From Subdoligranulum variabile (GTDB lineage: Bacteria > Bacillota > Clostridia > Oscillospirales > Ruminococcaceae), in assembly GCF_025152575.1 (NCBI RefSeq), contig NZ_CP102293.1:868001-932000 (forward strand): a stretch of 64,000 nucleotides of DNA, read 5' to 3'. The position numbers and the translations under genes are program-made. Below the pieces are notes generated by a model. It was not told the origin of the DNA. It did not search any database and saw nothing but the letters and a program-made list of their open reading frames with translations. The first letter of the stretch is position 1. Each line of letters starts with the position of its first letter. This document shows, in pieces, positions 1 to 64,000 of the stretch.

Positions 1-29
1 TCCATATCAAAAATCACGCCTTTGACCAT
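1..29 (-). CDS. HAD-superfamily hydrolase, N-terminal fragment
   Basis: Only the first nine full codons are in the window, reading leftward off the edge. The peptide MVKGVIFDMD matches the first HAD motif (hhhhDxD), in which the first Asp is the nucleophile of beta-phosphoglucomutase/phosphatase-like enzymes. A GGAAAGGA ribosome site sits about 10 bases upstream of the ATG, and a clear promoter lies just beyond it. The substrate cannot be told from this fragment. Confidence 0.7.
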
Positions 30-75
30 ACAGGTGCCGTCCTTTCCATCCCGTAAAACCGTTTTTCGCACGCCC

Positions 76-104
76 ATTGTACCGCATTTTCCCCGGCCCG
101 GCAA
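76..104 (-). promoter_or_regulatory. sigma-A-type promoter for the HAD gene
   Basis: On the minus strand TTGCCG and TACAAT are separated by 17 bp, and the HAD start codon lies about 47 bases downstream of the -10. It diverges from the ilvE promoter. Confidence 0.65.
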
Positions 105-132
105 GAGATTTTTGTTCCGGTGAAATTGGGGC

Positions 133-161
133 TTGTATTTACCGCTTTAGAGCGCTATAAT
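133..161 (+). promoter_or_regulatory. promoter of ilvE
   Basis: TTGTAT and a perfect TATAAT are 17 bp apart, giving a leader of roughly 70 bases before the ATG at 237. No T-box or leader peptide was recognised in that short leader. Confidence 0.7.
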
Positions 162-236
162 TGGGTAAACTGCTTCCGGGTTGCTGTGCGGCGGCCCGCC
201 TGGCGGCATTGTGATAAACTAGGGAGAGTGTAAATC

Positions 237-1313
237 ATGTTGGACATCAAAATCACCAGAACGACTGCGCCCAAGGCGAAGCCGCAGGACGAAAGCAAAT
301 TGGGTTTCGGCAAGATCTTCAGCGATCATATGTTCCTGATGGATTATACCGAAGGCGAGGGCTGGCATGACGCCCGCATCGTCCCCTACGGCCCGTGGGA
401 GATGGACCCCGCCACGACGGTCTTCCACTATGCGCAGGAGATCTTTGAGGGCATGAAGGCCTACCGTACCGCCGAGGGCAAGATCCAGCTGTTCCGCCCC
501 GACTGCAACGCCAACCGCTACAACGATTCCGCCGACCGTCTGGGCATGCCCCCCATCCCACCGGAGGACTTCGTCCAGGCTGTGAAAGCCATTGTGGATG
601 TGGATCGTGACTGGGTGCCCCATTCCGACGGCGCTTCGCTGTACATCCGCCCCTTCTGCATCGCCACCGATGTGGGCCTGGGCGTCCATGCGGCAAAGCA
701 CTACCGCTTTGCCATTATCTGCTCGCCCTCCGGTGCCTACTACGCCGAGGGTCTAGATCCCGTCCGTATCTACGTCGAGGATGAGTACATCCGTGCCGCC
801 CCGGGCCTGACCGGCTTCACCAAGTGCGGCGGCAACTACGCCGCTTCCATCAAGGCCGGCGAGCTGGCCGAGGAGCGCGGCTTCAGCCAGGTTCTGTGGC
901 TGGACGGCGTGGAGAAGAAGTACGTCGAGGAAGTCGGCTCCATGAACATCATGTTCAAGATCGACGGCAAGATCTACACCGCCGCCTGCACCGGCACCGT
1001 CCTGCCCGGCGTCACCCGCCGCTCCATCATCGAGCTGCTGAAGGACTGGGGCTATGAGGTCATCGAAGGCAAGCTGGCCATCGCCGACGTCATGAAGGCT
1101 GCCGACGAGGGCAAGCTGGAAGAGGTCTTCGGCACCGGCACTGCCGCCGTGGTCTCCCCCGTCAAGGAACTGGACTGGGAGGGCAAGGTGGCCCACATCA
1201 GCGGCGGCAAGATCGGCGAGCTGACCCAGAAGCTCTACGACACGCTGACCGGCATCCAGTGGGGCAAGCTGCCTGACACCAAGGGCTGGATCGTTCCCGT
1301 GGAAGAGCAGTAA
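237..1313 (+). CDS. ilvE: branched-chain amino acid aminotransferase
   Basis: 358-residue PLP enzyme of fold type IV that transfers the amino group between glutamate and the keto acids of Leu, Ile and Val in the cytoplasm. The sequence shows YIRPF near residue 136, the TKCGGNYAAS segment whose Lys196 should carry PLP, the VEEVGSMN segment and the C-terminal GTGTAAVVSPV loop. Length fits the eukaryote-like BCAT branch (about 340-365 residues). The ATG is preceded by AGGGAGAG at good spacing. It stands alone between its own promoter and a strong terminator, so it is monocistronic. Confidence 0.93.
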   Translation: MLDIKITRTTAPKAKPQDESKLGFGKIFSDHMFLMDYTEGEGWHDARIVPYGPWEMDPATTVFHYAQEIFEGMKAYRTAEGKIQLFRPDCNANRYNDSADRLGMPPIPPEDFVQAVKAIVDVDRDWVPHSDGASLYIRPFCIATDVGLGVHAAKHYRFAIICSPSGAYYAEGLDPVRIYVEDEYIRAAPGLTGFTKCGGNYAASIKAGELAEERGFSQVLWLDGVEKKYVEEVGSMNIMFKIDGKIYTAACTGTVLPGVTRRSIIELLKDWGYEVIEGKLAIADVMKAADEGKLEEVFGTGTAAVVSPVKELDWEGKVAHISGGKIGELTQKLYDTLTGIQWGKLPDTKGWIVPVEEQ

Positions 1314-1343
1314 ATCCGATTTTGTAAAATTCCAGTGTAAAAA

Positions 1344-1385
1344 AGCGCGCAGGGAAGCGAAAAAGGCTTCCCTGCGCGCTTTTTC
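1344..1385 (+). terminator. intrinsic terminator after ilvE
   Basis: A 15-bp stem, AGCGCGCAGGGAAGC pairing with GCTTCCCTGCGCGCT, closes an A-rich loop and is followed by a T run. Confidence 0.9.
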
Positions 1386-1417
1386 TTCAATTCTTTACAT
1401 TTTCTTAATACAGAATA

Positions 1418-1426
1418 TGGTATACT
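1418..1426 (+). promoter_or_regulatory. extended -10 promoter of the dlt-like operon
   Basis: TGGTATACT is an extended -10 (TGnTATACT) about 65 bases before dltA. The -35 is weak, as is common for extended -10 promoters. It starts a four-gene operon with short gaps. Confidence 0.5.
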
Positions 1427-1491
1427 GTTCACAACCCGGGACCGGTTTTCGGGCTGCTTTGCTTTTTTCTAATGATAAAAAGGATTTTTCC

Positions 1492-3003
1492 ATGAAACAT
1501 ATTCTGCAACTGCTGGACCGCACGGTCCGGCGCTGGGGTGCCCGCCCGGCCTTTGGCGACGAGCACGGCACTCTGACCTGGGCGGAGGTGGACTCCGCCG
1601 TGCAGCGCCTCGGCACCGCCCTGGCGGAGTACGCCGTACAGCACCGCCCGGTGGCCCTCTACCTGGACCACGAAGTGTCCTGTCTGCTGGCCATGCTGGG
1701 CACACTGGCCGCCGGCGGTTTTTACACCGTCCTGGATACCGCCCAGCCCCCTGAGCGGGTGCGGCGGATCACCGGCCAGCTGGAACCCGCTTTGCTGGTC
1801 ACCGATGCCGCCCACCGGGCGGCCGCCGACGCCCTGGGTCTTGTCTGCCCGGTGGTGGAGCTGGAGGAGGCACTGGCGGTGACACCGGACACCTTCCTGC
1901 TGCAGACGCTGCGGGAGCAGGCCATCGACACCGACCTGGCCTACGTCCTCTTCACCTCCGGTTCCACCGGTACCCCCAAGGGGGTGGCCATCCAGCACCG
2001 GGCCGTACTGGCCTACAGCGCCTGGAGCGCCGGGACCTTCGGCATCGATGAGACGACGGTCTTCGGCAACCAGACCCCTTTCTACTTTTCCATGTCGGTG
2101 ACCGATCTGTACACCGCTCTGCGCACCGGCGCACAGCTGCAGGTGATCCCCAAGCGGCTGTTCAGTTTTCCGGTGCAGCTGCTGGATTACCTGACCACCC
2201 ACGAGGTCAACACCCTCTACTGGGTGCCGTCCGCCCTGGGCGGCGTGGTGCGGTGGAAGGCGCTGGACTACACGGCACTGCCGCCGCTGCGCACCATCCT
2301 GTTTGCCGGGGAAACCATGCCCACCCCCTACCTGAACTACTGGCGGGCCCACTATCCCGGGGCGCTGTTCGCGAACCTCTTCGGCCCCACCGAGACCACC
2401 GACATCTGCAGCTACTATATCGTTGACCGGGATTTCGCCGACGACGAGCCGCTGCCCATCGGCCGTGCCTGCGACAACTGCGGCCTGCTGATCCTTACCG
2501 AAGACGGCCGGGCCGCCGCCCCCGGCGCGGTGGGCGAACTCTGCGTACGGGGTAGTTTTCTGGCGGCAGGATACTACAACATGCCCGACAAGACCGCCGA
2601 GCGGTTCTGCCCCAACCCGCTGCAGCCCCACTACCCCGAAACGATCTACCGCACCGGCGACCTGGTACGGTATGACGACCAGGGACTTTTGCAGTACATG
2701 GGCCGGGCCGACAACCAGATCAAACACATGGGCTACCGCATCGAGCTGGGGGAGATCGAGACGGCAGCCTTCGGGCAGGAGGGGCTGCAGAGCTGTGCCT
2801 GCCTCTACGATGCTCCCCGGGACCGGCTGGTGCTCTTTTACACCGGCAAAAAGGGCCTGGAGGAGGCACTGCGTCCCCGGCTGGCCCAGCGTCTGCCCGC
2901 CTACATGCAGCCCACGGTGTACCGCCGCCTGCAGGCCATGCCCCAGAATCAGAACGGAAAAATCGACCGCGCCGCATTGCGCGCCCTTTGCAAGGAGGAC
3001 TGA
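1492..3003 (+). CDS. dltA: D-alanine--carrier protein ligase-like adenylation enzyme (DltA-like)
   Basis: 503-residue ANL-family enzyme that should activate an amino acid (D-Ala in true DltA) with ATP and load it on the carrier protein encoded next. Adenylation motifs visible are the P-loop-like FTSGSTGTPKG (A3), FGPTETT (A5), YRTGDLV (A7), the hinge region GYRIELGEIE (A8) and NGKID (A10) with its conserved Lys near the C terminus. The start at 1492 is chosen because AAGGA lies upstream and the family N terminus begins there; an in-frame ATG at 1417 overlaps the promoter. Substrate specificity for D-Ala is inferred from the operon (carrier, MBOAT, SGNH protein), not from the pocket. Confidence 0.8.
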   Translation: MKHILQLLDRTVRRWGARPAFGDEHGTLTWAEVDSAVQRLGTALAEYAVQHRPVALYLDHEVSCLLAMLGTLAAGGFYTVLDTAQPPERVRRITGQLEPALLVTDAAHRAAADALGLVCPVVELEEALAVTPDTFLLQTLREQAIDTDLAYVLFTSGSTGTPKGVAIQHRAVLAYSAWSAGTFGIDETTVFGNQTPFYFSMSVTDLYTALRTGAQLQVIPKRLFSFPVQLLDYLTTHEVNTLYWVPSALGGVVRWKALDYTALPPLRTILFAGETMPTPYLNYWRAHYPGALFANLFGPTETTDICSYYIVDRDFADDEPLPIGRACDNCGLLILTEDGRAAAPGAVGELCVRGSFLAAGYYNMPDKTAERFCPNPLQPHYPETIYRTGDLVRYDDQGLLQYMGRADNQIKHMGYRIELGEIETAAFGQEGLQSCACLYDAPRDRLVLFYTGKKGLEEALRPRLAQRLPAYMQPTVYRRLQAMPQNQNGKIDRAALRALCKED

Positions 3004-3006
3004 ACC

Positions 3007-3240
3007 ATGCATACCATGGATGAGATCATGAACATTCTTTCCGAAGTGAAACCCGGCATCGAAGCGGGCCCCGACACCGAACTGGTGCGCACCGGCGTAC
3101 TGGATTCGGTGGACATCATGTCGGTGGTCATGGCCCTGGCCGAAGAATTCGACCTGGAGATCAGCCCGCTGGACCTGAAAGAGGAAAACTTTCACACACC
3201 GCAGGCGATCCTCGATCTGGTCAACCGGCTGGACGACTGA
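3007..3240 (+). CDS. dltC: D-alanyl carrier protein-like acyl carrier (DltC-like)
   Basis: 77-residue four-helix carrier protein. The DSVD motif supplies Ser34 for the 4'-phosphopantetheine arm, which carries the aminoacyl group from the adenylation enzyme to the membrane acyltransferase. Its length matches DltC (about 78-80). It starts three bases after the ligase stop, implying translational coupling. No phosphopantetheinyl transferase is seen nearby. Confidence 0.85.
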   Translation: MHTMDEIMNILSEVKPGIEAGPDTELVRTGVLDSVDIMSVVMALAEEFDLEISPLDLKEENFHTPQAILDLVNRLDD

Positions 3241-3266
3241 GCCGCTGACCCCTTAGGAGTTCGTCT

Positions 3267-4835
3267 ATGGCTTACAATTCCTTTCCCTACTTATGCATCT
3301 TCCTGCCGCTGTGCTGGCTGGCCTGGGCGCTGCTGCCCCAGCGGTACCGGCCCGCAGCCCTGCTGGGCGGCAGCCTGATCTTCTACTGGCTCACCGCCGG
3401 GACCTACACTGTCTGGCTGCTGCTGGCCGCTGCCCTGACCTGGGTGCTGGGGCTGGGACTGGGCCGTCTGCAGGTCTTGCAGGAGGCCACCGTGCCGGGG
3501 CTGGACAAGCCCGCCCGCAAGGAGGTCAAACAGCAGTTTGCCGCCCTCCAGAAAGGCATGGTAGCGGTGGGCGTCATCGGGCTGCTGGGCCTGCTGGTCT
3601 GGTTGAAATACCTGCCTTTCCTGGTCCGCACCCTCAACGCGGTGCTGGCCCGTCTGCCCATGGGCTGGCAGGTCACTTCCCCAAGTTTCGTGCAGCCTTT
3701 GGGCCTCAGTTTCTTCACGCTGATGGCCCTGAGCTATCTCTTCGACGTGCGGCGCGGCACCACCCGGCCTGCCGCCCACTACTGGCAGGTCCTGCTCTAC
3801 CTGAGCTTCTGGCCCCATGTGGTGGAGGGTCCCTTTGACCGCTGGGCCCGCATTTCCCCGGCTCTGCTGGACCCGCCCAAGCCCGATTACCGCACCTTCA
3901 CCTTCGGCGTCCAGCGGATCCTGTGGGGCATGATGAAAAAACTCATCATCGCCGACCGGGCCAACATGTACGTCAAGGCGGTCTTTGACGACTGGACCAA
4001 ATATTCCGGCAGTGCCGTCCTGGTGGCCACCCTGCTCTACACCCTGCAGCTCTACGCGGAATTTTCCGGCTGCATGGACATGGTGCTGGGTGCCGCCCAG
4101 TGTTTCGGTGTGCCGCTGGAGGAAAATTTCCGCCAGCCCTTCTTTGCCCGCAGTGTCAGCGAATTCTGGCGCCGCTGGCACATCACCCTGGGCGCCTGGC
4201 TGCGGGAATACCTGTTCCAGCCCGTCATCGTCAGCAAACCCATGATGCGCTTCGGCAAATGGTGCCGCACCCGGTTCGGCGCAGCGCTGGGCCGCAGCAT
4301 GCCGGTCTGGGCGGGCCTGCTGCTCACCTGGCTGGCCATCGGCATCTGGCACGGCGCCGGCTGGCTCTACATTGTATACGGGCTGTACTACTTTGCGCTC
4401 CAGTGGCTGGGCGAGGTCTGCGAGCCTGCGCTGCTGCGCCTTTGCCCCGCCCTGCCTCAGTGGCGCACCCGCCGCTGGTACAAACTGTGGCAGGTGGTGC
4501 GCACCTTTGTGCTCGTGAACTTCGGCATGCTGATCTTCCGCTCCAACGGCACCCGGGCGGCCCTCGACATGCTGGCCAGCCTGCGCCGCCCCTATACAGG
4601 CAGCCTGCTCATCAAGCTGGATGCGGCCGATCTGTGGGTGCTGGTCGTGGGTGCGGCGATCCTGCTGGCCGTGGACCTGGCCCACGAGCGGGGCATCGCC
4701 ATCCGCGAGGCCATCGCCCGCCGTCCCCTGCCGCTGCGCTGGGCCGTCTACTGCGGCGCCATGCTGGCGGTCATGATCTTCGGCGCTTACGGCGACAACT
4801 ACGATCCCGCTGCGTTCATTTACGCGCAGTTCTGA
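3267..4835 (+). CDS. dltB: MBOAT-family D-alanyl transfer protein (DltB-like)
   Basis: 522-residue polytopic membrane protein with about ten or more hydrophobic segments. The MBOAT signature is present: FWRRWHITLGAWLREYLF in the middle and the active-site His in IWHGAGW around residue 360. In the Dlt pathway it takes the aminoacyl group from the carrier protein across the membrane for teichoic-acid or other envelope esterification. It is somewhat longer than typical DltB (about 400). Alternative: an alginate O-acetylase-like MBOAT, but the adjacent adenylation enzyme and carrier favour Dlt. Confidence 0.82.
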   Translation: MAYNSFPYLCIFLPLCWLAWALLPQRYRPAALLGGSLIFYWLTAGTYTVWLLLAAALTWVLGLGLGRLQVLQEATVPGLDKPARKEVKQQFAALQKGMVAVGVIGLLGLLVWLKYLPFLVRTLNAVLARLPMGWQVTSPSFVQPLGLSFFTLMALSYLFDVRRGTTRPAAHYWQVLLYLSFWPHVVEGPFDRWARISPALLDPPKPDYRTFTFGVQRILWGMMKKLIIADRANMYVKAVFDDWTKYSGSAVLVATLLYTLQLYAEFSGCMDMVLGAAQCFGVPLEENFRQPFFARSVSEFWRRWHITLGAWLREYLFQPVIVSKPMMRFGKWCRTRFGAALGRSMPVWAGLLLTWLAIGIWHGAGWLYIVYGLYYFALQWLGEVCEPALLRLCPALPQWRTRRWYKLWQVVRTFVLVNFGMLIFRSNGTRAALDMLASLRRPYTGSLLIKLDAADLWVLVVGAAILLAVDLAHERGIAIREAIARRPLPLRWAVYCGAMLAVMIFGAYGDNYDPAAFIYAQF

Positions 4836-4866
4836 CGGGACCGATCACAAAACGGGAGTATCCTGT

Positions 4867-5865
4867 ATGTCTTTACAAACCTGGCAAAAAAACGCCCTCC
4901 GCATCATCGCCTTTCTGCTGGTGCTGCTGATGCTGGTGCTGGCCGTGGGCCATTACCTGATGCCCCAGTCCAACCGCTACCTGGAAGGCTACACGGCGGG
5001 CGGCATCCTGGGGGAGGACTTCGACACCATCGACGTGCTGGTCCTGGGGGATTCCAACGCCGCCCAGGGCATCGCCCCCATGAAATGGTACGATGAGCAT
5101 GGCATCACCGGCTACACCTACGCGGCGGGCTGGCTTTCCATGTACAACATCTACTACCGGCTACAGCAGATCTACGAGGAGCAAAGTCCCAAAGTGGTGG
5201 TACTCTGCACAGCGCCCGCCTACACCAAAAAGAGCAGCGAGAGCTATATGCAGAGCGCCCTGGGCGACATTGCCGACGAGCTGCTGCCGCTGCTTCGCTT
5301 CCATGACAACTGGAAGTATCTGCGCCCCGACAACCTTTTCACCGAGAAGGACTACAGCTGGCGGGACATCAACAAAGGCTACAGCCCCATCACCGATGTG
5401 GCCGCCCGCCCCAACACCGATTACATGTACGACACCGGCGCCAGCGAGTCCATCCCCTTCCTGGTGAAATTCTATATGCAGCGCATCCTGCAGCTGTGCG
5501 ACGACCACGACAGCGAGGTACTGCTGGTCACGGTGCCGGCAGCGGTGGGCTGGAACCTGGCCCGCCACAACGGCATCGCCGCCTTTGCCGAGGAAAACGA
5601 TGTTCCCTACCTGGATTTCAACATGGCGGACAGCAACCCCGGCATCGACTGGACCACCGACTCGGCAGACGGCGGCACCCACCTGAACTGGCTGGGAGCC
5701 CAGAAAGTCACCGAGGCACTGGGAGACTATCTGCTGGCGCACTACGACCTGACGGATCACCGCGGTCAGCCCGGCTACGAGACCTGGGACAGTGACGCCC
5801 AGAGCTACCGGGACCTGCTGCCGGAAATCAACCAGCGGGTGCAGGAAAACGCCGGCCTTGTATAA
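4867..5865 (+). CDS. dltD: DltD-like SGNH-fold exported protein
   Basis: 332 residues with one N-terminal membrane anchor (about residues 10-32) and an extracytoplasmic SGNH/GDSL-like domain: VLVLGDSNAAQGI holds the nucleophile-type Ser, and the DGGTHLN segment near the C terminus holds the Asp/His of the family. It fits the place of DltD, which assists final D-alanyl transfer outside the membrane. Sequence resemblance to classic DltD is limited, so the assignment rests on fold motif plus operon. Last gene of the operon; no close terminator follows before the promoter at 5917. Confidence 0.7.
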   Translation: MSLQTWQKNALRIIAFLLVLLMLVLAVGHYLMPQSNRYLEGYTAGGILGEDFDTIDVLVLGDSNAAQGIAPMKWYDEHGITGYTYAAGWLSMYNIYYRLQQIYEEQSPKVVVLCTAPAYTKKSSESYMQSALGDIADELLPLLRFHDNWKYLRPDNLFTEKDYSWRDINKGYSPITDVAARPNTDYMYDTGASESIPFLVKFYMQRILQLCDDHDSEVLLVTVPAAVGWNLARHNGIAAFAEENDVPYLDFNMADSNPGIDWTTDSADGGTHLNWLGAQKVTEALGDYLLAHYDLTDHRGQPGYETWDSDAQSYRDLLPEINQRVQENAGLV

Positions 5866-5916
5866 ATTGCACAAATGTGCAGTCCATTTTTGCAGCACAT
5901 TGTACATGCATTCCTC

Positions 5917-5945
5917 TTGCAAAGAAAGTCGAAATGTTGTAGTAT
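5917..5945 (+). promoter_or_regulatory. promoter for a short intergenic transcript
   Basis: TTGCAA and TAGTAT are 17 bp apart with no coding sequence downstream for nearly 400 bases. Confidence 0.6.
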
Positions 5946-5951
5946 AGAAGC

Positions 5952-6011
5952 ACAGAAAGCAATGACGCTTTGGAACGGTTGGTAAGGTCCACCGTACCAA
6001 AGCGCTTTTTT
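5952..6011 (+). ncRNA. candidate short RNA ending in a strong hairpin
   Basis: The promoter at 5917-5945 is followed within about 15 bases by a long hairpin (5966-6004): CGCTTTGG/CCAAAGCG extended by ACGGT/ACCGT and GG/CC around a TAAGGT loop, then six T. This would give a transcript of about 60 bases made up mostly of its terminator. It could be an independent small RNA or an attenuated leader for the region to 6180. No known RNA family was recognised. Confidence 0.4.
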
Positions 6012-6180
6012 GTGAAAGACTTTCTGGCAAGAGGAAGAATACCAGAGCGCCCTGCCGGTCATCCTGGAAGGGCATCCACTTGTAGAGGGGTGGGTTCCGT
6101 TCGATATACGAGCGGCAAGACGTTCTGTTTTTCTCCTTCTTTTTGAAACGGGACGGGGCAGTGGCCGTCCCGTTTTATTT
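6012..6180 (+). other. non-coding spacer ending in an intrinsic terminator
   Basis: No gene is seen. The stretch is rich in short complementary blocks and ends in a GC-rich stem (6146-6156 with 6165-6175, AAACGGGACGG/CCGTCCCGTTT) followed by TTATTT. A longer structured RNA running from 5952 to here is possible if the first hairpin is read through. Motifs of SRP RNA, tmRNA and RNase P were looked for and not found. Confidence 0.4.
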
Positions 6181-6262
6181 TTACCTTTTTCCCGGCGCCG
6201 GCGCGTTATGGGCCGGCGCTGTTTTCTTTTTGCCGGATTTTCTGCGAAATATCCCCGGGCGA

Positions 6263-6291
6263 TTGAAAAAAAGCGCCGGATGCGGTACAAT
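6263..6291 (+). promoter_or_regulatory. promoter of the esterase gene
   Basis: TTGAAA and TACAAT are 17 bp apart, about 43 bases before the start codon. Confidence 0.7.
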
Positions 6292-6333
6292 AAAACAAAC
6301 CTGTTGATTCTGTTAAAAGGAGCGCGGACCCTC

Positions 6334-7086
6334 ATGGTCGAAACCTTTACCACCCGGATCACCCCCTACGGGCTGGACCGCAAGGTCTTTCTCTATCTGC
6401 CGGACGACTGGCAGACATCCGGCAAGCGGTACCCGGTGGTGTATATGTTTGACGGACACAACCTGTTCTTTGATGCCACCGCCACCTACGGCACCTGCTG
6501 GGGACTGAAGGAATATCTGGATGCCCATCCCGAAGCCATCGTGGCGGCGCCTGAATGCAACCACGAGGGCAACCGGCGGCTGGAGGAATACTGCCCCTAC
6601 GATTCCGACTGGTTTGACGGCATCCACGGCACCGGCAAGGCCTATATGGACTGGCTGGTGGGGGAATTCAAGCCCTGGATCGACGCCCGCTATCCCACCC
6701 TGTCCGACCGGGCCCACACCGCCATCGGCGGCTCCAGCATGGGCGGGCTCATGAGCCTGTATGCCGCGACCCGCTACAACGATGTTTTCAGCAAGGGGGC
6801 CTGTCTGTCGCCGTCGGTACGGCTCTGCATGGAGCCGTTGACCGCCGATCTGCGCGCGGCCAGGCTGCGCAAGGACACCCGCTTTTATCTGAGCTGGGGC
6901 GAACGGGAAGCCCGCGACCAGCACCAGCTGGCCGAGTACACCCACAACGCCCTGACCGTGGCCCGGCTCCTCAGCGAAAAGGGTGCTGCGGTCTACCCCT
7001 ATTTTCAGATGGACGGACGGCACTGCGAAGCCGACTGGCGCCGCCAGCTGGACCGCTGCTTCCGTTTTCTGTTCGGCTGGGAATGA
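6334..7086 (+). CDS. alpha/beta-hydrolase esterase (esterase D/Fes-like family)
   Basis: 250-residue cytosolic hydrolase. The nucleophile elbow GGSSMGG (Ser near residue 138), the oxyanion-side VVYMFDGHN segment near the N terminus, an acidic residue after the sixth strand and the C-terminal GRHCEADWR His together give a Ser-Asp-His triad. This is the putative esterase family that includes esterase D, Fes-like siderophore esterases and XynZ-type feruloyl esterases. No signal peptide. The start at 6334 has AAAAGGAG upstream; longer in-frame starts lie upstream of the promoter. The substrate is unknown. Confidence 0.8.
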   Translation: MVETFTTRITPYGLDRKVFLYLPDDWQTSGKRYPVVYMFDGHNLFFDATATYGTCWGLKEYLDAHPEAIVAAPECNHEGNRRLEEYCPYDSDWFDGIHGTGKAYMDWLVGEFKPWIDARYPTLSDRAHTAIGGSSMGGLMSLYAATRYNDVFSKGACLSPSVRLCMEPLTADLRAARLRKDTRFYLSWGEREARDQHQLAEYTHNALTVARLLSEKGAAVYPYFQMDGRHCEADWRRQLDRCFRFLFGWE

Positions 7087-7125
7087 CCCGGCCGCGATAA
7101 CCGAACCCGAAGGAGGTATTTTCCT

Positions 7126-7680
7126 ATGTCAAAAGCTGTGATCTTTTTTGCCCCGGGCCTGGAGGAATGTGAAGGCCTGCTCTGCGTGGACCTGCTGCGC
7201 CGCGCCGGGGTGGAGGTGACCATCGCCGCGGTGGGCGGCAGCCAGACCGTGACCAGTTCCCATCATGTGAACATCGTAGCCGATGCCCTGGCCGAACAGG
7301 TGGACTACAGCGCCTATGACGCCTGCATCCTGCCGGGCGGCATCCCGGGCGTGAACAACCTGAAAGCCGACGCCACCGTGCGCAAGGTCTGCCAGGACTA
7401 CGCCGCTGCCGGCAAGACCGTGGCCGCCATCTGCGCCGGTCCCACCGTGCTGGCCAGCTTCGGTGTGCTCAACGGCAAGAAAGCCACCGTCTACCCCGGC
7501 ATGTACGGCGCGCTGACCGAGGGCGGTGCCGAGTACACCGGCCTGCCGCTGACCATCGACGGCAATATCGTCACCGGCGAAGCGCTGGGCGCCGCGATCC
7601 CCTTTGCCCTGGCCCTGGCCCGTCTGCTGGGCAGCGCTGAGGATTCCGACCGCGTGAAGAAAGCCATCGTCTACCAATAA
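7126..7680 (+). CDS. DJ-1/PfpI (YajL/ThiJ-like) family protein
   Basis: 184 residues, the full length of the family. The nucleophile cysteine lies in AICAGPTVLASFG near residue 105, with the conserved Glu near the N terminus (GLEECEG) that polarises it. Family members act as glyoxalase III, deglycase-like or redox-protective proteins. AAGGAGG precedes the ATG. It ends at a terminator shared with the convergent methylglyoxal synthase gene, which makes a role in methylglyoxal detoxification attractive but unproven. Confidence 0.88.
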   Translation: MSKAVIFFAPGLEECEGLLCVDLLRRAGVEVTIAAVGGSQTVTSSHHVNIVADALAEQVDYSAYDACILPGGIPGVNNLKADATVRKVCQDYAAAGKTVAAICAGPTVLASFGVLNGKKATVYPGMYGALTEGGAEYTGLPLTIDGNIVTGEALGAAIPFALALARLLGSAEDSDRVKKAIVYQ

Positions 7681-7689
7681 GAGCAAACA

Positions 7690-7730
7690 AAAGAGGCTGT
7701 TTCCCAAGGGAAACAGCCTCTTTGCTTTTT
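7690..7730. terminator. bidirectional terminator between the DJ-1 gene and mgsA
   Basis: A near-perfect palindrome (AAGAGGCTGTTTCCC with its complement, AA loop) has T-rich sequence on both sides, serving the two convergent genes. Confidence 0.88.
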
Positions 7731-8133
7731 ATTTCCGGCCTCGCTGCAGTTCGATCCAGGCCAGATCGCCGCGCTCCAGGCCGTGGATGAGCACCTCCGC
7801 CGTGGCGATGTTGGTGGCCACCGGAATGGTGTGCATATCACACAGACGCAGCAGCGTCACATCATTGGGTTCTCCGGGCTTGGCCGCTACCGGGTCCCGG
7901 AAGAACAACAGCATGTCCACTTCCCCGCAGCCAATCATGGCCGCGATCTGCTCAGATCCGCCACGCCGCCCCGGATACAGGCACCGTACCGGCAGTCCGG
8001 TGGCGTCGTGCACGATCTTGCCGGTTACGCCGGTGGCGACCAGCTCGTTCTCCGACAGGATCCGGACGTACGCCGTACAAAACTGTGCCATCAATTCCTT
8101 GCGGGAATCATGGGCGATCAACGCGATTCTCAT
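7729..8133 (-). CDS. mgsA: methylglyoxal synthase
   Basis: 134-residue enzyme converting dihydroxyacetone phosphate to methylglyoxal and phosphate, a bypass relieving phosphorylated-sugar stress. Motifs: AHDSRKELM at the N terminus, TGVTG phosphate-binding loop, GGSEQIAAMI, and FFRDPV with the catalytic Asp, then LLRLCDMHTIPVATN. The ATG at 8133 is preferred because AGAGGGAG precedes it and the family starts with M-I/A-L-I-A-H; an upstream in-frame start at 8166 would add 11 residues. The usual PMGGDQQ loop is GRRGGSEQ here. Confidence 0.92.
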   Translation of the reverse strand: MRIALIAHDSRKELMAQFCTAYVRILSENELVATGVTGKIVHDATGLPVRCLYPGRRGGSEQIAAMIGCGEVDMLLFFRDPVAAKPGEPNDVTLLRLCDMHTIPVATNIATAEVLIHGLERGDLAWIELQRGRK

Positions 8134-8192
8134 GACGAATACTCTCTCCCTCTGGGGGTCCACCATGACCCCGAAACAATACTATCTTTTAT

Positions 8193-8221
8193 ATGATACG
8201 GCAATTTCCCTAAAATTGCAA
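8193..8221 (-). promoter_or_regulatory. promoter of mgsA
   Basis: TTGCAA and TATCAT are 17 bp apart on the minus strand, about 60 bases before the start. Confidence 0.7.
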
Positions 8222-8328
8222 GTGCCGCAGCAAGCAAACCGCCAAAACTGCGGGGATTTTTTAGATAGTTCTCGTCGTTTTGCCTAAATCAAGTTGGGAA
8301 AGTTTGGCAAAACGGCGCGCGTTGTCCA

Positions 8329-8337
8329 TGTTATAAT
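8329..8337 (+). promoter_or_regulatory. extended -10 promoter of the lectin gene
   Basis: TGTTATAAT is a perfect extended -10 (TGnTATAAT); no good -35 is seen at 17 bp. Confidence 0.55.
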
Positions 8338-8392
8338 AAAGGAAATCACAGGGGGTATCCCCGGGGGATGCCCTGCCAAAGGAGGATCTACC

Positions 8393-8986
8393 ATGAGGAA
8401 ATCTGCCCAGACGATCATTCGTCCCGACGCATGTTATACCATCGCCGCTGCAAACGGCCGGGTGTTGGAGGTGGCCGATTTCAATACCGAGAACGGCGCT
8501 TCGGTGCGTCTGTGGAGCTATGAAGGCCAGCCCTGGCAGCAGTGGAAGTTTGAGGAAGCCGGCGAGGGCGAATACCGCATCAAGAACCGCTTCACCGGCA
8601 AGGTCATGGACCTGGCCATGTCCGGCGTGAACAACGGCACCTGGGTCCACCAGTGGAGTCAGACTTCCGGCGCGGGCCAGCGCTGGCAGATCGTGGAAGC
8701 CGGCGGCGGCAAGGTCAAGCTGCGCAACGTACTGGCCGACAAGGTCATCGATCTGGTGGGCATGCGGGTGGAAAACGGCACCCAGGCCCAGATCTGGCAG
8801 GATGTTTCGGGTGAGAATCAGCTGTGGAAGCTGGAGCCCGTGCCCGACCGTCTGATGGAAAAGCCCATAGAGGCCCCGCCTGCCAAGGCGCCGGCCAAGG
8901 GCGGCAAGGCGGCCAAGGCCACCCGCACCCAGACCGGCAAGAAGTCCAGCGGCAAATCCGCCCGCCGGGCCAGCAAGAACAAGTAA
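8393..8986 (+). CDS. ricin-type beta-trefoil (RICIN) lectin-like protein with basic tail
   Basis: 197 residues. Residues about 10-150 hold three trefoil repeats ending in QxW-type motifs (QQWKFEE, QRWQIVE, QLWKLEP), the carbohydrate-binding fold of ricin B. Residues about 160-197 form a Lys/Ala/Gly/Ser-rich, strongly basic tail reminiscent of nucleic-acid- or wall-binding tails. There is no signal peptide or anchor, unusual for a lectin domain. AAAGGAGG precedes the ATG at 8393. Monocistronic between its own promoter and terminator. Function unknown. Confidence 0.78.
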   Translation: MRKSAQTIIRPDACYTIAAANGRVLEVADFNTENGASVRLWSYEGQPWQQWKFEEAGEGEYRIKNRFTGKVMDLAMSGVNNGTWVHQWSQTSGAGQRWQIVEAGGGKVKLRNVLADKVIDLVGMRVENGTQAQIWQDVSGENQLWKLEPVPDRLMEKPIEAPPAKAPAKGGKAAKATRTQTGKKSSGKSARRASKNK

Positions 8987-8998
8987 TTTCACCGAAAG

Positions 8999-9021
8999 GC
9001 CCCGCCTGCCGCGGGGCTTTT
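8999..9021 (+). terminator. terminator after the lectin gene
   Basis: GCCCCGC/GCGGGGC 7-bp stem with CTGCC loop, followed by TTTTCT. Confidence 0.8.
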
Positions 9022-9028
9022 CTCTGCC

Positions 9029-9057
9029 TTGCAGGGGGCCGCAAAGCCTGTTATAAT
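9029..9057 (+). promoter_or_regulatory. promoter of the DEAD-box helicase gene
   Basis: TTGCAG and TATAAT are 17 bp apart. Confidence 0.75.
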
Positions 9058-9099
9058 AAAAAGAAACCGTAAATCGTTACGAAAGGCAGTACAAACGCT

Positions 9100-10287
9100 A
9101 TGCAGTTTACCGAGCTTACCCACGTTGCGCCGGAGATCATCCGCGCCACCCAGGCCATGGGCTTTACCGAGATGACCGAGATTCAGGAGAAAGCCATTCC
9201 GCTGATGATGGACGGCCACGACATGATCGCCAAGGCCCCCACCGGCACCGGCAAGACCGTGGCCTTCGGCATTCCCATTCTCTCCAAGGTGGACCCGGCC
9301 TCCCTCAAGCCCCAGGCCGTGGTGCTGAGCCCCACCCGGGAACTGGCCCAGCAGATTGCCCAGGACCTGCAGAACCTGGCCCAGTTCCTGCCTGCCATCA
9401 AAATCGTCTGCGTCTACGGCGGTGCCGGGCTGGACAAGCAGCAGCGCCAGCTGAAAGCCGGCTGCCAGATCGTGGTGGCCACCCCGGGCCGGCTGATGGA
9501 CCACTACCGTCACCACGCCATCGATGTTTCCGACGTGGAGACCGTGGTGCTGGATGAGGCCGACGAGATGCTGAACATGGGCTTCTACAAGGATGTACGG
9601 CACATCATCGACCTGATGAAGCACCGCAAGAGTCTGTCCATGTTCTCGGCCACCATCAGCCGCGAAGTGCTGGACATCGGCTGGCTCTACCAGCACAACG
9701 CCGCCGAGGTCAGTGTGCAGCCGGTGGAGGATTCCAGCCCCAAGATCGCCCAGTACAAGCTGCTGACCACCGGCCGGGACAAGCTGGCCGACGCGGCCCA
9801 GATCATCATTTCGGAAGGCTACAAGCGGGTGATGATCTTCTGCAACACCAAGTACAATACCGGTATGCTGGCCAACCAGCTGGCCCGGCTGAACTTCAAC
9901 GTGGACTGCCTGCACGGGGATCTTTCCCAGGCGGAGCGCAACCGCATCATGACCCGGTTCAAGGCCGGTGAGATCGCCGTGCTGGTGGCCACCGACGTGG
10001 CAGCCCGGGGCATCGATGTCTCCGACGTGGACGCCGTCATCAACTACGACGTGCCCGAGGAGAACGAGCACTACACCCACCGCATCGGCCGCACCGGCCG
10101 CGCCCGGAAGGAGGGCGCCAGCTACCTCTTCTACACCAAGGAGGAGCAGAAGCGGGTGGACCAGCTGCTGCGGCTGACCCGCAACCTGGACGACTGCAAG
10201 GCTGTGAAATTCGACTTCAACCACGAGAAGCTCATCGTGGAGGAGGCAAAGCCCCAGGACCGGTTCCAGATCAAAGCCTACTTTTAA
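9100..10287 (+). CDS. DEAD-box ATP-dependent RNA helicase
   Basis: 395 residues, a minimal two-RecA-domain core with almost no C-terminal extension. All motifs are visible in order: Q motif TEIQEKAIP, Walker A APTGTGKT (46-53), PTRELA, TPGR, DEAD, SAT, HGDLSQ, ATDVAARGID and HRIGRTGR. It should unwind RNA during ribosome assembly or decay. The missing tail separates it from DeaD/DbpA, which carry RNA-binding domains, and resembles short CshB/RhlE-type cores. Closest named orthologue cannot be fixed by eye. Confidence 0.92.
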   Translation: MQFTELTHVAPEIIRATQAMGFTEMTEIQEKAIPLMMDGHDMIAKAPTGTGKTVAFGIPILSKVDPASLKPQAVVLSPTRELAQQIAQDLQNLAQFLPAIKIVCVYGGAGLDKQQRQLKAGCQIVVATPGRLMDHYRHHAIDVSDVETVVLDEADEMLNMGFYKDVRHIIDLMKHRKSLSMFSATISREVLDIGWLYQHNAAEVSVQPVEDSSPKIAQYKLLTTGRDKLADAAQIIISEGYKRVMIFCNTKYNTGMLANQLARLNFNVDCLHGDLSQAERNRIMTRFKAGEIAVLVATDVAARGIDVSDVDAVINYDVPEENEHYTHRIGRTGRARKEGASYLFYTKEEQKRVDQLLRLTRNLDDCKAVKFDFNHEKLIVEEAKPQDRFQIKAYF

Positions 10288-10296
10288 TTGACAAAA

Positions 10297-10330
10297 AAAT
10301 TCCGGAAGCAATTGCTTCCGGAATTTTTGT
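10297..10330. terminator. bidirectional terminator between helicase and histidine kinase genes
   Basis: Perfect palindrome AAATTCCGGAAGCA and its complement, with A/T tracts on both sides. Confidence 0.88.
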
Positions 10331-10336
10331 TTTGGG

Positions 10337-11770
10337 TCAGTTGCCGGCCGGCAGGGTAAAGACGAAACGGCACCACTTGCCTTCCTCGCTCTCGGCGTGG
10401 ATCTGCCCGCCCGACAGGTTGATGAGGATCTTGCAGATGTGCAGTCCCAGGCCGCTGCCCCGGGTGTTCATACCCCGGGAGCGGTCCTCCTTGTAGAAGC
10501 GCTCAAACACAAAGGGCAGCGCTTCGGGGGCGATGCCGGCGCCGGTATTCTCGATGCGGACCTCCACCATATTGCCCTTTTTCTGGGCCGCAAAGGAGAT
10601 GGTCCCGCCCTCCGGCGTGAACTTGATGGCGTTGTCCACAATGTTGTAGACCACCTGATGCACAAAGTCCGGGTCGGCGTAGATGGCCAGCGGCGGGCCG
10701 CCCAGTCCCTGGATGTCGATCTTGCCGTCCTCGATGCGCTGCTCATCGCTGAGCACCACGTCGGTGACGGTCTTCCACAGATCGTAGTTCTGGGCGTGGA
10801 CCGGCACTTCCCCGGCCTCCAGCTTGGTGATGTCCAGCATGTTCTGCACCAGCCGGGCCAGACGTCCCGTCTCCTGGGAGACGATGGTCAGGTAGTGCTG
10901 GTTTTCCTCCGGCGGGATGGTGCCGTCCAGCATGCCGTCGATGAATCCCTTGATGGTGGTCATGGGGGTACGCAGCTCGTGGGCGATGTTGCCCATGAAC
11001 TGACCCCGGGAGTTGTCGATGGTCTGCAGCCGCATGGCCATATTGTTGAAGGTGGTGGCAAAATCCGCCAGCTCCACGCAGCCGTCCACCGGGGCCCGGG
11101 CCGTGAAATCACCGCTGCCCAGCCGCCGGGCGGCCTCGCTGATATCCTCGATGGGGCCGGTGATGCGCTTGGCCAGCACCCAGCACAACAGGCTGCAGAG
11201 CAACAGGATGGCCGCTGCCGAGATGCCGAACATCACCAGCATGTCCAGAATGTAGGAGCCCAGCGCCGTCATGGGACTGGCGGCAAAGAGATACCCCACC
11301 GAACCGCCCACGTCGATGCGGCGCCCGGCCGTATAATATTTGTCTTTGTAGACGCCCCCCAGTGTGCCGGCGTCAAAGACATCGCCCCCGGCGTCCATCT
11401 CGTCCAGCAGTTCCCGGGGCACGGCCTGCTCGGTGAAGTCGCCGCCGTCGGTGTGCAGCAGCACCTGGCCGTCCTCCGCTGCCACGAAGACCAGCGCCCC
11501 CGAGGTGGTGTTGAACAGCTCAAACCCGCTGCGGGCATCCTGGGCACGGTCATCCCCCAAAGGTTTGGTGACGATGTCGCCGCCCTCGGCAAAGCGCTGG
11601 CTCAGGGCGCTGGCGCCGTCCAGAATGGCGGTGAGCGCCGCCCGCCGTTCATTGACAAAGTAGGCGGCAGACAGGGCCGTCTGGATGGCGCACATGACGC
11701 TGAGGCCCAGGATCAGCACCACCGCAATGGTGGAGAAAAATTCCCGGCTGATGGTGTTGCGGCGGCTCAT
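10337..11770 (-). CDS. membrane sensor histidine kinase (HAMP)
   Basis: 477 residues. Two membrane segments (about 10-35 and 175-200) flank an extracytoplasmic sensor region. HAMP follows (KRITGPIEDISEAARRLGSGDF), then the dimerisation box NIAHELRTPMTTI with the phospho-His, N box NIVDNAIKFTPEGG, and FVFERFYKED and GSGLGLHI. The G1 box reads ENTGAGI, with Asn in place of the usual Asp; the effect is unknown. Its start overlaps the response-regulator stop by 4 bp (ATGA), so the pair is co-translated. The signal is unknown. Confidence 0.9.
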   Translation of the reverse strand: MSRRNTISREFFSTIAVVLILGLSVMCAIQTALSAAYFVNERRAALTAILDGASALSQRFAEGGDIVTKPLGDDRAQDARSGFELFNTTSGALVFVAAEDGQVLLHTDGGDFTEQAVPRELLDEMDAGGDVFDAGTLGGVYKDKYYTAGRRIDVGGSVGYLFAASPMTALGSYILDMLVMFGISAAAILLLCSLLCWVLAKRITGPIEDISEAARRLGSGDFTARAPVDGCVELADFATTFNNMAMRLQTIDNSRGQFMGNIAHELRTPMTTIKGFIDGMLDGTIPPEENQHYLTIVSQETGRLARLVQNMLDITKLEAGEVPVHAQNYDLWKTVTDVVLSDEQRIEDGKIDIQGLGGPPLAIYADPDFVHQVVYNIVDNAIKFTPEGGTISFAAQKKGNMVEVRIENTGAGIAPEALPFVFERFYKEDRSRGMNTRGSGLGLHICKILINLSGGQIHAESEEGKWCRFVFTLPAGN

Positions 11771-12453
11771 TCCCGTACCTCGAACTTATAGCCCACGCCC
11801 CAGACGGTTTTCAGATTCCACTTGTCGGAGGCGCCCTCCAGCTTTTCCCGCAGGCGCTTCACATGTACGTCGATGGTGCGGGAGTCGCCGTAATACTCGA
11901 AGCCCCACACCTCGTCCAGCAGCTGGTCGCGGGTGTAGACCCGGTTGGGATGCCCCGCCAGGCAGGCCAGCAGTTCCAGCTCCTTGGGCGGCGCTTCCAC
12001 CACCTTGCCCTTGACCTTCAGCTCGTACCGGTTCATGTCCAGGTGGAGGTTGTCAAAGTCGTAAACACCCTTGTTGTCCTCCTCCTTGGTGGAGCGGCGC
12101 AACACCGCCTTGATACGTGCCGTGACCTCCTTGGCATCAAAGGGCTTGACAATGTAGTCGTCGGCCCCCAGCTCCAGACCCAGCACCTTGTCGTAGGTCT
12201 CACCCTTGGCCGTCAGCATGATGATGGGGGTGTTGTCCTTGGCACGGATCTTGCGGCAGACCTCCCAGCCGTCCATCACCGGCATCATCACATCCAGCAG
12301 CACCAGGTCGGGATGCAGCTTGTCAAACTCGGTGAGCGCGGCGTTGCCGTCGTGCACCATCGTGACATTGTAGCCCTCCTTGACCAGATAGAGCCGCAGC
12401 AGTTCGCAGATATTTTTATCGTCATCCACTACCAGAATTTTTTCATTCGCCAT
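11767..12453 (-). CDS. OmpR/PhoB-family response regulator
   Basis: 228 residues. Receiver domain with acidic pocket VVDDDK, phospho-acceptor Asp54 in LLDVMMP, Thr in MLTAKG and Lys in VKPFDAKEV; then a winged-helix DNA-binding domain (RDQLLDEVWGFEYYGDSR and IDVHVKRLREKL). It is first in a two-gene operon with the kinase at 10337-11770, which should phosphorylate it. GGAGG precedes the ATG, and a TATAAT at 12510-12515 (minus strand) lies about 57 bases upstream. Confidence 0.93.
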   Translation of the reverse strand: MANEKILVVDDDKNICELLRLYLVKEGYNVTMVHDGNAALTEFDKLHPDLVLLDVMMPVMDGWEVCRKIRAKDNTPIIMLTAKGETYDKVLGLELGADDYIVKPFDAKEVTARIKAVLRRSTKEEDNKGVYDFDNLHLDMNRYELKVKGKVVEAPPKELELLACLAGHPNRVYTRDQLLDEVWGFEYYGDSRTIDVHVKRLREKLEGASDKWNLKTVWGVGYKFEVRE

Positions 12454-12568
12454 GGTATCGTTCCTCCGTTTCGGCGGCGCACCCTCGCGGCACGCCCGCT
12501 ATAGAGTTTATTATACCGTATAATTGTGGATAAAAAAAGAACACAAAAGCGGTTTTACCGCATTTTTC

Positions 12569-12597
12569 TTGCGTGGCGCCGTCCTTGTGTGTATAAT
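12569..12597 (+). promoter_or_regulatory. promoter of ychF
   Basis: TTGCGT and TATAAT are 17 bp apart, 36 bases before the ATG. Confidence 0.75.
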
Positions 12598-12633
12598 AAG
12601 GGATGGAAAAACCGCCAAAAGGAGCGAAACAAT

Positions 12634-13764
12634 ATGAAATTAGGTATCGTCGGATTGCCCAACGTGGGCAAATCGACCCTCTTCAATGCCATCACCTCCA
12701 CCCGCAACGCCCAGGCTGCCAACTATCCCTTCTGCACCATCGAGCCGAACTCCGGCATCGTGGCCGTGCCGGATGCCCGCCTGGACAAGCTGGCCGAAGT
12801 CTGGCAGACCGATAAAAAGACCCCTGCCATCGTGGAATTCGTGGACATCGCCGGCCTGGTGAAGGGCGCCGCCCACGGTGCCGGCCTGGGCAACAAGTTC
12901 CTGGGCCACATCCGGGAATGCGACGCCCTGGTGCATGTGGTGCGCTGCTTCGACGACGACAACATCGTCCACGTGGTGGAGGATGTGAACAAGCCGGAGG
13001 GCGTGGACCCCATCCGGGACATCGACGCCATCGACCTGGAGCTGATTCTGGCCGACCTGGAAGTGGTGAACAACCGTCTGGGCCGTCAGCAGAAGGCCGC
13101 CAAGACCGGCAACAAGGCCGCAGCCGCCGAGGCTGCCTGGCTGGCCGAACTGGCCGCCCATCTGGAAGCGGAGAAGCCCGCCCGCACCTTTGCCTTCGAC
13201 GAGGAGGACGACGCCCAGAAGGCCGCCCGCAAGGAGCTGGGCCTGCTCTCCGCCAAACCGGTGATCTACGCCTGCAACGTGGGCGAGGATGATCTGCTGG
13301 GCGGTCTGGACGAAAACAAGTACTACCCGCTGGTGGTGGCCCGCGCCCAGGAAGAGGGCGCCCAGGCGCTGCCCATCTGCGCCAAGACCGAAGAGGACAT
13401 TGCCGACTCCACCCCCGAGGAGAAGCTGGCCTTCCTGCAGGAGATGGGCATTGAGTCCACCGGCCTGGACAAGCTCATCAAGGCCAGCTACGAACTGCTG
13501 GGCCTGATCAGCTTCCTCACCGACGGCAAGAAGGAATGCCGCGCCTGGACCATCAAGAGGGGCACCAAGGCGCCCCAGGCTGCCGGCAAGATCCATTCCG
13601 ACTTCGAGCGCGGCTTCATCCGGGCCCAGGTCATTCATTATCAGGATCTGGCCGACGCCGACTTCAACTATGCGGCGGTGAAATCCAAGGGCCTGCAGCA
13701 CACCGAGGGCAAGGAATATGTGGTGCAGGACGGCGACGTGATCGAGTTCCTGTTCAATGTCTGA
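12634..13764 (+). CDS. ychF: Obg-family ATPase YchF/OLA1
   Basis: 376-residue ribosome-associated P-loop ATPase. G1 GLPNVGKSTLFNAIT is at the very N terminus, followed by NYPFCTIEPN (switch), DIAGLVKGAAHGAGLGN (G3), a coiled-coil insert around residues 140-190, and a C-terminal TGS domain ending VQDGDVIEFLFNV. YchF differs from other Obg proteins by preferring ATP. Length is close to the usual 363. The ATG at 12634 follows AAAAGGAG; the upstream in-frame start lies before the promoter. Confidence 0.96.
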   Translation: MKLGIVGLPNVGKSTLFNAITSTRNAQAANYPFCTIEPNSGIVAVPDARLDKLAEVWQTDKKTPAIVEFVDIAGLVKGAAHGAGLGNKFLGHIRECDALVHVVRCFDDDNIVHVVEDVNKPEGVDPIRDIDAIDLELILADLEVVNNRLGRQQKAAKTGNKAAAAEAAWLAELAAHLEAEKPARTFAFDEEDDAQKAARKELGLLSAKPVIYACNVGEDDLLGGLDENKYYPLVVARAQEEGAQALPICAKTEEDIADSTPEEKLAFLQEMGIESTGLDKLIKASYELLGLISFLTDGKKECRAWTIKRGTKAPQAAGKIHSDFERGFIRAQVIHYQDLADADFNYAAVKSKGLQHTEGKEYVVQDGDVIEFLFNV

Positions 13765-13777
13765 TAGGAGGCCAGGT

Positions 13778-14461
13778 ATGATCATCGGCATTATGGGCGC
13801 CATGCCCGACGAAGTGGATCAGCTCTGTGCGCGGCTGGAAAACGTAACCCGTGAAATGTATGCCGGGGTGGACTACCACTGCGGTACGCTGCACGGCAAA
13901 CAGGTGGTGGTCTGTTGTGCCGGTATGGGCAAGGCCAACGCGGCCAGCACCGTGCAGGTGCTCTGCACCAAGTACGGCATCGACCATCTGATCTTCAGCG
14001 GCATTGCCGGCAACATGACCAGCAAGATCGGCATCGGCGATGTCTGTGTGGGCGAAACGGTGGTCTACCACGACGCCCAGCTGGACATGCTGGCCCAGAG
14101 TGCACCTTTTTTGAAGGAATATCACGGGGATCCCATGCTGGTGCAGGCTGCACTGGATGCCTGTGAGGCCTGCGGGGTGAAAGCCATCGCCGGCAAGATC
14201 GCCACCGGCGACACCTTTGTAGGGGACGCCGCCACCAAGAAACTCATCGAGGAGAAGTGCCACCCCGACTGTGTGGAGATGGAAGGCGCCGCGGTCAGCC
14301 AGGTAGCAGGCCGCAACGGGGTGCCCTGTGTGGTGCTGCGTGCCATGAGCGACAACGCCGACGAGAGCGGCTATGAAGTGCTGGTAGTCAAGCAGTTCAG
14401 CATCGCGGAGTACGTCAAGACCGCTACCGAGATCGTGGCGAATATGATCGAGCATCTGTAA
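13778..14461 (+). CDS. mtnN: 5'-methylthioadenosine/S-adenosylhomocysteine nucleosidase
   Basis: 227-residue cytosolic enzyme hydrolysing MTA and SAH to adenine plus the thioribose or ribosyl product, recycling methionine and SAM by-products. The N terminus IGIMGAMPDEVD holds the first catalytic Glu, GIAGNM the ribose/base loop, VEMEGAAVSQVA the substrate Glu and MSDNADE the catalytic Asp. The start at 13778 is set by GATAGGAGG just upstream; it is 13 bases from the ychF stop, so the two are likely cotranscribed. Confidence 0.95.
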   Translation: MIIGIMGAMPDEVDQLCARLENVTREMYAGVDYHCGTLHGKQVVVCCAGMGKANAASTVQVLCTKYGIDHLIFSGIAGNMTSKIGIGDVCVGETVVYHDAQLDMLAQSAPFLKEYHGDPMLVQAALDACEACGVKAIAGKIATGDTFVGDAATKKLIEEKCHPDCVEMEGAAVSQVAGRNGVPCVVLRAMSDNADESGYEVLVVKQFSIAEYVKTATEIVANMIEHL

Positions 14462-14470
14462 ATAAGATCA

Positions 14471-14508
14471 GGCGGGGCCTCCCTTCCGGGAGGCCCCGCC
14501 TTTCTTTT
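14471..14508 (+). terminator. terminator after mtnN, probably also serving the convergent DUF523 gene
   Basis: 13-bp stem GGCGGGGCCTCCC with its complement, TTCC loop, then TTTCTTTT. Confidence 0.9.
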
Positions 14509-14510
14509 GT

Positions 14511-14945
14511 TCAGAGTTCCGGCACCCTGTCGATGTCTTCCACATCCACCACCCGGTAACCCCGGGCAGTGAGCGCCGCCGCCAGCATCCCCTGGCCGTC
14601 TATGAGATGCCGGGAAAAAGTCCCGTCGTAGATCTGTTTGACGCCGCAGGTAGGGCTGCGGGACTGCAGCACCACCAGATCGATGGTCTGCCCTTCAATC
14701 TGCGCCAGAGCCTTGTCCACCCCGGCGTGAAATGCGGCATCCACGTTCTCGCCGTACTGGTTGTAGGCCACACCGCCCCGCAGTTCCACGCAGGGGCGCG
14801 GCACCCCCAGCCCGCCCAGCACTTCGGGGCAGACGGGCACCACCTCATGGCCCTGCAAGCGCCGCAAAAGGGCCTCGCTGCGGTTATTCTTGCCGTTGTA
14901 TTTGCAGTTTTCCCCCAACAGGCAGGCACTGACAAGGATTCTCAT
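14511..14945 (-). CDS. DUF523 family protein
   Basis: 144-residue small cytosolic protein of the DUF523 family: MRILVSACLLGENCKYNGKNN at the N terminus, PVCPEVLGGLGVPRP and LQSRSPTCGVKQIYDGTF. The conserved cysteines and the YNG and SPTCG segments are family hallmarks; a metal or persulfide-binding role has been suggested only by the cysteine pattern. It has its own promoter and no functional neighbours. Biochemical function unknown. Confidence 0.85.
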   Translation of the reverse strand: MRILVSACLLGENCKYNGKNNRSEALLRRLQGHEVVPVCPEVLGGLGVPRPCVELRGGVAYNQYGENVDAAFHAGVDKALAQIEGQTIDLVVLQSRSPTCGVKQIYDGTFSRHLIDGQGMLAAALTARGYRVVDVEDIDRVPEL

Positions 14946-14977
14946 GGGCAGATCCCTTCCTTTCCGGTTCTGCCCTG

Positions 14978-15006
14978 ATTATACCAGCCCGGCCTCCCTG
15001 CCGCAA
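14978..15006 (-). promoter_or_regulatory. promoter of the DUF523 gene
   Basis: TTGCGG and TATAAT are 17 bp apart on the minus strand. Confidence 0.75.
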
Positions 15007-15013
15007 GAGCCGG

Positions 15014-15445
15014 TCAGATAAATTCCCGCCAGGCGCTCTCGGCCCGGGACTGCAGTTCTTCCAGCTCCCCGCAGAGCTTCTTGGCTCCGGGGCTGGCGGT
15101 GGGATAATCCTTCTCCGCCCGCTTGCAGTCCAGCACCCCCTGGCCGCTGCCCTCGGCCAGCATGGTGGCCAGGTTGCGGGTGGATTTGTCCATCATGGTG
15201 CGGGTGCGGATGCCCATGCTCACACTCATCCGGTTGGCCGCACTCTGGCCGCGGGCCTGGGCACCGATGGCGTCCAGCGCCGTGTGGGCCGCCTGATTGA
15301 TGCGGCGGTATTCCCGCTTCTGACGCATCATCTCATCCTTCAGCTTCTGGTCGTGGGTCAGCCCCATCAGCTCGTCCAGCGTATTCTTGCCCATCTCGGT
15401 GTTCTGGACGATCTCCTGCAGCATCTTTTCGTTGTCGCTTTGCAT
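15014..15445 (-). CDS. conserved-looking all-helical hypothetical protein
   Basis: 143 residues with no signal peptide or membrane segment; heptad-like charged helices through residues 1-60 and 100-143 suggest a helical bundle. Family not recognised. The ATG at 15445 is chosen because AAGGGGGT stands in front of it; a longer frame to 15511 has no ribosome site and would overlap the upstream gene's end. It follows the degenerate GGDEF gene with a 69-base gap, so the two may be cotranscribed. Confidence 0.6.
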   Translation of the reverse strand: MQSDNEKMLQEIVQNTEMGKNTLDELMGLTHDQKLKDEMMRQKREYRRINQAAHTALDAIGAQARGQSAANRMSVSMGIRTRTMMDKSTRNLATMLAEGSGQGVLDCKRAEKDYPTASPGAKKLCGELEELQSRAESAWREFI

Positions 15446-15514
15446 AGTAAAAACCCCCTTGTGTACTTGCGTCAAGCATAGTATGTACACAGGGGGGTTC
15501 GTTTTATGCAAGGG

Positions 15515-16312
15515 TTACAGCCGCTGCTGTGCCAGGGAGAGCATCATCTCCCAGGAGGAGGTCTCGCCCCATTCGGCGCTGGCGGTACTCACCGTGAAAG
15601 TGCCGCGCCGGGCCAGCGTGATGCTGAAGACACGGCGGGAAGATTCCAGCGCTTCGTTGATGGTCTGGGCCAGCCGCGCCGCCGGCATGCCCACCGTGAT
15701 GGCCACAAACAGGCCATCCTCCAGGCGGGCCAGCACCGCATGATCCCGGTCGGTGCCCACGGCCAGCTGCAGGATGCCGGCCGCCGTATTCAGGCAACAC
15801 TCCGCCGCCTGCTCGGACTCCTTGTCCCGCAGGTTCCAGTACTCGTTGACGCGCAGCATCACAGCACCCACCGGTTTGCCCTGCACCGCCTGCTTTTCAG
15901 CGTAGCTGCGGTATTCCTCCTGAATGTACCGGGCATTGTAGACACCGGTGATGTAGTCCCGGCGCATATCCTCCTGATACTGAGCCATGGCACGGTCATA
16001 GGAGTTCTGTTCCCCCGCCGACGCGTTGCTGTCGTGGGGCATCCGGCAGTGCATCAACAGCACACAGGGCCGGTCCTCCACCTGGATTCCCTGGTAGATA
16101 CGCATCTCATCCCGGCCGTCCACCTGCCCCAGCTGCAGGCCGCGGCCGCTCTCATCCAGCATGGGCACCGGACCGCTCTCAGCGCCCGGTTCCAGTGTGG
16201 CCGGATCCAGCAGCGCACCGCGGTACGGATCCACGATCTGCACCCCTTCGAACATCTGTTCCAGCGCAGCGATCTCGACCGCCAGCTCTTCCTTTGTATA
16301 CTCCAGCTTCAT
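15515..16312 (-). CDS. degenerate GGDEF-domain protein
   Basis: 265 residues. The N-terminal half (1-110) is a PAS-like or unassigned sensor region. The C-terminal half begins with the diguanylate-cyclase hallmark DYITGVYNARY and has the right spacing, but the GGDEF active-site loop reads ARLEDGLF and the metal-binding Asp-rich strand is LRVNEY. It should therefore be inactive as a cyclase and act, if at all, as a nucleotide sensor or scaffold. No membrane segment. No other c-di-GMP gene is in the window. Confidence 0.7.
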   Translation of the reverse strand: MKLEYTKEELAVEIAALEQMFEGVQIVDPYRGALLDPATLEPGAESGPVPMLDESGRGLQLGQVDGRDEMRIYQGIQVEDRPCVLLMHCRMPHDSNASAGEQNSYDRAMAQYQEDMRRDYITGVYNARYIQEEYRSYAEKQAVQGKPVGAVMLRVNEYWNLRDKESEQAAECCLNTAAGILQLAVGTDRDHAVLARLEDGLFVAITVGMPAARLAQTINEALESSRRVFSITLARRGTFTVSTASAEWGETSSWEMMLSLAQQRL

Positions 16313-16463
16313 ATCGCTCCCTCACTTGCGAAAAGCATCCTCCGTCCCACGGAACGGGTATTGTATATAGATGTATATTACCACATTTTCGGACTTTTTC
16401 CTAGGTAGCCGTTGCACAAAGAATTTTACGGCAGACGGTTCAATACTGGGCGATGTTTACAAA

Positions 16464-18005
16464 TCAGTCCTTCTTTGTGGCCGAAGCCCGGGGATCGGTG
16501 CGGAAATACCGCGCCGTCAGGGCACGGATCTCCTTGGCCAGAGCCGGGGTCAGCGCCTTTTCCTCGGCGCGCCACTGCCAGTTGCCCTGAGCCTTGCCGG
16601 GGGTGTTCATGCGGGCCTCGGCCGGGGCTTCCAGCCAGTCCGCCAGCGGGATGACCGCCAGCGCCGCCGGACTTGCCAGCACGCCGCGCAAGAGCCCCCG
16701 CAGATAGCCCTCCTGCTCGGTGAGGGCAAAGTAGTCGATGGCCTGCCGGCGACCTGCCGGACCCACCTCCTCGGCAAACCAGCCGGCCAGGGTGTTGTTG
16801 TCGTGGGTGCCGGGGTAAGCCACGCAGTTGCGGGGATAATTGTGCGGCAGATCGACACTATCCTGCCCGGTAAAGGCAAATTGCAGCACCTTCATGCCGG
16901 GGAAGCCGCTTTCCTTGAGCAGCTGCCGCACCGAGGGGAACATCTCCCCCAGGTCCTCCGCCACGATGGGCAGATCCCCCATGGCCTCGTGCAGCGCCCG
17001 GAACAGATCCATGCCGGGGCCCTGCTCCCACCGGCCGTTGCGGGCCGTGGGATCCCCCGCCGGGATTGCCCAGTAGGTATCAAATCCCCGGAAATGGTCG
17101 ATGCGCAGGATGTCATAGATGGACAGTGCATGGCGCACCCGGCCGATCCACCAGGCATAGCCGGTGCGCTTGTGGTAGTCCCAGTCGTAGAGGGGATTGC
17201 CCCAGAGCTGGCCGTCCTCGGCAAAATAGTCCGGCGGGCAGCCCGCCACGCGGCGGGGCCGGCCCTCGGCATCGGTCTCAAACAGATCGGTGCCCGCCCA
17301 GGCATCGGCAGAGTCCGGCGCCACATAGATGGGGATATCCCCCATGATGGAGATGCCTTTATTGGCTGCATATTCATGCAGGGCACGCCACTGGCGGTCG
17401 AACTCGTACTGCAAAAATGCCCAGAATTCGATCTCCTCGGCATGCTCGGCCCGGAACTTGGCCAGGGCCGCCGGATCCCGGCGGCGCAGCGCCCGGGGCC
17501 ACTGCTGCCAGTCGGTCATGCCGTTTTCTTCCTTGATGGCCATGTACAGGCAGTAGTCCGGCAGCCAGTCCGCCGAAAGGAACTGGAACCGGTACCAATC
17601 ATCGGGATAGGGTGTCTCGTACCCCGGTACCGGACGGCGCTTGAGGAAGTTGGCGTAGGCCTTGCGCAGCACCGGGAACCGGCGCTCATACAGGGTGCCG
17701 TAGTCCACACGGGTCTTGTGGGCACCCCACTGCAGAAAGGCATAGTCCTTACGCTGGAGCAGCCCCTCCTTGGCCAGCAGATCCAGGTCGATGAAATAGG
17801 GATTGCCCGCAAAGGCCGAACAGCTCTGGTAGGGGCTGTCCGCATAGCCGGTGGGCCCCACCGGCAGGATCTGCCACACGCTCTGCCCCGCACGGGCCAG
17901 AAAATCCACAAACCGGCGCGCCGGGGCGCCCAGGCTGCCGATGCCGTACCCGCCTGGCAGGCTGGAGATCGGCATCAGGATTCCGCTGCAACGTTTCAGT
18001 TCCAT
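16464..18005 (-). CDS. malQ: 4-alpha-glucanotransferase (amylomaltase)
   Basis: 513-residue GH77 enzyme that disproportionates maltodextrins in the cytoplasm. Visible: RCSGILMPISSLPG at the N terminus, GDIPIYVAPDSAD, the nucleophile region LRIDHFRGF, the acid/base VAEDLG and the YPGTHDNNTLAGWF segment. Of three tandem ATG codons the third (18005) is best spaced from AAAAGGGG. The lipoprotein gene upstream on the same strand ends about 40 bases away, so the two may form an operon. Confidence 0.95.
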   Translation of the reverse strand: MELKRCSGILMPISSLPGGYGIGSLGAPARRFVDFLARAGQSVWQILPVGPTGYADSPYQSCSAFAGNPYFIDLDLLAKEGLLQRKDYAFLQWGAHKTRVDYGTLYERRFPVLRKAYANFLKRRPVPGYETPYPDDWYRFQFLSADWLPDYCLYMAIKEENGMTDWQQWPRALRRRDPAALAKFRAEHAEEIEFWAFLQYEFDRQWRALHEYAANKGISIMGDIPIYVAPDSADAWAGTDLFETDAEGRPRRVAGCPPDYFAEDGQLWGNPLYDWDYHKRTGYAWWIGRVRHALSIYDILRIDHFRGFDTYWAIPAGDPTARNGRWEQGPGMDLFRALHEAMGDLPIVAEDLGEMFPSVRQLLKESGFPGMKVLQFAFTGQDSVDLPHNYPRNCVAYPGTHDNNTLAGWFAEEVGPAGRRQAIDYFALTEQEGYLRGLLRGVLASPAALAVIPLADWLEAPAEARMNTPGKAQGNWQWRAEEKALTPALAKEIRALTARYFRTDPRASATKKD

Positions 18006-18047
18006 CATCATTCCCCTTTTCCATACAAATGCCTGCACAGGCAGGTT

Positions 18048-19313
18048 TTATTCTTCGGTGTCGGTATTGGCCTGGGTGGCGCCCAGGGCTTCGAGGGCCG
18101 CCTCGGTGAAGGCAGTGCGTTCCGCCGTGGTCCGTTTTCCCTCCCGCAGGGATTCCTCATTGGCCGTCAATGCGTCGGCCTGGGCCTGGGTGACCGTGAT
18201 GCCCGGCAGAATACCAGTACCGGCCTGCTGGATCTGCATGGCTCCCAGGGTGGTGGTGTCCGACGCGGTGTTCCACGGCGTGATGACCCCCAGCGTTCCG
18301 GTGAGGGTTTCCTCCCCTTCCCCGCTGCTGTAAAGCCACAGGGCTGCGCTCTTGGCGGCTTTCTGGGCGGTCTCGTCGGCACCGGCACGCAGGGTCAGAT
18401 ACCCCGCATCAGCCAGCACCGGGTAGTTGAGCAGGCCCGTCAGGTTGTATTCCTCGGTGGAGAGATCGCTCTCCTCCAGGTTGCACTTGAAGGGGATCAA
18501 CACCAGGCTCTGGCAGGCCTCCGACCCGTAGGCCGAGAGCAGATCGGTCAAGGTGGCGCGGCGGAAAAGCGCCGTCTCATCGCTGTCGGCCAGATTGTCC
18601 CATTCCAGCGTCACGGCGCTGTATACGCCGTTGAGAGGACCGGTGAGGGTGTCCTCGTTCACCTCACTGCCCGCCGCCAGCATGGCTGCCGTGTAGCCGG
18701 AAACCCGGTCCATCGGCTCCGAGAACACGCCGGTGGCGTTCAGGGTATCGGGCTTGGTCTCAGGCAAGGTGTAGTCGCTGCCCGACAGCGTCACGGTGGC
18801 AGCTTCCGGTTCCTCCAACCAGGCCTGCAGCGTCTCCACAAAGTCGCTCCACTCATCCCAGCTGGCGTTCTGCAGCGCCGTGAGCCCGCCTTCCCCCAGA
18901 AGGGAGGTGACCACCGTGCCGTTGGCCCAGTAGCCGTAGAGGCTGCGGCCCAGGGGCAGGGCGTCGGTGCTCTCGGTGATGCCGGCCCGGGAGGCGGCAG
19001 CCGCCAGCAGGGTATCGCTCATCACGTCCAGCCCGTCCACCAGGTCGCCGGGGGTGTGATCCAGCGCCGCCAGATCGGCGGTGGCCGGGTCCCCGGTCAC
19101 GTTCAGTGTCACCTGCTGGGCCGCGGCATAGGCCTGCAGCGCCGGCATCAGGGCGTCGGTGGCGTAGACATTCAGGGTCTGGGGAGCGGGGGCCGCAGCG
19201 GTCTCCACCGTGGCCGTATTCTCGGACGGTTGCAGCGCCTCCAGCGGATTGGCCGCGCAGCCCGCCAACAGCAGCGCCGGCAGAGCCAGCGCCGCGAAAC
19301 GGATCATCTTCAT
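18048..19313 (-). CDS. solute-binding-type lipoprotein
   Basis: 421 residues. Signal peptide with lipobox LLAGC, so the mature protein is anchored on the outer face of the membrane at Cys19. After an Ala/Thr-rich linker the sequence (TLNVYATDALMPALQAYA) resembles type I/II ABC substrate-binding proteins, with a second domain near residue 250. No permease or ATPase adjoins; malQ is directly downstream, hinting at an alpha-glucan link. It may equally be a non-transport lipoprotein. A TATAAT at 19358-19363 (minus strand) is a likely -10. Confidence 0.65.
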   Translation of the reverse strand: MKMIRFAALALPALLLAGCAANPLEALQPSENTATVETAAAPAPQTLNVYATDALMPALQAYAAAQQVTLNVTGDPATADLAALDHTPGDLVDGLDVMSDTLLAAAASRAGITESTDALPLGRSLYGYWANGTVVTSLLGEGGLTALQNASWDEWSDFVETLQAWLEEPEAATVTLSGSDYTLPETKPDTLNATGVFSEPMDRVSGYTAAMLAAGSEVNEDTLTGPLNGVYSAVTLEWDNLADSDETALFRRATLTDLLSAYGSEACQSLVLIPFKCNLEESDLSTEEYNLTGLLNYPVLADAGYLTLRAGADETAQKAAKSAALWLYSSGEGEETLTGTLGVITPWNTASDTTTLGAMQIQQAGTGILPGITVTQAQADALTANEESLREGKRTTAERTAFTEAALEALGATQANTDTEE

Positions 19314-19377
19314 AGGGCAAATTCCTTACGTTCTAGAATAAAATGGTACTGCCTTTTATTATATAAGATTTCGGTGT

Positions 19378-19406
19378 TTTTTTCCACACCTGTTTTATGG
19401 TATAAT
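19378..19406 (+). promoter_or_regulatory. promoter of the AlaX-trmB operon
   Basis: TGGTATAAT extended -10 with an all-T hexamer 17 bp upstream; the GTG start is about 38 bases on. Confidence 0.6.
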
Positions 19407-19443
19407 AGGAAAAATTCACGGAAAAGGAGGTCACTTTCCCCCT

Positions 19444-20595
19444 GTGACCGAGAAACTGTACGAAACCGATTCCTATCTGCAGCGGTTCACCGCCACTGTG
19501 CTGGACTGCCGCGAAAGCAAAGACGGCTGGGCGGTGGTATTGGACCGCACGGCCTTTTTCCCCGAGGGCGGCGGACAGCCCTGCGACACCGGCCGCCTGG
19601 GCGATGCCCGGGTGCTGGCCGTCCACACCGACGGCGAGACCATCACCCACACCACCGATGCGCCGCTGCCGGTGGGCGCCGCGGTGGAGGGGATCCTGGA
19701 CTGGGCTGCCCGGCTGGACGCCATGCAGCAGCACACCGGCGAACATATTTTAAGCGGCACACTGCACCGGCTGTACGGTGCCGAGAATGTGGGCTTCCAT
19801 ATCGGCAGTCCCTATGTACGGATGGACACCAGCATCCCCTTGACCGCCGAACAGCTGGCGGCCGCCGAAGCCCAGGCCAACGCCGCTGTCCGGGCCGACA
19901 CCCCGGTGCACTGCTACGTGCCCGACGCCGCCACCTTGGCGGCCACCGAGTATCGCAGCAAAAAGGAGCTGGAGGGCCCTGTGCGGCTGGTGGAGGCGGG
20001 CGGCGACCGCTGTGCCTGCTGCGGTACCCATCTGGCCCGCACCGGCGAGGTGGGGCTCATCAAGATCATCTCCGCCCAGCACTACAAGGTGGGCATGCGG
20101 CTGGCCGTAGCCTGCGGGCAGCGCGCCTATGACGCCGTGGCCGCCGGCTGGGCCGACGCCGAGTCGGCGGGGCGGCTGCTCTCGGTGCCAGTGGGCAGCC
20201 TGACCGGGGCCGCGGGACGGCTGCGGGAGGCAGAGGCCAAACTCAAGCAGCGGCTGGCCGCCCTGCAGAACGCCTTGGCCACTGCCTGTGCGGCGGGAGC
20301 CGAACCGGGCAAACCCTGCACAGTCTGGGCGGAAGGTGCCGACGGCGACGGGCTGCGGCGCATCGCCATGGCTGTCACCGCACAGACCGGCGCCCCCTGC
20401 TGCGCTCTGGCCCCGGGCGGCCAGGGCCTGGCCTACGCCCTGGCTGCTGCACCGGGCGGCGATGTGCGGGCGGCCTGTCAGGCACTGAACGCCGCCTTTG
20501 CGGGCCGCGGCGGCGGCAAACCGGCCTTCTGCCAGGGCAGCCTGGCGGAAGGCGACGAAGGGCAGGTCCGCGCCTTCCTCACCCACAATCTTTGA
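19444..20595 (+). CDS. alanyl-tRNA editing protein (AlaX-like, with DHHA1 domain)
   Basis: 383-residue free-standing editing protein that should hydrolyse Ser- or Gly-tRNA(Ala). Zinc ligands are visible as HTGEH (near residue 100) and CACCGTH (near 195), as in the AlaRS editing domain; the C-terminal part resembles the DHHA1 domain. It starts at GTG, set by AAAAGGAGG seven bases upstream. It lacks the aminoacylation domain, so it is not AlaRS itself. Followed by trmB at 21 bases, forming a tRNA-quality operon. Confidence 0.85.
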   Translation: MTEKLYETDSYLQRFTATVLDCRESKDGWAVVLDRTAFFPEGGGQPCDTGRLGDARVLAVHTDGETITHTTDAPLPVGAAVEGILDWAARLDAMQQHTGEHILSGTLHRLYGAENVGFHIGSPYVRMDTSIPLTAEQLAAAEAQANAAVRADTPVHCYVPDAATLAATEYRSKKELEGPVRLVEAGGDRCACCGTHLARTGEVGLIKIISAQHYKVGMRLAVACGQRAYDAVAAGWADAESAGRLLSVPVGSLTGAAGRLREAEAKLKQRLAALQNALATACAAGAEPGKPCTVWAEGADGDGLRRIAMAVTAQTGAPCCALAPGGQGLAYALAAAPGGDVRAACQALNAAFAGRGGGKPAFCQGSLAEGDEGQVRAFLTHNL

Positions 20596-20616
20596 GAATC
20601 AGGAGAAGATACCGTT

Positions 20617-21351
20617 ATGCGCATGCGATTCAAACCCTATGCACGGCCGGAACTGCTGGCCTGCGACTTCCACGTCCACGAGCCGCTGACCCACGCGGGC
20701 CATTGGCATGAGCTCTACGCCCGTCCCGACCAGCCCTGGCATCTGGAGCTGGGCTGCGGCAAGGGCGGTTTTCTGGCCCAGATTGCCCCGGCCCATCCCG
20801 ACATCAACTATCTGGGCATCGACATCACCGACAAGGTGCTGATCCTGGCCAAGCGCAAGGTGGAGGCGGCCTATGCGGCCCGCCAGCTGCCCCCCGACAA
20901 TGTCAAGATCGCCAGCCTGGACATCGAGCGGATGGGCAACGCCTTCTCCCCTGAGGACCGGGTAGCGCGGATCTACATCAACTTCTGCAATCCCTGGAGC
21001 AAGAATGCCGGCAGCAACAAGCACCGGCTGACCCATCCGCGGCAGCTGCTCCAGTACCGCGCCCTCATGGACGAGGGCGCCGAGATCTGGTTCAAGACCG
21101 ACGACGACGATCTGTTCCACGACAGCCTTTCCTACTTCCCGGCCGCCGGGTTTGAGATCACCTGGAAAACCTTCGACCTGCACGCCGACGAACCGGCCTG
21201 GAATCTGCGCACCGAGCACGAAGGTATGTTCAGCGAACAGGGCATTCCCATCAAGGCGCTGATCGCCCGCAAGGGCCCCGACAGCACCATCAGCTGGGTG
21301 GAGCCCAAGGAGCTGGCCCGCCAGCAGGAGACTCCCGATGACCCCGCTTGA
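20617..21351 (+). CDS. trmB: tRNA (guanine-N7-)-methyltransferase
   Basis: 244-residue SAM-dependent enzyme making m7G46 in tRNA variable loops. The SAM site LELGCGKGGFL is near residue 45, followed by LGIDITDKV and the family segment YINFCNPWSKNAGSNKHRLTHP. Its 3' end overlaps the next gene by 14 bases, so translation is coupled. Confidence 0.95.
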   Translation: MRMRFKPYARPELLACDFHVHEPLTHAGHWHELYARPDQPWHLELGCGKGGFLAQIAPAHPDINYLGIDITDKVLILAKRKVEAAYAARQLPPDNVKIASLDIERMGNAFSPEDRVARIYINFCNPWSKNAGSNKHRLTHPRQLLQYRALMDEGAEIWFKTDDDDLFHDSLSYFPAAGFEITWKTFDLHADEPAWNLRTEHEGMFSEQGIPIKALIARKGPDSTISWVEPKELARQQETPDDPA

Positions 21352-22270
21352 GATTGCCGCCCGCACCCTGTACTGGTTTTTCCTCTACGGGATCCTGGGC
21401 TGGTGTGTGGAGGTCATCTACGCCGCCATCCGGGAGCATCGTCTGGTCAACCGGGGCTTTCTGTGCGGGCCGATCTGCCCCATCTACGGCTTCGGCATGG
21501 TGGGGCTGCTGCACTGCATCCGGCGGCTGCCCGCCGACGGCGAGCCCGGTGTGGTGACGGTCTTTGTGGTGGGCATGGCGCTGACCACCGCCATCGAACT
21601 GGTGGGTGGCTGGGTGCTGTTCCGGCTGTACCACATCCGGTGGTGGGATTACTCCCATCTCAAGGGCAATCTGGGCGGGTATATCTGCCCGCAGTTTTCC
21701 CTGCTGTGGGGCCTGGGCAGCGTCATCATGGTCAAATTCGTACATCCCCTGCTGGCAGGCATCAGCGCACCGCTGACCTTGCGTGTGCTGCTGCCTCTGG
21801 ACGGAGTGCTGCTGGTATTTTTCCTGGTGGACGTGGGTGTTTCCTCCGCAGCGGCCATCGGCCTGAACAAGCGGCTGAAAGAAATCGACGAACTGCGCGC
21901 CAGGCTGCGCATTTCCAGCAACAAACTCACCGAAGTGCTGGGTACCGGCGCCATGACCGCCGACACCCTGTTGGACGAGCAGAAACTGCAGCTGGCCCTG
22001 GCCAGGCTGGAGAGCCGGGACAACGCCGACGCCCTGCGCGCCGAACTGACCGCCCGGGCCGACGCCCTGCGCACCAAACTGCACGCCGCCTATCATGACA
22101 GGATGGGCACCCGGCGTCTGCTGCGGGCCTTCCCCAAGATGCAGAGCCCCCGCTATGCCGAGACTCTGGCCTCCACCCGCACGGCGCTGCGTCATCTGCG
22201 CCAGCTGGCCCGCAACGCCCAGACGGCCGCCAAAGAAGCCGCCGACAAGCTGCGCCGCGGCGAATCCTGA
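21338..22270 (+). CDS. CmpB-like putative ABC-transporter type IV membrane protein
   Basis: 310 residues. About five hydrophobic segments occupy residues 1-180, starting with the family signature WFFLYGILGWCVEVIYA and NRGFLCGPICPIYGFG; residues 185-310 are a charged helical cytoplasmic tail rich in Arg and Ala. This matches the CmpB/DUF1113 family, annotated as putative ABC transporter type IV but without shown transport function. Translationally coupled to trmB. Confidence 0.82.
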   Translation: MTPLEIAARTLYWFFLYGILGWCVEVIYAAIREHRLVNRGFLCGPICPIYGFGMVGLLHCIRRLPADGEPGVVTVFVVGMALTTAIELVGGWVLFRLYHIRWWDYSHLKGNLGGYICPQFSLLWGLGSVIMVKFVHPLLAGISAPLTLRVLLPLDGVLLVFFLVDVGVSSAAAIGLNKRLKEIDELRARLRISSNKLTEVLGTGAMTADTLLDEQKLQLALARLESRDNADALRAELTARADALRTKLHAAYHDRMGTRRLLRAFPKMQSPRYAETLASTRTALRHLRQLARNAQTAAKEAADKLRRGES

Positions 22271-22279
22271 TACAGCAAA

Positions 22280-22310
22280 CGCCCCGTCCTGCCGGACGGG
22301 GCGTATTCTT
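22280..22310 (+). terminator. terminator after the CmpB-like gene
   Basis: 10-bp stem CGCCCCGTCC/GGACGGGGCG with TGCC loop, followed by TATTCTT; it also lies at the end of the convergent ABC permease gene. Confidence 0.8.
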
Positions 22311-23142
22311 ATGCTTTTTTGCGGGTAAAGGAGATCTGCAGCACCAGCCAGGCGGCCAGGATACAGACCACCGCGATGAGACCCAGCATCTGCCAGCAGT
22401 GCAGCAGGTTGGCGATGGTGGCATCGTACATGGGGCCGTCGAAGCCCGCCTTGAGCCAGGCCAGCCGGCTGTTGAGGTCGGTGGAGGCGCCCAGCGCGCC
22501 CATGCCCCAGCGGCAGACGATGATGTTGGCGATCACGTTGGCCGCACCGGTGAGGGTGAACATGATGCCGCTGAACACCACCTGGCCGATCATGATGACC
22601 AGAACCACAAGGATGGCGGTCTCACCGCTCTTGAACAGGGCCGACACCAGCAGACCGGTGGCGCCGGAGGCAAACAGCATGAGCAGTACCGTGACAAAGA
22701 TTTCCAGGTTGGTTTCAAAGAGCAGGTGGTTCTGGGGAATGTGCACCACGTTGACAAAACCGAAGGTCAGGATGAACCCCTGGACGATCTCGATGAGCAG
22801 CAGCACAAAGGCCTTGCTGAGCACCACCGCCCCCAGGCTGACCCCCACCGAAGCTTCCCGCAGGATGATGTCCCGCTCCTTGCAGATCTCCCGGTAGGAG
22901 TTGAGGGTGCCCATAAACGCCGCCATGGCACTGAGGATGAACAGCGCCGTGCGGCTGCCCACGTTCACCAGGTTGGAGGTGAAGCAGTTGGGGTCCACCA
23001 CCAGCTTGATGACGAACACCATAAAGGGGGCCTGCAGGATCAGGCTGGCCAGCAGCAGTTTGTCGTTCCAGATCAGCCGCAGGTTGCGCTGCACCAGCAC
23101 GGTGAACTGGCGCAGGAATTTCATCAGTTCGATTGGTCGCAT
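22309..23142 (-). CDS. ABC-2 type transporter permease
   Basis: 277 residues. A cytoplasmic amphipathic start (LMKFLRQFTVLVQRNLRLIWNDK) is followed by six membrane segments, as in ABCG/White-type half-permeases. It pairs with the FHA-ABC ATPase encoded just upstream. The start at 23142 has AGGAGG ten bases upstream and overlaps the ATPase gene by 19 bases; an alternative ATG at 23124 overlaps the TGA directly. Substrate unknown. Confidence 0.85.
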   Translation of the reverse strand: MRPIELMKFLRQFTVLVQRNLRLIWNDKLLLASLILQAPFMVFVIKLVVDPNCFTSNLVNVGSRTALFILSAMAAFMGTLNSYREICKERDIILREASVGVSLGAVVLSKAFVLLLIEIVQGFILTFGFVNVVHIPQNHLLFETNLEIFVTVLLMLFASGATGLLVSALFKSGETAILVVLVIMIGQVVFSGIMFTLTGAANVIANIIVCRWGMGALGASTDLNSRLAWLKAGFDGPMYDATIANLLHCWQMLGLIAVVCILAAWLVLQISFTRKKA

Positions 23143-24653
23143 CGCTTGTCCGCCTCCTGTGCTGCCTCGGGCCAGGCCGCCGCCAGGCGGTTGAACTCCG
23201 GCGTGGTAAAATACTGGCAACGGTACTGTTCCACCAGCTCCGGCACCCGCAGCTTTTCAAAGATATCGCTGGTAAGCTCCACGTCAAAATAGGAATGGAG
23301 ATTTTCCGGCGGACCGTAGTAACACAGCACGCCGCCCACGCCCAGAAAGGCGATCTTGTCGCAGAGGTTGATGTTGGACATATTGTGGGTGACCATGAGC
23401 ACCGTGCAGTTCTGGTGGCTGAGCTTGCGGCAGAGTTCCATCATGCTGCGGTCCAGATCCGGCGAAAGTCCGCTGGTGGGCTCGTCCAGAATGAGCAGCC
23501 GGGGGCTGGCCAGCAGCTCCATGGCGATGGAGACCCGCTTTTTCTGCCCTCCTGACAGCTGGGAGATCAGCGTTTTTTCCCGTCCGGTCAGGTCCACCGC
23601 CTCGATGGCATGGGCCACCGCCGCGGCGATCTCGGCCTTGCTGGCGTCGTGGGCGATGCGCAGCTTCGCCGTGAAGGTCAGGCTCTGCTCCACCGTCAGG
23701 TTGTCGTGCATGATGTCCCGCTGGGGCACATAGCCCAGCACCGCATCAAAGGCGTTGCGGTTGCCCCGGGTCTCCAGGCCGTCGAACCGGACGCTGCCCG
23801 CCGTGCAGGGATCCGTACCGGTGATGCAGGTCAGCAGGCTGGATTTGCCGGTGCCCGACCCGCCCACCAGCACCACAAAGCTGTTGGGCTCGATCTCCAG
23901 GCTGGTGCCGTCCACAATGTTCAGCGGTTTGCCGGTGTTGCGGTCCTGCACCGTCTTGTAGACGTTGAGCAGCTGCACACTGATGCCGCTCTTGTGTTCA
24001 TGATAATGGAGCAGCCCGCCGGTGAAGGCAAAGACCTGGGTGGGCACGTTGATGACGGCACCGCTGCGCAGCGCCGTGCGGCTGATGCGCACCCCGTCCA
24101 CATAGGTGCCGTTGGTGGAGCCCAGGTCCCGCACCTCGAACTGGCCGTCCCTGTAGACCACTTCACAGTGGTGGCGGGAGACACGGTCGCTGACCAGCTT
24201 GATGTCACAGTCATCGCCACGGCCGATGAGCACCCGCTTTTTGCGGCGGATGTCCACCTCCCGCAGCACGGCGGCGTCGGTCTGCTCCTGGCGGGGCCCC
24301 TCCACGCTGCCCTGGACGGTGCGGATCTCCTCCACCCGGAAGGTGATCTCCTGGGTGGCGGCGTCCCCGTCGGTATTCAGCCCGATCACATCCCCCGGCT
24401 GCAGGGCGCAGGTCTCCCCCGCCGTCAGATACCGGTTGTTGTACCAGGTATTGCAGTCGCTGGAATCGTCGGTGATCGTCCACTGCCCGTCGGCACAGGC
24501 GATGGTGAACTGGCGGTCCCCCACATTGTTCCGGCGCAGTACATATTCACACTGAGCACTGCGGCCGAAACGGTAGGCGCCCCGGTCGGAAGGCAGCGTG
24601 ATGCGCTGTTTGTTGCGCTGTTCGGTGATGAGAAATACGATCTCGCTCGCCAC
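23124..24653 (-). CDS. ABC transporter ATP-binding protein with two FHA domains
   Basis: 509 residues. Residues about 20-90 form a weak FHA-like domain (GRSAQCEYVLRR); about 135-205 a canonical phosphothreonine-binding FHA domain (LIGRGDDCDIKL, SRHHCEV, STNGTYVDG); about 225-440 an ABCG-type ATPase with Walker A GGSGTGKSS, signature LSGGQKKR and Walker B LLILDEPTSGL. The design recalls Mycobacterium Rv1747, whose transporter is controlled by Ser/Thr phosphorylation through its FHA domains. No kinase gene is in the window. Coupled to the permease downstream. Confidence 0.9.
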   Translation of the reverse strand: MASEIVFLITEQRNKQRITLPSDRGAYRFGRSAQCEYVLRRNNVGDRQFTIACADGQWTITDDSSDCNTWYNNRYLTAGETCALQPGDVIGLNTDGDAATQEITFRVEEIRTVQGSVEGPRQEQTDAAVLREVDIRRKKRVLIGRGDDCDIKLVSDRVSRHHCEVVYRDGQFEVRDLGSTNGTYVDGVRISRTALRSGAVINVPTQVFAFTGGLLHYHEHKSGISVQLLNVYKTVQDRNTGKPLNIVDGTSLEIEPNSFVVLVGGSGTGKSSLLTCITGTDPCTAGSVRFDGLETRGNRNAFDAVLGYVPQRDIMHDNLTVEQSLTFTAKLRIAHDASKAEIAAAVAHAIEAVDLTGREKTLISQLSGGQKKRVSIAMELLASPRLLILDEPTSGLSPDLDRSMMELCRKLSHQNCTVLMVTHNMSNINLCDKIAFLGVGGVLCYYGPPENLHSYFDVELTSDIFEKLRVPELVEQYRCQYFTTPEFNRLAAAWPEAAQEADKRCDQSN

Positions 24654-24665
24654 GGCGGCACCTCC

Positions 24666-25142
24666 TTACCAGCGGAATCCGCCGCCGCAGAACGGCACGA
24701 ACCGCAGCGTGTTGCTGCCCAGCCGGAGCTCCTCCCCGCCGGTGAGGGGCCGGGGTTCCAGCACCGCTTCCCCCGCCAGGTAGCACAGCTCCTGGGAGGA
24801 CCCGGGCAGCAGCGTGAACGCATCGGCCTGGTCATCATAGACCACGGTGGCCTGCCGGGCGCCCAGCGGTGCGTCGGGGCTGAGCGTCACCGGCGCCGCA
24901 GCGGCATCCAGCCCCAGAAAGCTGCGCCCCACGCCCAGACGCAGGTCCCGGCCCCGGGCGGGGCCGTCCAGCACCACCAGCCAGCCTGCCACCGGGCCGT
25001 CCGGTGCCGCGCTCTGGGCCGCCGGGGCCTCGCTGGTCTGTACGATGGCCGTTTCGGTCTGCAGGTCGGTGTTGCAGTAGGGGCAGGCGGGATATTTGTC
25101 CCCGTCGTAAAAATGTCCCTGTTCACATTTGGTCAGTTTCAT
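24666..25142 (-). CDS. zinc-ribbon plus FHA-like domain protein
   Basis: 158 residues. The N terminus (CEQGHFYDGDKYPACPYC) is a zinc ribbon with C-x2-GH and CPYC pairs. After a low-complexity linker, residues 60-150 look like an FHA domain in hydrophobic pattern but lack the canonical Ser-Arg-His phosphopeptide motif. Twelve bases separate it from the FHA-ABC ATPase gene downstream, so it is probably an adaptor of the same system. Confidence 0.7.
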   Translation of the reverse strand: MKLTKCEQGHFYDGDKYPACPYCNTDLQTETAIVQTSEAPAAQSAAPDGPVAGWLVVLDGPARGRDLRLGVGRSFLGLDAAAAPVTLSPDAPLGARQATVVYDDQADAFTLLPGSSQELCYLAGEAVLEPRPLTGGEELRLGSNTLRFVPFCGGGFRW

Positions 25143-25167
25143 CCTAGTATCCTCTTTTCACGCCGGG

Positions 25168-26889
25168 TCACAGTACCAGACGGATCGTGGTGCGTCCCAG
25201 ACGCAGGGTATCGTTGTTCTGCAGGCGGTGTTCCCCGCCGATGCGCTCCCCGTTGACAAAAACCGCCGCCTCCGGCGACAGCGTCTGGACCAGCAGAGAC
25301 TCTCCCCGCACGCACAGCAGGCAGTGCTGGGGCCGGACCTTGGGATCCGGCAGGCAGAGATCACACTGGGTCGCATCGCTGCCCAGCATCAGGCTGCTCT
25401 CCACCATGCCGGCCCAACGGCTCTCGGCAATGGAACCGCGCTGGGCCCAGAACAGCGTCACCCAGCGGCGGGGCAGGGTCGATGCCTCTTCGGCACCGGC
25501 CAGCAGATGTTCCGCCTCGGCGGCCTGCTCGGCGCTGCGGTCACGACGGCGAAGCCGCCGCCACTGGAAGAACAGCACGGCCAGCACCAAAATCGTGACG
25601 AGCATCGGGGCGCGGAACCGGGCCAGGTAAAAACCGTTGTCCCGGGGCCAGACCGCCACGGTGAAATCGGTCTCCTCCCGCAGGGTGCTGACATTGGCCG
25701 GGGACATCCGGCTGGATACCTTGTTCAGAGCCACATGATACTGCCCTTTATAAAGGTTGGCGGTGGTCAGCGTCACCGTGCGGCCATCCTCGCTGATCTC
25801 CACCTTTTTCACCGGCACATGCCAGTTCCAGATGTCGTTGGTGACCACATGGTAAAACTGCGGCCGGGTGGCGTTGGCGTTGATGGCCTGGTTCATGGTC
25901 AGCCGCAGCGTGTTGCGGCCAAGGACCTGCACCTCGCCGACATGGGGCTTCTCCATCTGAAAGCCCATATAGACGGTGGAGCTGCTCTGCACCGCACTGC
26001 CCAGGCTGGGCACCGAAAGGGTGACGATCTCCTGCCGTTCACCGTACAGACTTTCCGGCACCTCGGTGCGCAGTTCCAGGGCCGTGGCAAAGAGCTGCTG
26101 CTTGGCCAGCAGCTCGCTGCCCATCTCCTGCATCGTGCAGGGAACGATCCGCCCGTCCGACATGGTGTTCAGCACCGCCAAGGTGTCCGGCGCGCCGCTG
26201 CCCACGAAGGTATACATAGCCACATTGAGTTTGCTGCTCACATCGGTGAGCAGTCCCGCCAGCAGCGCCGGATTGGTGACGATCCGCTTGCCGTCAGTGC
26301 AGACGAAGATGGCCTTGCGGGGTGCCAGGGCCTGGTAGTCCCGCTGGATATCCTCCGCCACCTTGCCGGCCGCTCCCGCCAGGTCCATCTGACCGTCCGC
26401 CTGCTGGATCTTTGCCAGCGCCGTATAGAGCGCCGTGGTATCTGAGGTGGCGGGCTGCACGCAGACTGCACCGCCTGCCAGGGTATACAGGGCGATCTGG
26501 TCGTTTTCCTGTTTGTTGCGGATGAGCTGCCACAGAGCTCCGCGCATCTGCCGGAAATCCGCCGGGTCGATATCCGCGCTGTTGTCCAGCGCCACCAGGT
26601 AACAGATGGGACTGTCCGCCTGGCCCAGGGAGCTGGTGTCCAGATGCTGATCCCCTACCGTCAGTTCCAGCCCGGCCGCCTGTACCACCATGGGGGTATA
26701 GGAATCTCCGTTGGCGTCCTGAGCGTAGAAAAAGACGTCCATCTCCGGCACATTGACGTAGATCTGCTCCACCCGGAAACTGCCCGCTCCACTGGTGGCG
26801 GTGGTGGTCTCCGCCCCGGCAGCCAGACAGACTGCCAGACAAAACACCAGCATCCAGACGGCGGACAGGGTGTATCTGAGAGTTTTCAC
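25168..26889 (-). CDS. vWA-like extracellular domain, membrane segment and C-terminal FHA domain
   Basis: 573 residues. Signal peptide at 1-27; extracytoplasmic region with a von Willebrand A-like domain (VALDNSADI as a partial MIDAS and FVCTDGKRI), then Ig-like beta structure; one transmembrane helix near residue 440 (MLVTILVLAVLFF) and a cytoplasmic FHA-like domain at about 490-573 (SSLMLGSDATQCDL, NGERIGG). GTG at 26889 is preferred because GGGAG lies seven bases upstream; an in-frame TTG at 26910 is poorer. It joins an outside sensor to the FHA adaptor/ABC genes downstream. Confidence 0.75.
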   Translation of the reverse strand: MKTLRYTLSAVWMLVFCLAVCLAAGAETTTATSGAGSFRVEQIYVNVPEMDVFFYAQDANGDSYTPMVVQAAGLELTVGDQHLDTSSLGQADSPICYLVALDNSADIDPADFRQMRGALWQLIRNKQENDQIALYTLAGGAVCVQPATSDTTALYTALAKIQQADGQMDLAGAAGKVAEDIQRDYQALAPRKAIFVCTDGKRIVTNPALLAGLLTDVSSKLNVAMYTFVGSGAPDTLAVLNTMSDGRIVPCTMQEMGSELLAKQQLFATALELRTEVPESLYGERQEIVTLSVPSLGSAVQSSSTVYMGFQMEKPHVGEVQVLGRNTLRLTMNQAINANATRPQFYHVVTNDIWNWHVPVKKVEISEDGRTVTLTTANLYKGQYHVALNKVSSRMSPANVSTLREETDFTVAVWPRDNGFYLARFRAPMLVTILVLAVLFFQWRRLRRRDRSAEQAAEAEHLLAGAEEASTLPRRWVTLFWAQRGSIAESRWAGMVESSLMLGSDATQCDLCLPDPKVRPQHCLLCVRGESLLVQTLSPEAAVFVNGERIGGEHRLQNNDTLRLGRTTIRLVL

Positions 26890-26911
26890 GCACTGTCTCC
26901 CGTTTGACAAA

Positions 26912-28249
26912 TTAAGTATGGGACATCTTTTTCCGCAGCGCCCGCAGCGCGGCCACCGCTTTTTTGCGGCGGGGATTTTCCTCCGGCTTGCGCTCGGGCA
27001 AGATCTGGATGTCGCCGCTGTCTAGGTCCTCGCCCTCCCCGGTGTCGCTCAGGTCGGGCATCACCGGAGTATGGGGACCGTGGGCCGGTGGTTCCTCGTC
27101 CAGAATGGGCTCCCCCTCCTGCCGCAGGATCGGGTAGGAGAAAATGGCCCCCGGGATCTCGATTTCCGGCGGGTCGCTGGGCTGCTGCTTGGGTTCGGTA
27201 TCAAAGTATTCCGGCGAAGGCGTGGTTTCCTCCTCCGGCACCAGCTCCACCGTGCGCGGCGGGGCGGGTTCCTCCTCGTCCAGACCGGGCGCCACCACAC
27301 AGTTCACCGGCTCCTGGCCGTCCTCCGACGAAGGAGTCTCCGCTGCAGGCAGCGCGGCGGCCGCAGCATCCACCGTCTTGTCGGACAGGTCCAGCCGCGG
27401 TTCGGGCGAAGCCTCGGTGACCTCCTCATCATAGGGGGCGATGGGGGTATTCTGCCGGGCATAGTCCTGTGCTTCCTGCAGTTCCCCGATCATCTGACTG
27501 AAAAAGTCCATCAGCTTGTCCCGCTGCTGCTCCATCGCCGCGATGCGGCTCTTGAGATCCTGCAGCCGCAGCCGGTGGGCATTCTGGATCTCCCGCGTTT
27601 CGTCGGTGGCGGCCTGCACCATTTTGCGCGCCTGACTGATGGCCTGCTCCCGCGCCAGCTGGTCGATGGCCTCCGCCTTGCGGTTTGTTTCGGCCAGCAG
27701 GGCATCGGCGTCCTCATGGGCTTTCTGACGGATCTTGTCTGCCTCGGTCCGGGCATCGGCCAGGACCTGCTCTTTCTCCTTCAGCACCTGCTGCCGGGCT
27801 TCGTCATGGGCGCGCCCCTTGATGCGCAGCGCCGCCTCTGCCTCCTCGGCACGGTCGGTCAGTTCCTTGTTTTCCCGGGTCAGATCGCCGTTTTTCAGCC
27901 GCAGCACCGCTACCTGATCGCTGAGGGAATGATTCCGCTCCTGTACTTTGGAATAGCGCGTCTCCAGATCATCCCGCCGCTGGGAGATCTTGTCCGCCTG
28001 CCCGGCCAGGGTGGCATTCTGGGCCGCCAGATTCTGGTTCTGTCCCAGCAACGTTTGGCAGCGGCGGCGCAGGGCATCACTCTCCTGCCGGGCGGCGCGT
28101 GCTTCGGCATTGGCCACCGCCAGGCTCTGCTCATAATCGCTGCACAGCGCCCGCAGCGCCTGGCGTACATCTTCCGGTTCGTAGCCGCCAAACCGTGCCT
28201 TGCGCACGCCGCACTGTTCCATATATTGGTTGACGTCAATTTTTGCCAT
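26912..28249 (-). CDS. DivIVA-like long coiled-coil protein
   Basis: 445 residues. N-terminal lipid/pole-binding-like stretch (FGGYEPEDVRQALRAL) like DivIVA/GpsB, then unbroken coiled coil from about 40 to 255, rich in Glu, Arg and Ala, then an acidic Pro/Glu-rich unstructured tail and a basic C terminus (RKKAVAALRALRKK). Probably a cell-pole or septum scaffold. First gene of the minus-strand cluster with vWA-FHA, zinc-ribbon-FHA and FHA-ABC genes, starting 39 bases after a good promoter. Confidence 0.72.
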   Translation of the reverse strand: MAKIDVNQYMEQCGVRKARFGGYEPEDVRQALRALCSDYEQSLAVANAEARAARQESDALRRRCQTLLGQNQNLAAQNATLAGQADKISQRRDDLETRYSKVQERNHSLSDQVAVLRLKNGDLTRENKELTDRAEEAEAALRIKGRAHDEARQQVLKEKEQVLADARTEADKIRQKAHEDADALLAETNRKAEAIDQLAREQAISQARKMVQAATDETREIQNAHRLRLQDLKSRIAAMEQQRDKLMDFFSQMIGELQEAQDYARQNTPIAPYDEEVTEASPEPRLDLSDKTVDAAAAALPAAETPSSEDGQEPVNCVVAPGLDEEEPAPPRTVELVPEEETTPSPEYFDTEPKQQPSDPPEIEIPGAIFSYPILRQEGEPILDEEPPAHGPHTPVMPDLSDTGEGEDLDSGDIQILPERKPEENPRRKKAVAALRALRKKMSHT

Positions 28250-28287
28250 ATGCCGCAATCCCCCGACAAATTTCTATAAGTAATTTT

Positions 28288-28316
28288 ATTATAAGGCATG
28301 CCCCAGGGGAACGCAA
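28288..28316 (-). promoter_or_regulatory. promoter of the DivIVA/FHA/ABC operon
   Basis: TTGCGT and TATAAT are 17 bp apart on the minus strand. The five genes downstream are spaced by 25 bases or less. Confidence 0.78.
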
Positions 28317-28385
28317 GCGGATTTTGGCGAAAGCCGCAGCTGGTCTTCTCCGCAAAAAATGTGCAAAAAAAATTCAAAAAAAGCG

Positions 28386-28414
28386 TTGACAAAGAAACGC
28401 GAGCTTGCTATAAT
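28386..28414 (+). promoter_or_regulatory. consensus promoter of tRNA-Asn
   Basis: Perfect TTGACA and TATAAT hexamers are 17 bp apart, 40 bases before the tRNA, as expected for a stable RNA gene. Confidence 0.85.
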
Positions 28415-28454
28415 AATAAAGCTGACTCGAGAGCAGCACAGACGAAGTAAACAT

Positions 28455-28531
28455 TGCCCCTTAGCTCAGTCGGTTAGAGCACCTGACTGTTAATCAGGGT
28501 GTCCTCGGTTCAAGTCCGAGAGGGGCAGCCA
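28455..28531 (+). tRNA. tRNA-Asn (GTT)
   Basis: 77 bases including an encoded CCA. The acceptor stem TGCCCCT pairs with AGGGGCA, the D arm is AGCTCAGTCGGTTAGAGC, the anticodon loop CTGTTAA gives GTT, and the T arm GGTTCAAGTCC is standard. Its last 56 bases are repeated exactly at 35594 and 42969, marking it as the attachment site of the islands to its right. Confidence 0.97.
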
Positions 28532-28543
28532 CCAAGCGATAGA
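28476..28543 (+). repeat. attachment-site direct repeat, copy 1 (inside intact tRNA-Asn)
   Basis: 68 bases, from AGAGCACCTG in the D arm through CCA to AAGCGATAGA in the terminator, are identical to the copies at 35594 and 42969. After AAGCGATAGA this copy has a terminator core different from the other two. Confidence 0.9.
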
Positions 28544-28566
28544 GGTTTTCCTCTGTCGCTTTTTTT
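28534..28566 (+). terminator. terminator of tRNA-Asn
   Basis: AAGCGATAGAGG pairs with CCTCTGTCGCTT, followed by seven T. Confidence 0.88.
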
Positions 28567-28712
28567 GTTTTAGCAGACCTTTGTCCTAAAAGTCAGAACC
28601 ACCTTTTCCCTTCTACATTCGTTTTTGGCGCTTGCTTTCCTTCCCGATATTCCCTAAATTGCAAAATGCGATATTGCTATGACGACACCCCGTCTTTTAC
28701 AATAGCAAAAAC

Positions 28713-28753
28713 GAGATAGGCGTCCTCTCTTGAGGACGCCTATCTCATTTTTT
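28713..28753. terminator. bidirectional terminator at the end of the sugar ABC operon
   Basis: 15-bp perfect stem GAGATAGGCGTCCTC and complement with TCTT loop; a T run on the right and, on the minus strand, GTTTTTGC on the left. Confidence 0.9.
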
Positions 28754-28807
28754 GATATCTGACAGCTGCCCATTTTCAGGCGCAGCCATTGCCATTTGCG
28801 GGCGTTT

Positions 28808-29653
28808 TCATTCCTTGACGGCGCCTGCCGCAACCCCCGCTAAAATATGTCGCTGGAAGATCACATAGATGAGGATGGTGGGCAGCATGATGACGATGAT
28901 GCCCGCTGCCAGACTCTGCCAGGAACCCTGCTGGGCGTTGGCGTAGTCCATCAGGAAGGTGGTCAGGGTGCGCAGTTTGTTCTTGGGCATGTACAGGTAG
29001 GGAATGTACATGTCGTTGATGATGGTGATGGCCTTGATGATGACGACGGTGGCCGTCGCGGGCGACAGCAGCGGGAAGATGATGCGGCCGAACAGCCCGA
29101 AGTAGCTGCAGCCGTCCAGCAGGGCGCTCTCGTCCAGAGAAACGGGCAGCGTCGAGATGAACTGCCGGTAGATGTACAGCTGCATGAGGTCAGCGGCGAT
29201 GTAGATGACGATGGGGGCGCCCAGGGTGTTGTAGAGGCCCAGCCCGTTGATGATCTTGAAGCGGGCAATCTCGGTGACGAAGGTGGGCACCAGCATGCCG
29301 ATGAAGAACATGCTGACGATGATTTTTTTGCCCCGGAACTGGAATCGCTCGATGATGAAGGCGGTGACGGTGCCCAGCAGCACGTTGAAGACGATGCTGA
29401 CGACCAGGATGATGATGGTGTTCTTGAAGCCGATGAGCAGGTATTTGTTGTGGAAAACTTCGGCGTAGTTTTCCAAGGTGATGCGGTCGAGGGGCAGCGT
29501 CAGGGGCGAGGTATTGACCATATCGCCCTTGGTCTTGAGGGAGGCGAAGAAGGTCAGCAGGATGGGAGTGATGACAATAAGCACCATCCCGATGCAGATG
29601 AGCTGTTTGAGGATCTGGGCCAGCAGCTCGCGGCGTTTTCTTGATTCCAGCAT
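28808..29653 (-). CDS. CUT1-family sugar ABC transporter permease (MalG-like)
   Basis: 281 residues, six membrane segments. The EAA loop that docks the ATPase is visible as LDESALLDGCSYFGLFGRIIFPLLSP near residue 180. Pairs with the MalF-like permease whose gene ends one base before it. No ATPase gene is present, so a shared MsmX-type ATPase elsewhere is expected. Last gene of the island A operon, followed by a strong terminator. Confidence 0.92.
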   Translation of the reverse strand: MLESRKRRELLAQILKQLICIGMVLIVITPILLTFFASLKTKGDMVNTSPLTLPLDRITLENYAEVFHNKYLLIGFKNTIIILVVSIVFNVLLGTVTAFIIERFQFRGKKIIVSMFFIGMLVPTFVTEIARFKIINGLGLYNTLGAPIVIYIAADLMQLYIYRQFISTLPVSLDESALLDGCSYFGLFGRIIFPLLSPATATVVIIKAITIINDMYIPYLYMPKNKLRTLTTFLMDYANAQQGSWQSLAAGIIVIMLPTILIYVIFQRHILAGVAAGAVKE

Positions 29654-29654
29654 A

Positions 29655-30548
29655 TCAGTCCTTGTCCTCCTTCAGAATCAGTCCGTGGATGATCTTGTTC
29701 TGGATCAGATAGATCACCACGATCATGACCATGATGGCCACGGCCATCGTGGACGCCAGCCCGAAGTTGGAGAACTGGAAGGCGGTGTTGATGGTGTAGA
29801 GGGTGAAGGTGCTGGAGGCGTAGCCCGGACCGCCAGCGGTCATGACGAAGGGAATGTCGAAGACCTGCAGGGCGCCGCGGATGTTATCGAACAGCACGAA
29901 GTCCACCATCAGCATGATGGAGGGGATCTGGATGTGGCGGAACATCTGCCAAGTGTTGGCACCGTCGATGACGGCGGCCTCCTGGATGTCCTGGGACACC
30001 GACTGCAGCGCCGCCAGGAAGAGGATCACATGGTAGCCCGAGTACCGCCACAGCGACACGAAGGCCAGCACGAAGTTGACGATGGTGGGGTCGGACAGCC
30101 AGCTGCGGCTGAGCATGCCCAGGTGCAGCGCGTTGAGGATGCCGTCAAAGGCACCGTTGACCGGCGAGAAGAAGTAGGAGAAGGCGTAGGCGATGGCGAC
30201 GCCGTTGATGATGTAGGGCAGGAAGACCATCGTCTTGTAGAAGCCGGCGGCACGCAGTTTGGAGTTGAGCAGCACGGCAAAGGCCAGTTCCACTGGGATC
30301 ATGCACAGGTGGGCGAAGAAGTAGACGGCGTTGTTGCTCAGGGACTGCCACAGGTCGGGATTGTGGAACATGCTGATGTAGTTGTCCAGCTTGATGAAGT
30401 TGCTGGTGGGCGAAAGGCCGTCCCAGTCGGTAAAGCTCATGCGGATGAGGTCCAGCGCCGGCACCATGACGAAGCCGATCAGCAGCAGGGTGGGCACGAT
30501 CAGGCACACCCCGATGAAGAGCTGGCGCTGTTGTTTCAAGGTTTTCAT
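29655..30548 (-). CDS. CUT1-family sugar ABC transporter permease (MalF-like)
   Basis: 297 residues with six membrane segments and an EAA loop (IQEAAVIDGANTWQMFRHIQIP) near residue 190. It forms the heterodimeric channel with the MalG-like permease. The solute-binding gene lies upstream, separated by a 78-base gap containing a strong hairpin. Confidence 0.92.
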   Translation of the reverse strand: MKTLKQQRQLFIGVCLIVPTLLLIGFVMVPALDLIRMSFTDWDGLSPTSNFIKLDNYISMFHNPDLWQSLSNNAVYFFAHLCMIPVELAFAVLLNSKLRAAGFYKTMVFLPYIINGVAIAYAFSYFFSPVNGAFDGILNALHLGMLSRSWLSDPTIVNFVLAFVSLWRYSGYHVILFLAALQSVSQDIQEAAVIDGANTWQMFRHIQIPSIMLMVDFVLFDNIRGALQVFDIPFVMTAGGPGYASSTFTLYTINTAFQFSNFGLASTMAVAIMVMIVVIYLIQNKIIHGLILKEDKD

Positions 30549-30576
30549 TCGGTAATAACCCCCCTAGACAAACGAA

Positions 30577-30610
30577 GCGGGGGCCGCCTGGTGGATCAAG
30601 CGGCCCCCGC
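30577..30610 (-). promoter_or_regulatory. intercistronic hairpin between binding-protein and permease genes
   Basis: GCGGGGGCCGC pairs perfectly with GCGGCCCCCGC (11 bp) around a 12-base loop, without a T run. Such a hairpin typically protects the upstream mRNA and partly stops polymerase, giving more binding protein than permease; here that role is inferred. Confidence 0.65.
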
Positions 30611-30626
30611 GGGTGTTCCGTACAGA

Positions 30627-31997
30627 TTACTGGATGCCCAGCTTGGCGCGGGCTGCGGTCCACTTGGCGTCCAGATCGGCCAGCATGCTGTCCAGATCAA
30701 AGCCGTCGGTGAACATCTGCGCGCCCAGCTTCTTGTAGTCGAAGGTGGTCTCGTTCTGCAGGGCGGTGAAGTCATCGCCGCCGCCGTCGTACATCACCAT
30801 TTCGGCATCCGGCTGCAGGGCATCGGCCTCGGCCAGCACGGGGTCCTTCTCCTTGGGGAAGTTCTCCATCGAGGAAGCGCTGGAAACGTATGCGATGTAG
30901 CCGGGGTACCATTCTTCGCTGTAGAACCACTCCACGAAAGCCTTGGCCAGTTCGGGGTTCTTGCTGTGGGTGGTCACGCCCATGAAGCTGTCGCCCTGGA
31001 CCACATAGCGGAACGGCTCATCGGTGGATTCCCGGACGGGCAGGTAGAAGGTGCCCAGCTCGTCGGTGCTCTCGGCGCCGGCCTGGATGTTCTGCAGGCC
31101 CCAGTCACCCAGCGCGATGATGGCGGCCTTCTTCTGGGCGAAGAGGGTGGTCGCCTGGTCGTTGCCCAGGCCCAGGGGGTCCTTGCCGAACACACCGGAG
31201 GTGAACAGGTCGTACACGCGGTGGTAGGCGGTGTTGATGTCGGAGCCCTCGGCAAAAGGCGTGTCGGTCTTGGCCATGTCGTTCCAGTTCTGGCCGTTGC
31301 CGTTCACCAGGGCGGGCATGAATTCCATGTAGGGGTAGTCGGGCCATTCATCCTTGGCGCCCAGCGCGATGGCCATGAAGTCGGGGTCCTTGGCGCCGTA
31401 GTAGTCCTGCAGCGTCTTGGAGACGGTCTTCAGTTCCTCCCAGGTGGTGGGCACTTCCACGCCCGCCTCCTGGAACATGTCTTTCCAGTAGTAGACATAT
31501 TCATAGCCGGCGGTCATCGGCACGCCGAGGATCTTGCCGTCCAGGGCATAGCCGGCGGCCAGCGTGTTGTTCTTGGCGGCGTCCAGGTCGGACAGGTCCA
31601 GCAGGTAGTCCTGGAACCGGGACAGGGTGAAAGGCTTGTTGAACATGACGTCGGGCAGCTGGTTGGCGGAGGCGCGCATCTTCATGGCGTTCCAGTACTC
31701 GCTGTCGTCCTTGATCTTTTCCACTTCGATCTCAGCGTTGGGGTAGTGCTCCTGGAACTTGCCCACCATGTCGTTCTGGTCGATGTATTCCATCAGGTTG
31801 TTGTCCCAGATGGCAAAGACCAGTTCGCCGCTCAGGTCCTCATCGACGGTGGCTTGTGCCTCAGTGCCGGATGCGGTATCTCCGGTAGCCGCATCCCCGG
31901 CAGGCGCCGTGCTCGAGGCCCCGCTGCCGCCGCAGGCGGCCAGGGAAACCGCCAGCATGGACGCTGCCAGCGCAGCGCTGATTGCTTTCTTTCTCAT
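30627..31997 (-). CDS. CUT1-family extracellular sugar-binding lipoprotein
   Basis: 456 residues. Signal peptide with lipobox SLAAC (Cys23), Ser/Ala/Gly-rich linker, then the two-lobed solute-binding fold (ELVFAIWDNN, LPDVMFNKPFTLSRF, KKAAIIALGDWGLQNI). Start at 31997 is set by GGAGG and the signal sequence; longer frames have neither. It delivers an unknown sugar or oligosaccharide to the two permeases downstream. Regulated, by context, by the YesMN-like pair upstream. Confidence 0.9.
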   Translation of the reverse strand: MRKKAISAALAASMLAVSLAACGGSGASSTAPAGDAATGDTASGTEAQATVDEDLSGELVFAIWDNNLMEYIDQNDMVGKFQEHYPNAEIEVEKIKDDSEYWNAMKMRASANQLPDVMFNKPFTLSRFQDYLLDLSDLDAAKNNTLAAGYALDGKILGVPMTAGYEYVYYWKDMFQEAGVEVPTTWEELKTVSKTLQDYYGAKDPDFMAIALGAKDEWPDYPYMEFMPALVNGNGQNWNDMAKTDTPFAEGSDINTAYHRVYDLFTSGVFGKDPLGLGNDQATTLFAQKKAAIIALGDWGLQNIQAGAESTDELGTFYLPVRESTDEPFRYVVQGDSFMGVTTHSKNPELAKAFVEWFYSEEWYPGYIAYVSSASSMENFPKEKDPVLAEADALQPDAEMVMYDGGGDDFTALQNETTFDYKKLGAQMFTDGFDLDSMLADLDAKWTAARAKLGIQ

Positions 31998-32124
31998 TCT
32001 GTGTTCCTCCATTCCTGTTGATAGCTTCGGGCATCGCCTTCCGCGTGCCCGTTTCGTTGTACTTATTATACAGGGGAGGAGACCCGCCATTCCATGAAAA
32101 GCCGTTTGACTTCTTGCGGATTTT

Positions 32125-33603
32125 TCAGGTATTTTGGCCCTGCACCCGGTAGTCTTTGGGAGAAATGCCCAAGTTTTTCTTGAAAATGTGGGTAAAGTGC
32201 TCAATGCTGTTGTAGCCGGCACGGTCGCTGACCTGATAAATCTTCAGGTCGGTGCTGCGCAAAAGGTCCTGGGCATAGCGCAGCCGCAGCCCGTTGAGGT
32301 AACTGATAAAGGTGCACCCGCACCGCTTGGCGAACTGGGTGCTGAAATACTTCTCGCTCAGGCCCACCTGGTCGGCCACCGTTTTCAGGGTCAGGTCGTG
32401 GTCGGCAAAATGGTCCTCCAGATACTGGCAGGCCCGCTGGATGGGGTCGCCGCTGTCGCCGCGGCGGGGCAGACGTTCCCGCTCCCTCCGCAGCAGGCTG
32501 CGCAGCCAGACGCCACGCTCCCAGGCGGTGGGCAGGGCTTGCAGTTCTGCCTGACAGCCCGCGATGCCCTCGGTGGAAAGCCCGCACCGCCGCTGCATGG
32601 CTGCCATCCGTGCCAGCAGCGCCAGAATCAGCCGGGTATGCGCCTCGCCATCCAGGGATTCCAGTGTGCGAAAAAAGACATCCTTGGCCGTCAGATACCC
32701 CGCGTCGGACCCGGTACACAAGGCTTCCACCAGCGGTTCGCAGAGGGATTCCCGCTGGCGGACCTCCTCAGCCAACGCGCCCTGGCCGCCCTGGGTACAG
32801 ATAACCCCCGGCCCCTGCAGCACTGCCAGCTGCAGGATGTCGGCACAGAGAGCGCAGGCGTCATCCACAGCATTCTCGCTTACCATTTCGCTCACGGCGG
32901 CGGAAACGCTCAGGTTCATCATATCGCGCCAGACCGACTGGACCTGCCGCACCACCGAGAGCATTGTACCATGGTAGCGGGCCTTGTCCCGCACCTGCCA
33001 CAACAGTTCGTACTGCCCCGGTCCTGCGGAGCGCACGGTGGCCCGGCCCGCCACGCGGGGAATCTGGCGCACCAGTTCCAGCATGGGTTTGTCCAGCCGA
33101 TTTTTCAGGTCGCCGCCGAACCGGGCCGACAGCCCGGCCAGGCCGTCCACCGCAAACACCGCCACCCCGTAGTTGCCGGGGGCCAGGGCGCTGCCCCGGT
33201 CGGGGGCGGCCGCGGTGGTGCTGCCCGCAAACACCCCCTTGCGCAGGTCGGTGAGGGTCCGGGTCAGGCCGGGGGTGTCCAGGTCGCCCTTGAGCAGATA
33301 GTCGTGGGCGCCCAGGCGGAAGGCCTCCCGCACCAGCTCGTATTCGTCATAGCCGGAAAGCACCAGCGTCACCGGCAGGATGGACCCCGCCCGCAGCCGC
33401 CGGATCAGCCCCAGCCCGTCCAGCAGCGGCATCTTCATGTCGGTGATCAGCAGGTCCACCCTCTGGCGCTGCATCAGGTCCAGCGCCTGCAGGCCGTTGG
33501 TGCAGTCCCCCACCAGGGTGTAGCCCAGCGCCTCCCAGTCCACCATCGTGCGCAGGGCCGCCCGCAGCAGGGCGTCATCGTCAGCAATCAGTGTGCGGAT
33601 CAT
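32125..33603 (-). CDS. YesN-like AraC-family response regulator
   Basis: 492 residues. Receiver domain with DDD at 8-10 and phospho-acceptor Asp55 (LLITDMKMP); a long middle region of about 250 residues; and a C-terminal AraC domain with two helix-turn-helices (LKTVADQVGLSEKYFSTQFAK and IYQVSDRAGYNSIEHFTHIFKK). The start at 33603 follows AAGGAGGAGG and overlaps the kinase gene by 23 bases. Expected to activate the sugar operon directly downstream. Confidence 0.92.
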   Translation of the reverse strand: MIRTLIADDDALLRAALRTMVDWEALGYTLVGDCTNGLQALDLMQRQRVDLLITDMKMPLLDGLGLIRRLRAGSILPVTLVLSGYDEYELVREAFRLGAHDYLLKGDLDTPGLTRTLTDLRKGVFAGSTTAAAPDRGSALAPGNYGVAVFAVDGLAGLSARFGGDLKNRLDKPMLELVRQIPRVAGRATVRSAGPGQYELLWQVRDKARYHGTMLSVVRQVQSVWRDMMNLSVSAAVSEMVSENAVDDACALCADILQLAVLQGPGVICTQGGQGALAEEVRQRESLCEPLVEALCTGSDAGYLTAKDVFFRTLESLDGEAHTRLILALLARMAAMQRRCGLSTEGIAGCQAELQALPTAWERGVWLRSLLRRERERLPRRGDSGDPIQRACQYLEDHFADHDLTLKTVADQVGLSEKYFSTQFAKRCGCTFISYLNGLRLRYAQDLLRSTDLKIYQVSDRAGYNSIEHFTHIFKKNLGISPKDYRVQGQNT

Positions 33604-35437
33604 GAGTTTCCTCCTCCTTTCGGGGCAGCGGGGCCACAGCCTCCCAGGGCAGGGCCAGCCGCACACAGGTACCCCGGCCCGGCGTGCTGTCGATCTGCAG
33701 TCCCGCCGCACCGCCGAAATGCAGCCGCAGCCGGGCCAGTACGTTCTGGATACCGATGCTGCTGCCCGACTGTTCCCGCGGCAGGGTGTCGTGCAGGATC
33801 GCCTTCACAGTGGCCGCGTCCATGCCGCAGCCGTTGTCGGTGACTTCCAGCACCAGCGCGTCTGCCTCCCGCGCGGCGCGGATGACGAGCTGCCCCAGTT
33901 CCTCCCCCAGGTCCGCAAACCCGTGGTTGAGGGCATTCTCCACGATGGGCTGCAGCGTCAACCGAGGCAGGCGGCAGGCCCGACATTCGTCGGCCACCTC
34001 GTAGCGGACTTCAAAGCCGTCGGCGTAGCGGATGCGCATGATGTACAGGTAACTGTCCAGCATCTCCAGCTCTTCCCGCACGGTGTAGAAGCTCGTGCTG
34101 CTGCGGAAGGAGCAGGACACGATACTCGCCAGCGCCTGGGCCATCCGCCGGATGCCGTCGTAGCCCGACATCTGGGCCATGAACCGGATGGAATTCAGGG
34201 TGTTCACGATAAAATGGGGGTTGATCTGGCTTTGCAGGGCCTGGATCTCGGCCTGGTGCTTGCGTTTCTGGGCCTCCTCGTTGATGGCCAGCATGTTTTT
34301 CAGACTCAGTACCATCTGGTTAAAGGAATCTGTCAGCCGCCGCAGCTCCTGGTGTCCGGCGGGCTGCAGCTGTACGTCGAGGTCGTTGTCGGCCACCCGG
34401 TCCATCGCGACGGCCAGGGCCTGCACCGGCATGACGATGGCATCGAGGAAATAGCGGGAAAACAGATAGAAAAGCAGCAGCAGCCCGAACACCACCCCCG
34501 CCAGCAGAGCGCCGGTGGCGGTGATGCGGTTGAGGATGCGGGCCTCGTCCACAAAAGTGACGATGCGCCAGCCGGTGTAGGGAACTTCCCGCACGATGAA
34601 GATGTAGTTGCGGGAGGAGCCGTCCTCCTCCAGAACGGCCCGCTGGTTGAAGGTGCCGTCGGGCAGCCCGGCGCCGTTTTCCCCGAACCAGGCAAGCACC
34701 GGCTCCCGGCCCATATCACCGAACAGCACGCCGCCGCTCTCGTTCAGCAGCACGGTGGTGCCCATGTCGGGACTGGTGCGGGCGCGCAGCAGCACCTCGC
34801 TCACCTGGGAGTTGGTAAAGTAGGCCACCACGTCGATGCTGCCGCTGCGGTCGGTGCTGTAATCGGGGGCCATCGCGGTCACCAGGACCAGCTGGCGGCC
34901 CTTCTGGGTGTTGGCGGTCAGGTCGGTCTTGCTCGTGTCGTAGCCGCCGATGGTCACCCGGTTGGGGGTCTCCAGCGCGGCGCGGTACCAGCCCTCGGCG
35001 CGCATCTCGTCGTCTGGCAGGGTGATGGCGTCTTTCACCGATACCGCCCCGCCGCCTTTCATGAAAAATCGCCCGGCCAGAATGTTCTGCGACGGCACCA
35101 TCGCCGTGTTGAAGCTGCGCTCCAGCGCCTTGTTGGCCAGGTACTGCTGGCTACTCCCGGTGCTCTGGTAAACCTGGTTCACCACGTCGAGAAATTCGCC
35201 GTCGTTCACATAGACAAAGTGGGACAGCTGCAGCGAAGCCGACCGGATGTCGTTGTCCAGGGTGGTGGCCACCGTCTCCTGAAAGGCCGAGACGGTATCC
35301 ACGGTGGAACTGCGCATGACCCGATACAGAATGATGGCTGCCGCCACCGATACCAGGATCAGCGGTACGACCACCAGCAGGGAAAATGTGCGGTAAAAAA
35401 CTTTTTTCAGCGGATATCGGCTGGCACCCAGTTTCAC
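33581..35437 (-). CDS. YesM-like sensor histidine kinase
   Basis: 618 residues. Two membrane segments (about 20-40 and near 300) flank an extracytoplasmic sensor of dCache type; a HAMP-like linker follows, then the His-kinase-family box QINPHFIVNTLNSI and an ATPase domain with VENALNHG and DNGCGM. GTG at 35437 is chosen because AAGGAAGG lies nine bases upstream; the longer reading to 35590 would cross the promoter (TATACT at 35469-35474, minus strand) and run up to the repeat. First gene of the island A operon. Confidence 0.88.
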   Translation of the reverse strand: MKLGASRYPLKKVFYRTFSLLVVVPLILVSVAAAIILYRVMRSSTVDTVSAFQETVATTLDNDIRSASLQLSHFVYVNDGEFLDVVNQVYQSTGSSQQYLANKALERSFNTAMVPSQNILAGRFFMKGGGAVSVKDAITLPDDEMRAEGWYRAALETPNRVTIGGYDTSKTDLTANTQKGRQLVLVTAMAPDYSTDRSGSIDVVAYFTNSQVSEVLLRARTSPDMGTTVLLNESGGVLFGDMGREPVLAWFGENGAGLPDGTFNQRAVLEEDGSSRNYIFIVREVPYTGWRIVTFVDEARILNRITATGALLAGVVFGLLLLFYLFSRYFLDAIVMPVQALAVAMDRVADNDLDVQLQPAGHQELRRLTDSFNQMVLSLKNMLAINEEAQKRKHQAEIQALQSQINPHFIVNTLNSIRFMAQMSGYDGIRRMAQALASIVSCSFRSSTSFYTVREELEMLDSYLYIMRIRYADGFEVRYEVADECRACRLPRLTLQPIVENALNHGFADLGEELGQLVIRAAREADALVLEVTDNGCGMDAATVKAILHDTLPREQSGSSIGIQNVLARLRLHFGGAAGLQIDSTPGRGTCVRLALPWEAVAPLPRKEEETHDPHTDC

Positions 35438-35593
35438 AGCTCTCAGTCCTTCCTTTTTCTTGCACAACAGTATAACAGAGATATGGCTGCATGAAAAGAG
35501 CCCCTGCATCATGTCTTGCGGAGCAAAAACGACTGTTCCGCGTATGGTCGTTAAGTGCAAATTCATCCCGCAGCCCTCACCACAACACATGGC

Positions 35594-35692
35594 AGAGCAC
35601 CTGACTGTTAATCAGGGTGTCCTCGGTTCAAGTCCGAGAGGGGCAGCCACCAAGCGATAGAACTTTCACGTTCTATCGCTTTTTTATTTTGT
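35594..35692 (+). repeat. attachment-site direct repeat, copy 2 (tRNA-Asn 3' fragment plus terminator)
   Basis: 99 bases identical to 42969-43067; the first 68 match the intact tRNA gene. It contains the last 56 bases of tRNA-Asn with CCA (to 35649) and a terminator (AAGCGATAGAAC with GTTCTATCGCTT, T run). It has no 5' tRNA half, so it encodes no tRNA. Junction of islands A and B. Confidence 0.93.
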
Positions 35693-35720
35693 CTTATTCT
35701 AGATCCGTAAGATATAGTCT

Positions 35721-35762
35721 TAAAAATAGCATCAAGCGCCTGCCGAATGGCAGGCGCTTGAT
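35721..35762 (-). terminator. minus-strand terminator of the decayed gene
   Basis: 14-bp perfect stem ATCAAGCGCCTGCC and complement, GAAT loop; on the minus strand TTTTTA follows shortly after. It lies directly behind the stop codon of the fragment at 35765. Confidence 0.78.
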
Positions 35763-35764
35763 TG

Positions 35765-35932
35765 TTAATCAAAGATCTCCAGTCCTAATGTTCTAAATAA
35801 TGTAACCACGCAAAGGATGCCTTCTAAAATTTCATCTAAAATTTCAAACGATATTTCGCCTTTATTATTGAAATCAACAACATTAGTTAGATATAATATA
35901 TACGTATTTATATATGGATTGTATATAAAGCC
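35765..35932 (-). pseudogene. 5'-truncated or frameshifted small gene remnant
   Basis: A 55-codon open stretch reads GFIYNPYINTYILYL, then NVVDFNNKGEISFEIL and ILCVVTLFRTLGLEIFD before TAA. The sequence looks protein-like, alternates hydrophobic and acidic residues, and is followed at once by a good terminator, but it has no in-frame start. An AAGGAGG lies upstream at 35966-35972 on this strand and an out-of-frame ATG sits at the 5' edge of the open stretch, so a frameshift near there is likely. Family unknown. Confidence 0.45.
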
Positions 35933-36110
35933 TCATTGTATAGCTTCCTATGTTTCTCTTTTTAGCCTCCTTATCATATTATATTTATGATTTGTGTTTT
36001 TCGTTTTTCCCTGCAAGATTTTTATTCTCTATTTACATTGTCACCACTTACATTAAAACTGTTACAAAGCAACGGATGAAAAACTTCAAAAGGAAAAGAG
36101 GCCTCGGTGT
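35933..36110. other. AT-rich upstream region of the four-gene module
   Basis: No gene. Very A/T-rich and likely to hold the promoter of the metallophosphoesterase gene; several TATAAT-like hexamers are possible but none stands out. AAAAGGAAAAG-type purine tracts precede the ATG at 36111. Confidence 0.4.
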
Positions 36111-38087
36111 ATGTTTGATTTAGCTATTCTTCACCTTTCGGATTTGCATATCGGTGGAGAAGGGAAATCAATATCGAAACCGCTTAATTCTCTATTACTT
36201 GATATTAAAACTCAAGTTCAGTCCATTCCCGACAAGAAACTCGCCATTGTTGTCACTGGCGACACTATCAATATTGGCGACCATCGTGCTTTAGAAAATG
36301 CTAAAACATTTTTCAGAAAATTAAAAGATACGTTGGGAAATAGAATTTGTGGACTATACATTGTTCCCGGAAACCATGACAAGACAAGAACTACAGAGAA
36401 TGAGTTCTTGATTGCCGCCTGCAGGAAATTATCCGATGAACAGCTCTCCCAAGAAAGTGTTAACAAAAAGGAGCATTTTGATCAAGCTTTTGAAAAAACC
36501 GTATGGCCAATTCTATATGATACATACAAAAAATCCGGATATGTTGATCTAATCCGCTACATTTATTCAGACCTTTTTAATGATATGAACTCTATTAGTA
36601 AGATTGCTGAAAACACTTATGGCGTTCACATTTTAGAGGTTGAAGATAAAAAGTATTGTTTTGTGATGCTTAATACTGCTTGGAGTTGTGCTGACGATCA
36701 TGATACGCGTCAATTGATCCTTGGACAATTTCAGTTAGCTAATATCATCAAACAGTTTCATAACTTAACAGACGATACAAAAATTGATATAACTTTTGTA
36801 TTAGGGCATCATCCGATCGAGTGCTTCAGCGGAAGTGAGCAAGACAAACTTTTTGCTCATATGATATCTTACACCGAAATGAATGCAAATATATATATGT
36901 GTGGACACACTCATGACAGAAACGTTATAAACTGGTCCAACAGTAGGCATGCTATACATACGCTTATGACTGGCTTTGGATGGCCCGAAAAGCCAAGTGA
37001 TAGGGTGCATGACCACTACTACTCGCTTTACTTATTTGATTTAAGCTCAAATTCTGTTGAAATCTATGTTCGTAGAACAAACGATGGAAGCAGTTTTATT
37101 CCAGACCTTAGCATTTACACAGGCCAAATCCGTTCAGGATCTGAGGCCGGAGATAAATTAGTTCGCCCTCTACGATTTGAAGAAGGTCAAGGCGCAATTC
37201 TCTTGAGCACCGCTAATGGGCTAGACTCAAAAACTATATATGTTTCGAATAATTGGTTTGATCATTACAAAGAGTTCCAGTGTAGGTTAAATGAAATCTC
37301 ATTTGGAATAGCTGAAAGCATGGACTCGTATAAAAGCGATTTATTTCAATCATTTCTCTCTGAACGAAATGATGTTGATTATGATGAGGACACACTAAAT
37401 TTAGGAAAATTCTTCATTGATTATCTAAATAACCCGGATATTTATGCCACTTTAGATGCAGAAAAGCAAAAGAAGATATCAAGTCTACTTAGTAATAATG
37501 AAGAAAAAATATTTGATAATTTCCAAGCCTTTTTTCAAAAACTTTGCCAAGAATTCCATGAGTGCCTAGTCGATCATATAAAGCCTGGTCAAATCGTACG
37601 TTTTCATTTTAGATATTTATCCGATAGACAATCTTATAACTACTCAACACTATGTTCTTCTTTCTCCGACGATGAATCTTGTTCCGATAATCATTTATCA
37701 TATGAACCAAGTGATATAAAGTACGGAGATCTTATCCTCGAAGCATTTCAATCAGAAAGTACCGGTTGTTTAATTTACACAAGTAATGAAGAAAAATGTC
37801 AAAAGAAGTTAAATAAAAAATGGAAGGACTTCATCACAGTTGTACCCAAGTTTGATAAAAACGTCTATGTAAAAAAAGTAAATCAACACACCAAAAAGCG
37901 CATGCCATTCATCACCTTTGGCGTAACAATAAATAGTTTCGATCATCAATGGCTACTACAATGCATGGATTTTTGTGGAATAGACAAGTATCTATCGCTT
38001 TGGATACAACGCTACTGCGAAGTTTTCAAATTAGATATTGATTCTTTTCTCAATTGGCTAAAAAAGCAAGACAAAATGGAGGCTTAA
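36111..38087 (+). CDS. calcineurin-like metallophosphoesterase with large C-terminal domain
   Basis: 658 residues, no signal peptide. Residues 1-330 carry all metal motifs of the calcineurin-like phosphoesterases: SDLHIG (Asp11, His13), GDTINIGD (Asp51), GNHD (87-90), GHHP (232-235) and GHTH (265-268). Such enzymes cleave phosphodiesters or monoesters in nucleotides (CpdA-like), nucleic acids (Mre11/SbcD-like) or proteins. Residues about 340-658 are a separate domain not recognised, possibly sensory (RFHFRYLSDRQSYN, GCLIYTSNEEKCQKK). First of four tightly spaced AT-rich genes; not part of any defence system I can name. Activity on a nucleotide signal or DNA end is conjecture. Confidence 0.85.
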   Translation: MFDLAILHLSDLHIGGEGKSISKPLNSLLLDIKTQVQSIPDKKLAIVVTGDTINIGDHRALENAKTFFRKLKDTLGNRICGLYIVPGNHDKTRTTENEFLIAACRKLSDEQLSQESVNKKEHFDQAFEKTVWPILYDTYKKSGYVDLIRYIYSDLFNDMNSISKIAENTYGVHILEVEDKKYCFVMLNTAWSCADDHDTRQLILGQFQLANIIKQFHNLTDDTKIDITFVLGHHPIECFSGSEQDKLFAHMISYTEMNANIYMCGHTHDRNVINWSNSRHAIHTLMTGFGWPEKPSDRVHDHYYSLYLFDLSSNSVEIYVRRTNDGSSFIPDLSIYTGQIRSGSEAGDKLVRPLRFEEGQGAILLSTANGLDSKTIYVSNNWFDHYKEFQCRLNEISFGIAESMDSYKSDLFQSFLSERNDVDYDEDTLNLGKFFIDYLNNPDIYATLDAEKQKKISSLLSNNEEKIFDNFQAFFQKLCQEFHECLVDHIKPGQIVRFHFRYLSDRQSYNYSTLCSSFSDDESCSDNHLSYEPSDIKYGDLILEAFQSESTGCLIYTSNEEKCQKKLNKKWKDFITVVPKFDKNVYVKKVNQHTKKRMPFITFGVTINSFDHQWLLQCMDFCGIDKYLSLWIQRYCEVFKLDIDSFLNWLKKQDKMEA

Positions 38088-38090
38088 CAA

Positions 38091-38432
38091 ATGTCATTGT
38101 CACTTATTAAGGAGGTACCTCACCAAGATTCCAAATTTAAAATTTCATATTTTGTAGAAAATAGTATGGAAAATCAACCGCATGACGTTGTCGGCGTAAG
38201 AACCAACTTGGTGTATTCTCAAATAGCCCGTACAGGTAGGGTGCGCAACAAAACTGCGGAACGCGATTTATTAATTAAGGCGTTAGATAATTCAAGTATA
38301 AAGATAACCATTGAAGGTCGAACCATAAAGAAAGACCCCCTTTACGTTTTCATGCCCGCCAAAGATCTAAAGTTATGTTTTGGCAAGCGTGCGGATAAAC
38401 TTCCCCGCTACGCCTTAATCAAAATAGATTAA
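38091..38432 (+). CDS. small protein of the AT-rich module, family unknown
   Basis: 113 residues beginning three bases after the phosphoesterase stop, with GGAGG upstream. Mixed alpha/beta pattern, basic (segments RTGRVRNKTAERDLLIKAL and CFGKRADKLPRYALIKID), no membrane segment. Size, charge and position suggest a partner or regulator of the phosphoesterase. No family recognised. Confidence 0.7.
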   Translation: MSLSLIKEVPHQDSKFKISYFVENSMENQPHDVVGVRTNLVYSQIARTGRVRNKTAERDLLIKALDNSSIKITIEGRTIKKDPLYVFMPAKDLKLCFGKRADKLPRYALIKID

Positions 38433-38542
38433 TTTTTCAGCTATGATATATCGCCACCTTGCACTGTACATGAAAAATTTGCCGTTACCCGTTATATGAT
38501 TCCCAACTTAAGTAGCAGCCTGATTAAATGAGGGTTTTCTAT

Positions 38543-40582
38543 ATGAATAATAGTTCTTTCTTTTGCGACGATAGAATTCCAAATATTATACAACTATCTT
38601 CTTTTTGTGAGAAACTCGAATCATTATCCATTACTTTAAAAGCACCTATCTATTTGCTTAGCAAAGCATTGGGCAGCGACACCGCTTATTCTTATTCTCA
38701 CGCAATAATTCTTCTCTTGCCCAAACATTACATCTTAGTTATTGATAGAAATACAGACTCCCAAAATTGTCATTCGAACGACTTTGAGGATTTCTTTGAA
38801 GATTTTATTGAAGATCTTGGATATTTATCTGAAAAATACGGATACCGTCAATGGCTTGGGCGTCCACGAGAGTGGAAAGGATACATTCATAAATGCTCTT
38901 TAAACGACATTAGCAACAATCTTGAAAACCTTATTTCTCAGGAGCAAGTACCCTTTATCGCAGAACGACGCGTCGAGCTTCTTATTTCTCTGCTCATCGG
39001 TAGCATTAATGATCCCGAAAAGGTTGGCGTTGAAACACCAAACACAATTCTTGATAAAGTCAAGAAAAAAATCGTTTTATTTGACGGTATGCAAAGTCGT
39101 TTTATATATGGCAAAGTATCAAAAAAACGTGTGACAATTCAGGGATTAGCTGGCACAGGAAAAACAGAACTCTTGCTGCATAAACTTCAAAAGCTATATA
39201 CCAAAAAAACAAATAGCAAAATTGCGTTTACTTGCTATAATAAAGTTCTTGCAAACGATATGCGAAACCGAATTCCCCAGTTTTTTGATTTCATGCGAGT
39301 TGAAAAACAGATTGAGTGGAATAAGCGCCTTTGGGTTTGCAGAAGTTGGGGGTCTGCTTCCGATTGTAACTCTGGCCTTTACAGCTTTATATGTAGTTAC
39401 TATAATCTTCCTTTTCATCGCTATAATGAGTTCACATCTTTTGATGCTGTTTGTCGAGAGGCCTTAGAAAGACTACAGCAAATTCCCAATTTTGAACCTT
39501 GTTTTGATTATATTCTAGTAGACGAAAGCCAAGATTTTTCAAGCGCCTTTTTTGACCTTTGTGAATATGTCGTAAAATTTCAAGTATATTTAGCTGGAGA
39601 TATATTTCAAAACATTTTTGATTCCGACTTTGGCAACAGTGTAAATTGTGACTATCTGCTAAACAAATGCTACAGAACCAACCCACACACCCTTATGTTT
39701 GCCCACGCCGTTGGCATGGGCCTGTATGAAAAGCCTGTTATTAGGTGGCTTGATGACGACGAATGGGAGGCCTGTGGTTACCAACTGCAGAGAACTCCTC
39801 CCACCGTTTCTCTTTCCCGTAGTCCGGTCCACAGATTTGGGGATACCGCAGAAGATAGTGCTGATAGTGTAGAAGTTATTGGCTGCACCAGAGAAACAAT
39901 GGTCGATCAAATTATTTCCACCATTGAGCGCATTTATGAACAAAATCCATCTGTGGAAGCAGATGACATTGCAGTTATTTTCACTTCTAATAATAAGCAA
40001 ATCTTTTCAATGGCAGACACGCTTGCCATCGAACTGGAGCGGCATTTTTCCATCGATGTCACACAAGGCCATGTAACAAAAAACAGAGAAAAAGGCAAAT
40101 TATATATTAGCAACATTAACAACGTTAAAGGTTTGGAATTTCCTTTTGTAATTTGTGTGCACGTTGGCCGAGTGAAAACAAGCATTTCTTCTAGGAATTC
40201 AATATATATGGCTCTAACGCGATCTTTCCTAACGTCTTACTTCATCGTAGATTCTTCGCTTAACGAATCTTTTCTTCACACATATGAAAACGCAGCAAAG
40301 GGCATCATTGAATCCGATTCAATTGTTGTTACAGAGCCTACCGCAGAAGAAAAAGCAATGTTGGAAGAGAACATTAGAATCGCAACAACGGGCAAAAAGA
40401 AATCGCTAGAAGACTTAATTAACGAGACATGCCTGTCCAGTCCTTTTGCGCCAAATATCACACCATTGTTACGCGATAAAATCAACAAAATCGTACCCAA
40501 TTTAATTGATGATGAAACAGAAGAAGAAATCATCACAAGCACAAATAAAGCAATCCAAATGCTTATGGAGAAGTACACATGA
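38543..40582 (+). CDS. UvrD/Rep-like superfamily 1 helicase with unique N-terminal domain
   Basis: 679 residues. Residues 1-190 form an unrecognised N-terminal domain. The SF1 core follows: Walker A GLAGTGKTEL (201-210), Walker B VDESQD (326-331), GDIFQNIF (352-359, motif III), KGLEFP (529-534, motif V) and YMALTRS (motif VI), with a short helical tail. Nucleic-acid unwinding or translocation is expected from the family. The ATG at 38543 is preferred over 38528 because GAGGG lies eight bases upstream. The 3' end overlaps the next gene by 4 bases (ATGA), so the two products are made together. SF1 helicases recur in anti-phage systems such as Gabija, but the partners here differ. Confidence 0.88.
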   Translation: MNNSSFFCDDRIPNIIQLSSFCEKLESLSITLKAPIYLLSKALGSDTAYSYSHAIILLLPKHYILVIDRNTDSQNCHSNDFEDFFEDFIEDLGYLSEKYGYRQWLGRPREWKGYIHKCSLNDISNNLENLISQEQVPFIAERRVELLISLLIGSINDPEKVGVETPNTILDKVKKKIVLFDGMQSRFIYGKVSKKRVTIQGLAGTGKTELLLHKLQKLYTKKTNSKIAFTCYNKVLANDMRNRIPQFFDFMRVEKQIEWNKRLWVCRSWGSASDCNSGLYSFICSYYNLPFHRYNEFTSFDAVCREALERLQQIPNFEPCFDYILVDESQDFSSAFFDLCEYVVKFQVYLAGDIFQNIFDSDFGNSVNCDYLLNKCYRTNPHTLMFAHAVGMGLYEKPVIRWLDDDEWEACGYQLQRTPPTVSLSRSPVHRFGDTAEDSADSVEVIGCTRETMVDQIISTIERIYEQNPSVEADDIAVIFTSNNKQIFSMADTLAIELERHFSIDVTQGHVTKNREKGKLYISNINNVKGLEFPFVICVHVGRVKTSISSRNSIYMALTRSFLTSYFIVDSSLNESFLHTYENAAKGIIESDSIVVTEPTAEEKAMLEENIRIATTGKKKSLEDLINETCLSSPFAPNITPLLRDKINKIVPNLIDDETEEEIITSTNKAIQMLMEKYT

Positions 40583-41229
40583 AATCGTACAAGATTTCAC
40601 TGAGAGAGAAAGAACTAAATTCCATTCGGAACAATTCCAGTGCTGTAAAATTAATATTTTCCGTTTGCTCTCATATTGCAAACCTTTCAATAGCCGACCT
40701 CTATTTTGATATCCCAACCAATCCTCTTCCGTATGTTGTTTTATATATTTCTGACAGCATGAATAGATTGATCTGGGAAAATGAAAACCGTCAATTACAC
40801 TCAATACACTTTCCTTTTTTCGTATCAGACAATGGTTCTTTTCTAAAGTTGCATTATCATGGTATTGAAATCGATAGTCAAGCTATTCAAGCGTTAACGC
40901 GTTTGTTTATCTCAGAAGATCTTCAGGTTTCGTTCGATGGTTTATTTGAAGAATTTTTAGAGACAACTAAAGAGTTTGACCTTTCTTCATTACGACAGCA
41001 AGAAATCTGGGTTTTATATCAATATTTATGCTCTTTTGAGATTGGTTACTTAAGATATGATTATGACCCAGAGCATGAAGATGGGCAACGACATCCACTA
41101 CATCATTTAGACATTAATTTTTCAAATGCATGCACTTATAAGATAGGATTAACTTCAAATATGGAAGTCGATACTTTTGTAGATCTATTAAACCTCGAAA
41201 CAGATTGTAAATATATTTCTCTTAATTAG
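40579..41229 (+). CDS. orphan protein coupled to the SF1 helicase
   Basis: 216 residues, start overlapping the helicase stop by 4 bases. No membrane segment or signal. The C-terminal half holds a His/Tyr-rich motif (RYDYDPEHEDGQRHPLHHLD) and a segment CTYKIGL; this weakly recalls DUF2290-type proteins found beside helicases, but I cannot confirm it. Translational coupling argues that it is a dedicated partner of the helicase. Confidence 0.68.
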   Translation: MKSYKISLREKELNSIRNNSSAVKLIFSVCSHIANLSIADLYFDIPTNPLPYVVLYISDSMNRLIWENENRQLHSIHFPFFVSDNGSFLKLHYHGIEIDSQAIQALTRLFISEDLQVSFDGLFEEFLETTKEFDLSSLRQQEIWVLYQYLCSFEIGYLRYDYDPEHEDGQRHPLHHLDINFSNACTYKIGLTSNMEVDTFVDLLNLETDCKYISLN

Positions 41230-41256
41230 TATTGGTATTATTAGTTTTATAATTGT

Positions 41257-42834
41257 ATGAGTCTACTTCGTGTTTGCTGCCTATACCGAGTTTCTACAAC
41301 GGCTCAAGCCGATCATAATGATATCCCCATGCAGCGAGAGGCGTGTCAGGAATATGCGCGTGAGCACGGGTTGTGGATCATCAAAGAATACCAGGAGCGC
41401 GGCATTTCGGCGTTCAAGACCCCAGCCGAAGATCGAGACGCCCTGCAGAAGCTGCGCGAGGACGCACTCGAGAAGCGTTTCGATATCCTGCTCGTCTTTA
41501 TGTTCGATAGGATCGGGCGTCGGAGTGATGAAACGCCTTTCGTTGTCGAATGGTTTATCAAGCACGGCATCCGCGTTATCAGTGTCAAAGAGGGCGAACA
41601 AATTCTGGACAGTCATGCAGACCGGCTGCTCAATTACATTCGCTACTGGCAAGGTGAAGGCGAATCCAAAAACACCTCCCTGCGCATCCAGACACGGCTT
41701 CGTCAGATGCACCAGGAAGGCTATTATACCGGTGGACCTGTTGCTTATGGATATCGCCTGGCCTACACCGGACGCCGAAACAAAAAGGGACAGCCTGTTC
41801 AGGATCTTCTGGTTTGCGACGAAGAAGCCGCCATTGTCAAAGAGATTTTTGCCCGGACTGTTTCTGAACAAATCGGTACCACCGCTCTTGCCAACGATCT
41901 GAACCAGCGAGGGCTGCGCACACGGGCAGGTGCCAAATTCCAATGTCGGACAATTAAGAGCATCCTGCAGAACCGCGCTTACCTTGGATACATAATAAAG
42001 CGGGACGTCGCCTCACCACATATTCCGATTTTGCAGATCATTGATGATGCCACTTTTGAAAAGGCAGACCAAATTCTTGCCAAGCGTTCTGTGGCTACAG
42101 TTCAACGGCGCTCGATACCAAGAAAGGGAAAGTCGGCACTCCTTTCCGGCATTCTCTTTTGCGGCACCTGTGACCATCGTCTTTCCACCAGCCGTCCGGC
42201 AGAAAACTCCCGGCGAAACAAAACTCAGTATGTCTGTCCTATCTGTCGGAAAACTCAGCTTACTGAGCGTGGACAATCCACCTATACAGCCGAAACCGTA
42301 GATTCTATGGTTCTGCGGCAGACCTCTACCCTGCTGGATCTGTTTACCGCACATTCAGAAGATTCTTTACGGAAAACCTTGGAGAAGAAGCGCAAAGTAG
42401 TAAGGCAGCGTTTACAGGAAGAAAAGGACCGCCTGGAATCGGCAAAGGCAGAACTCTCCAAGAGAGAAAACGAAGTGGTTCGCGTTCTGGATGGCAGAAG
42501 CAAATATACTGCCAAAGAACTGAGCGCTCTGATTCACGAACAGAATACAATTTGCAATCGCTTGTCCGGCTGGGTAGATCGGTTGAACGACCAAAATCAA
42601 CATCTGCAATACATTTCTCGAAACCTGTCTTTCCTGTACGCCACTGTCCTGAGCTGGAAACGTATATTACCCACTGCCGCAGAAGAGGAACAGCGCGAAA
42701 TCTTGCGGGAGCTCTACCAGCGGGTTGAGATCCAGCGAGGCTACGCTATAAACCTTAACCTCACATCAAACTATTCTTTCTTCCTGTCCTGCACCGGGAA
42801 AACCAAGAAGAGCGTCTGCAACGTTAAGCCGTAG
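41257..42834 (+). CDS. large serine recombinase (integrase) of island B
   Basis: 525 residues. Resolvase-type catalytic domain at the N terminus (LYRVST, nucleophile Ser13; MFDRIGRRSDE), the recombinase domain with RQMHQEGYYTGGPVAYGYR, a zinc ribbon (CGTCDHRL and CPICRK) near residue 310 and a C-terminal coiled coil, the full layout of large serine integrases. Composition is less AT-rich than the four genes before it. It ends 134 bases from the right repeat and should drive integration and excision of the element. No obvious directionality factor is nearby. Confidence 0.93.
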   Translation: MSLLRVCCLYRVSTTAQADHNDIPMQREACQEYAREHGLWIIKEYQERGISAFKTPAEDRDALQKLREDALEKRFDILLVFMFDRIGRRSDETPFVVEWFIKHGIRVISVKEGEQILDSHADRLLNYIRYWQGEGESKNTSLRIQTRLRQMHQEGYYTGGPVAYGYRLAYTGRRNKKGQPVQDLLVCDEEAAIVKEIFARTVSEQIGTTALANDLNQRGLRTRAGAKFQCRTIKSILQNRAYLGYIIKRDVASPHIPILQIIDDATFEKADQILAKRSVATVQRRSIPRKGKSALLSGILFCGTCDHRLSTSRPAENSRRNKTQYVCPICRKTQLTERGQSTYTAETVDSMVLRQTSTLLDLFTAHSEDSLRKTLEKKRKVVRQRLQEEKDRLESAKAELSKRENEVVRVLDGRSKYTAKELSALIHEQNTICNRLSGWVDRLNDQNQHLQYISRNLSFLYATVLSWKRILPTAAEEEQREILRELYQRVEIQRGYAINLNLTSNYSFFLSCTGKTKKSVCNVKP

Positions 42835-42968
42835 GCGCTTTTCTCGCATTTACGTCATTTTTTGTTTTTCCGTTTGTCTTCACATCATTGGCAGGAAAAA
42901 TCATTTTCAAGCAATTTATCATCATAATAACGATATATTTTTTACTTTTCGACAAAATCCGCTATTTT
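42835..42968. other. AT-rich attachment-flanking spacer
   Basis: No gene. Rich in A/T tracts between the recombinase stop and the right repeat, as expected of the arm of an attachment site; no clear inverted repeat was seen. Confidence 0.5.
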
Positions 42969-43067
42969 AGAGCACCTGACTGTTAATCAGGGTGTCCTCG
43001 GTTCAAGTCCGAGAGGGGCAGCCACCAAGCGATAGAACTTTCACGTTCTATCGCTTTTTTATTTTGT
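42969..43067 (+). repeat. attachment-site direct repeat, copy 3 (right end of island B)
   Basis: Identical over 99 bases to 35594-35692 and over the first 68 to the intact tRNA-Asn gene. Contains the last 56 bases of the tRNA with CCA (to 43024) and the AAGCGATAGAAC/GTTCTATCGCTT terminator. With two further bases (TT) on its left it matches copy 1 slightly longer than copy 2 does. Confidence 0.93.
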
Positions 43068-43105
43068 TTTGGGCCGGCAGGGCTTTTCCTAAATAAGCGG
43101 ATCAC

Positions 43106-43141
43106 AAAGAAAGGCGGCGAAGGAATCCTCCTTCGCCGCCT
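43106..43141 (-). terminator. terminator of the MATE-oxidoreductase operon
   Basis: 13-bp stem AGGCGGCGAAGGA and complement; on the minus strand TTTCTTT follows. Confidence 0.82.
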
Positions 43142-43153
43142 CTGTTTTGGTGG

Positions 43154-44131
43154 TCAATCAGCCCAATGGGAATCCCGGAAGATGGCCCGGCCCACCCCGA
43201 TCAGGTCGGCGCAGCCTTCCTCCAAAAGTGCCTGAGCCTGGGCCAGGGTGGTGACCCCACCGGTCAGAAGAACCGGGATCTGCACCGCCTGCCTGGCGGC
43301 CCGGGACATATCCTGGAAATACCCTGGCTCCTGATGGCCCGGACGGACAAAGCCATTCATGCCGCCGGTGAGATGGAGCAGGTCTGTGCCGCTTTCCGCC
43401 AGAATCCGGCAGGCCGCCGTGGAATCTTCCAGCGTGCTGCCACCCTCCTGGTAATCGCATCCACCCAGCCGGACCGCCACCGGGAAATCCTCTCCTGCCG
43501 CTCGGCGCACCGCCTGCAACACCTCCCGAAGAAAGCGGGTCCGGTTTTCCACCGACTGCGGGCCATAGGCGTCAGAACGATGATTGGCCAGGGGTGAATA
43601 GAACTGATTCAGAAGATAGCCGTGGGCAGCGTGAATCTCTACCCCGTCGAATCCGGCCTCTCTGGCCCGCCGGGCAGCCTCGCCAAAGGCCTGCGCCGTC
43701 TCCTGAATCTGCCGGACCGTCATTTCGGCTGGAATTTCTTTTTGCTGCTTGGGGTGACAGATGGCACTGGGGCCAACCGGGGTCTGTCCAGTCACCTGGG
43801 AGGAGGCAGCTGTGCCGGCATGACTCAGCTGGGCAAAGATTCTGACGCCTTCCTGATGCACGCAGTCAGTCAGACGCCGCCAGCCCGGGACGGTTTCCTC
43901 CTCTGCCAGAGAAGTCTGCCCGGGATGGGCTTTGCCCTGCTGGCTGACATAGCTGTGCTCGGTGATGATGAGGCCAATTTTGCTGTACCGGGCCCGTTCC
44001 TGGTAATAGGCGCAGACCGCATCCGTGACGCCCCCGGTTTCGTCGGCTTTGGCGGTGGCCATGGGCGGCATCACCAGGCGGTTTTTCAAGACCAGATCAT
44101 GGATGGCAATGGGTTCAAACAGACGTGACAT
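43154..44131 (-). CDS. NADH:flavin oxidoreductase (old yellow enzyme family)
   Basis: 325-residue FMN-dependent TIM barrel, the length of the single-domain OYE group without the C-terminal NAD domain of 2,4-dienoyl-CoA reductases. Motifs: RLVMPPMATAKA near the N terminus, ARIFAQLSHAG-type strand (IFAQLSHAG), and HAAHGYLLNQFYSPLANHRSD with the substrate-binding His pair. Likely reduces an electrophilic enone or xenobiotic. It lies 30 bases after the MATE exporter gene and shares its MerR-type promoter. Confidence 0.9.
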   Translation of the reverse strand: MSRLFEPIAIHDLVLKNRLVMPPMATAKADETGGVTDAVCAYYQERARYSKIGLIITEHSYVSQQGKAHPGQTSLAEEETVPGWRRLTDCVHQEGVRIFAQLSHAGTAASSQVTGQTPVGPSAICHPKQQKEIPAEMTVRQIQETAQAFGEAARRAREAGFDGVEIHAAHGYLLNQFYSPLANHRSDAYGPQSVENRTRFLREVLQAVRRAAGEDFPVAVRLGGCDYQEGGSTLEDSTAACRILAESGTDLLHLTGGMNGFVRPGHQEPGYFQDMSRAARQAVQIPVLLTGGVTTLAQAQALLEEGCADLIGVGRAIFRDSHWAD

Positions 44132-44161
44132 AGAGAAATCCTTTCTTTGGGAATGGTCGCG

Positions 44162-45535
44162 TTACGGATGAGCGGGCCGGGGATCCAGCTTTCTCAGTTC
44201 CAGGAACCCCAGGGTCAAAGCCAGCACAAAGGCACAGGCATCTCCTACAGGGCCAGCCCACAGAGCGCCCTCCACCCCCAGGAAACGGGGCAAGATCACC
44301 AGTGCCGGCAGCAAAAACAACACCTGACGGGACAGCGATACCAGGGTAGCTTGCACCGGCTTGCCGATGGCCTGGAAAAAGACACCGGTGCACAGCTGGA
44401 ATCCATTCAGAGCGATCAGCAGGAGGAAAATTTTCAGACTTTTCACGGCAAATTCCCGATAAAGTTCTGATTCCGACCCGAAGATGCTGATAATGGTCTC
44501 CGGGAACAGCTGGAAAATGGCCGTGCCTAGCGCCATCACCGCTGTAGAGCAGCCCACGGCCAGAAAATAGGTTTTTCTGGCCCGGGCCATCTTCCCGGCC
44601 CCGTAATTGTAACCGATGATGGGTTGGGAACCCACGGCAATGCCGATGACAATACCGGTGATGATCTGGTTGATCTTCATGGTAATGCCGAGGGTGGTCA
44701 TGGGGATTTCCGAACCGTACCGGGAATCAGCACCGTATTTGACCAGCACATTGTTCATCACTGCAATGACAATGGTGGCGGCCAGCTGCAGGAAGAAGCT
44801 GGAAACGCCCAGACTGCACAGTTTCAGGCAGAGCTTTCCTTGTGGAATCAAGCATTTCCGGGTAAGGCGGATAGACCGGAACCTGCGCAAATAGACCACC
44901 GTCAGAATACTGGATACGATCTGGCCCAGCACCGTTGCGATGGCCGCGCCGGTCACCCCCATATGAAAGGCAAAGATAAAGATCGGGTCCAGAATGGTAT
45001 TCAGAATGGCTCCGCTGAGGGTGGCCATCATGGCATAGACCGGGCTGCCGTCCGCCCGTACCACCGAATTGAATCCCATGCTGAACATATAAAATGGGAA
45101 CCCCAGCACGATGACGGACCCGTACTCCAGCGCATAGGGCAGAATGGTCTCGGTGGCGCCGAAGAGGACACACAGCGGCTGCAGCCATACGAAAGAACCC
45201 ACCGTGAGGGCCACGCTCACGATTATGGTAAGAGTGAGGGCATTTCCCACTCCCTGCGCCGCATTTTTCAGTTCCTTCTGCCCGAGGCAAAGGCTGAAAT
45301 AGGCGGTGGCACCGTCCCCGATCATCAACCCCAGTGCCAGTGCTATGACGGTAATGGGCAAAATGACGTTGGTGGCACCATTGCCCAGATACCCCACCCC
45401 ACGACCGATAAAAATTTGATCCACGATATTATACAGAGTACTGACCACCATGGAAATGATGCTGGGGATTGCGAAAGTCCGCAGCAACCGTCCAATGGGA
45501 GCAGAGCCCAGCGATTGGCGCTCCGTCTTTTCCAT
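44162..45535 (-). CDS. MATE-family multidrug/sodium antiporter
   Basis: 457 residues with twelve membrane segments in two pseudo-repeats (LLRTFAIPSIISMVVSTLYN at the start; NYGAGKMARARKTYFLA at the start of the second part with its typical Gly/Tyr/Asn). Exports cationic drugs or metabolites using Na+ or H+. Start at 45535 follows AAGGAG. The promoter immediately upstream (45585-45615) is of the MerR-activated type. Confidence 0.92.
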   Translation of the reverse strand: MEKTERQSLGSAPIGRLLRTFAIPSIISMVVSTLYNIVDQIFIGRGVGYLGNGATNVILPITVIALALGLMIGDGATAYFSLCLGQKELKNAAQGVGNALTLTIIVSVALTVGSFVWLQPLCVLFGATETILPYALEYGSVIVLGFPFYMFSMGFNSVVRADGSPVYAMMATLSGAILNTILDPIFIFAFHMGVTGAAIATVLGQIVSSILTVVYLRRFRSIRLTRKCLIPQGKLCLKLCSLGVSSFFLQLAATIVIAVMNNVLVKYGADSRYGSEIPMTTLGITMKINQIITGIVIGIAVGSQPIIGYNYGAGKMARARKTYFLAVGCSTAVMALGTAIFQLFPETIISIFGSESELYREFAVKSLKIFLLLIALNGFQLCTGVFFQAIGKPVQATLVSLSRQVLFLLPALVILPRFLGVEGALWAGPVGDACAFVLALTLGFLELRKLDPRPAHP

Positions 45536-45584
45536 CTTGTTCTCCTTTTCTGTTTCATGATAGCAGGCGATTTTTCCACACCAA

Positions 45585-45615
45585 ACTATAAACTTTCCCA
45601 TTATGGGAAAGTCAA
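45585..45615 (-). promoter_or_regulatory. MerR-type promoter/operator of the MATE operon
   Basis: On the minus strand TTGACT and TATAGT are 19 bp apart, the over-long spacing of MerR-activated promoters. The spacer is the palindrome CTTTCCCATAATGGGAAAG. It is almost identical to the operator at 46493. Confidence 0.88.
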
Positions 45616-45680
45616 GAGGAGATTTGAAAAAGCGCAAAAAAATCGCCGCAGGAAAGATTCCTGCGGTGACTTTTTCGGAT

Positions 45681-46469
45681 TCAGAGCGGTTCTTGCAGCT
45701 CCAGATGCAACCCCTTTGGGTCAAAATGCGCGGTGGTCAGATTGGTGATGATCAGACAGCGGGCATCCGGGCGCTGAGAGAAGTAGTTGCTGATCAGCTG
45801 CTCGGTATCCGCCAACTCGCCTGCCGGCTTCTGCCGGCACAGGAAGGTCCCTTCCGGCAGGATATCCAGCCGGGGGATCTCTTCCTTTTGCCGGAGGACT
45901 TCCAGAAAAATATCGGTTTCTATTTTTTCGCCTTTCTTCTCGGCAATCAAACCGATGGGAAAGGTGAAAGCCGGCAGCAGCCCCAGAGACTGCCCATGGA
46001 AAAAAATCCGGGCAGATCCCTGTTTGAACCCCAGCTCTCCGCCCGACGGGTCAAAGGGCTCCCGCAGGATCAGGCGCCGGTCCAGCTGCCGTTGATACGT
46101 TCCAACCTGTCCCCGGCTTTTTTCCCCCTCTTCCACCCGGCGAAGGGCATCCTCCATCTGGGCCAGGATTTCCTGCAGCCGATGCATCTTTTCCAACGCC
46201 TTTTGCTGCCCGTCCTGCAGCAAATGCCGGATATCCAGCGTTTGATCGGCATTCCGGTACTGCTGTGCCTCTTTCAGCGGGATGTCCAGTTCCAGACACA
46301 TCAGGATCATATCCATCTCGATCAACTGTTCCAGCGCATAATACCGGTACCCGGTGGACGGATCGGTCCAGGCCGGCATCAGCGCCCCGATCCGCTCGTA
46401 ATACCGCAGCGACTTCTGGTTGACATTGTGAAGCTTGGCAAATTCGCCGATGGTAAGATACTCCTGCAT
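45681..46469 (-). CDS. MerR-family transcriptional regulator with effector-binding domain
   Basis: 262 residues. Winged-helix MerR domain at 1-70 (LTIGEFAKLHNVNQKSLRYYERIG), dimerisation coiled coil at about 75-115, and a C-terminal GyrI/BmrR-like effector-binding domain, as in multidrug sensors. It should twist the 19-bp-spacer promoters at 45585 (MATE, oxidoreductase) and 46493 (TSCPD gene) into activity on ligand binding. No Cys cluster for metals is seen, favouring an organic ligand. Confidence 0.92.
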   Translation of the reverse strand: MQEYLTIGEFAKLHNVNQKSLRYYERIGALMPAWTDPSTGYRYYALEQLIEMDMILMCLELDIPLKEAQQYRNADQTLDIRHLLQDGQQKALEKMHRLQEILAQMEDALRRVEEGEKSRGQVGTYQRQLDRRLILREPFDPSGGELGFKQGSARIFFHGQSLGLLPAFTFPIGLIAEKKGEKIETDIFLEVLRQKEEIPRLDILPEGTFLCRQKPAGELADTEQLISNYFSQRPDARCLIITNLTTAHFDPKGLHLELQEPL

Positions 46470-46492
46470 CTGTATTCCTCCCGGTCATCCCC

Positions 46493-46523
46493 TTGACCTT
46501 CCCATAATGGGAAGGTGTATAGT
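46493..46523 (+). promoter_or_regulatory. MerR-type promoter/operator of the TSCPD gene
   Basis: TTGACC and TATAGT are 19 bp apart around the palindrome CCTTCCCATAATGGGAAGG, matching the MATE operator in 15 central bases. It lies between the divergent merR-type gene and the TSCPD gene. Confidence 0.88.
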
Positions 46524-46527
46524 TCCT

Positions 46528-46556
46528 AGTATACAGCAACCCCGGAAGGATTGCCA
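46528..46556 (-). promoter_or_regulatory. promoter of the MerR regulator gene
   Basis: TGGCAA and TATACT are 17 bp apart on the minus strand. Its transcript crosses the operator at 46493, so the regulator may control itself. Confidence 0.6.
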
Positions 46557-46602
46557 GTCCTTGACGCACATGCAAGATCATAAAAGAAAGGAACTCAGAA
46601 CC

Positions 46603-46878
46603 ATGGTATATCAAACAAACGGAACCTGCTCCAAAGAGATCCGGCTGGATGTTGAAAATGGCATCATCCGCTCGGTGGAATTTGTATTGGGATGCCCCGG
46701 CTTTACCCAGGCACTGAGCCGGGTTCTGGTGGGAATGCGGGTGGAGGACGCCATCGCCCGGCTGGACGGCATCCGATGTCTGGATAAGGGCACCTCCTGT
46801 CCGGATCAGCTGGCCCAGGCGCTCAAAGAGTACCGGAATCAAACGGCCGGAGCACAAACTGTTCCAACCGGATTCTGA
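46603..46878 (+). CDS. TSCPD-domain small protein (TIGR03905-like)
   Basis: 91 residues. The defining segment GTSCPDQLAQAL is near the C terminus with further Cys at CSKE, GCPGF and RCLDKG. The domain resembles the C-terminal part of class II ribonucleotide reductases; free-standing copies have no settled function but the Cys pattern suggests metal or thiol chemistry. The start follows AAAGGAAC. Expressed from a MerR-type promoter shared in design with the MATE operon. Confidence 0.85.
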   Translation: MVYQTNGTCSKEIRLDVENGIIRSVEFVLGCPGFTQALSRVLVGMRVEDAIARLDGIRCLDKGTSCPDQLAQALKEYRNQTAGAQTVPTGF

Positions 46879-46950
46879 TACCCGGAGTCCAAGGAATCCT
46901 CCTGTCGACGTATTTTTGCACAGCGTTGATTTTTCGCCCCGGTCAATACG

Positions 46951-46998
46951 GCAGAGCCCCCAAGGGGAATATCCACCTTGGCAGGGGGCCTCTCTTTT
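46951..46998 (+). terminator. terminator after the TSCPD gene
   Basis: GAGCCCCCAAGG pairs with CCTTGG-C-AGGGGGCCTC with one bulge, followed by a CT-rich and TTTT run. Confidence 0.7.
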
Positions 46999-47052
46999 CA
47001 GGTCGTTTTTCTCCTCCCATGCATGTATACTGGTAAAAAGGAGGTGTCCGAA

Positions 47053-47295
47053 GTGGCGATCAACACGGACAATCGCGTGTCCATCACCGAAGCCGATCAG
47101 GATTTTTCCCGCGTTGCACGGATGGTGGATGAGAATGGAACTGTCCTCATTCTGAAAGACAACACACCGCGGTACGTTCTTATGGTGTTCAGTCAGTTTG
47201 AACCCGAACAGCAGACCGCTGACGAAGATGTCCTGGCGGTTTCCAGACGTCTCATGGCAAAAAACAAAGAAGCCTATGAGGTGTTAGCCAAATGA
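47053..47295 (+). CDS. Phd/YefM-type antitoxin
   Basis: 80 residues. The N-terminal half (VAINTDNRVSITEADQDFSRVARMVDENG) has the Phd/YefM DNA-binding and dimer fold; the C-terminal tail would wrap the toxin. GTG at 47053 is set by AAAAGGAGG eight bases upstream. It overlaps the doc gene by 4 bases, as in most phd-doc operons. Confidence 0.82.
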   Translation: MAINTDNRVSITEADQDFSRVARMVDENGTVLILKDNTPRYVLMVFSQFEPEQQTADEDVLAVSRRLMAKNKEAYEVLAK

Positions 47296-47670
47296 AACGT
47301 ATAACGAAACCGCAGGTTCTTCTGCTTCACGAGCAACTGCTGCAAGAATTCGGCGGCACCGCCGGCATCCGAGACGAAGGTTTGCTGGATTCCGCGCTGT
47401 CCGCCCCCCTTTCAGACGTTTGGCGGGCAAAGTCTGTACCCTTCCCTGCAGGCCAAAGCAGCACGATTGGGGTTTGGCCTTGTCTGCAACCATCCTTTCA
47501 TGGACGGCAACAAACGGATCGGCGCCCATATCATGTTGGTTTTTCTTGCCCTCAACGGAATGGAACTGTCCTACACACAGCAGGAACTCAGTAATATCAT
47601 CTATGCGGTGGCAGCCGGTCAGGCAAGTGCTGCCGATTTTCTACAGTGGCCTATTCATCACCAGAATTGA
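47292..47670 (+). pseudogene. doc: Doc-family (Fic-fold) toxin gene with frameshift
   Basis: The first part reads IRDEGLLDSALSAP and the second, in another frame, FGGQSLYPSLQAK, the active-site HPFMDGNKR and FLALNGMEL. Together they make a normal Doc of about 125 residues, a kinase that inactivates EF-Tu. The frames meet at a run of six C (47404-47409): five C would restore the protein. The toxin as read is disrupted upstream of its active site. Real mutation, phase switch or sequencing error are all possible. Confidence 0.85.
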
Positions 47671-47675
47671 AACCG

Positions 47676-47702
47676 GGAGCTTGCATTGCAGGCTCCTTTT
47701 TT
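47676..47702 (+). terminator. terminator after the phd-doc pair
   Basis: GGAGCTTG and CAGGCTCC form a stem (one wobble) followed by six T. Confidence 0.7.
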
Positions 47703-47707
47703 CTTGC

Positions 47708-47991
47708 AGATCCTTGCTCTGCGCAACGGCTCGGTCGCATCCCTTACTGGCGCCAATCGGCAGGTTGAATACCGGTTCCGCCTCCCCCGTCGGATGCAAA
47801 GACTCCACGGGGCCATGTTGTACCTGTGCCGCCTCCTCTTCACGAAGGTATTTTTTCCGCTGAATGGGGCCTTTCTCCCATTCGGCTCCCGACTTTTGCA
47901 TGAAAAGTCATACCGGTGATCAGGCGGTTTCTCTGCATCCGAAAAAATACGACAGATTCGACCGGAATCCCGGCAGATTCCGCCCATTTCA
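47708..47991. other. spacer with possible minus-strand gene remains
   Basis: No convincing intact gene. Minus-strand frames give VVFFRMQRNRLITGM and, in a second frame, GPIQRKKYLREEEAAQ, which could be two pieces of one decayed gene, but neither has a ribosome site nor a recognised family. Confidence 0.3.
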
Positions 47992-48020
47992 TTGTGGCCT
48001 CCCTGGAAATTTCGTATACT
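47992..48020 (+). promoter_or_regulatory. promoter of the trigger-factor/thioredoxin/ABC array
   Basis: TTGTGG and TATACT are 17 bp apart, about 42 bases before the TTG start; the co-directional genes downstream are closely packed to about 55 kb. Confidence 0.6.
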
Positions 48021-48062
48021 GTGTTAATAAATATAAGGTAATATAGACGGGAGGCAAACATC

Positions 48063-48995
48063 TTGCGATCCAAAGTACTCTCGATGTTCCCCTTTGAACG
48101 GGTGGACATCACCCCTTACCGGCGTCACGTGACGCTGGACGAGGCCAAACTGCAGAAAGAGATGGACCGGGTGGTTTATCCCTACATCACCTGGGAGGAC
48201 GGGGAGGAAGCTGCCGCCGGGGACGTGGTAAGCTGCCGGATGGAATCCGACGATCCTCGTTTCCAGCGGGAGAACGCTCAGATTACAGTGGGCGCAGGTC
48301 TGCTGAACAAGGTGGAAGAGCAAAAGCTGGTGGGGGCCCGGGCAGGCACTGTACAGGCCCTTTCCTGCCGGGGCAGCGAAGTGACCGTGACGGTGCTGAA
48401 CATCCGCAAGCGGCGGATGCCGCCCCTGGAGGACCGGATGGTGGAAGCCCTGGGCCTGGAGGGTGTGCACACGGTGGAACAGTACCTGGCCTACCTGGTG
48501 AAGCAGGCGGTGGACGAGCAGTTCGCCCACGACAGCTACGAGGTCATCCAGGCGGTGCTGCAGGAGGTCCGCCGGCGCAGCGAGGTGCTCATCGACGAGG
48601 CGGACTGGCAACAGACGGTGGACTGGGACCTGAACCGGCTGGCAGCAATTTCCCGGCTGGATGGGATGGACCTGAAAACCATGACCGCCCAGGACTTTGA
48701 GGGACGCATCCCCGTGAAGAGCTACTATGAGCTGGTGGCAATGCTCCAGCGCGATGCCTAGCAGAATACCTGGCAGATGCTTCTGGGGCGCCGGCTGGCC
48801 GAGACGGACGGCTTCGCGGTGACGCGGGAGGGCTACGAAGCCTTCCTGAAGGAATCCGCCGAGGCCTGGCACTACACCGCCGAGGACTATCGCCCCGCCT
48901 ACTCCTATGAATACTACGAAGCCATCCAGTACCGCGTCCACTACTACGACGCCGTATCGGACTACATCCGCAACCATCTTTATCAGGAGGACTAA
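48063..48995 (+). pseudogene. trigger-factor-like chaperone gene with in-frame amber codon
   Basis: 310 sense codons in one frame, interrupted by TAG at 48759-48761 after codon 232. Before it are an FKBP/trigger-factor-like middle domain (AAAGDVVSCRMESDD, VGAGLLNKVEEQKLVG) and part of the helical C-terminal chaperone domain (HTVEQYLAYLVKQAVDEQF); after it the same domain continues (QMLLGRRLAETDGF, YRVHYYDAVSDYI). The ribosome-binding N-terminal domain of true trigger factor is absent. TTG start with GGGAGG eight bases upstream. The stop context is TAG-CAG; a GAG or CAG to TAG change would explain it. Either a null allele or readthrough. Confidence 0.75.
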
Positions 48996-48997
48996 TC

Positions 48998-49312
48998 ATG
49001 GCCATTCAGTATGCAACCGCCGAAACCTTTGATTCCCTGGTCGCCCAGGACTTTGTGATCGTGGACTTTTTCTCGGACCACTGCGGCCCCTGCAAGGTCT
49101 TCAGCAAGGTGCTGGAGGACACCGCCGCCGAGCTTCCCTTTGTGAACATCGTCAAGGTGAACACCACCGCCGAGCCCAGCCTGGGGGAGCGGTTTGAGAT
49201 CCACGCCGTGCCCACCGTCCATTTCTATAAGGACGGCAAGTTTGTGGAGAGCCACCTGGGTGTGATCCCCGCCGACAAGCTGCGGGAGATGATCGCGGGG
49301 TATCTGTTCTGA
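48998..49312 (+). CDS. trxA: thioredoxin
   Basis: 104 residues with the redox centre CGPC (Cys29, Cys32) in FFSDHCGPCKVF and the cis-Pro in HAVPTVHFYKDGK. A dithiol reductant in the cytoplasm. It begins two bases after the chaperone-like gene and its stop overlaps the reductase start by one base, so it is co-translated with its likely reductase. Confidence 0.93.
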   Translation: MAIQYATAETFDSLVAQDFVIVDFFSDHCGPCKVFSKVLEDTAAELPFVNIVKVNTTAEPSLGERFEIHAVPTVHFYKDGKFVESHLGVIPADKLREMIAGYLF

Positions 49313-50163
49313 TGAAAGATTTACTGATCGTAGGCAGCGGCCCCGCAGGGATCTCGGCCGCTCTCACCGCCGCCGCCCGGGGGCTGGATTTTCTCTGGTT
49401 CGGCAGCCGGGCCCTGAGTCCCAAGATCGCCCAGGCACCCGAGATCGCCAACTATCCCGGGCTGTGCCGGGTGCAGGGCCGCGACTTCCAGAAAATCCTG
49501 CAGGACCAGATCGACGCCATGGGCCTTTCCCTCCGGGAGGAGCGCATCGATTTCCTCTACGCCATGGGATCCCATTTCACGGCCTGCGTCAACGAGACGA
49601 TGTACGACGCCCGGGCCGTGATCCTGGCCGTGGGGGTCAGCACCGCCGGCGCCGTGCCAGGAGAGCTGGACTATATAGGCCAGGGGGTAAGCTACTGTGC
49701 CACCTGCGACGGGGCCCTCTACCGGGGCAAGACCATCGCCATCGTTTCCACCAACCCGGAATTTGAGGAGGAAGTGGAATTTCTGCTGAGGCTGGCCGGC
49801 AAGGCCTATGTGAGCCGCAGCTATCCCGCCCCCGACGTTCCCAACGCCGAAGGGATGGCGGACTTCCCCAAGGGGATCCGCCGGGAGAACGGCAAACTGC
49901 AGATTGCCTACGCCGACGGCGAACGGACGGTGGACGGCATCTTCTTTTTGAAGGATTCCGTCTCCCCCGCCGTGCTGATGCCGGGCCTGGCCATGGACGG
50001 AGCCCACATTGCCGTGAACCGGGATCTGGAGACCAACCTGCCCGGCTGCTTTGCCGCCGGGGACTGCACCGGCCGCCCCTACCAGTACGCCAAGGCGGTG
50101 GGGGAAGGCAACGTGGCGGTACACACTGCCCTGCGCTGGCTGAAGGAGAATCAATCCGTGTGA
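49312..50163 (+). CDS. thioredoxin-reductase-like flavoprotein lacking the NADPH motif
   Basis: 283 residues. FAD site IVGSGPAGISAALTAA at the N terminus, redox pair CATC (Cys129, Cys132) and FAD-binding GCFAAGDCTG near the C terminus, all as in TrxB. The NADPH Rossmann loop GxGxxA is replaced by IVSTNPEFEEEV and the HRRxxxR phosphate clamp is missing. This matches the ferredoxin-dependent flavin thioredoxin reductase type known from Clostridium, so electrons may come from ferredoxin. Pairs with the thioredoxin gene before it. Confidence 0.85.
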   Translation: MKDLLIVGSGPAGISAALTAAARGLDFLWFGSRALSPKIAQAPEIANYPGLCRVQGRDFQKILQDQIDAMGLSLREERIDFLYAMGSHFTACVNETMYDARAVILAVGVSTAGAVPGELDYIGQGVSYCATCDGALYRGKTIAIVSTNPEFEEEVEFLLRLAGKAYVSRSYPAPDVPNAEGMADFPKGIRRENGKLQIAYADGERTVDGIFFLKDSVSPAVLMPGLAMDGAHIAVNRDLETNLPGCFAAGDCTGRPYQYAKAVGEGNVAVHTALRWLKENQSV

Positions 50164-50235
50164 ATCAACCGAAAACGCCGCCCGCCGGAATGACCACTGA
50201 CGTTCCCTGCGCCCCGCGCACGGAAGGCGTTGGCA

Positions 50236-50266
50236 GGACCGCGCACCGTATCCCCGGGCGCGGTCC
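50236..50266 (+). other. intergenic hairpin before the ABC exporter genes
   Basis: GGACCGCGC and GCGCGGTCC form a 9-bp perfect stem in the 128-base gap after the reductase gene. No T run follows, so it is not a standard terminator; it may be a processing or mRNA-stability element. Confidence 0.4.
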
Positions 50267-50291
50267 ATCCCATAAGAGAGGATGAGCGAAC

Positions 50292-52024
50292 ATGCAAAAC
50301 AAACAGCCGTCCCAAGGCTCTCTGGGCCGGTTCTTTTCCATGCTGTGGAAGGCCCGGCTGCCCTACGCCTGGATCGCGGGCTATCTGGTGGTCAGCGTCC
50401 TGATGACCAACGTGGGCATCAGCGCCACCGAGTACACCGCCCAGCTCTACGCCGGCAACGTGGATTTCTGGGGCGTGGTGATCCCCTTTCTGGTGGTGTC
50501 GCTGGTGAGTCTGGTCATCGGCAGCGTTTCGGGGATGATCAGCGGCATCTGTATGGCCCGCATCGACCGCAACCTGCGCCGGGCCGTCTGGCAGAAGATC
50601 GTGCGGCTGCCCTTCGGGTACTACCAGCAGAACGCCCCCAAGGAACTGATCTCCCGCGTGACCACCGACATCAGCACCATCAGTGCCCTCATCATGCAGG
50701 TCTTCCTGCTGGCGCTGACTTCCCTGTATTCCACCGTGCGCCTCTTTGTGCAGATCCGCTCCTACAACAGCCGTCTTATGGTGGCCACCCTGGTGCTCCT
50801 GCCTTTGCAGGTGGTCATCGGTGTGCTGGCCGGTCAGCTGAAGTTCGGCCTCAGCGATGAGGTCAACCGCCGCACCGCCGAACTCACCGAGGCCGTGTCG
50901 GAACGCACCGGCCAGGCCATGCTCATCAAATCCTTCTCCGCCCAGAAGCGGGAGGAGGAGGCCGTGGGCCGCCGGGCCAAAGCCTTCTACCGGACCTCGG
51001 TGCTCAACGCCTGGGTGACCAACTTCGTCTCCCCGGTGTATGTGCTGGTGGGAGCGCTGCAGTTCATCGTCATCGTGATGGTGGGCCGCGGCTTCTACGC
51101 CGACGGTTCCATCACCCTGGCCCAGTGGGTGGCCTACTTTGTCTTCGCCAACCAGATCATCAACAACCTCACCGCCTACACCGGCTACTGGACCAGCCTC
51201 AAGTCCGCCCAGGGCGCCACCAACCGGGTCGCCGCCGTCATGGCCGAGCCCGAGGAGGACCGGGACGCCGGTGAACCGGTGGGCACCCTGCAGGGGGACA
51301 TCGTCTTTGATCATCTGCGCTTCGGTTATGGCGAAACGCTCCTCTTCGACGACCTCTGCCTGACCATCCCCCAGGGACGGGCCACGGCGGTCATCGGACC
51401 GTCGGGCAGCGGCAAGACCACCCTGCTGAACCTGGTGGAACGGCTCTACCCCCCCCCGAAGCCGGCACCATCCGCATCGGCGGGGACGACATCCGCCGGT
51501 TTTCCAAGCGCAGCTACCGGGCGGCGCTGACCTACATCACCCAGGAATCCACCATGCTCTCCGGCACCATCCGGGAGAACCTGCTCTTCGGCGTCCGCCG
51601 GGAGGTGGAAGATGCCGAGCTGGACGAAGTCTGCGGAGAAGTGGGGCTGCTGGACTACCTCCGCAGCCTGCCCGCCGGGTACGACACCCAGGTGGGCGAG
51701 GACGGGTCCCGGCTTTCCGGCGGGCAGAAACAGAAGCTGGCCGCCGCCCGGGGTATGCTCCAGAATTCCGCCTACTTCCTGATGGACGAGGGCACCGCCG
51801 CCATGGATGCCCGGGCCAAGGACGCCGTCTGGGCGGCGGTATCCCGGCTGATGCAGGGCAAGACCACCCTGTATGTGGCCCACGACCGCCAGACCGTGCT
51901 GAAAGCCGACTACGTGGTGGTGATGGACCGGGGCCGGGTGGCGGATTTCGGGCCCATCGACAGGGTCTATGAGACAAGCCCCTATCTGCGCCAGCTGGTG
52001 GGGGAAGGAGGTCTGAAACGATGA
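50292..52024 (+). pseudogene. ABC exporter half-transporter gene with frameshift in a C9 tract
   Basis: The N-terminal part (about 385 residues) has six membrane segments and Walker A GPSGSGKTT; the second part, in another frame, has MLSGTIRENLLFG, signature LSGGQKQK and Walker B YFLMDEGTAAMD. The frames meet at nine C (51449-51457); seven or ten C would join them as LVERLYPPEAGT. The whole would be a normal 577-residue type IV exporter. It overlaps the next ABC gene by 4 bases, so the two should form a heterodimer. As read, the ATPase is cut after Walker A. Confidence 0.9.
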
Positions 52025-53760
52025 AGCAGGCACAAACCAAACAGGCCCGCAAGGAAAAGCTCTGGGGGCCCTTCCTGCGGCTGTACACCCGGTTTCCCAT
52101 CCCCTGGGTGTACTATCTGGCCGCCATCCTGCTGGGCATGCTGGCCACCGAACTGGCCCTGAAGGTAGCCGACCTGACCATCCGGGTGAACAAGGGCGAA
52201 CTGTACAACGCCGTCATCATCGGCTATGTGCTGGTGAGCATCCTCTACGCCCTGGTGGTGGGCTTCCAGAACGTGCTCTCCGCCTACGGCACCCAGAAAA
52301 CCACCCTGCGGGTGCGGGGCGTGGTATGGCGGGCCATCCTGGGCCTGCCCATGATGGAGGTGGAGGCGGAAGGCCCCAGCAACCTGATCTCCTGCGTGAC
52401 CAACGACGCCACCCAGGCCGCCAGCGCTTTACAGATGCTCTTTCTGTCGGTGTCCTCCCTCTACGCCCTGGTGCGCGCCTGCATGAAGATGATTGCCTTC
52501 AACGGGCAGCTCTCCCTGGTGCTGGTGGTCTCCATCCCCCTGGCGGCCCTGGTCTTCTTCCTCACCGGCCGGCTGCAGTTTATCGCCAGCCGCCGCCAGT
52601 ACGAGGCCCTCAACACCATGACCGCCTTCTTCTCGGAACACATCGCCTGCGCCAAGCACGTCAAGGCCCAGGGCATGGAGGAGCGGGAGATCGAGGAAGG
52701 CCTGCAGGCCATCGAAGCCCGCTACCGGGCGGATCTGCTCAATGTGTTCTTCGGCATGGTGCAGACCGGTCTGTTCAGCCTGTACACCCGGCTGAACACG
52801 GTGCTCATCGCGGTGGGCGGTTCCCAGCTCATCCGCACCGGCCACATGGCCAGCACCGGCATCAACGATTTCACCACCTACTCCGGCAAGGTGGAACAGT
52901 ACGAGAGTGAACTGCTCACCCCCTACCAGACCGTCAAAGGCACCCAGGGCAGCCTGCGCCATGTGAACGAGATCCTGGCCCGCCCCTCCGAACATCTGGA
53001 ACAGGGCGCGCCCCTGGGTCCTTCCGGGGACATCCGGCTGCAGGACGTGCGGTTCAGCTTTGACGGGGAATACCCCGTGCTGCGGGGCGTTTCCTGCACC
53101 ATTCCCTACGGAAAGCGCACCGCCATCATCGGCGGCAACGGCAGTGGCAAGTCCACCGTGATGAAGCTGCTCCAGGGCTTCTACCGCCCCGACAGCGGCA
53201 CCATCACCCTGAACGGTCAGGACCTGGCGGAAGTGCGGCTGGACGATCTGCGGGGCCGGTTCGCCTATGTGCTGCAGAATACCCCGCTGCTGGCCGGCAC
53301 TATCCGGGAGAATCTGATCTACGGCGCCAGGACCGCCCCCGACGAGGCCGCCGTCATCGCGGCCGCCAAAGCCGCGGGAGCCCACGACTTCATCGTCCGG
53401 CTGCCCTACGGCTACGACACCCAGGTGGGCTCCGCCGGGGCACGGCTTTCCGGCGGACAGCGCCAGCGCATCGCCATCGCCCGGGCGCTGCTGGTACAGC
53501 CGGAATATCTGCTGCTGGACGAGGCCACCGCCAGTCTGGATCACCGCACCGCCGGGGCGGTACTGGACAGCCTGCTGGACGGCCGGGTACCTACGGTGCT
53601 TTACATTTCCCACAACATGGAGGAGGTCCGCCGGGCCGACCATGTGATCGTACTGCGGGATGGTCAGGTGGAGGCCAGCGGCACCCCCGACGAGCTGGCC
53701 CGCCTCAGCCCGGCCTACCGCGACTACGCCGCCAAGCAGCGGCTGGAGGTGCCGGTATGA
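52021..53760 (+). CDS. ABC exporter half-transporter (permease-ATPase fusion)
   Basis: 579 residues. Six membrane segments in 1-310, then a complete ATPase: Walker A GGNGSGKST, Q loop YVLQNTPLLAGT, signature LSGGQRQR, Walker B YLLLDEATASLD and the H-loop ISHNME. Walker B Glu is canonical, whereas in its frameshifted partner the segment is MDEGTAAMD; heterodimers with one consensus site are common. Cargo unknown: peptide, lipid or drug. Overlaps its neighbours by 4 bases on both sides. Confidence 0.93.
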   Translation: MKQAQTKQARKEKLWGPFLRLYTRFPIPWVYYLAAILLGMLATELALKVADLTIRVNKGELYNAVIIGYVLVSILYALVVGFQNVLSAYGTQKTTLRVRGVVWRAILGLPMMEVEAEGPSNLISCVTNDATQAASALQMLFLSVSSLYALVRACMKMIAFNGQLSLVLVVSIPLAALVFFLTGRLQFIASRRQYEALNTMTAFFSEHIACAKHVKAQGMEEREIEEGLQAIEARYRADLLNVFFGMVQTGLFSLYTRLNTVLIAVGGSQLIRTGHMASTGINDFTTYSGKVEQYESELLTPYQTVKGTQGSLRHVNEILARPSEHLEQGAPLGPSGDIRLQDVRFSFDGEYPVLRGVSCTIPYGKRTAIIGGNGSGKSTVMKLLQGFYRPDSGTITLNGQDLAEVRLDDLRGRFAYVLQNTPLLAGTIRENLIYGARTAPDEAAVIAAAKAAGAHDFIVRLPYGYDTQVGSAGARLSGGQRQRIAIARALLVQPEYLLLDEATASLDHRTAGAVLDSLLDGRVPTVLYISHNMEEVRRADHVIVLRDGQVEASGTPDELARLSPAYRDYAAKQRLEVPV

Positions 53761-54281
53761 AAAAGATCACCCTTTCCTTTCTCCTGCTCCTGGTGCTGGC
53801 CACCGCCGGGGCCCTGGTCTTTGTGGGGCTTTCGCCGGACTTCACCGAGCCGGACCAGCTCCATGAACAGCCGCGTCTTGCCGCCGACAACCCCATCTGG
53901 GACAAATCCCTGGATGACCTGGCCGGGTATCTGGTGGACCAGGGGGTGCTGAGCAGCACCGACTACCAGCCCCTGTCGGACGGCATTGCCACGGCGGCCC
54001 GGGGCTACAGCGGACTGGAACTCTACTGGTGGGACCTGGCGTCCCTGGAGGAGGGCAGCGACGAGTACAACGCCTACCTGGGTGCCCGGGATGACGGGTC
54101 CATCGACCTGTGGGGCAGCGGCATCCTCATGCCGGTGACGGCGGTGCGCGGTCCCTTTGCCCTGAACATCACCCCGGCCTACACCGGCGACGCCGCCAAG
54201 GCGGAACAGGCCTTTGCACAGTTCTGCGCCGAGGACACGGAAGGAGGCGACGCCCATGGCGATCCGGACGGTACTGATTGA
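53757..54281 (+). CDS. small secreted or membrane-anchored protein of the ABC cluster
   Basis: 174 residues. N-terminal hydrophobic helix (ITLSFLLLLVLATAGALVFV) that is a signal peptide or anchor, without lipobox; the rest is acidic and extracytoplasmic (LDDLAGYLVDQGVLSSTDYQ, LELYWWDLASLEEGSDEY). Start overlaps the ABC gene stop by 4 bases (ATGA), end overlaps the LytTR gene. Family unknown; position suggests an accessory factor of the exporter. Confidence 0.75.
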   Translation: MKKITLSFLLLLVLATAGALVFVGLSPDFTEPDQLHEQPRLAADNPIWDKSLDDLAGYLVDQGVLSSTDYQPLSDGIATAARGYSGLELYWWDLASLEEGSDEYNAYLGARDDGSIDLWGSGILMPVTAVRGPFALNITPAYTGDAAKAEQAFAQFCAEDTEGGDAHGDPDGTD

Positions 54282-55019
54282 GAAAGACCCCGACCAATTG
54301 CTGGAGATCGAAAATCTGCTGGGCTTTTACCACAAGTTCGACATTCTGAAAACCTTTGACAACATCGACGAGGCCAGCCGGTTTCTGCTGGAAGAGGAGG
54401 TGGACGCCGTCTTCATCCGCAGCGACGTGGGAGACCCCGCCCACACACCGGACGGCAGCTTCCTTCTGAGCTACGTCACCCAGCGCAAGCCCGATCTGCT
54501 GGCCGTGCTGTACAGTCCCTCCCAGAACACCGCTTTCTGGTCGCTGACGGTGGGGGCCGTTGCAGCCTTCACCCTGCCCCTGGACCCGCTGCTCTTCCAG
54601 CGGTCGGTGGACCGGGTACTCTACATCTACGACCTGTTGCAGTACAAGCGGGACGCCCGGGCCCGCAGCATTCTGGTGAAGACCCGGGACGGCTACCGGA
54701 TGCTGCAGCTGTCCGACATCCTTTTCATCGAGCGGCGGAACGCAAGAAGTACATCGTCTGCGCCGACGGATGCGAGGTGACGGTATCCAACTATTCCATG
54801 GACGATCTGGACGCCCTGCTGAGCAGCAGCCATTTCTACCGGTGTTATTCGTCCTTCATCATCAATCTGGAGCGGGTGGAGCGCATCAACATCAACAACG
54901 ACAAGAAGCTCTACTCCGTCACGCTGGACGGCTTTGACGGCGAGATCATCCTCAGCCGGGAAAAATACAAGGAACTGATGGCCGTCCTGAGAAAGAAATA
55001 TTCCGACCTGACCCTGTAA
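54256..55019 (+). pseudogene. LytTR-type response regulator gene with frameshift
   Basis: Residues 1-120 form a receiver-like domain lacking a clear phospho-acceptor Asp motif; then the start of a LytTR DNA-binding domain (TRDGYRMLQLSDILFIERRN). The frame breaks near 54741 and the remainder (VTVSNYSMDDLDALLSSSHF, CYSSFIINLERVERI) continues in another frame to 55019. One extra base in CGGAACGCAAG restores the family sequence. The start at 54256 follows GGAGG inside the preceding gene. As read, the DNA-binding half is lost. Confidence 0.85.
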
Positions 55020-55033
55020 AGGAGGCTTTTTGT

Positions 55034-57898
55034 ATGAGTTTCACCCGGATAGCCCGCCGGGACCTGCCGGAACTGGAGGCTGTACTGTGGGAACTGCGCC
55101 ACGACGCCACCGGCGCCCGGCTGGTCTGGCTGGACCGCGCCGAGGAAAACAAGACCTTTTGCATCGGTTTTCCCACCCGGCCCTGGGACGACACCGGCGT
55201 CTTCCACATCCTGGAGCACTCGGTGCTCTGCGGTTCCACCCACTACCCCGTGCGGGAGCCCTTTGTGGAACTGATGAAAAGCTCCCTGAACACCTTCCTC
55301 AACGCCATGACCTACCCGGACAAGACGATCTACCCCGTCTCCAGCCGGGATGAGCGGGACCTGCACAACCTGATGCGGGTCTATCTGGACGCGGTGTTCC
55401 ATCCCCTACTGCTGGAAAACCCCGCCATCTTCGCCCAGGAGGGCTGGCACTACGAGCTGGACGGCGACCGGGTCACCTGCAAGGGCGTGGTCTTCAACGA
55501 GATGAAGGGGGTGTTCTCCGCCCCCGATGCCCTGCTGGAATACGAGGCGGACCGCCGCCTTTTCCCCGATACCTGCTACCGCTGGGTGTCAGGGGGTGAC
55601 CCCGCCCACATCCCGGAACTTTCCTGGGAGGGCTTTGCAGCCGCCCACCGACAGTGGTATAATGCTGGCAATGCGCTGATCTTCCTGGACGGTGCCCTGG
55701 ACCTGGACGCCGCGCTGGCCATCCTGGACGAGGCCCTGCCCGCCGGAAGCGCCGGCGCGCCGCTGCCGCCCCTGCCGCTGCAGGCCCCGGTGGACGGCGG
55801 CACCGCCGTGGTGGACTACGCCCTGAGCGACCGGGAACCTCTGGAGGGCCACCACTGGCTGGGGCTGGGCTTCGGTGCCGGGACTTTCCGGGACCGGGAG
55901 GAGCTGACCGCCCTGCAGGCGCTGTGCGACGTGCTCTGCGGAGACAACGAAGCCCCGCTGCGCCGCTGTCTGCTGGAGGCGGGGCTGGCCCGGGACGTGA
56001 CGATGCAGCTCAACGACGGGGTACTGCAGCCCACCCTGCTGCTGACGGCGAAGCACTGCGCCGGGGAGAGCCTTTCCCGGGTGGAAGACCTCCTGCGGGA
56101 TACCCTGACCGGGCTGGTGCAAAAGGGCCTGGACCGGGCGCGGGTGCACGCCACCCTGGACAACCTGGAATTCAGTCTGCGGGAGCGCCAGGGCGGCTGG
56201 ATGCCCCAGGGGCTGCTGCTGGCCACCCAGGTCTACGCCAGCTGGCTGTACGGGGGCGATCCGGCGGCCAACCTCTGTGTGGAGCCGCTCTTCGGGACGC
56301 TCCACCGGCGCTGCGACGAGGGCTGGTTCGAACAGCTCCTGGAGCGGGTCCTGCTGGACAATCCCCATCGTTGCCGGGTGATCCTACGACCCTCCCACAC
56401 CCTGGGAGCCCAGCGGGATGCCGCCGAAGCGGCCCGTATCCGGGCGGTGACCGACCGCTGGACGGAGGCCGACCGGGCTGCGGCCCGCGCCCTGCAGGAC
56501 CGCACCCGGCACTGGCAATCCACCCCCGACACCCCCGAGGCCCTGGCGTCCATGCCCCGGCTGCGGCCAGAGGAGGTGGACCCCCGTCCCGCGGTGCTGC
56601 CCACTGTGGTGGAAACACCGGCGGGCCTGCCGGTGCTGCGCCACCCTCTGCCCACCCACGGCATCACCTACCTGAACCTCTACTTCGCCGCGGAGGACCT
56701 GGACGGGGAGGATCTGTGCCGGGCCTCCTTCCTCTGTGAATTGCTGGGGGCCCTGGGCACCGACACCACCCCCGCCGCCCGGCTGCCCCAGCGGCTGCGG
56801 GCCACCTTCGGTTCGCTGCAGAGCCGGGTGGAGGCTTACGGCGGAGCGGAGGACTTTTCCCGCTGCCGGGTGTTCTTCTGCGTGTCGGCCAGCATGCTCA
56901 ACGGCAAGGCCGACCGGGGCCTGGCACTGCTGGAGGAACTGCTGCGGGAGACCCGGCTGGATGACCGGGACAAGCTGTGGGCCATCCTCTGCCAACGCCG
57001 GGCCGACCTGGCGCGGCAGATCGCCCAGAACGGCAATTCCTTTGCCATGACCCGGGCGGGGGCGGCTTTCCGCACCGAGTGCGCCGTGCAGGAGTACGCC
57101 GGCGGCATTGCCTGCCTGCAGTGGCTCCAGGCCCGGGAGGCCGAAGGTCCTGACGCCCTGCCCGCCCTGGCAGAACAGCTGGAAGCGCTGATGCACCGGC
57201 TGTTCACCCGGACCCGGCTGACGGTGAGCGTGACCTCCGATGCCCCCGCCTGCGCTGAGGAAGCTGCCGTCCGGCTGGCCGAGGCCCTGCCCGCCGGGAC
57301 CCGGGTCCTGCCCGCCGCCTGCGCCGCCACCTGGCCCGCCCCTGCCAAAGAGGGTTTCGTGCTGCCTGCCGATATCGCCTTTGCCGCCATGAGCGGCCCC
57401 TTCCCCGACGCCAACCGGGGCACCGCCCGGGTGATGAAGCGGGTGGTCTATCTGGACCATCTGTGGAGCAACATCCGGGTGCGGGGCGGCGCCTACGGCA
57501 CCGGCATGGTGCTGCGCAACAACGGCCTGGCCAGCCTTTCCTCCTTCCGGGACCCCGACGCGGCCCACTCCCTGGCCTGCTACCGGGCCATTCCCGCCTT
57601 CCTGCGGCAGTACACCGGCGACGTGACGGGGGCCATCCTGGGCGCTGTGGCGGAGAGTGATCCGCTGCTCTGCCCCCGGGACAAGGGCAAGACCGCCGAT
57701 GCCCGGTACTGGAAAGGACTTTCCGATGCGGCGCTGGCCCGCACCCGGCAGGAGATCCTGCATACCACCACCGCCGACGTGGCCGGGTATGCCCGCCGGA
57801 TGGCGGAGCTGACGGGGAGCAGCGCCGTCTGCGTGCTGGGGCCCCGCCGCCAGCTGGAGGCCTGCGGGGCGGAACTGGATACGATTATTTCGCTGTGA
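55034..57898 (+). CDS. M16C-family (PreP/insulinase-like) zinc metallopeptidase
   Basis: 954 residues, four homologous domains in one chain, the size of the M16C presequence-protease group. The inverted zinc motif HILEH (His58, Glu61, His62) is followed at the usual distance by the third-ligand region (HNLMRVYLDAVFHPLLLE). The second half keeps the RGGAYG substrate-clamp segment near the C terminus. Cytosolic; degrades unfolded or short peptides. AAAGGAGG precedes the ATG. In context it could process peptides for the adjacent exporters, but such genes are also common stand-alone. Confidence 0.93.
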   Translation: MSFTRIARRDLPELEAVLWELRHDATGARLVWLDRAEENKTFCIGFPTRPWDDTGVFHILEHSVLCGSTHYPVREPFVELMKSSLNTFLNAMTYPDKTIYPVSSRDERDLHNLMRVYLDAVFHPLLLENPAIFAQEGWHYELDGDRVTCKGVVFNEMKGVFSAPDALLEYEADRRLFPDTCYRWVSGGDPAHIPELSWEGFAAAHRQWYNAGNALIFLDGALDLDAALAILDEALPAGSAGAPLPPLPLQAPVDGGTAVVDYALSDREPLEGHHWLGLGFGAGTFRDREELTALQALCDVLCGDNEAPLRRCLLEAGLARDVTMQLNDGVLQPTLLLTAKHCAGESLSRVEDLLRDTLTGLVQKGLDRARVHATLDNLEFSLRERQGGWMPQGLLLATQVYASWLYGGDPAANLCVEPLFGTLHRRCDEGWFEQLLERVLLDNPHRCRVILRPSHTLGAQRDAAEAARIRAVTDRWTEADRAAARALQDRTRHWQSTPDTPEALASMPRLRPEEVDPRPAVLPTVVETPAGLPVLRHPLPTHGITYLNLYFAAEDLDGEDLCRASFLCELLGALGTDTTPAARLPQRLRATFGSLQSRVEAYGGAEDFSRCRVFFCVSASMLNGKADRGLALLEELLRETRLDDRDKLWAILCQRRADLARQIAQNGNSFAMTRAGAAFRTECAVQEYAGGIACLQWLQAREAEGPDALPALAEQLEALMHRLFTRTRLTVSVTSDAPACAEEAAVRLAEALPAGTRVLPAACAATWPAPAKEGFVLPADIAFAAMSGPFPDANRGTARVMKRVVYLDHLWSNIRVRGGAYGTGMVLRNNGLASLSSFRDPDAAHSLACYRAIPAFLRQYTGDVTGAILGAVAESDPLLCPRDKGKTADARYWKGLSDAALARTRQEILHTTTADVAGYARRMAELTGSSAVCVLGPRRQLEACGAELDTIISL

Positions 57899-57910
57899 AA
57901 GGAGTCCGTC

Positions 57911-59179
57911 ATGACGGAAGAACTCTATGGGATGTATACCGCCATCCTGACCGAAGAACTGGTACCCGCCATGGGCTGCACCGAACCCATCGCCCTGGCC
58001 TATGCCGCCGCCCGCGCCCGGGAGGTGCTGGGCGCCGAGCCGGACCGCATTCTGGCCCGGTGCAGCGGCAACATGATCAAGAACGTGCGCTGCGTCCAGA
58101 TCCCCCATTCCGGCGGGATGACCGGCATCGAGGCCGCCGTCTGCCTGGGCGCGTTCGGCGGCGACGCCGACCGCCGGATGGAAGTGCTGGAATCGGTGAC
58201 CGGCCCCGACCGGCAGCAGGCGGCGGATTTCATCGCCGCCGGGCACTGCACGGTGGAATTCCTGGACTCGGAGATCCCGCTGCACTTCATCGTGGCGCTC
58301 TCCCGCGGGGAGGACACGGTGGAAGTGGAGGTGCGCTACGCCCACACCAACATCGTCTCCATCCTGAAAAACGGCCAGTCGGTCTTTTCGGGGGGCGAGG
58401 GACAGCCCGGCCAGGCTGTCCAGACCGACCGCAGCAAACTGACCATCGACGCCATCAAGGAATACGCCGACACGGTGCCCCTGGAGACCATCCGCCCCAT
58501 CTTTGAGCGGCAGATCCGCTGCAACATGGACATCGCCTACGAGGGAATGAGCGGCAACTACGGCGTGGGCATCGGCCGGATGCTGCGCGCCGCCTACCCC
58601 GACAGCACTTTCTCCCGGATGCGCGCCTACGCCGCCGCTGCGTCGGAGGCCCGCATGGCCGGCTGCGACATGCCGGTCATCATCAACTCGGGCAGCGGCA
58701 ACCAGGGCATTGCCTCCTCGGTGCCGGTCATCGTCTATGCCCGGGAGAACTTCCTCCCCGCCGAACGGCTCTACCGTGCCCTGGCTTTCTCCGGCCTGCT
58801 GACCGTCCACCAGAAGGAATACATCGGCAAGCTCAGCGCTTTCTGCGGGGCGGTGTCCGCCTCCTGCGCGGCGGGGGCTGCCATCACCTATCTGGATGGA
58901 GGCACCCTCGACCAGATCAAGGCCACCATCGACAACACCCTGGCCAACATCCCCGGCATCATCTGTGACGGCGCCAAGGCCAGCTGTGCCGCCAAGATCG
59001 CCGCCAGCCTGGACGCCGCCATGCTGGCCCATCACCTGGCCATGGCCGGCCGCAGCTACGGTGCCCACAACGGCATCCTGCGGGAGGACGCCGACGAGAC
59101 CATCAGCTGTGTGGGCCGCATCGGCAAGGAAGGCATGCGGGAGACCGACCGGGAGATCATCCGGCTCATGCTGCAGTAA
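57911..59179 (+). CDS. L-cysteine desulfidase / CyuA-like (UPF0597) protein
   Basis: 422 residues of the UPF0597/serine-dehydratase-alpha family, with MGCTEPIALAYAAA at the N terminus (Cys23), NSGSGNQGI in the middle and ICDGAKASCAAK near the C terminus supplying iron-sulfur cluster cysteines. CyuA-type members break cysteine to pyruvate, ammonia and sulfide under anaerobic conditions. Twelve bases separate it from the M16 gene. Alternative: an L-serine-dehydratase-like activity. Confidence 0.88.
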   Translation: MTEELYGMYTAILTEELVPAMGCTEPIALAYAAARAREVLGAEPDRILARCSGNMIKNVRCVQIPHSGGMTGIEAAVCLGAFGGDADRRMEVLESVTGPDRQQAADFIAAGHCTVEFLDSEIPLHFIVALSRGEDTVEVEVRYAHTNIVSILKNGQSVFSGGEGQPGQAVQTDRSKLTIDAIKEYADTVPLETIRPIFERQIRCNMDIAYEGMSGNYGVGIGRMLRAAYPDSTFSRMRAYAAAASEARMAGCDMPVIINSGSGNQGIASSVPVIVYARENFLPAERLYRALAFSGLLTVHQKEYIGKLSAFCGAVSASCAAGAAITYLDGGTLDQIKATIDNTLANIPGIICDGAKASCAAKIAASLDAAMLAHHLAMAGRSYGAHNGILREDADETISCVGRIGKEGMRETDREIIRLMLQ

Positions 59180-59194
59180 GGGAGGTGCACCGCC

Positions 59195-60064
59195 ATGGAA
59201 CGCAAGGTGCCCGGCGCGGTGCGGGATGTTGCCACCATCGTGGTGGGCAGCGCCATCTTTGCCCTCGCCTTTGACTGGCTGTTCCAGCCCAACCAGATCG
59301 TCACCGGCGGAGTCACCGGCATCGGCCAGGTGCTCCACCGGCTTATTCCGGTGCTGCCGGTGGGCGTGATCGGTATTGCCTTCAACGTTCCCCTCTTCGT
59401 CCTGCTGGCACGGCGCCAGGGATTCCGCTCCTGCCTGCGCTCCTTCTGCGCCATGGTCACCGGCAACGTCATGATCGATCTGCTGGCCGCTGCCGTTTCC
59501 TTTCCGCCCATGCAGAACCAGTTCCTGGCCTGCGTCTTTGCGGGGGTGCTCTTCGGCTTTTCCATCGGGCTGCAGCTGCGGGCGGGCATCACCACCGGCG
59601 GGTCCGACCTGGCCGCCCGGCTGCTGAAATACCGCTTTCCCCATATCTCCATCGGGCGGCTCTGCCTGGGGATCGACCTGGTCATCATCGCGGCCTACGC
59701 GGTGGTGTTCCGCAGTGTGGACGGCGCTTTGTCCGGCATTGTGGCGATGTATGTCTCCAGCCTGGCCATGGACACGGTGGTCTACGGCTCCACCCGCGCC
59801 CGGATGGCCGTCATCATCAGCGACAAAAACGACGCCCTGGTGAAAACCCTGCTGGCGGAGCATTTCGGCGTCACCCGGATGGCCGGGGAGGGCGCCTACC
59901 GCGGCCGCAGCAAGGAAGTGCTGCTTACCACCTTCCGTCCCAACCAGATCACCGCCCTGAAACAGACGGTGCTGGCCCTGGACCCCGAGGCCTTCCTCAT
60001 CGTCTGCGATGCCCACGAGGTCATCGGCGAAGGGTTTGCCAGCTACTCGGAGGACGCCCTGTAA
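59195..60064 (+). CDS. YitT-family membrane protein
   Basis: 289 residues. Five to six membrane segments in residues 10-190 with the family signature (NQIVTGGVTGIGQVL and GITTGGSDLAARLL), then a cytoplasmic DUF2179 domain (AVIISDKNDALVKTLL, GEGAYRGRSKEVLL). Family function is unknown. Sixteen bases after the desulfidase gene, so probably cotranscribed. Confidence 0.92.
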   Translation: MERKVPGAVRDVATIVVGSAIFALAFDWLFQPNQIVTGGVTGIGQVLHRLIPVLPVGVIGIAFNVPLFVLLARRQGFRSCLRSFCAMVTGNVMIDLLAAAVSFPPMQNQFLACVFAGVLFGFSIGLQLRAGITTGGSDLAARLLKYRFPHISIGRLCLGIDLVIIAAYAVVFRSVDGALSGIVAMYVSSLAMDTVVYGSTRARMAVIISDKNDALVKTLLAEHFGVTRMAGEGAYRGRSKEVLLTTFRPNQITALKQTVLALDPEAFLIVCDAHEVIGEGFASYSEDAL

Positions 60065-60071
60065 CTGCTCA

Positions 60072-60147
60072 CGGAAGCAGCCCGCCCCGCAAGGCCAGGG
60101 CAAAAAACACGCTCTTCTGCCCTCTTTGCCGGGCAAGGCTGCTTTTT
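60072..60147 (+). terminator. branched terminator after the YitT gene
   Basis: AAGCAGCC pairs with GGCTGCTT across about 55 bases that contain an inner AGGGCA/TGCCCT stem; five T follow. Confidence 0.6.
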
Positions 60148-60187
60148 CCACGATCCATGCCCGTTCCCTCCCACAGGGACGGCCCGC

Positions 60188-60219
60188 AAGCGATGGAGCA
60201 TCCCGCTCCGTCGCTTTTT
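60188..60219 (+). terminator. second intrinsic terminator in the 60-kb spacer
   Basis: 12-bp stem AAGCGATGGAGC with GCTCCGTCGCTT, then TTTTT. Its outer stem resembles the terminators of the tRNA-Asn copies. A smaller hairpin (CCGTTCCCT/AGGGACGG) lies just before it. Confidence 0.8.
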
Positions 60220-60331
60220 CCTTTTAGGGCGCCGGATTTTTTTCACAAGTCCTTTGTTCCTTGCATCGCGTATTTTAGCGCTTTGAAGCGTGAAACACCC
60301 GGGCCAGCAGTCTTCTTTCTTTTTCGACCTC

Positions 60332-60360
60332 TTGACATCTGTATAACCGGCGCCTATAAT
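60332..60360 (+). promoter_or_regulatory. perfect consensus promoter in the 60-kb spacer
   Basis: TTGACA and TATAAT are separated by exactly 17 bp, as strong as the tRNA promoter at 28386, yet no gene starts for about 280 bases. Confidence 0.82.
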
Positions 60361-60366
60361 GAGCGC

Positions 60367-60416
60367 ATGATCGATCACCACAAAGCGGTGGAACCGGGAG
60401 GTTCTGCCGCTTTTTT
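60367..60416 (+). ncRNA. candidate short RNA or attenuated leader
   Basis: About 16 bases after the expected start a 13-bp stem with two G-U pairs (AAGCGGTGGAACC with GGTTCTGCCGCTT, GGGA loop) is followed by six T. The promoter should make a transcript of roughly 50 bases. This may be a stand-alone small RNA, or read-through may feed the transporter operon at 60642. No known riboswitch core was recognised. Confidence 0.5.
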
Positions 60417-60641
60417 GTTTGTCCGGGAGCCATGCTGTCCCATTTTCGCCACTGCAATCGGTGATATTGATGGGCAGCGGTTCGACTTTTTGTGCACTCT
60501 CCATAAAAGTCAGGGGGATAAAAGTTCCCCCTTTCGGTCAAGAGTTTTTTCCTCTATACTGGAGACAACACAAAAAGCAACTATGGAGCGCGGTTCCGGC
60601 CCGATACCGGCACCGCAAAGAAGAAAAGGCAGGGTGATTCC
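60417..60641 (+). other. leader region of the SsuABC-like operon
   Basis: No gene. Contains a 7-bp hairpin (AGGGGGA with TCCCCCT) near 60510-60532 and a likely -10 TATACT at about 60556-60561 with a weak -35, giving the operon its own promoter. Confidence 0.45.
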
Positions 60642-61427
60642 GTGAACAAAAAGTCAGGCGGTTTGGCAGATCGGATCCCCACCAAAGTCTGGCTGCTCAT
60701 CTCTCTGGCAGCTGCACTGGTGGTATGGACCATCCTTTCTGTGATTCCGGTCACATCCAGAAGTTTTCCCAACGTTATCGTAACCATTCAAGAGATCAAG
60801 GTCATGTATGACCGCGGCGTGCTGCTCACCGATATCGGCAGCAGCCTGATCTCGGTCTTCGCCGGTTACCTCATCGGCTTTATCATCTCGCTGCCGGTGG
60901 CCATCCTGATGGCCTGGTACGTGCCGGTACGCAACATTCTGCAGCCGTGGATCTCCTTCATCCGCAACATTCCCCCGCTGGCTTATGTGCCCCTGATCGT
61001 TCTGTCCGCCGGCATCGGCCGTCGCCCCCAGATCATCACCATTACCATCGCCACGTTCCTGATCATGTGCATCACCATCTATCAGGGCGTCATGAACATC
61101 GATGATACCCTGATCCGCGCCGCCCGCGTTCTGGGCGCCAAGGACCGTGACATCTTCATCCGGGTCATCGCACCGGCCAGCCTCCCCTTCATCATGACGG
61201 CCATCCGTCTGGGCGCTTCCACCGCGCTGACCACCCTGATCGCCGCCGAATCCACCGGCGCCATGGCAGGCCTGGGCATGCGGATCCGCACGCTGAACGC
61301 CAACTTCGATACCGACCCCATGCTGCTGTACATCATCATCATCGGCATCATCGGCTTGATTATTGAAAAAGTGATTGACTTTGCAGAAAGGAAACTGACA
61401 GGATGGCAGGAGAAACGAGAAGCGTAA
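60642..61427 (+). CDS. SsuC/TauC-type ABC transporter permease
   Basis: 261 residues with six membrane segments and the EAA loop (RAARVLGAKDRDIFIRVIAPASLP) near residue 180. The family moves nitrate, sulfonates, taurine or thiamine precursors. GTG start, preceded by AGGGTGA. Its 3' end overlaps the ATPase gene by 25 bases. Confidence 0.9.
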   Translation: MNKKSGGLADRIPTKVWLLISLAAALVVWTILSVIPVTSRSFPNVIVTIQEIKVMYDRGVLLTDIGSSLISVFAGYLIGFIISLPVAILMAWYVPVRNILQPWISFIRNIPPLAYVPLIVLSAGIGRRPQIITITIATFLIMCITIYQGVMNIDDTLIRAARVLGAKDRDIFIRVIAPASLPFIMTAIRLGASTALTTLIAAESTGAMAGLGMRIRTLNANFDTDPMLLYIIIIGIIGLIIEKVIDFAERKLTGWQEKREA

Positions 61428-62194
61428 AGGTCAAGATTGACAACGTCAAGATGATCTTTAATACCCGCAAGGGTCAGATGACCGCCCTGAACGGCGTGAA
61501 TCTGGACATTCACGAGAATGAATTCATCACTGTCGTCGGCCCGTCGGGCTGCGGCAAATCCACTTTGCTGAACATCATTGCCGGCCTTCTGCAGCCCTCC
61601 TCGGGCGAAGTCCTGATCAACGGCAAGAAGGTTGAGGGCGTTGGCCGTGAGCGCGGCGTCGTCTTCCAGCAGTACGCCCTGTTCCCCTGGCTGACGGTGA
61701 AAAAGAACGTCTGCTTTGCCCTGGAGATGCGGGGCATCAAGGGCGCCGAGGCCGAAAAAGAAGCCATGCGCTACCTGCAGATGGTGGACCTGGAGAAGTT
61801 CGCCGACCACTATCCCAAAGAGCTGTCCGGCGGCATGAAGCAGCGCGTCGCCATCGCCCGCGCCTACGCCGCAGAGCCGGAGATCCTTTTGATGGACGAG
61901 CCTTTCGGCGCCCTGGATGCCCAGACCCGCACCCAGCTGCAGACCGATCTGCTCAACACCTGGGAGAAAAAACAGAAGACCTGCTTCTTTATCACCCACG
62001 ACGTGGAGGAAGCTATCATCCTGGGTCAGCGCTGCGTCATCATGAGCGCCCGTCCCGGCCGCATCAAGAACATCATCAACATCGACATTCCCTATCCGCG
62101 CACCCAGGAGACCCGCATGAGCCCCCGTTTCAACGAGCTCAAGAACGAGATCTGGGGCGAGGTCTACAAGGAATATCTGGAAGTCCGCAAGTAA
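61403..62194 (+). CDS. SsuB/TauB-type ABC transporter ATPase
   Basis: 263 residues: Walker A GPSGCGKST, Q loop FQQYALFPWL, signature LSGGMKQR, Walker B ILLMDEPFGALD and H-loop ITHDVEEA. It powers the permease encoded just upstream. The ATG at 61403 follows AAAGGAAAC. Confidence 0.95.
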   Translation: MAGETRSVKVKIDNVKMIFNTRKGQMTALNGVNLDIHENEFITVVGPSGCGKSTLLNIIAGLLQPSSGEVLINGKKVEGVGRERGVVFQQYALFPWLTVKKNVCFALEMRGIKGAEAEKEAMRYLQMVDLEKFADHYPKELSGGMKQRVAIARAYAAEPEILLMDEPFGALDAQTRTQLQTDLLNTWEKKQKTCFFITHDVEEAIILGQRCVIMSARPGRIKNIINIDIPYPRTQETRMSPRFNELKNEIWGEVYKEYLEVRK

Positions 62195-62258
62195 ATTCGG
62201 TCCGAATAGAGTTCGCACAGACTCTGTAAATCGATATAGAATTGGAGGATAGAACCAC

Positions 62259-63338
62259 ATGAAAAAACTGCTTGCAACCCTGACGGCTGCCGCCATGGCG
62301 CTGAGCCTGGCCGCCTGCAGCTCGACCAGCTCCACCGCGACGAGCAGCTCTTCCGCCGCGGCGGACAGCAGCTCTTCCACCGCCACCACCGAGGCGGCCG
62401 AAGAAGCCACTTCCACCTCGCAGGAGCCCATCACGCTGAACATTGCGTACATGCCCAACTACGCCAGCCTGGTGGAGGTCGTCACCGCGGATCAGATGGG
62501 ATACTTTGCCGAGGAAGGCATCACCGTCAACCTGAACTCCTTCGCCGACGGCCCCACCATCATCGCCGCCATGGAGAACGGCTCCATTGATATCGGCTAC
62601 ATCGGCTCCGGTGCCCACAAGCTGTGCATCAACGGCCAGGCCAAGATCTTCTGCTTCGCCCACGTGGGCAACGGCGACGCCGTCATGGCGCTGTCCGACC
62701 ACGGCATCACCACCGCCGCCGATCTGAAGGGCAAGAAGGTGGGCTACGCCTCCGGTACTTCCAGCGAAGCCATCCTGCAGCAGACCCTGGCCCAGGCCGG
62801 TCTGACCATGGATGACATCGACGCCTACGAGATGGACGCTTCCGGCATCGTCAGCGCCATGACCTCCGGCTCTCTGGATGCCTGCGCTCTGTGGAGCCCC
62901 AGCACCCTGGCCGTTCAGGAAGAACTGGGCGACAACGTCGTGGTTCTGGCTGACAACCTGAGCTTTGCCGATCAGTCCGCTTCCATCTCCTCCTGGATCT
63001 GCATGTCCGACTACGCCACCGAGCATCGCGACAACCTGCTCCGCTTCCTCCGTGCCCTGTACAAGGCCAAGGATTACCGCGCCGATCCCGCCAACGCTGA
63101 GCAGATCAGCCAGTGGATCGCCGACGAATGCGGCCTGGATTACGACACGGTCTACGCACAGCGCGGCGACGCCGAGTGGCTCACCAGCCAGGAAATGATC
63201 GATGAGATCAACGACGGCACCATCGAAAAGCTGTACCAGTCCCAGCAGAACGGCTTCATCGCCAGCGGCGACGTGGCGGCGGAAGTTCCTGTGGACGACT
63301 ACGTCATGTTCGATCTGATGCTTGAGGCGGCCGAGTAA
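62259..63338 (+). CDS. NMT1/THI5-like ABC substrate-binding lipoprotein
   Basis: 359 residues. Signal peptide with lipobox SLAAC (Cys20), a Ser/Thr-rich linker to about residue 50, then the NMT1-like fold (NIAYMPNYASLVEVVTADQMGYF; MENGSIDIGYIGSGA; KKVGYASGTSSEAILQ). Delivers a small organic ligand, possibly a sulfonate or pyrimidine precursor, to the permease. Gene order permease-ATPase-binding protein. The ligand cannot be told from sequence alone. Confidence 0.9.
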   Translation: MKKLLATLTAAAMALSLAACSSTSSTATSSSSAAADSSSSTATTEAAEEATSTSQEPITLNIAYMPNYASLVEVVTADQMGYFAEEGITVNLNSFADGPTIIAAMENGSIDIGYIGSGAHKLCINGQAKIFCFAHVGNGDAVMALSDHGITTAADLKGKKVGYASGTSSEAILQQTLAQAGLTMDDIDAYEMDASGIVSAMTSGSLDACALWSPSTLAVQEELGDNVVVLADNLSFADQSASISSWICMSDYATEHRDNLLRFLRALYKAKDYRADPANAEQISQWIADECGLDYDTVYAQRGDAEWLTSQEMIDEINDGTIEKLYQSQQNGFIASGDVAAEVPVDDYVMFDLMLEAAE

Positions 63339-63377
63339 GGCTCTGCCCTGGGCATCCGGTCCCAACCCAAAAAAATA

Positions 63378-63415
63378 AAGACGGGGCACATACCGACGGC
63401 GTGTCCCGTCTTTTT
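63378..63415 (+). terminator. terminator of the SsuABC-like operon
   Basis: AAAGACGGG and CCCGTCTTT with an inner GCAC/GTGT extension, followed by TTTTT. Confidence 0.85.
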
Positions 63416-63493
63416 CATCGATAAGCCATCATTCAAAGAATTTTTCTTTGCGGCAAACCCATTCGACATCCGTATTTCCTTTCCGACAGCAGA

Positions 63494-63522
63494 TTGTATT
63501 TTTGTTGACTTTTCACTATAAT
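63494..63522 (+). promoter_or_regulatory. promoter of the 3'-terminal membrane protein gene
   Basis: TTGTAT and TATAAT are 17 bp apart, about 52 bases before the start at 63574. Confidence 0.65.
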
Positions 63523-63573
63523 AAAATCAACAATCCGCTTATATTTTAGTCAGGAAAGAGATGGAGTCCGACC

Positions 63574-64000
63574 ATGCCGTTGATCGTCGCTGCCGCCCTG
63601 TTGGCTGTATCGGTGGCCTTTTCAATTCTCAAGCGTCAAAGAGGCTATTTTCTGCTTGCGGGACTTTCCGCCAGCCTGTTCGTCTATCTGCTGTTCACCC
63701 TGATCTACATCGCCAAGAAAGGCGGCATCGGGGAACAGATGAGTTTTGTGCTGTTTGTGACGGCGGGGTTCCGCAGAACCCTGCAGTTCCTGCAGCTGAC
63801 GCTGCCCCAGCTGGGCTACGGCATGGCCATCGGGCGCTACCTGTTCCCCTGGCTGTTCCTTCTCACGGCGCTGGACCAGTCCGCCACCGTTCGGACCCGG
63901 AGCCTGCGCAGGTTCCTCCTGCCCACCGCCGTGCTGCCGGTCCTGTCGCTGATCCTCTACCATCCCGCGATCTTCCTCGCCATCGCCTCGGACGGCAGCC
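63574..64000 (+). CDS. multi-spanning membrane protein, N-terminal part
   Basis: 142 codons read to the window edge without a stop. At least four hydrophobic segments (IVAAALLAVSVAFSIL; FLLAGLSASLFVYLLFTLIYI; a third around YGMAIGRYLFPWLFLLTAL; FLLPTAVLPVLSLILY). The layout resembles the membrane sensor of a histidine kinase or similar signalling protein, but the diagnostic part lies outside. Start at 63574 is set by GGAG seven bases upstream; an ATG at 63561 is in another frame. Confidence 0.6.
   Translation, partial: MPLIVAAALLAVSVAFSILKRQRGYFLLAGLSASLFVYLLFTLIYIAKKGGIGEQMSFVLFVTAGFRRTLQFLQLTLPQLGYGMAIGRYLFPWLFLLTALDQSATVRTRSLRRFLLPTAVLPVLSLILYHPAIFLAIASDGS

Follow-up and report, generated by a model that had tools for sequence, protein, structure and literature searches.

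A mobile element at a tRNA-Asn gene of Subdoligranulum variabile carries a phosphoesterase pair and an STM2767/STM2766-type helicase pair with possible roles in defence

Overview

The window analysed here, a stretch of 64,000 nucleotides of Subdoligranulum variabile (contig NZ_CP102293.1, positions 868,001 to 932,000), contains a mobile element whose four cargo genes are in all probability two separate pairs: 1) pair A combines a metallophosphoesterase (MPE) with a small partner protein; 2) pair B combines an SF1 helicase with a downstream partner (Table 1). On balance, we favour the reading that the island acts as a cargo slot and that its two defence units work independently, pair A as an infection-triggered nucleotide-phosphodiesterase effector governed by a non-STAND sensor and pair B as a helicase-based defence. 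Pair B belongs to families that NCBI has already named, and pair A may be an undescribed defence pair.

Table 1. Features of the element and of its target site (window coordinates)
Feature	Coordinates	Strand	Evidence
Intact tRNA-Asn (GTT), target gene of the site	28455..28531	+	ARAGORN, Rfam
Left repeat (att), tRNA-Asn 3' part and terminator	35594..35695	+	Repeat finding
Element left end	35594..35772	.	Also present in the G221 sister element (83% over 180 nt, counting att)
Metallophosphoesterase (MPE), 658 aa, pair A	36111..38087	+	Pfam Metallophos 47.9 bits
Small partner protein, 113 aa, pair A	38091..38432	+	Same family beside MPE at 8 other genome loci
SF1 (UvrD-like) helicase, STM2767 family, 684 aa as called, pair B	38528..40582	+	NF053713 811.1 bits
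STM2766-family helicase partner (distant DUF2290 relative), 216 aa, pair B	40579..41229	+	NF053714 175.8 bits
Serine recombinase of the element	41257..42834	+	Pfam Resolvase 78.5, Recombinase 52.5 bits
Right repeat (att)	42969..43070	+	Repeat finding

Gene organization and base composition

A previous sequence-only reading of the region had described four same-strand genes of deviant base composition, with a 3-nt gap between the first two and a 4-nt overlap between the last two, and the gene coordinates agree with this arrangement. The GC content of positions 36111-41229 is 36.4%, as against 62.2% for the window minus the element, and the minimum elsewhere is 55.7% among 233 other 5,119-nt segments taken in 200-nt steps. 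The helicase very likely starts at position 38543 rather than at the called 38528, because a GAGG lies upstream of the ATG at that position and four relatives begin with MDN, MSN, MSS and MDN; this start would leave about 110 nt between pair A and pair B. A scan for promoters yielded 21 candidates compared to 20.9 in shuffled sequences, and the only RNA families detected at gathering score were the tRNA-Asn and the displaced copy on its right.

The mobile element at the tRNA-Asn gene

The att repeats are 102 nt long and identical at 101 of 102 positions between the left and right copies, and a third copy, at 82%, lies within the intact tRNA-Asn locus. No other cargo is present between the two repeats, as had been proposed when the four genes were taken to be the lone cargo of an integrative element, and the four-gene block stops 27 nt upstream of the recombinase gene. 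The recombinase contains Resolvase and Recombinase domains scoring above their Pfam cut-offs and a Zn-ribbon just below its own. An element-free version of the site is found in a genome of the same genus (G211, an assembly that is 85% complete and is without the region before the element site and the flank matching about 43225-44921), where the tRNA-Asn is followed by the right flank about 112 nt past the terminator. The recombinase, the direct repeats and the empty site in a relative together identify a tRNA-integrating serine-recombinase element. It has recombinase domains, direct repeats and a tRNA target in common with the CcrB-type elements, but its recombinase falls far short of the CcrB-type profile of SCCmec (88.7 bits, cut-off 900).

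A sister species (G221) carries a related element at the same tRNA, with recombinase DNA that is 94.7% identical from window position 41263 onward (95% for the protein). Its cargo codes for a 715-aa PHP-ATPase that is distantly TrlF-like (74.2 bits, cut-off 350) and for three further proteins of 112, 351 and 174 aa, of which the 351-aa one contains an ATPase domain of the histidine-kinase type (26.6 bits, cut-off 26.4). Recombinases with at least 94% identity occur in four of the 35 genomes of the genus, the source genome counted. One of these (G220) keeps the 351-aa gene (99.4%) along with the end of the 112-aa gene, and another (G199) has no 351-aa gene but retains the 112-aa gene together with the PHP-ATPase from residue 338 to 715 (99.5%); in both the contig stops there. 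As G221, G220 and G199 share the recombinase but carry other genes, the difference between the two cargo types forms a single block, whose end lies in the opening codons of the recombinase gene. The simplest reading of this pattern is an exchange of cargo. The G221-type cargo looks defence-like.

The phosphoesterase and its C-terminal domain

Separate profiles divide the MPE into an N-terminal catalytic domain (approximately residues 1-345) and a C-terminal domain (approximately residues 345-658). The metal-binding and catalytic residues, D11, H13, D51, N88, H89, H234, H266 and H268, are conserved in all or all but one of the 95 rows of the family alignment. Among solved structures, its relatives are SbcD/Mre11 and cyclic-nucleotide-type phosphohydrolases, with weak matches in the first 100 residues (best E 3.2e-6). 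Searches with the MPE recovered at least 434 proteins, and 12 of the 56 genome loci returned (L001-L012) code for near-full-length relatives. The family is sparsely distributed: it is found in three of 197 sampled family genomes including the source, one of these being a weak partial match, and in two of 391 sampled class genomes including the source (E <= 1e-30). Phage records contained no MPE, and plasmid records one, at 25% over half the length. The single pair A neighbour that was scanned is a Schlafen AlbA_2 protein with no PADLOC match.

The split profiles indicate that the N-terminal ~345 residues form part of proteins of many different architectures. Among the collected loci, which were mostly gathered via N-terminal motifs, the 310 residues at the C-terminus are confined to this MPE family. 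Searches of Pfam and of solved structures bear out the earlier statement that the C-terminal domain has no assignable family. Phosphoesterase is the sole Pfam family to recur across 61 members of the MPE family and, phosphoesterase families aside, none is found in more than three of the 61 (among 25 of 46 families listed). Matches of the C-terminal domain to solved structures are chance-like only, and the small protein gives no credible one. By eye we would guess that the domain is GAF-like; 30 stretches in viral contigs fit a pattern for it, of which none was confirmed.

Outside the family, the N-terminal domain has its closest relatives in proteins of about 1000 aa. Nine long relatives, out of 44 further genome loci, were scanned, and eight of them show an AAA/STAND-type match (NB-ARC, NACHT, nSTAND or AAA) with E <= 0.001, in seven cases above the curated cut-off; L022 falls short of this cut-off, and no such match was seen in L025. 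An alignment of the MPE with the DS-8-like, 1029-aa NB-ARC/TPR protein of L014 extends over 314 columns (hhalign probability 99.95%, E 1e-38). The window MPE and these MPE-STAND proteins (NB-ARC/TPR or nSTAND4) therefore have the full-length N-terminal phosphoesterase domain in common, whereas the NTPase and repeat part of the latter is replaced in the former by the C-terminal domain and the small partner. The phosphoesterase domain is situated at the C-terminal end in some loci (e.g. L040, L049 and L050), so that an N-terminal effector position is not the rule throughout.

The small partner gene

The small gene, whose product has no Pfam or NCBIfam match, is found directly behind the MPE in seven of the 12 near-full-length relatives (L001-L005, L011 and L012). 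One further locus (L006) ends 156 nt past the MPE and falls outside this judgement, and the remaining four (L007-L010) have no recognised small gene behind the MPE; hence, the partner is either non-universal or diverged. It is also present in L020, in which the MPE is mostly missing. As the more distant small genes had first been picked by position, membership of the family was assessed with leave-group-out profiles run against the 9,771 open frames found in 184 loci, the L005-like, L012-like and L011/L020-like sequences being left out in turn. Profiles lacking their own group still recovered L005 (E 1.4e-16), L012 (1.6e-10), L011 (8.6e-14) and L020 (4.4e-12). A profile built from the window group and L001-L004 alone recovered L005 (3.1e-11), L011 (3.9e-5) and, weakly, L020 (0.0026), with L012 non-significant (0.059). 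All matches to the small-protein profiles adjoin an MPE, or its remnant in L020, except for one chance match (E 0.65); this applies to loci gathered via the MPE or other genes, among which a small gene without an MPE could escape detection.

Relationship of pair A to known systems

According to the DefensePredictor paper (PMC13092281), DS-8 consists of an MPE with a NACHT module and DS-9 of an MPE with a HAD phosphatase, and in both systems changes to phosphoesterase residues abolish defence. The window MPE has a phosphoesterase domain of a related family to that of DS-8 and DS-9 (PADLOC PDC-S60), with the catalytic residues kept. It scores 89.7 bits with the curated model of DS-8 (cut-off 790) and 44.5 bits with that of DS-9 (cut-off 420). 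In DS-8 a NACHT NTPase is attached, whereas the window MPE carries a different C-terminal domain together with the 113-aa partner; in DS-9 the partner is a HAD phosphatase, in contrast to the unmatched small protein. We accordingly set aside canonical DS-8, given a score far below cut-off and no NTPase match in the 658 aa, and canonical DS-9, given the lack of a HAD phosphatase partner. Two other assignments were rejected: Gabija, with 27.7 bits for the best GajB match and no GajA match among the five proteins, and SbcCD/Mre11, with 26.7 of 77.65 bits for SbcD and no SbcC-type match among the same five. The claim of the sequence-only reading that the combination matches no anti-phage system it could name is not supported for the helicase half, which matches NF053713 and NF053714. 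Among the literature matches listed, from open-licence papers on phosphoesterase defence and on phosphoesterases of STAND proteins, we did not find pair A described.

Predicted function of pair A

The proposal that the island carries defence cargo stands as the best guess, in light of the domain related to that of the validated DS-8 and DS-9 and of STAND proteins, the validated sister system of the helicase pair and the other defence-like cargo in the sister species. Beyond the observed pairing, domain sharing, mobility and cargo difference, we propose a model in which the activities, the substrate, the sensing step and the defence role are predictions. The C-terminal domain and the small protein would hold the phosphoesterase inactive until they sense infection and release the enzyme; assigning the sensor role to the C-terminal domain is a guess. 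The released enzyme might then hydrolyze a nucleotide phosphodiester or pyrophosphate, such as a signal, a cofactor or a nucleic-acid end, and phage growth would stop, probably via abortive infection. We lean towards a nucleotide phosphodiester as the substrate because the motif that follows Asp51 does not seem to show the pattern typical of nucleases.

A bolder version of this reading, which we advance tentatively and hold to be somewhat doubtful, is that pair A is a new anti-phage system in which the phosphoesterase effector of NLR-like proteins has been rewired to an NTPase-free sensor, made up of the C-terminal domain and the rapidly diverging small protein, and that the element is a slot exchanging whole defence sets as far as the start codon of the recombinase. 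On this reading, the trigger and the substrate of pair A would point to a signalling or depletion chemistry that is new. Our confidence in a defence role of pair A is restrained by the scores far below the DS-8 and DS-9 cut-offs, by the four of 12 relatives that have no recognised small gene and by a neighbourhood in which the one gene scanned gave no PADLOC match.

Two other functions might be considered for pair A. The first is that it serves chiefly to retain the element, as a toxin-antitoxin or addiction pair with the MPE as toxin, the small protein as antitoxin and defence secondary or absent. The two-gene layout, with genes that overlap or touch, is consistent with this, as are the loci in which a broken MPE accompanies an intact small gene, namely L004, where the MPE is split into two overlapping frames, and L020, where most of the MPE domain is missing. 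However, broken MPE genes are limited to these two loci, L020 and a single one of the 12 near-full-length relatives, the large MPE comes first and the small protein second, and a related domain operates in the single-protein defence system DS-8 (PMC13092281); we regard an addiction role as unlikely. The second, which appears distinctly improbable, is counter-defence, in which the phosphoesterase would destroy the cyclic nucleotide alarm signals of CBASS-like systems of the host and thereby let the element settle. Here, the weak relatives that include cyclic-nucleotide-type phosphohydrolases besides SbcD, and the four IMG/VR viral contigs with MPE relatives at 25% identity, have to be weighed against the sister-species cargo, which looks more like defence, and against the presence of the domain on STAND-type proteins and the need for it in DS-8 defence (PMC13092281).

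The helicase pair

Both proteins of pair B score above the cut-offs of their NCBIfam families, which are 550 bits for NF053713 (STM2767) and 70 bits for NF053714 (STM2766). The helicase N-terminus, previously described as an orphan region of 190 residues, turns out to be part of the family, as the STM2767 model spans residues 9-673. Four other loci of the pair were collected, one from a genome (L168) and three (L172, L173 and L174) from the eight plasmid records matched by the helicase; phage records gave no match. The Salmonella and Pantoea loci show the gene order and 4-nt overlap seen here: the helicase precedes the partner with this overlap in the window, L168, L172 and L173, and with a 13-nt gap in L174. 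No difference from STM2767/STM2766 was found at the family level, and the NCBIfam names give no phage function. The neighbours of the pair include AbiQ/ToxN at one locus and AbiJ-NTD4 with PemK/MazF at another, and, at further loci, a type I restriction subunit with a recombinase and the fljA flagellar region of a Salmonella plasmid. Above the cut-off the helicase family is present in one of the 197 family genomes (the source alone; 70 of the 197 have some weak match) and in two of the 391 sampled class genomes, again including the source.

The Helicase+DUF2290 system is reported to inhibit T7 (Rousset et al. 2022, PMC9122126). Compared with an example of this system in G455 (L178), the window helicase has a homologous core (27% across 398 positions; E 1.7e-26), and the partner is likewise encoded downstream and contains, by eye, a similar R-x-D-x-D...HP-x-x-H stretch, whereas the N-terminal part of the helicase differs. 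The PADLOC helicase model gives 116.1 bits in two stretches for the window protein, the best at residues 173-351, versus 569.7 bits over 35-713 for the G455 protein, and the partner model gives 23.9 versus 100.7 bits. Against Pfam DUF2290 the partner scores 24.6 bits (cut-off 25) at residues 158-203 only, and hhalign gives a probability of 9.6% (E 0.0034) with one sequence on one side. With a helicase match that is only partial and a partner under the DUF2290 cut-off, canonical membership was rejected. Since the helicase core is homologous while the PADLOC score is partial and the partner match weak, pair B is, as judged by these models, a distant sister of Helicase+DUF2290 and not a member of it. 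Like that system, as its action is presumed, the helicase and its STM2766-type partner would probably engage phage DNA intermediates.

Two pairs rather than one system

The sequence-only reading had treated the four genes as one module, a view that did not survive the co-occurrence check, which found them together nowhere else searched. In tblastn searches (E <= 1e-3), the helicase was absent downstream of the MPE in all nine relatives with at least 1.38 kb of downstream sequence (0/9), and neither the MPE nor the small gene was detected at the four other helicase-pair loci (0/4), where the small-protein profile gave a best E of 3.8. Among the 391 sampled class genomes, the MPE and helicase families were not found together outside the source genome, each being present in one other genome. 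As the two families were not found together in any other genome searched, the combination in the window is a single observed stacking and not a conserved unit. The common strand, the common AT-rich composition and the absence of the four genes as a block from the sister element could be accounted for by one functional system in which the phosphoesterase and the helicase act jointly, but in view of these co-occurrence counts, the presence of the two families in different genomes of the class and the gap between the pairs, such a system is highly improbable.

Implications

If the proposed role is correct, the phosphoesterase-based immune systems of bacteria would gain a two-gene member in pair A; even for the validated DS-8 and DS-9 the substrate is reported as unknown (PMC13092281). 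The compact, NTPase-free form of pair A should make purification and assays easier. Pair B extends the theme of Helicase+DUF2290 to a family that has been named but has no assigned function. The element itself provides a clean natural example of differing defence-like cargo at one tRNA gene.

Regions and recombinases near tRNA genes

The stretch of the window from the intact tRNA-Asn gene to the left repeat of the element (28578-35593) is GC-rich. Its genes, read by eye, encode an ABC sugar transporter (two permeases and a binding protein) and a two-component system; a search of this stretch for the element's recombinase gave no match, and G211, a genome of the same genus without the element, has no counterpart of it. 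The stretch may represent older cargo at the same tRNA-Asn site. Away from this site, the same genome contains another tRNA-Asn 3' fragment (G000:C1:1597954-1598049, equivalent to L148:7955-8050), at which no tRNA gene was called and which is possibly a second integration scar.

A recombinase elsewhere in this genome (L134:9715-11486), 40% identical to that of the element, is followed 2 nt beyond its end by a tRNA-Lys gene. For related recombinases in loci L139-L141, the distance between the recombinase end and a tRNA-Ala gene is 55 to 130 nt; in L138 it is about 1.4 kb.

Cargo variants and relatives of the metallophosphoesterase

The metallophosphoesterase (MPE) gene is disrupted in two of the loci tabulated below. 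MPE relatives with 25% identity are encoded on the viral contigs L057-L060; in L057 and L058 the stop codon of the relative is overlapped by a gene for an 86-aa protein, which the profile of the 113-aa small partner of MPE did not recognize. In G221, which has the same recombinase, the matches to the window that flank the IS21-like pair overlap by 4 bp. The alternative cargo of the G221 element is a candidate defence set in its own right.

Features of related loci
Feature	Coordinates	Remarks
MPE gene, broken, two frames	L004:4904-6926	adjoining small gene intact
MPE gene, broken, large internal loss	L020:9750-10615	adjoining small gene intact
Alternative cargo of same element, G221	L129:5900-10334	TrlF-like PHP-ATPase, 112-aa protein, ATPase-domain protein, 174-aa protein
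IS21-like gene pair, G221 element	L129:1876-4157	between recombinase and right repeat; read by eye
Schlafen AlbA_2 protein, 1068 aa	L167:3882-7085	upstream of MPE/small pair in that genome
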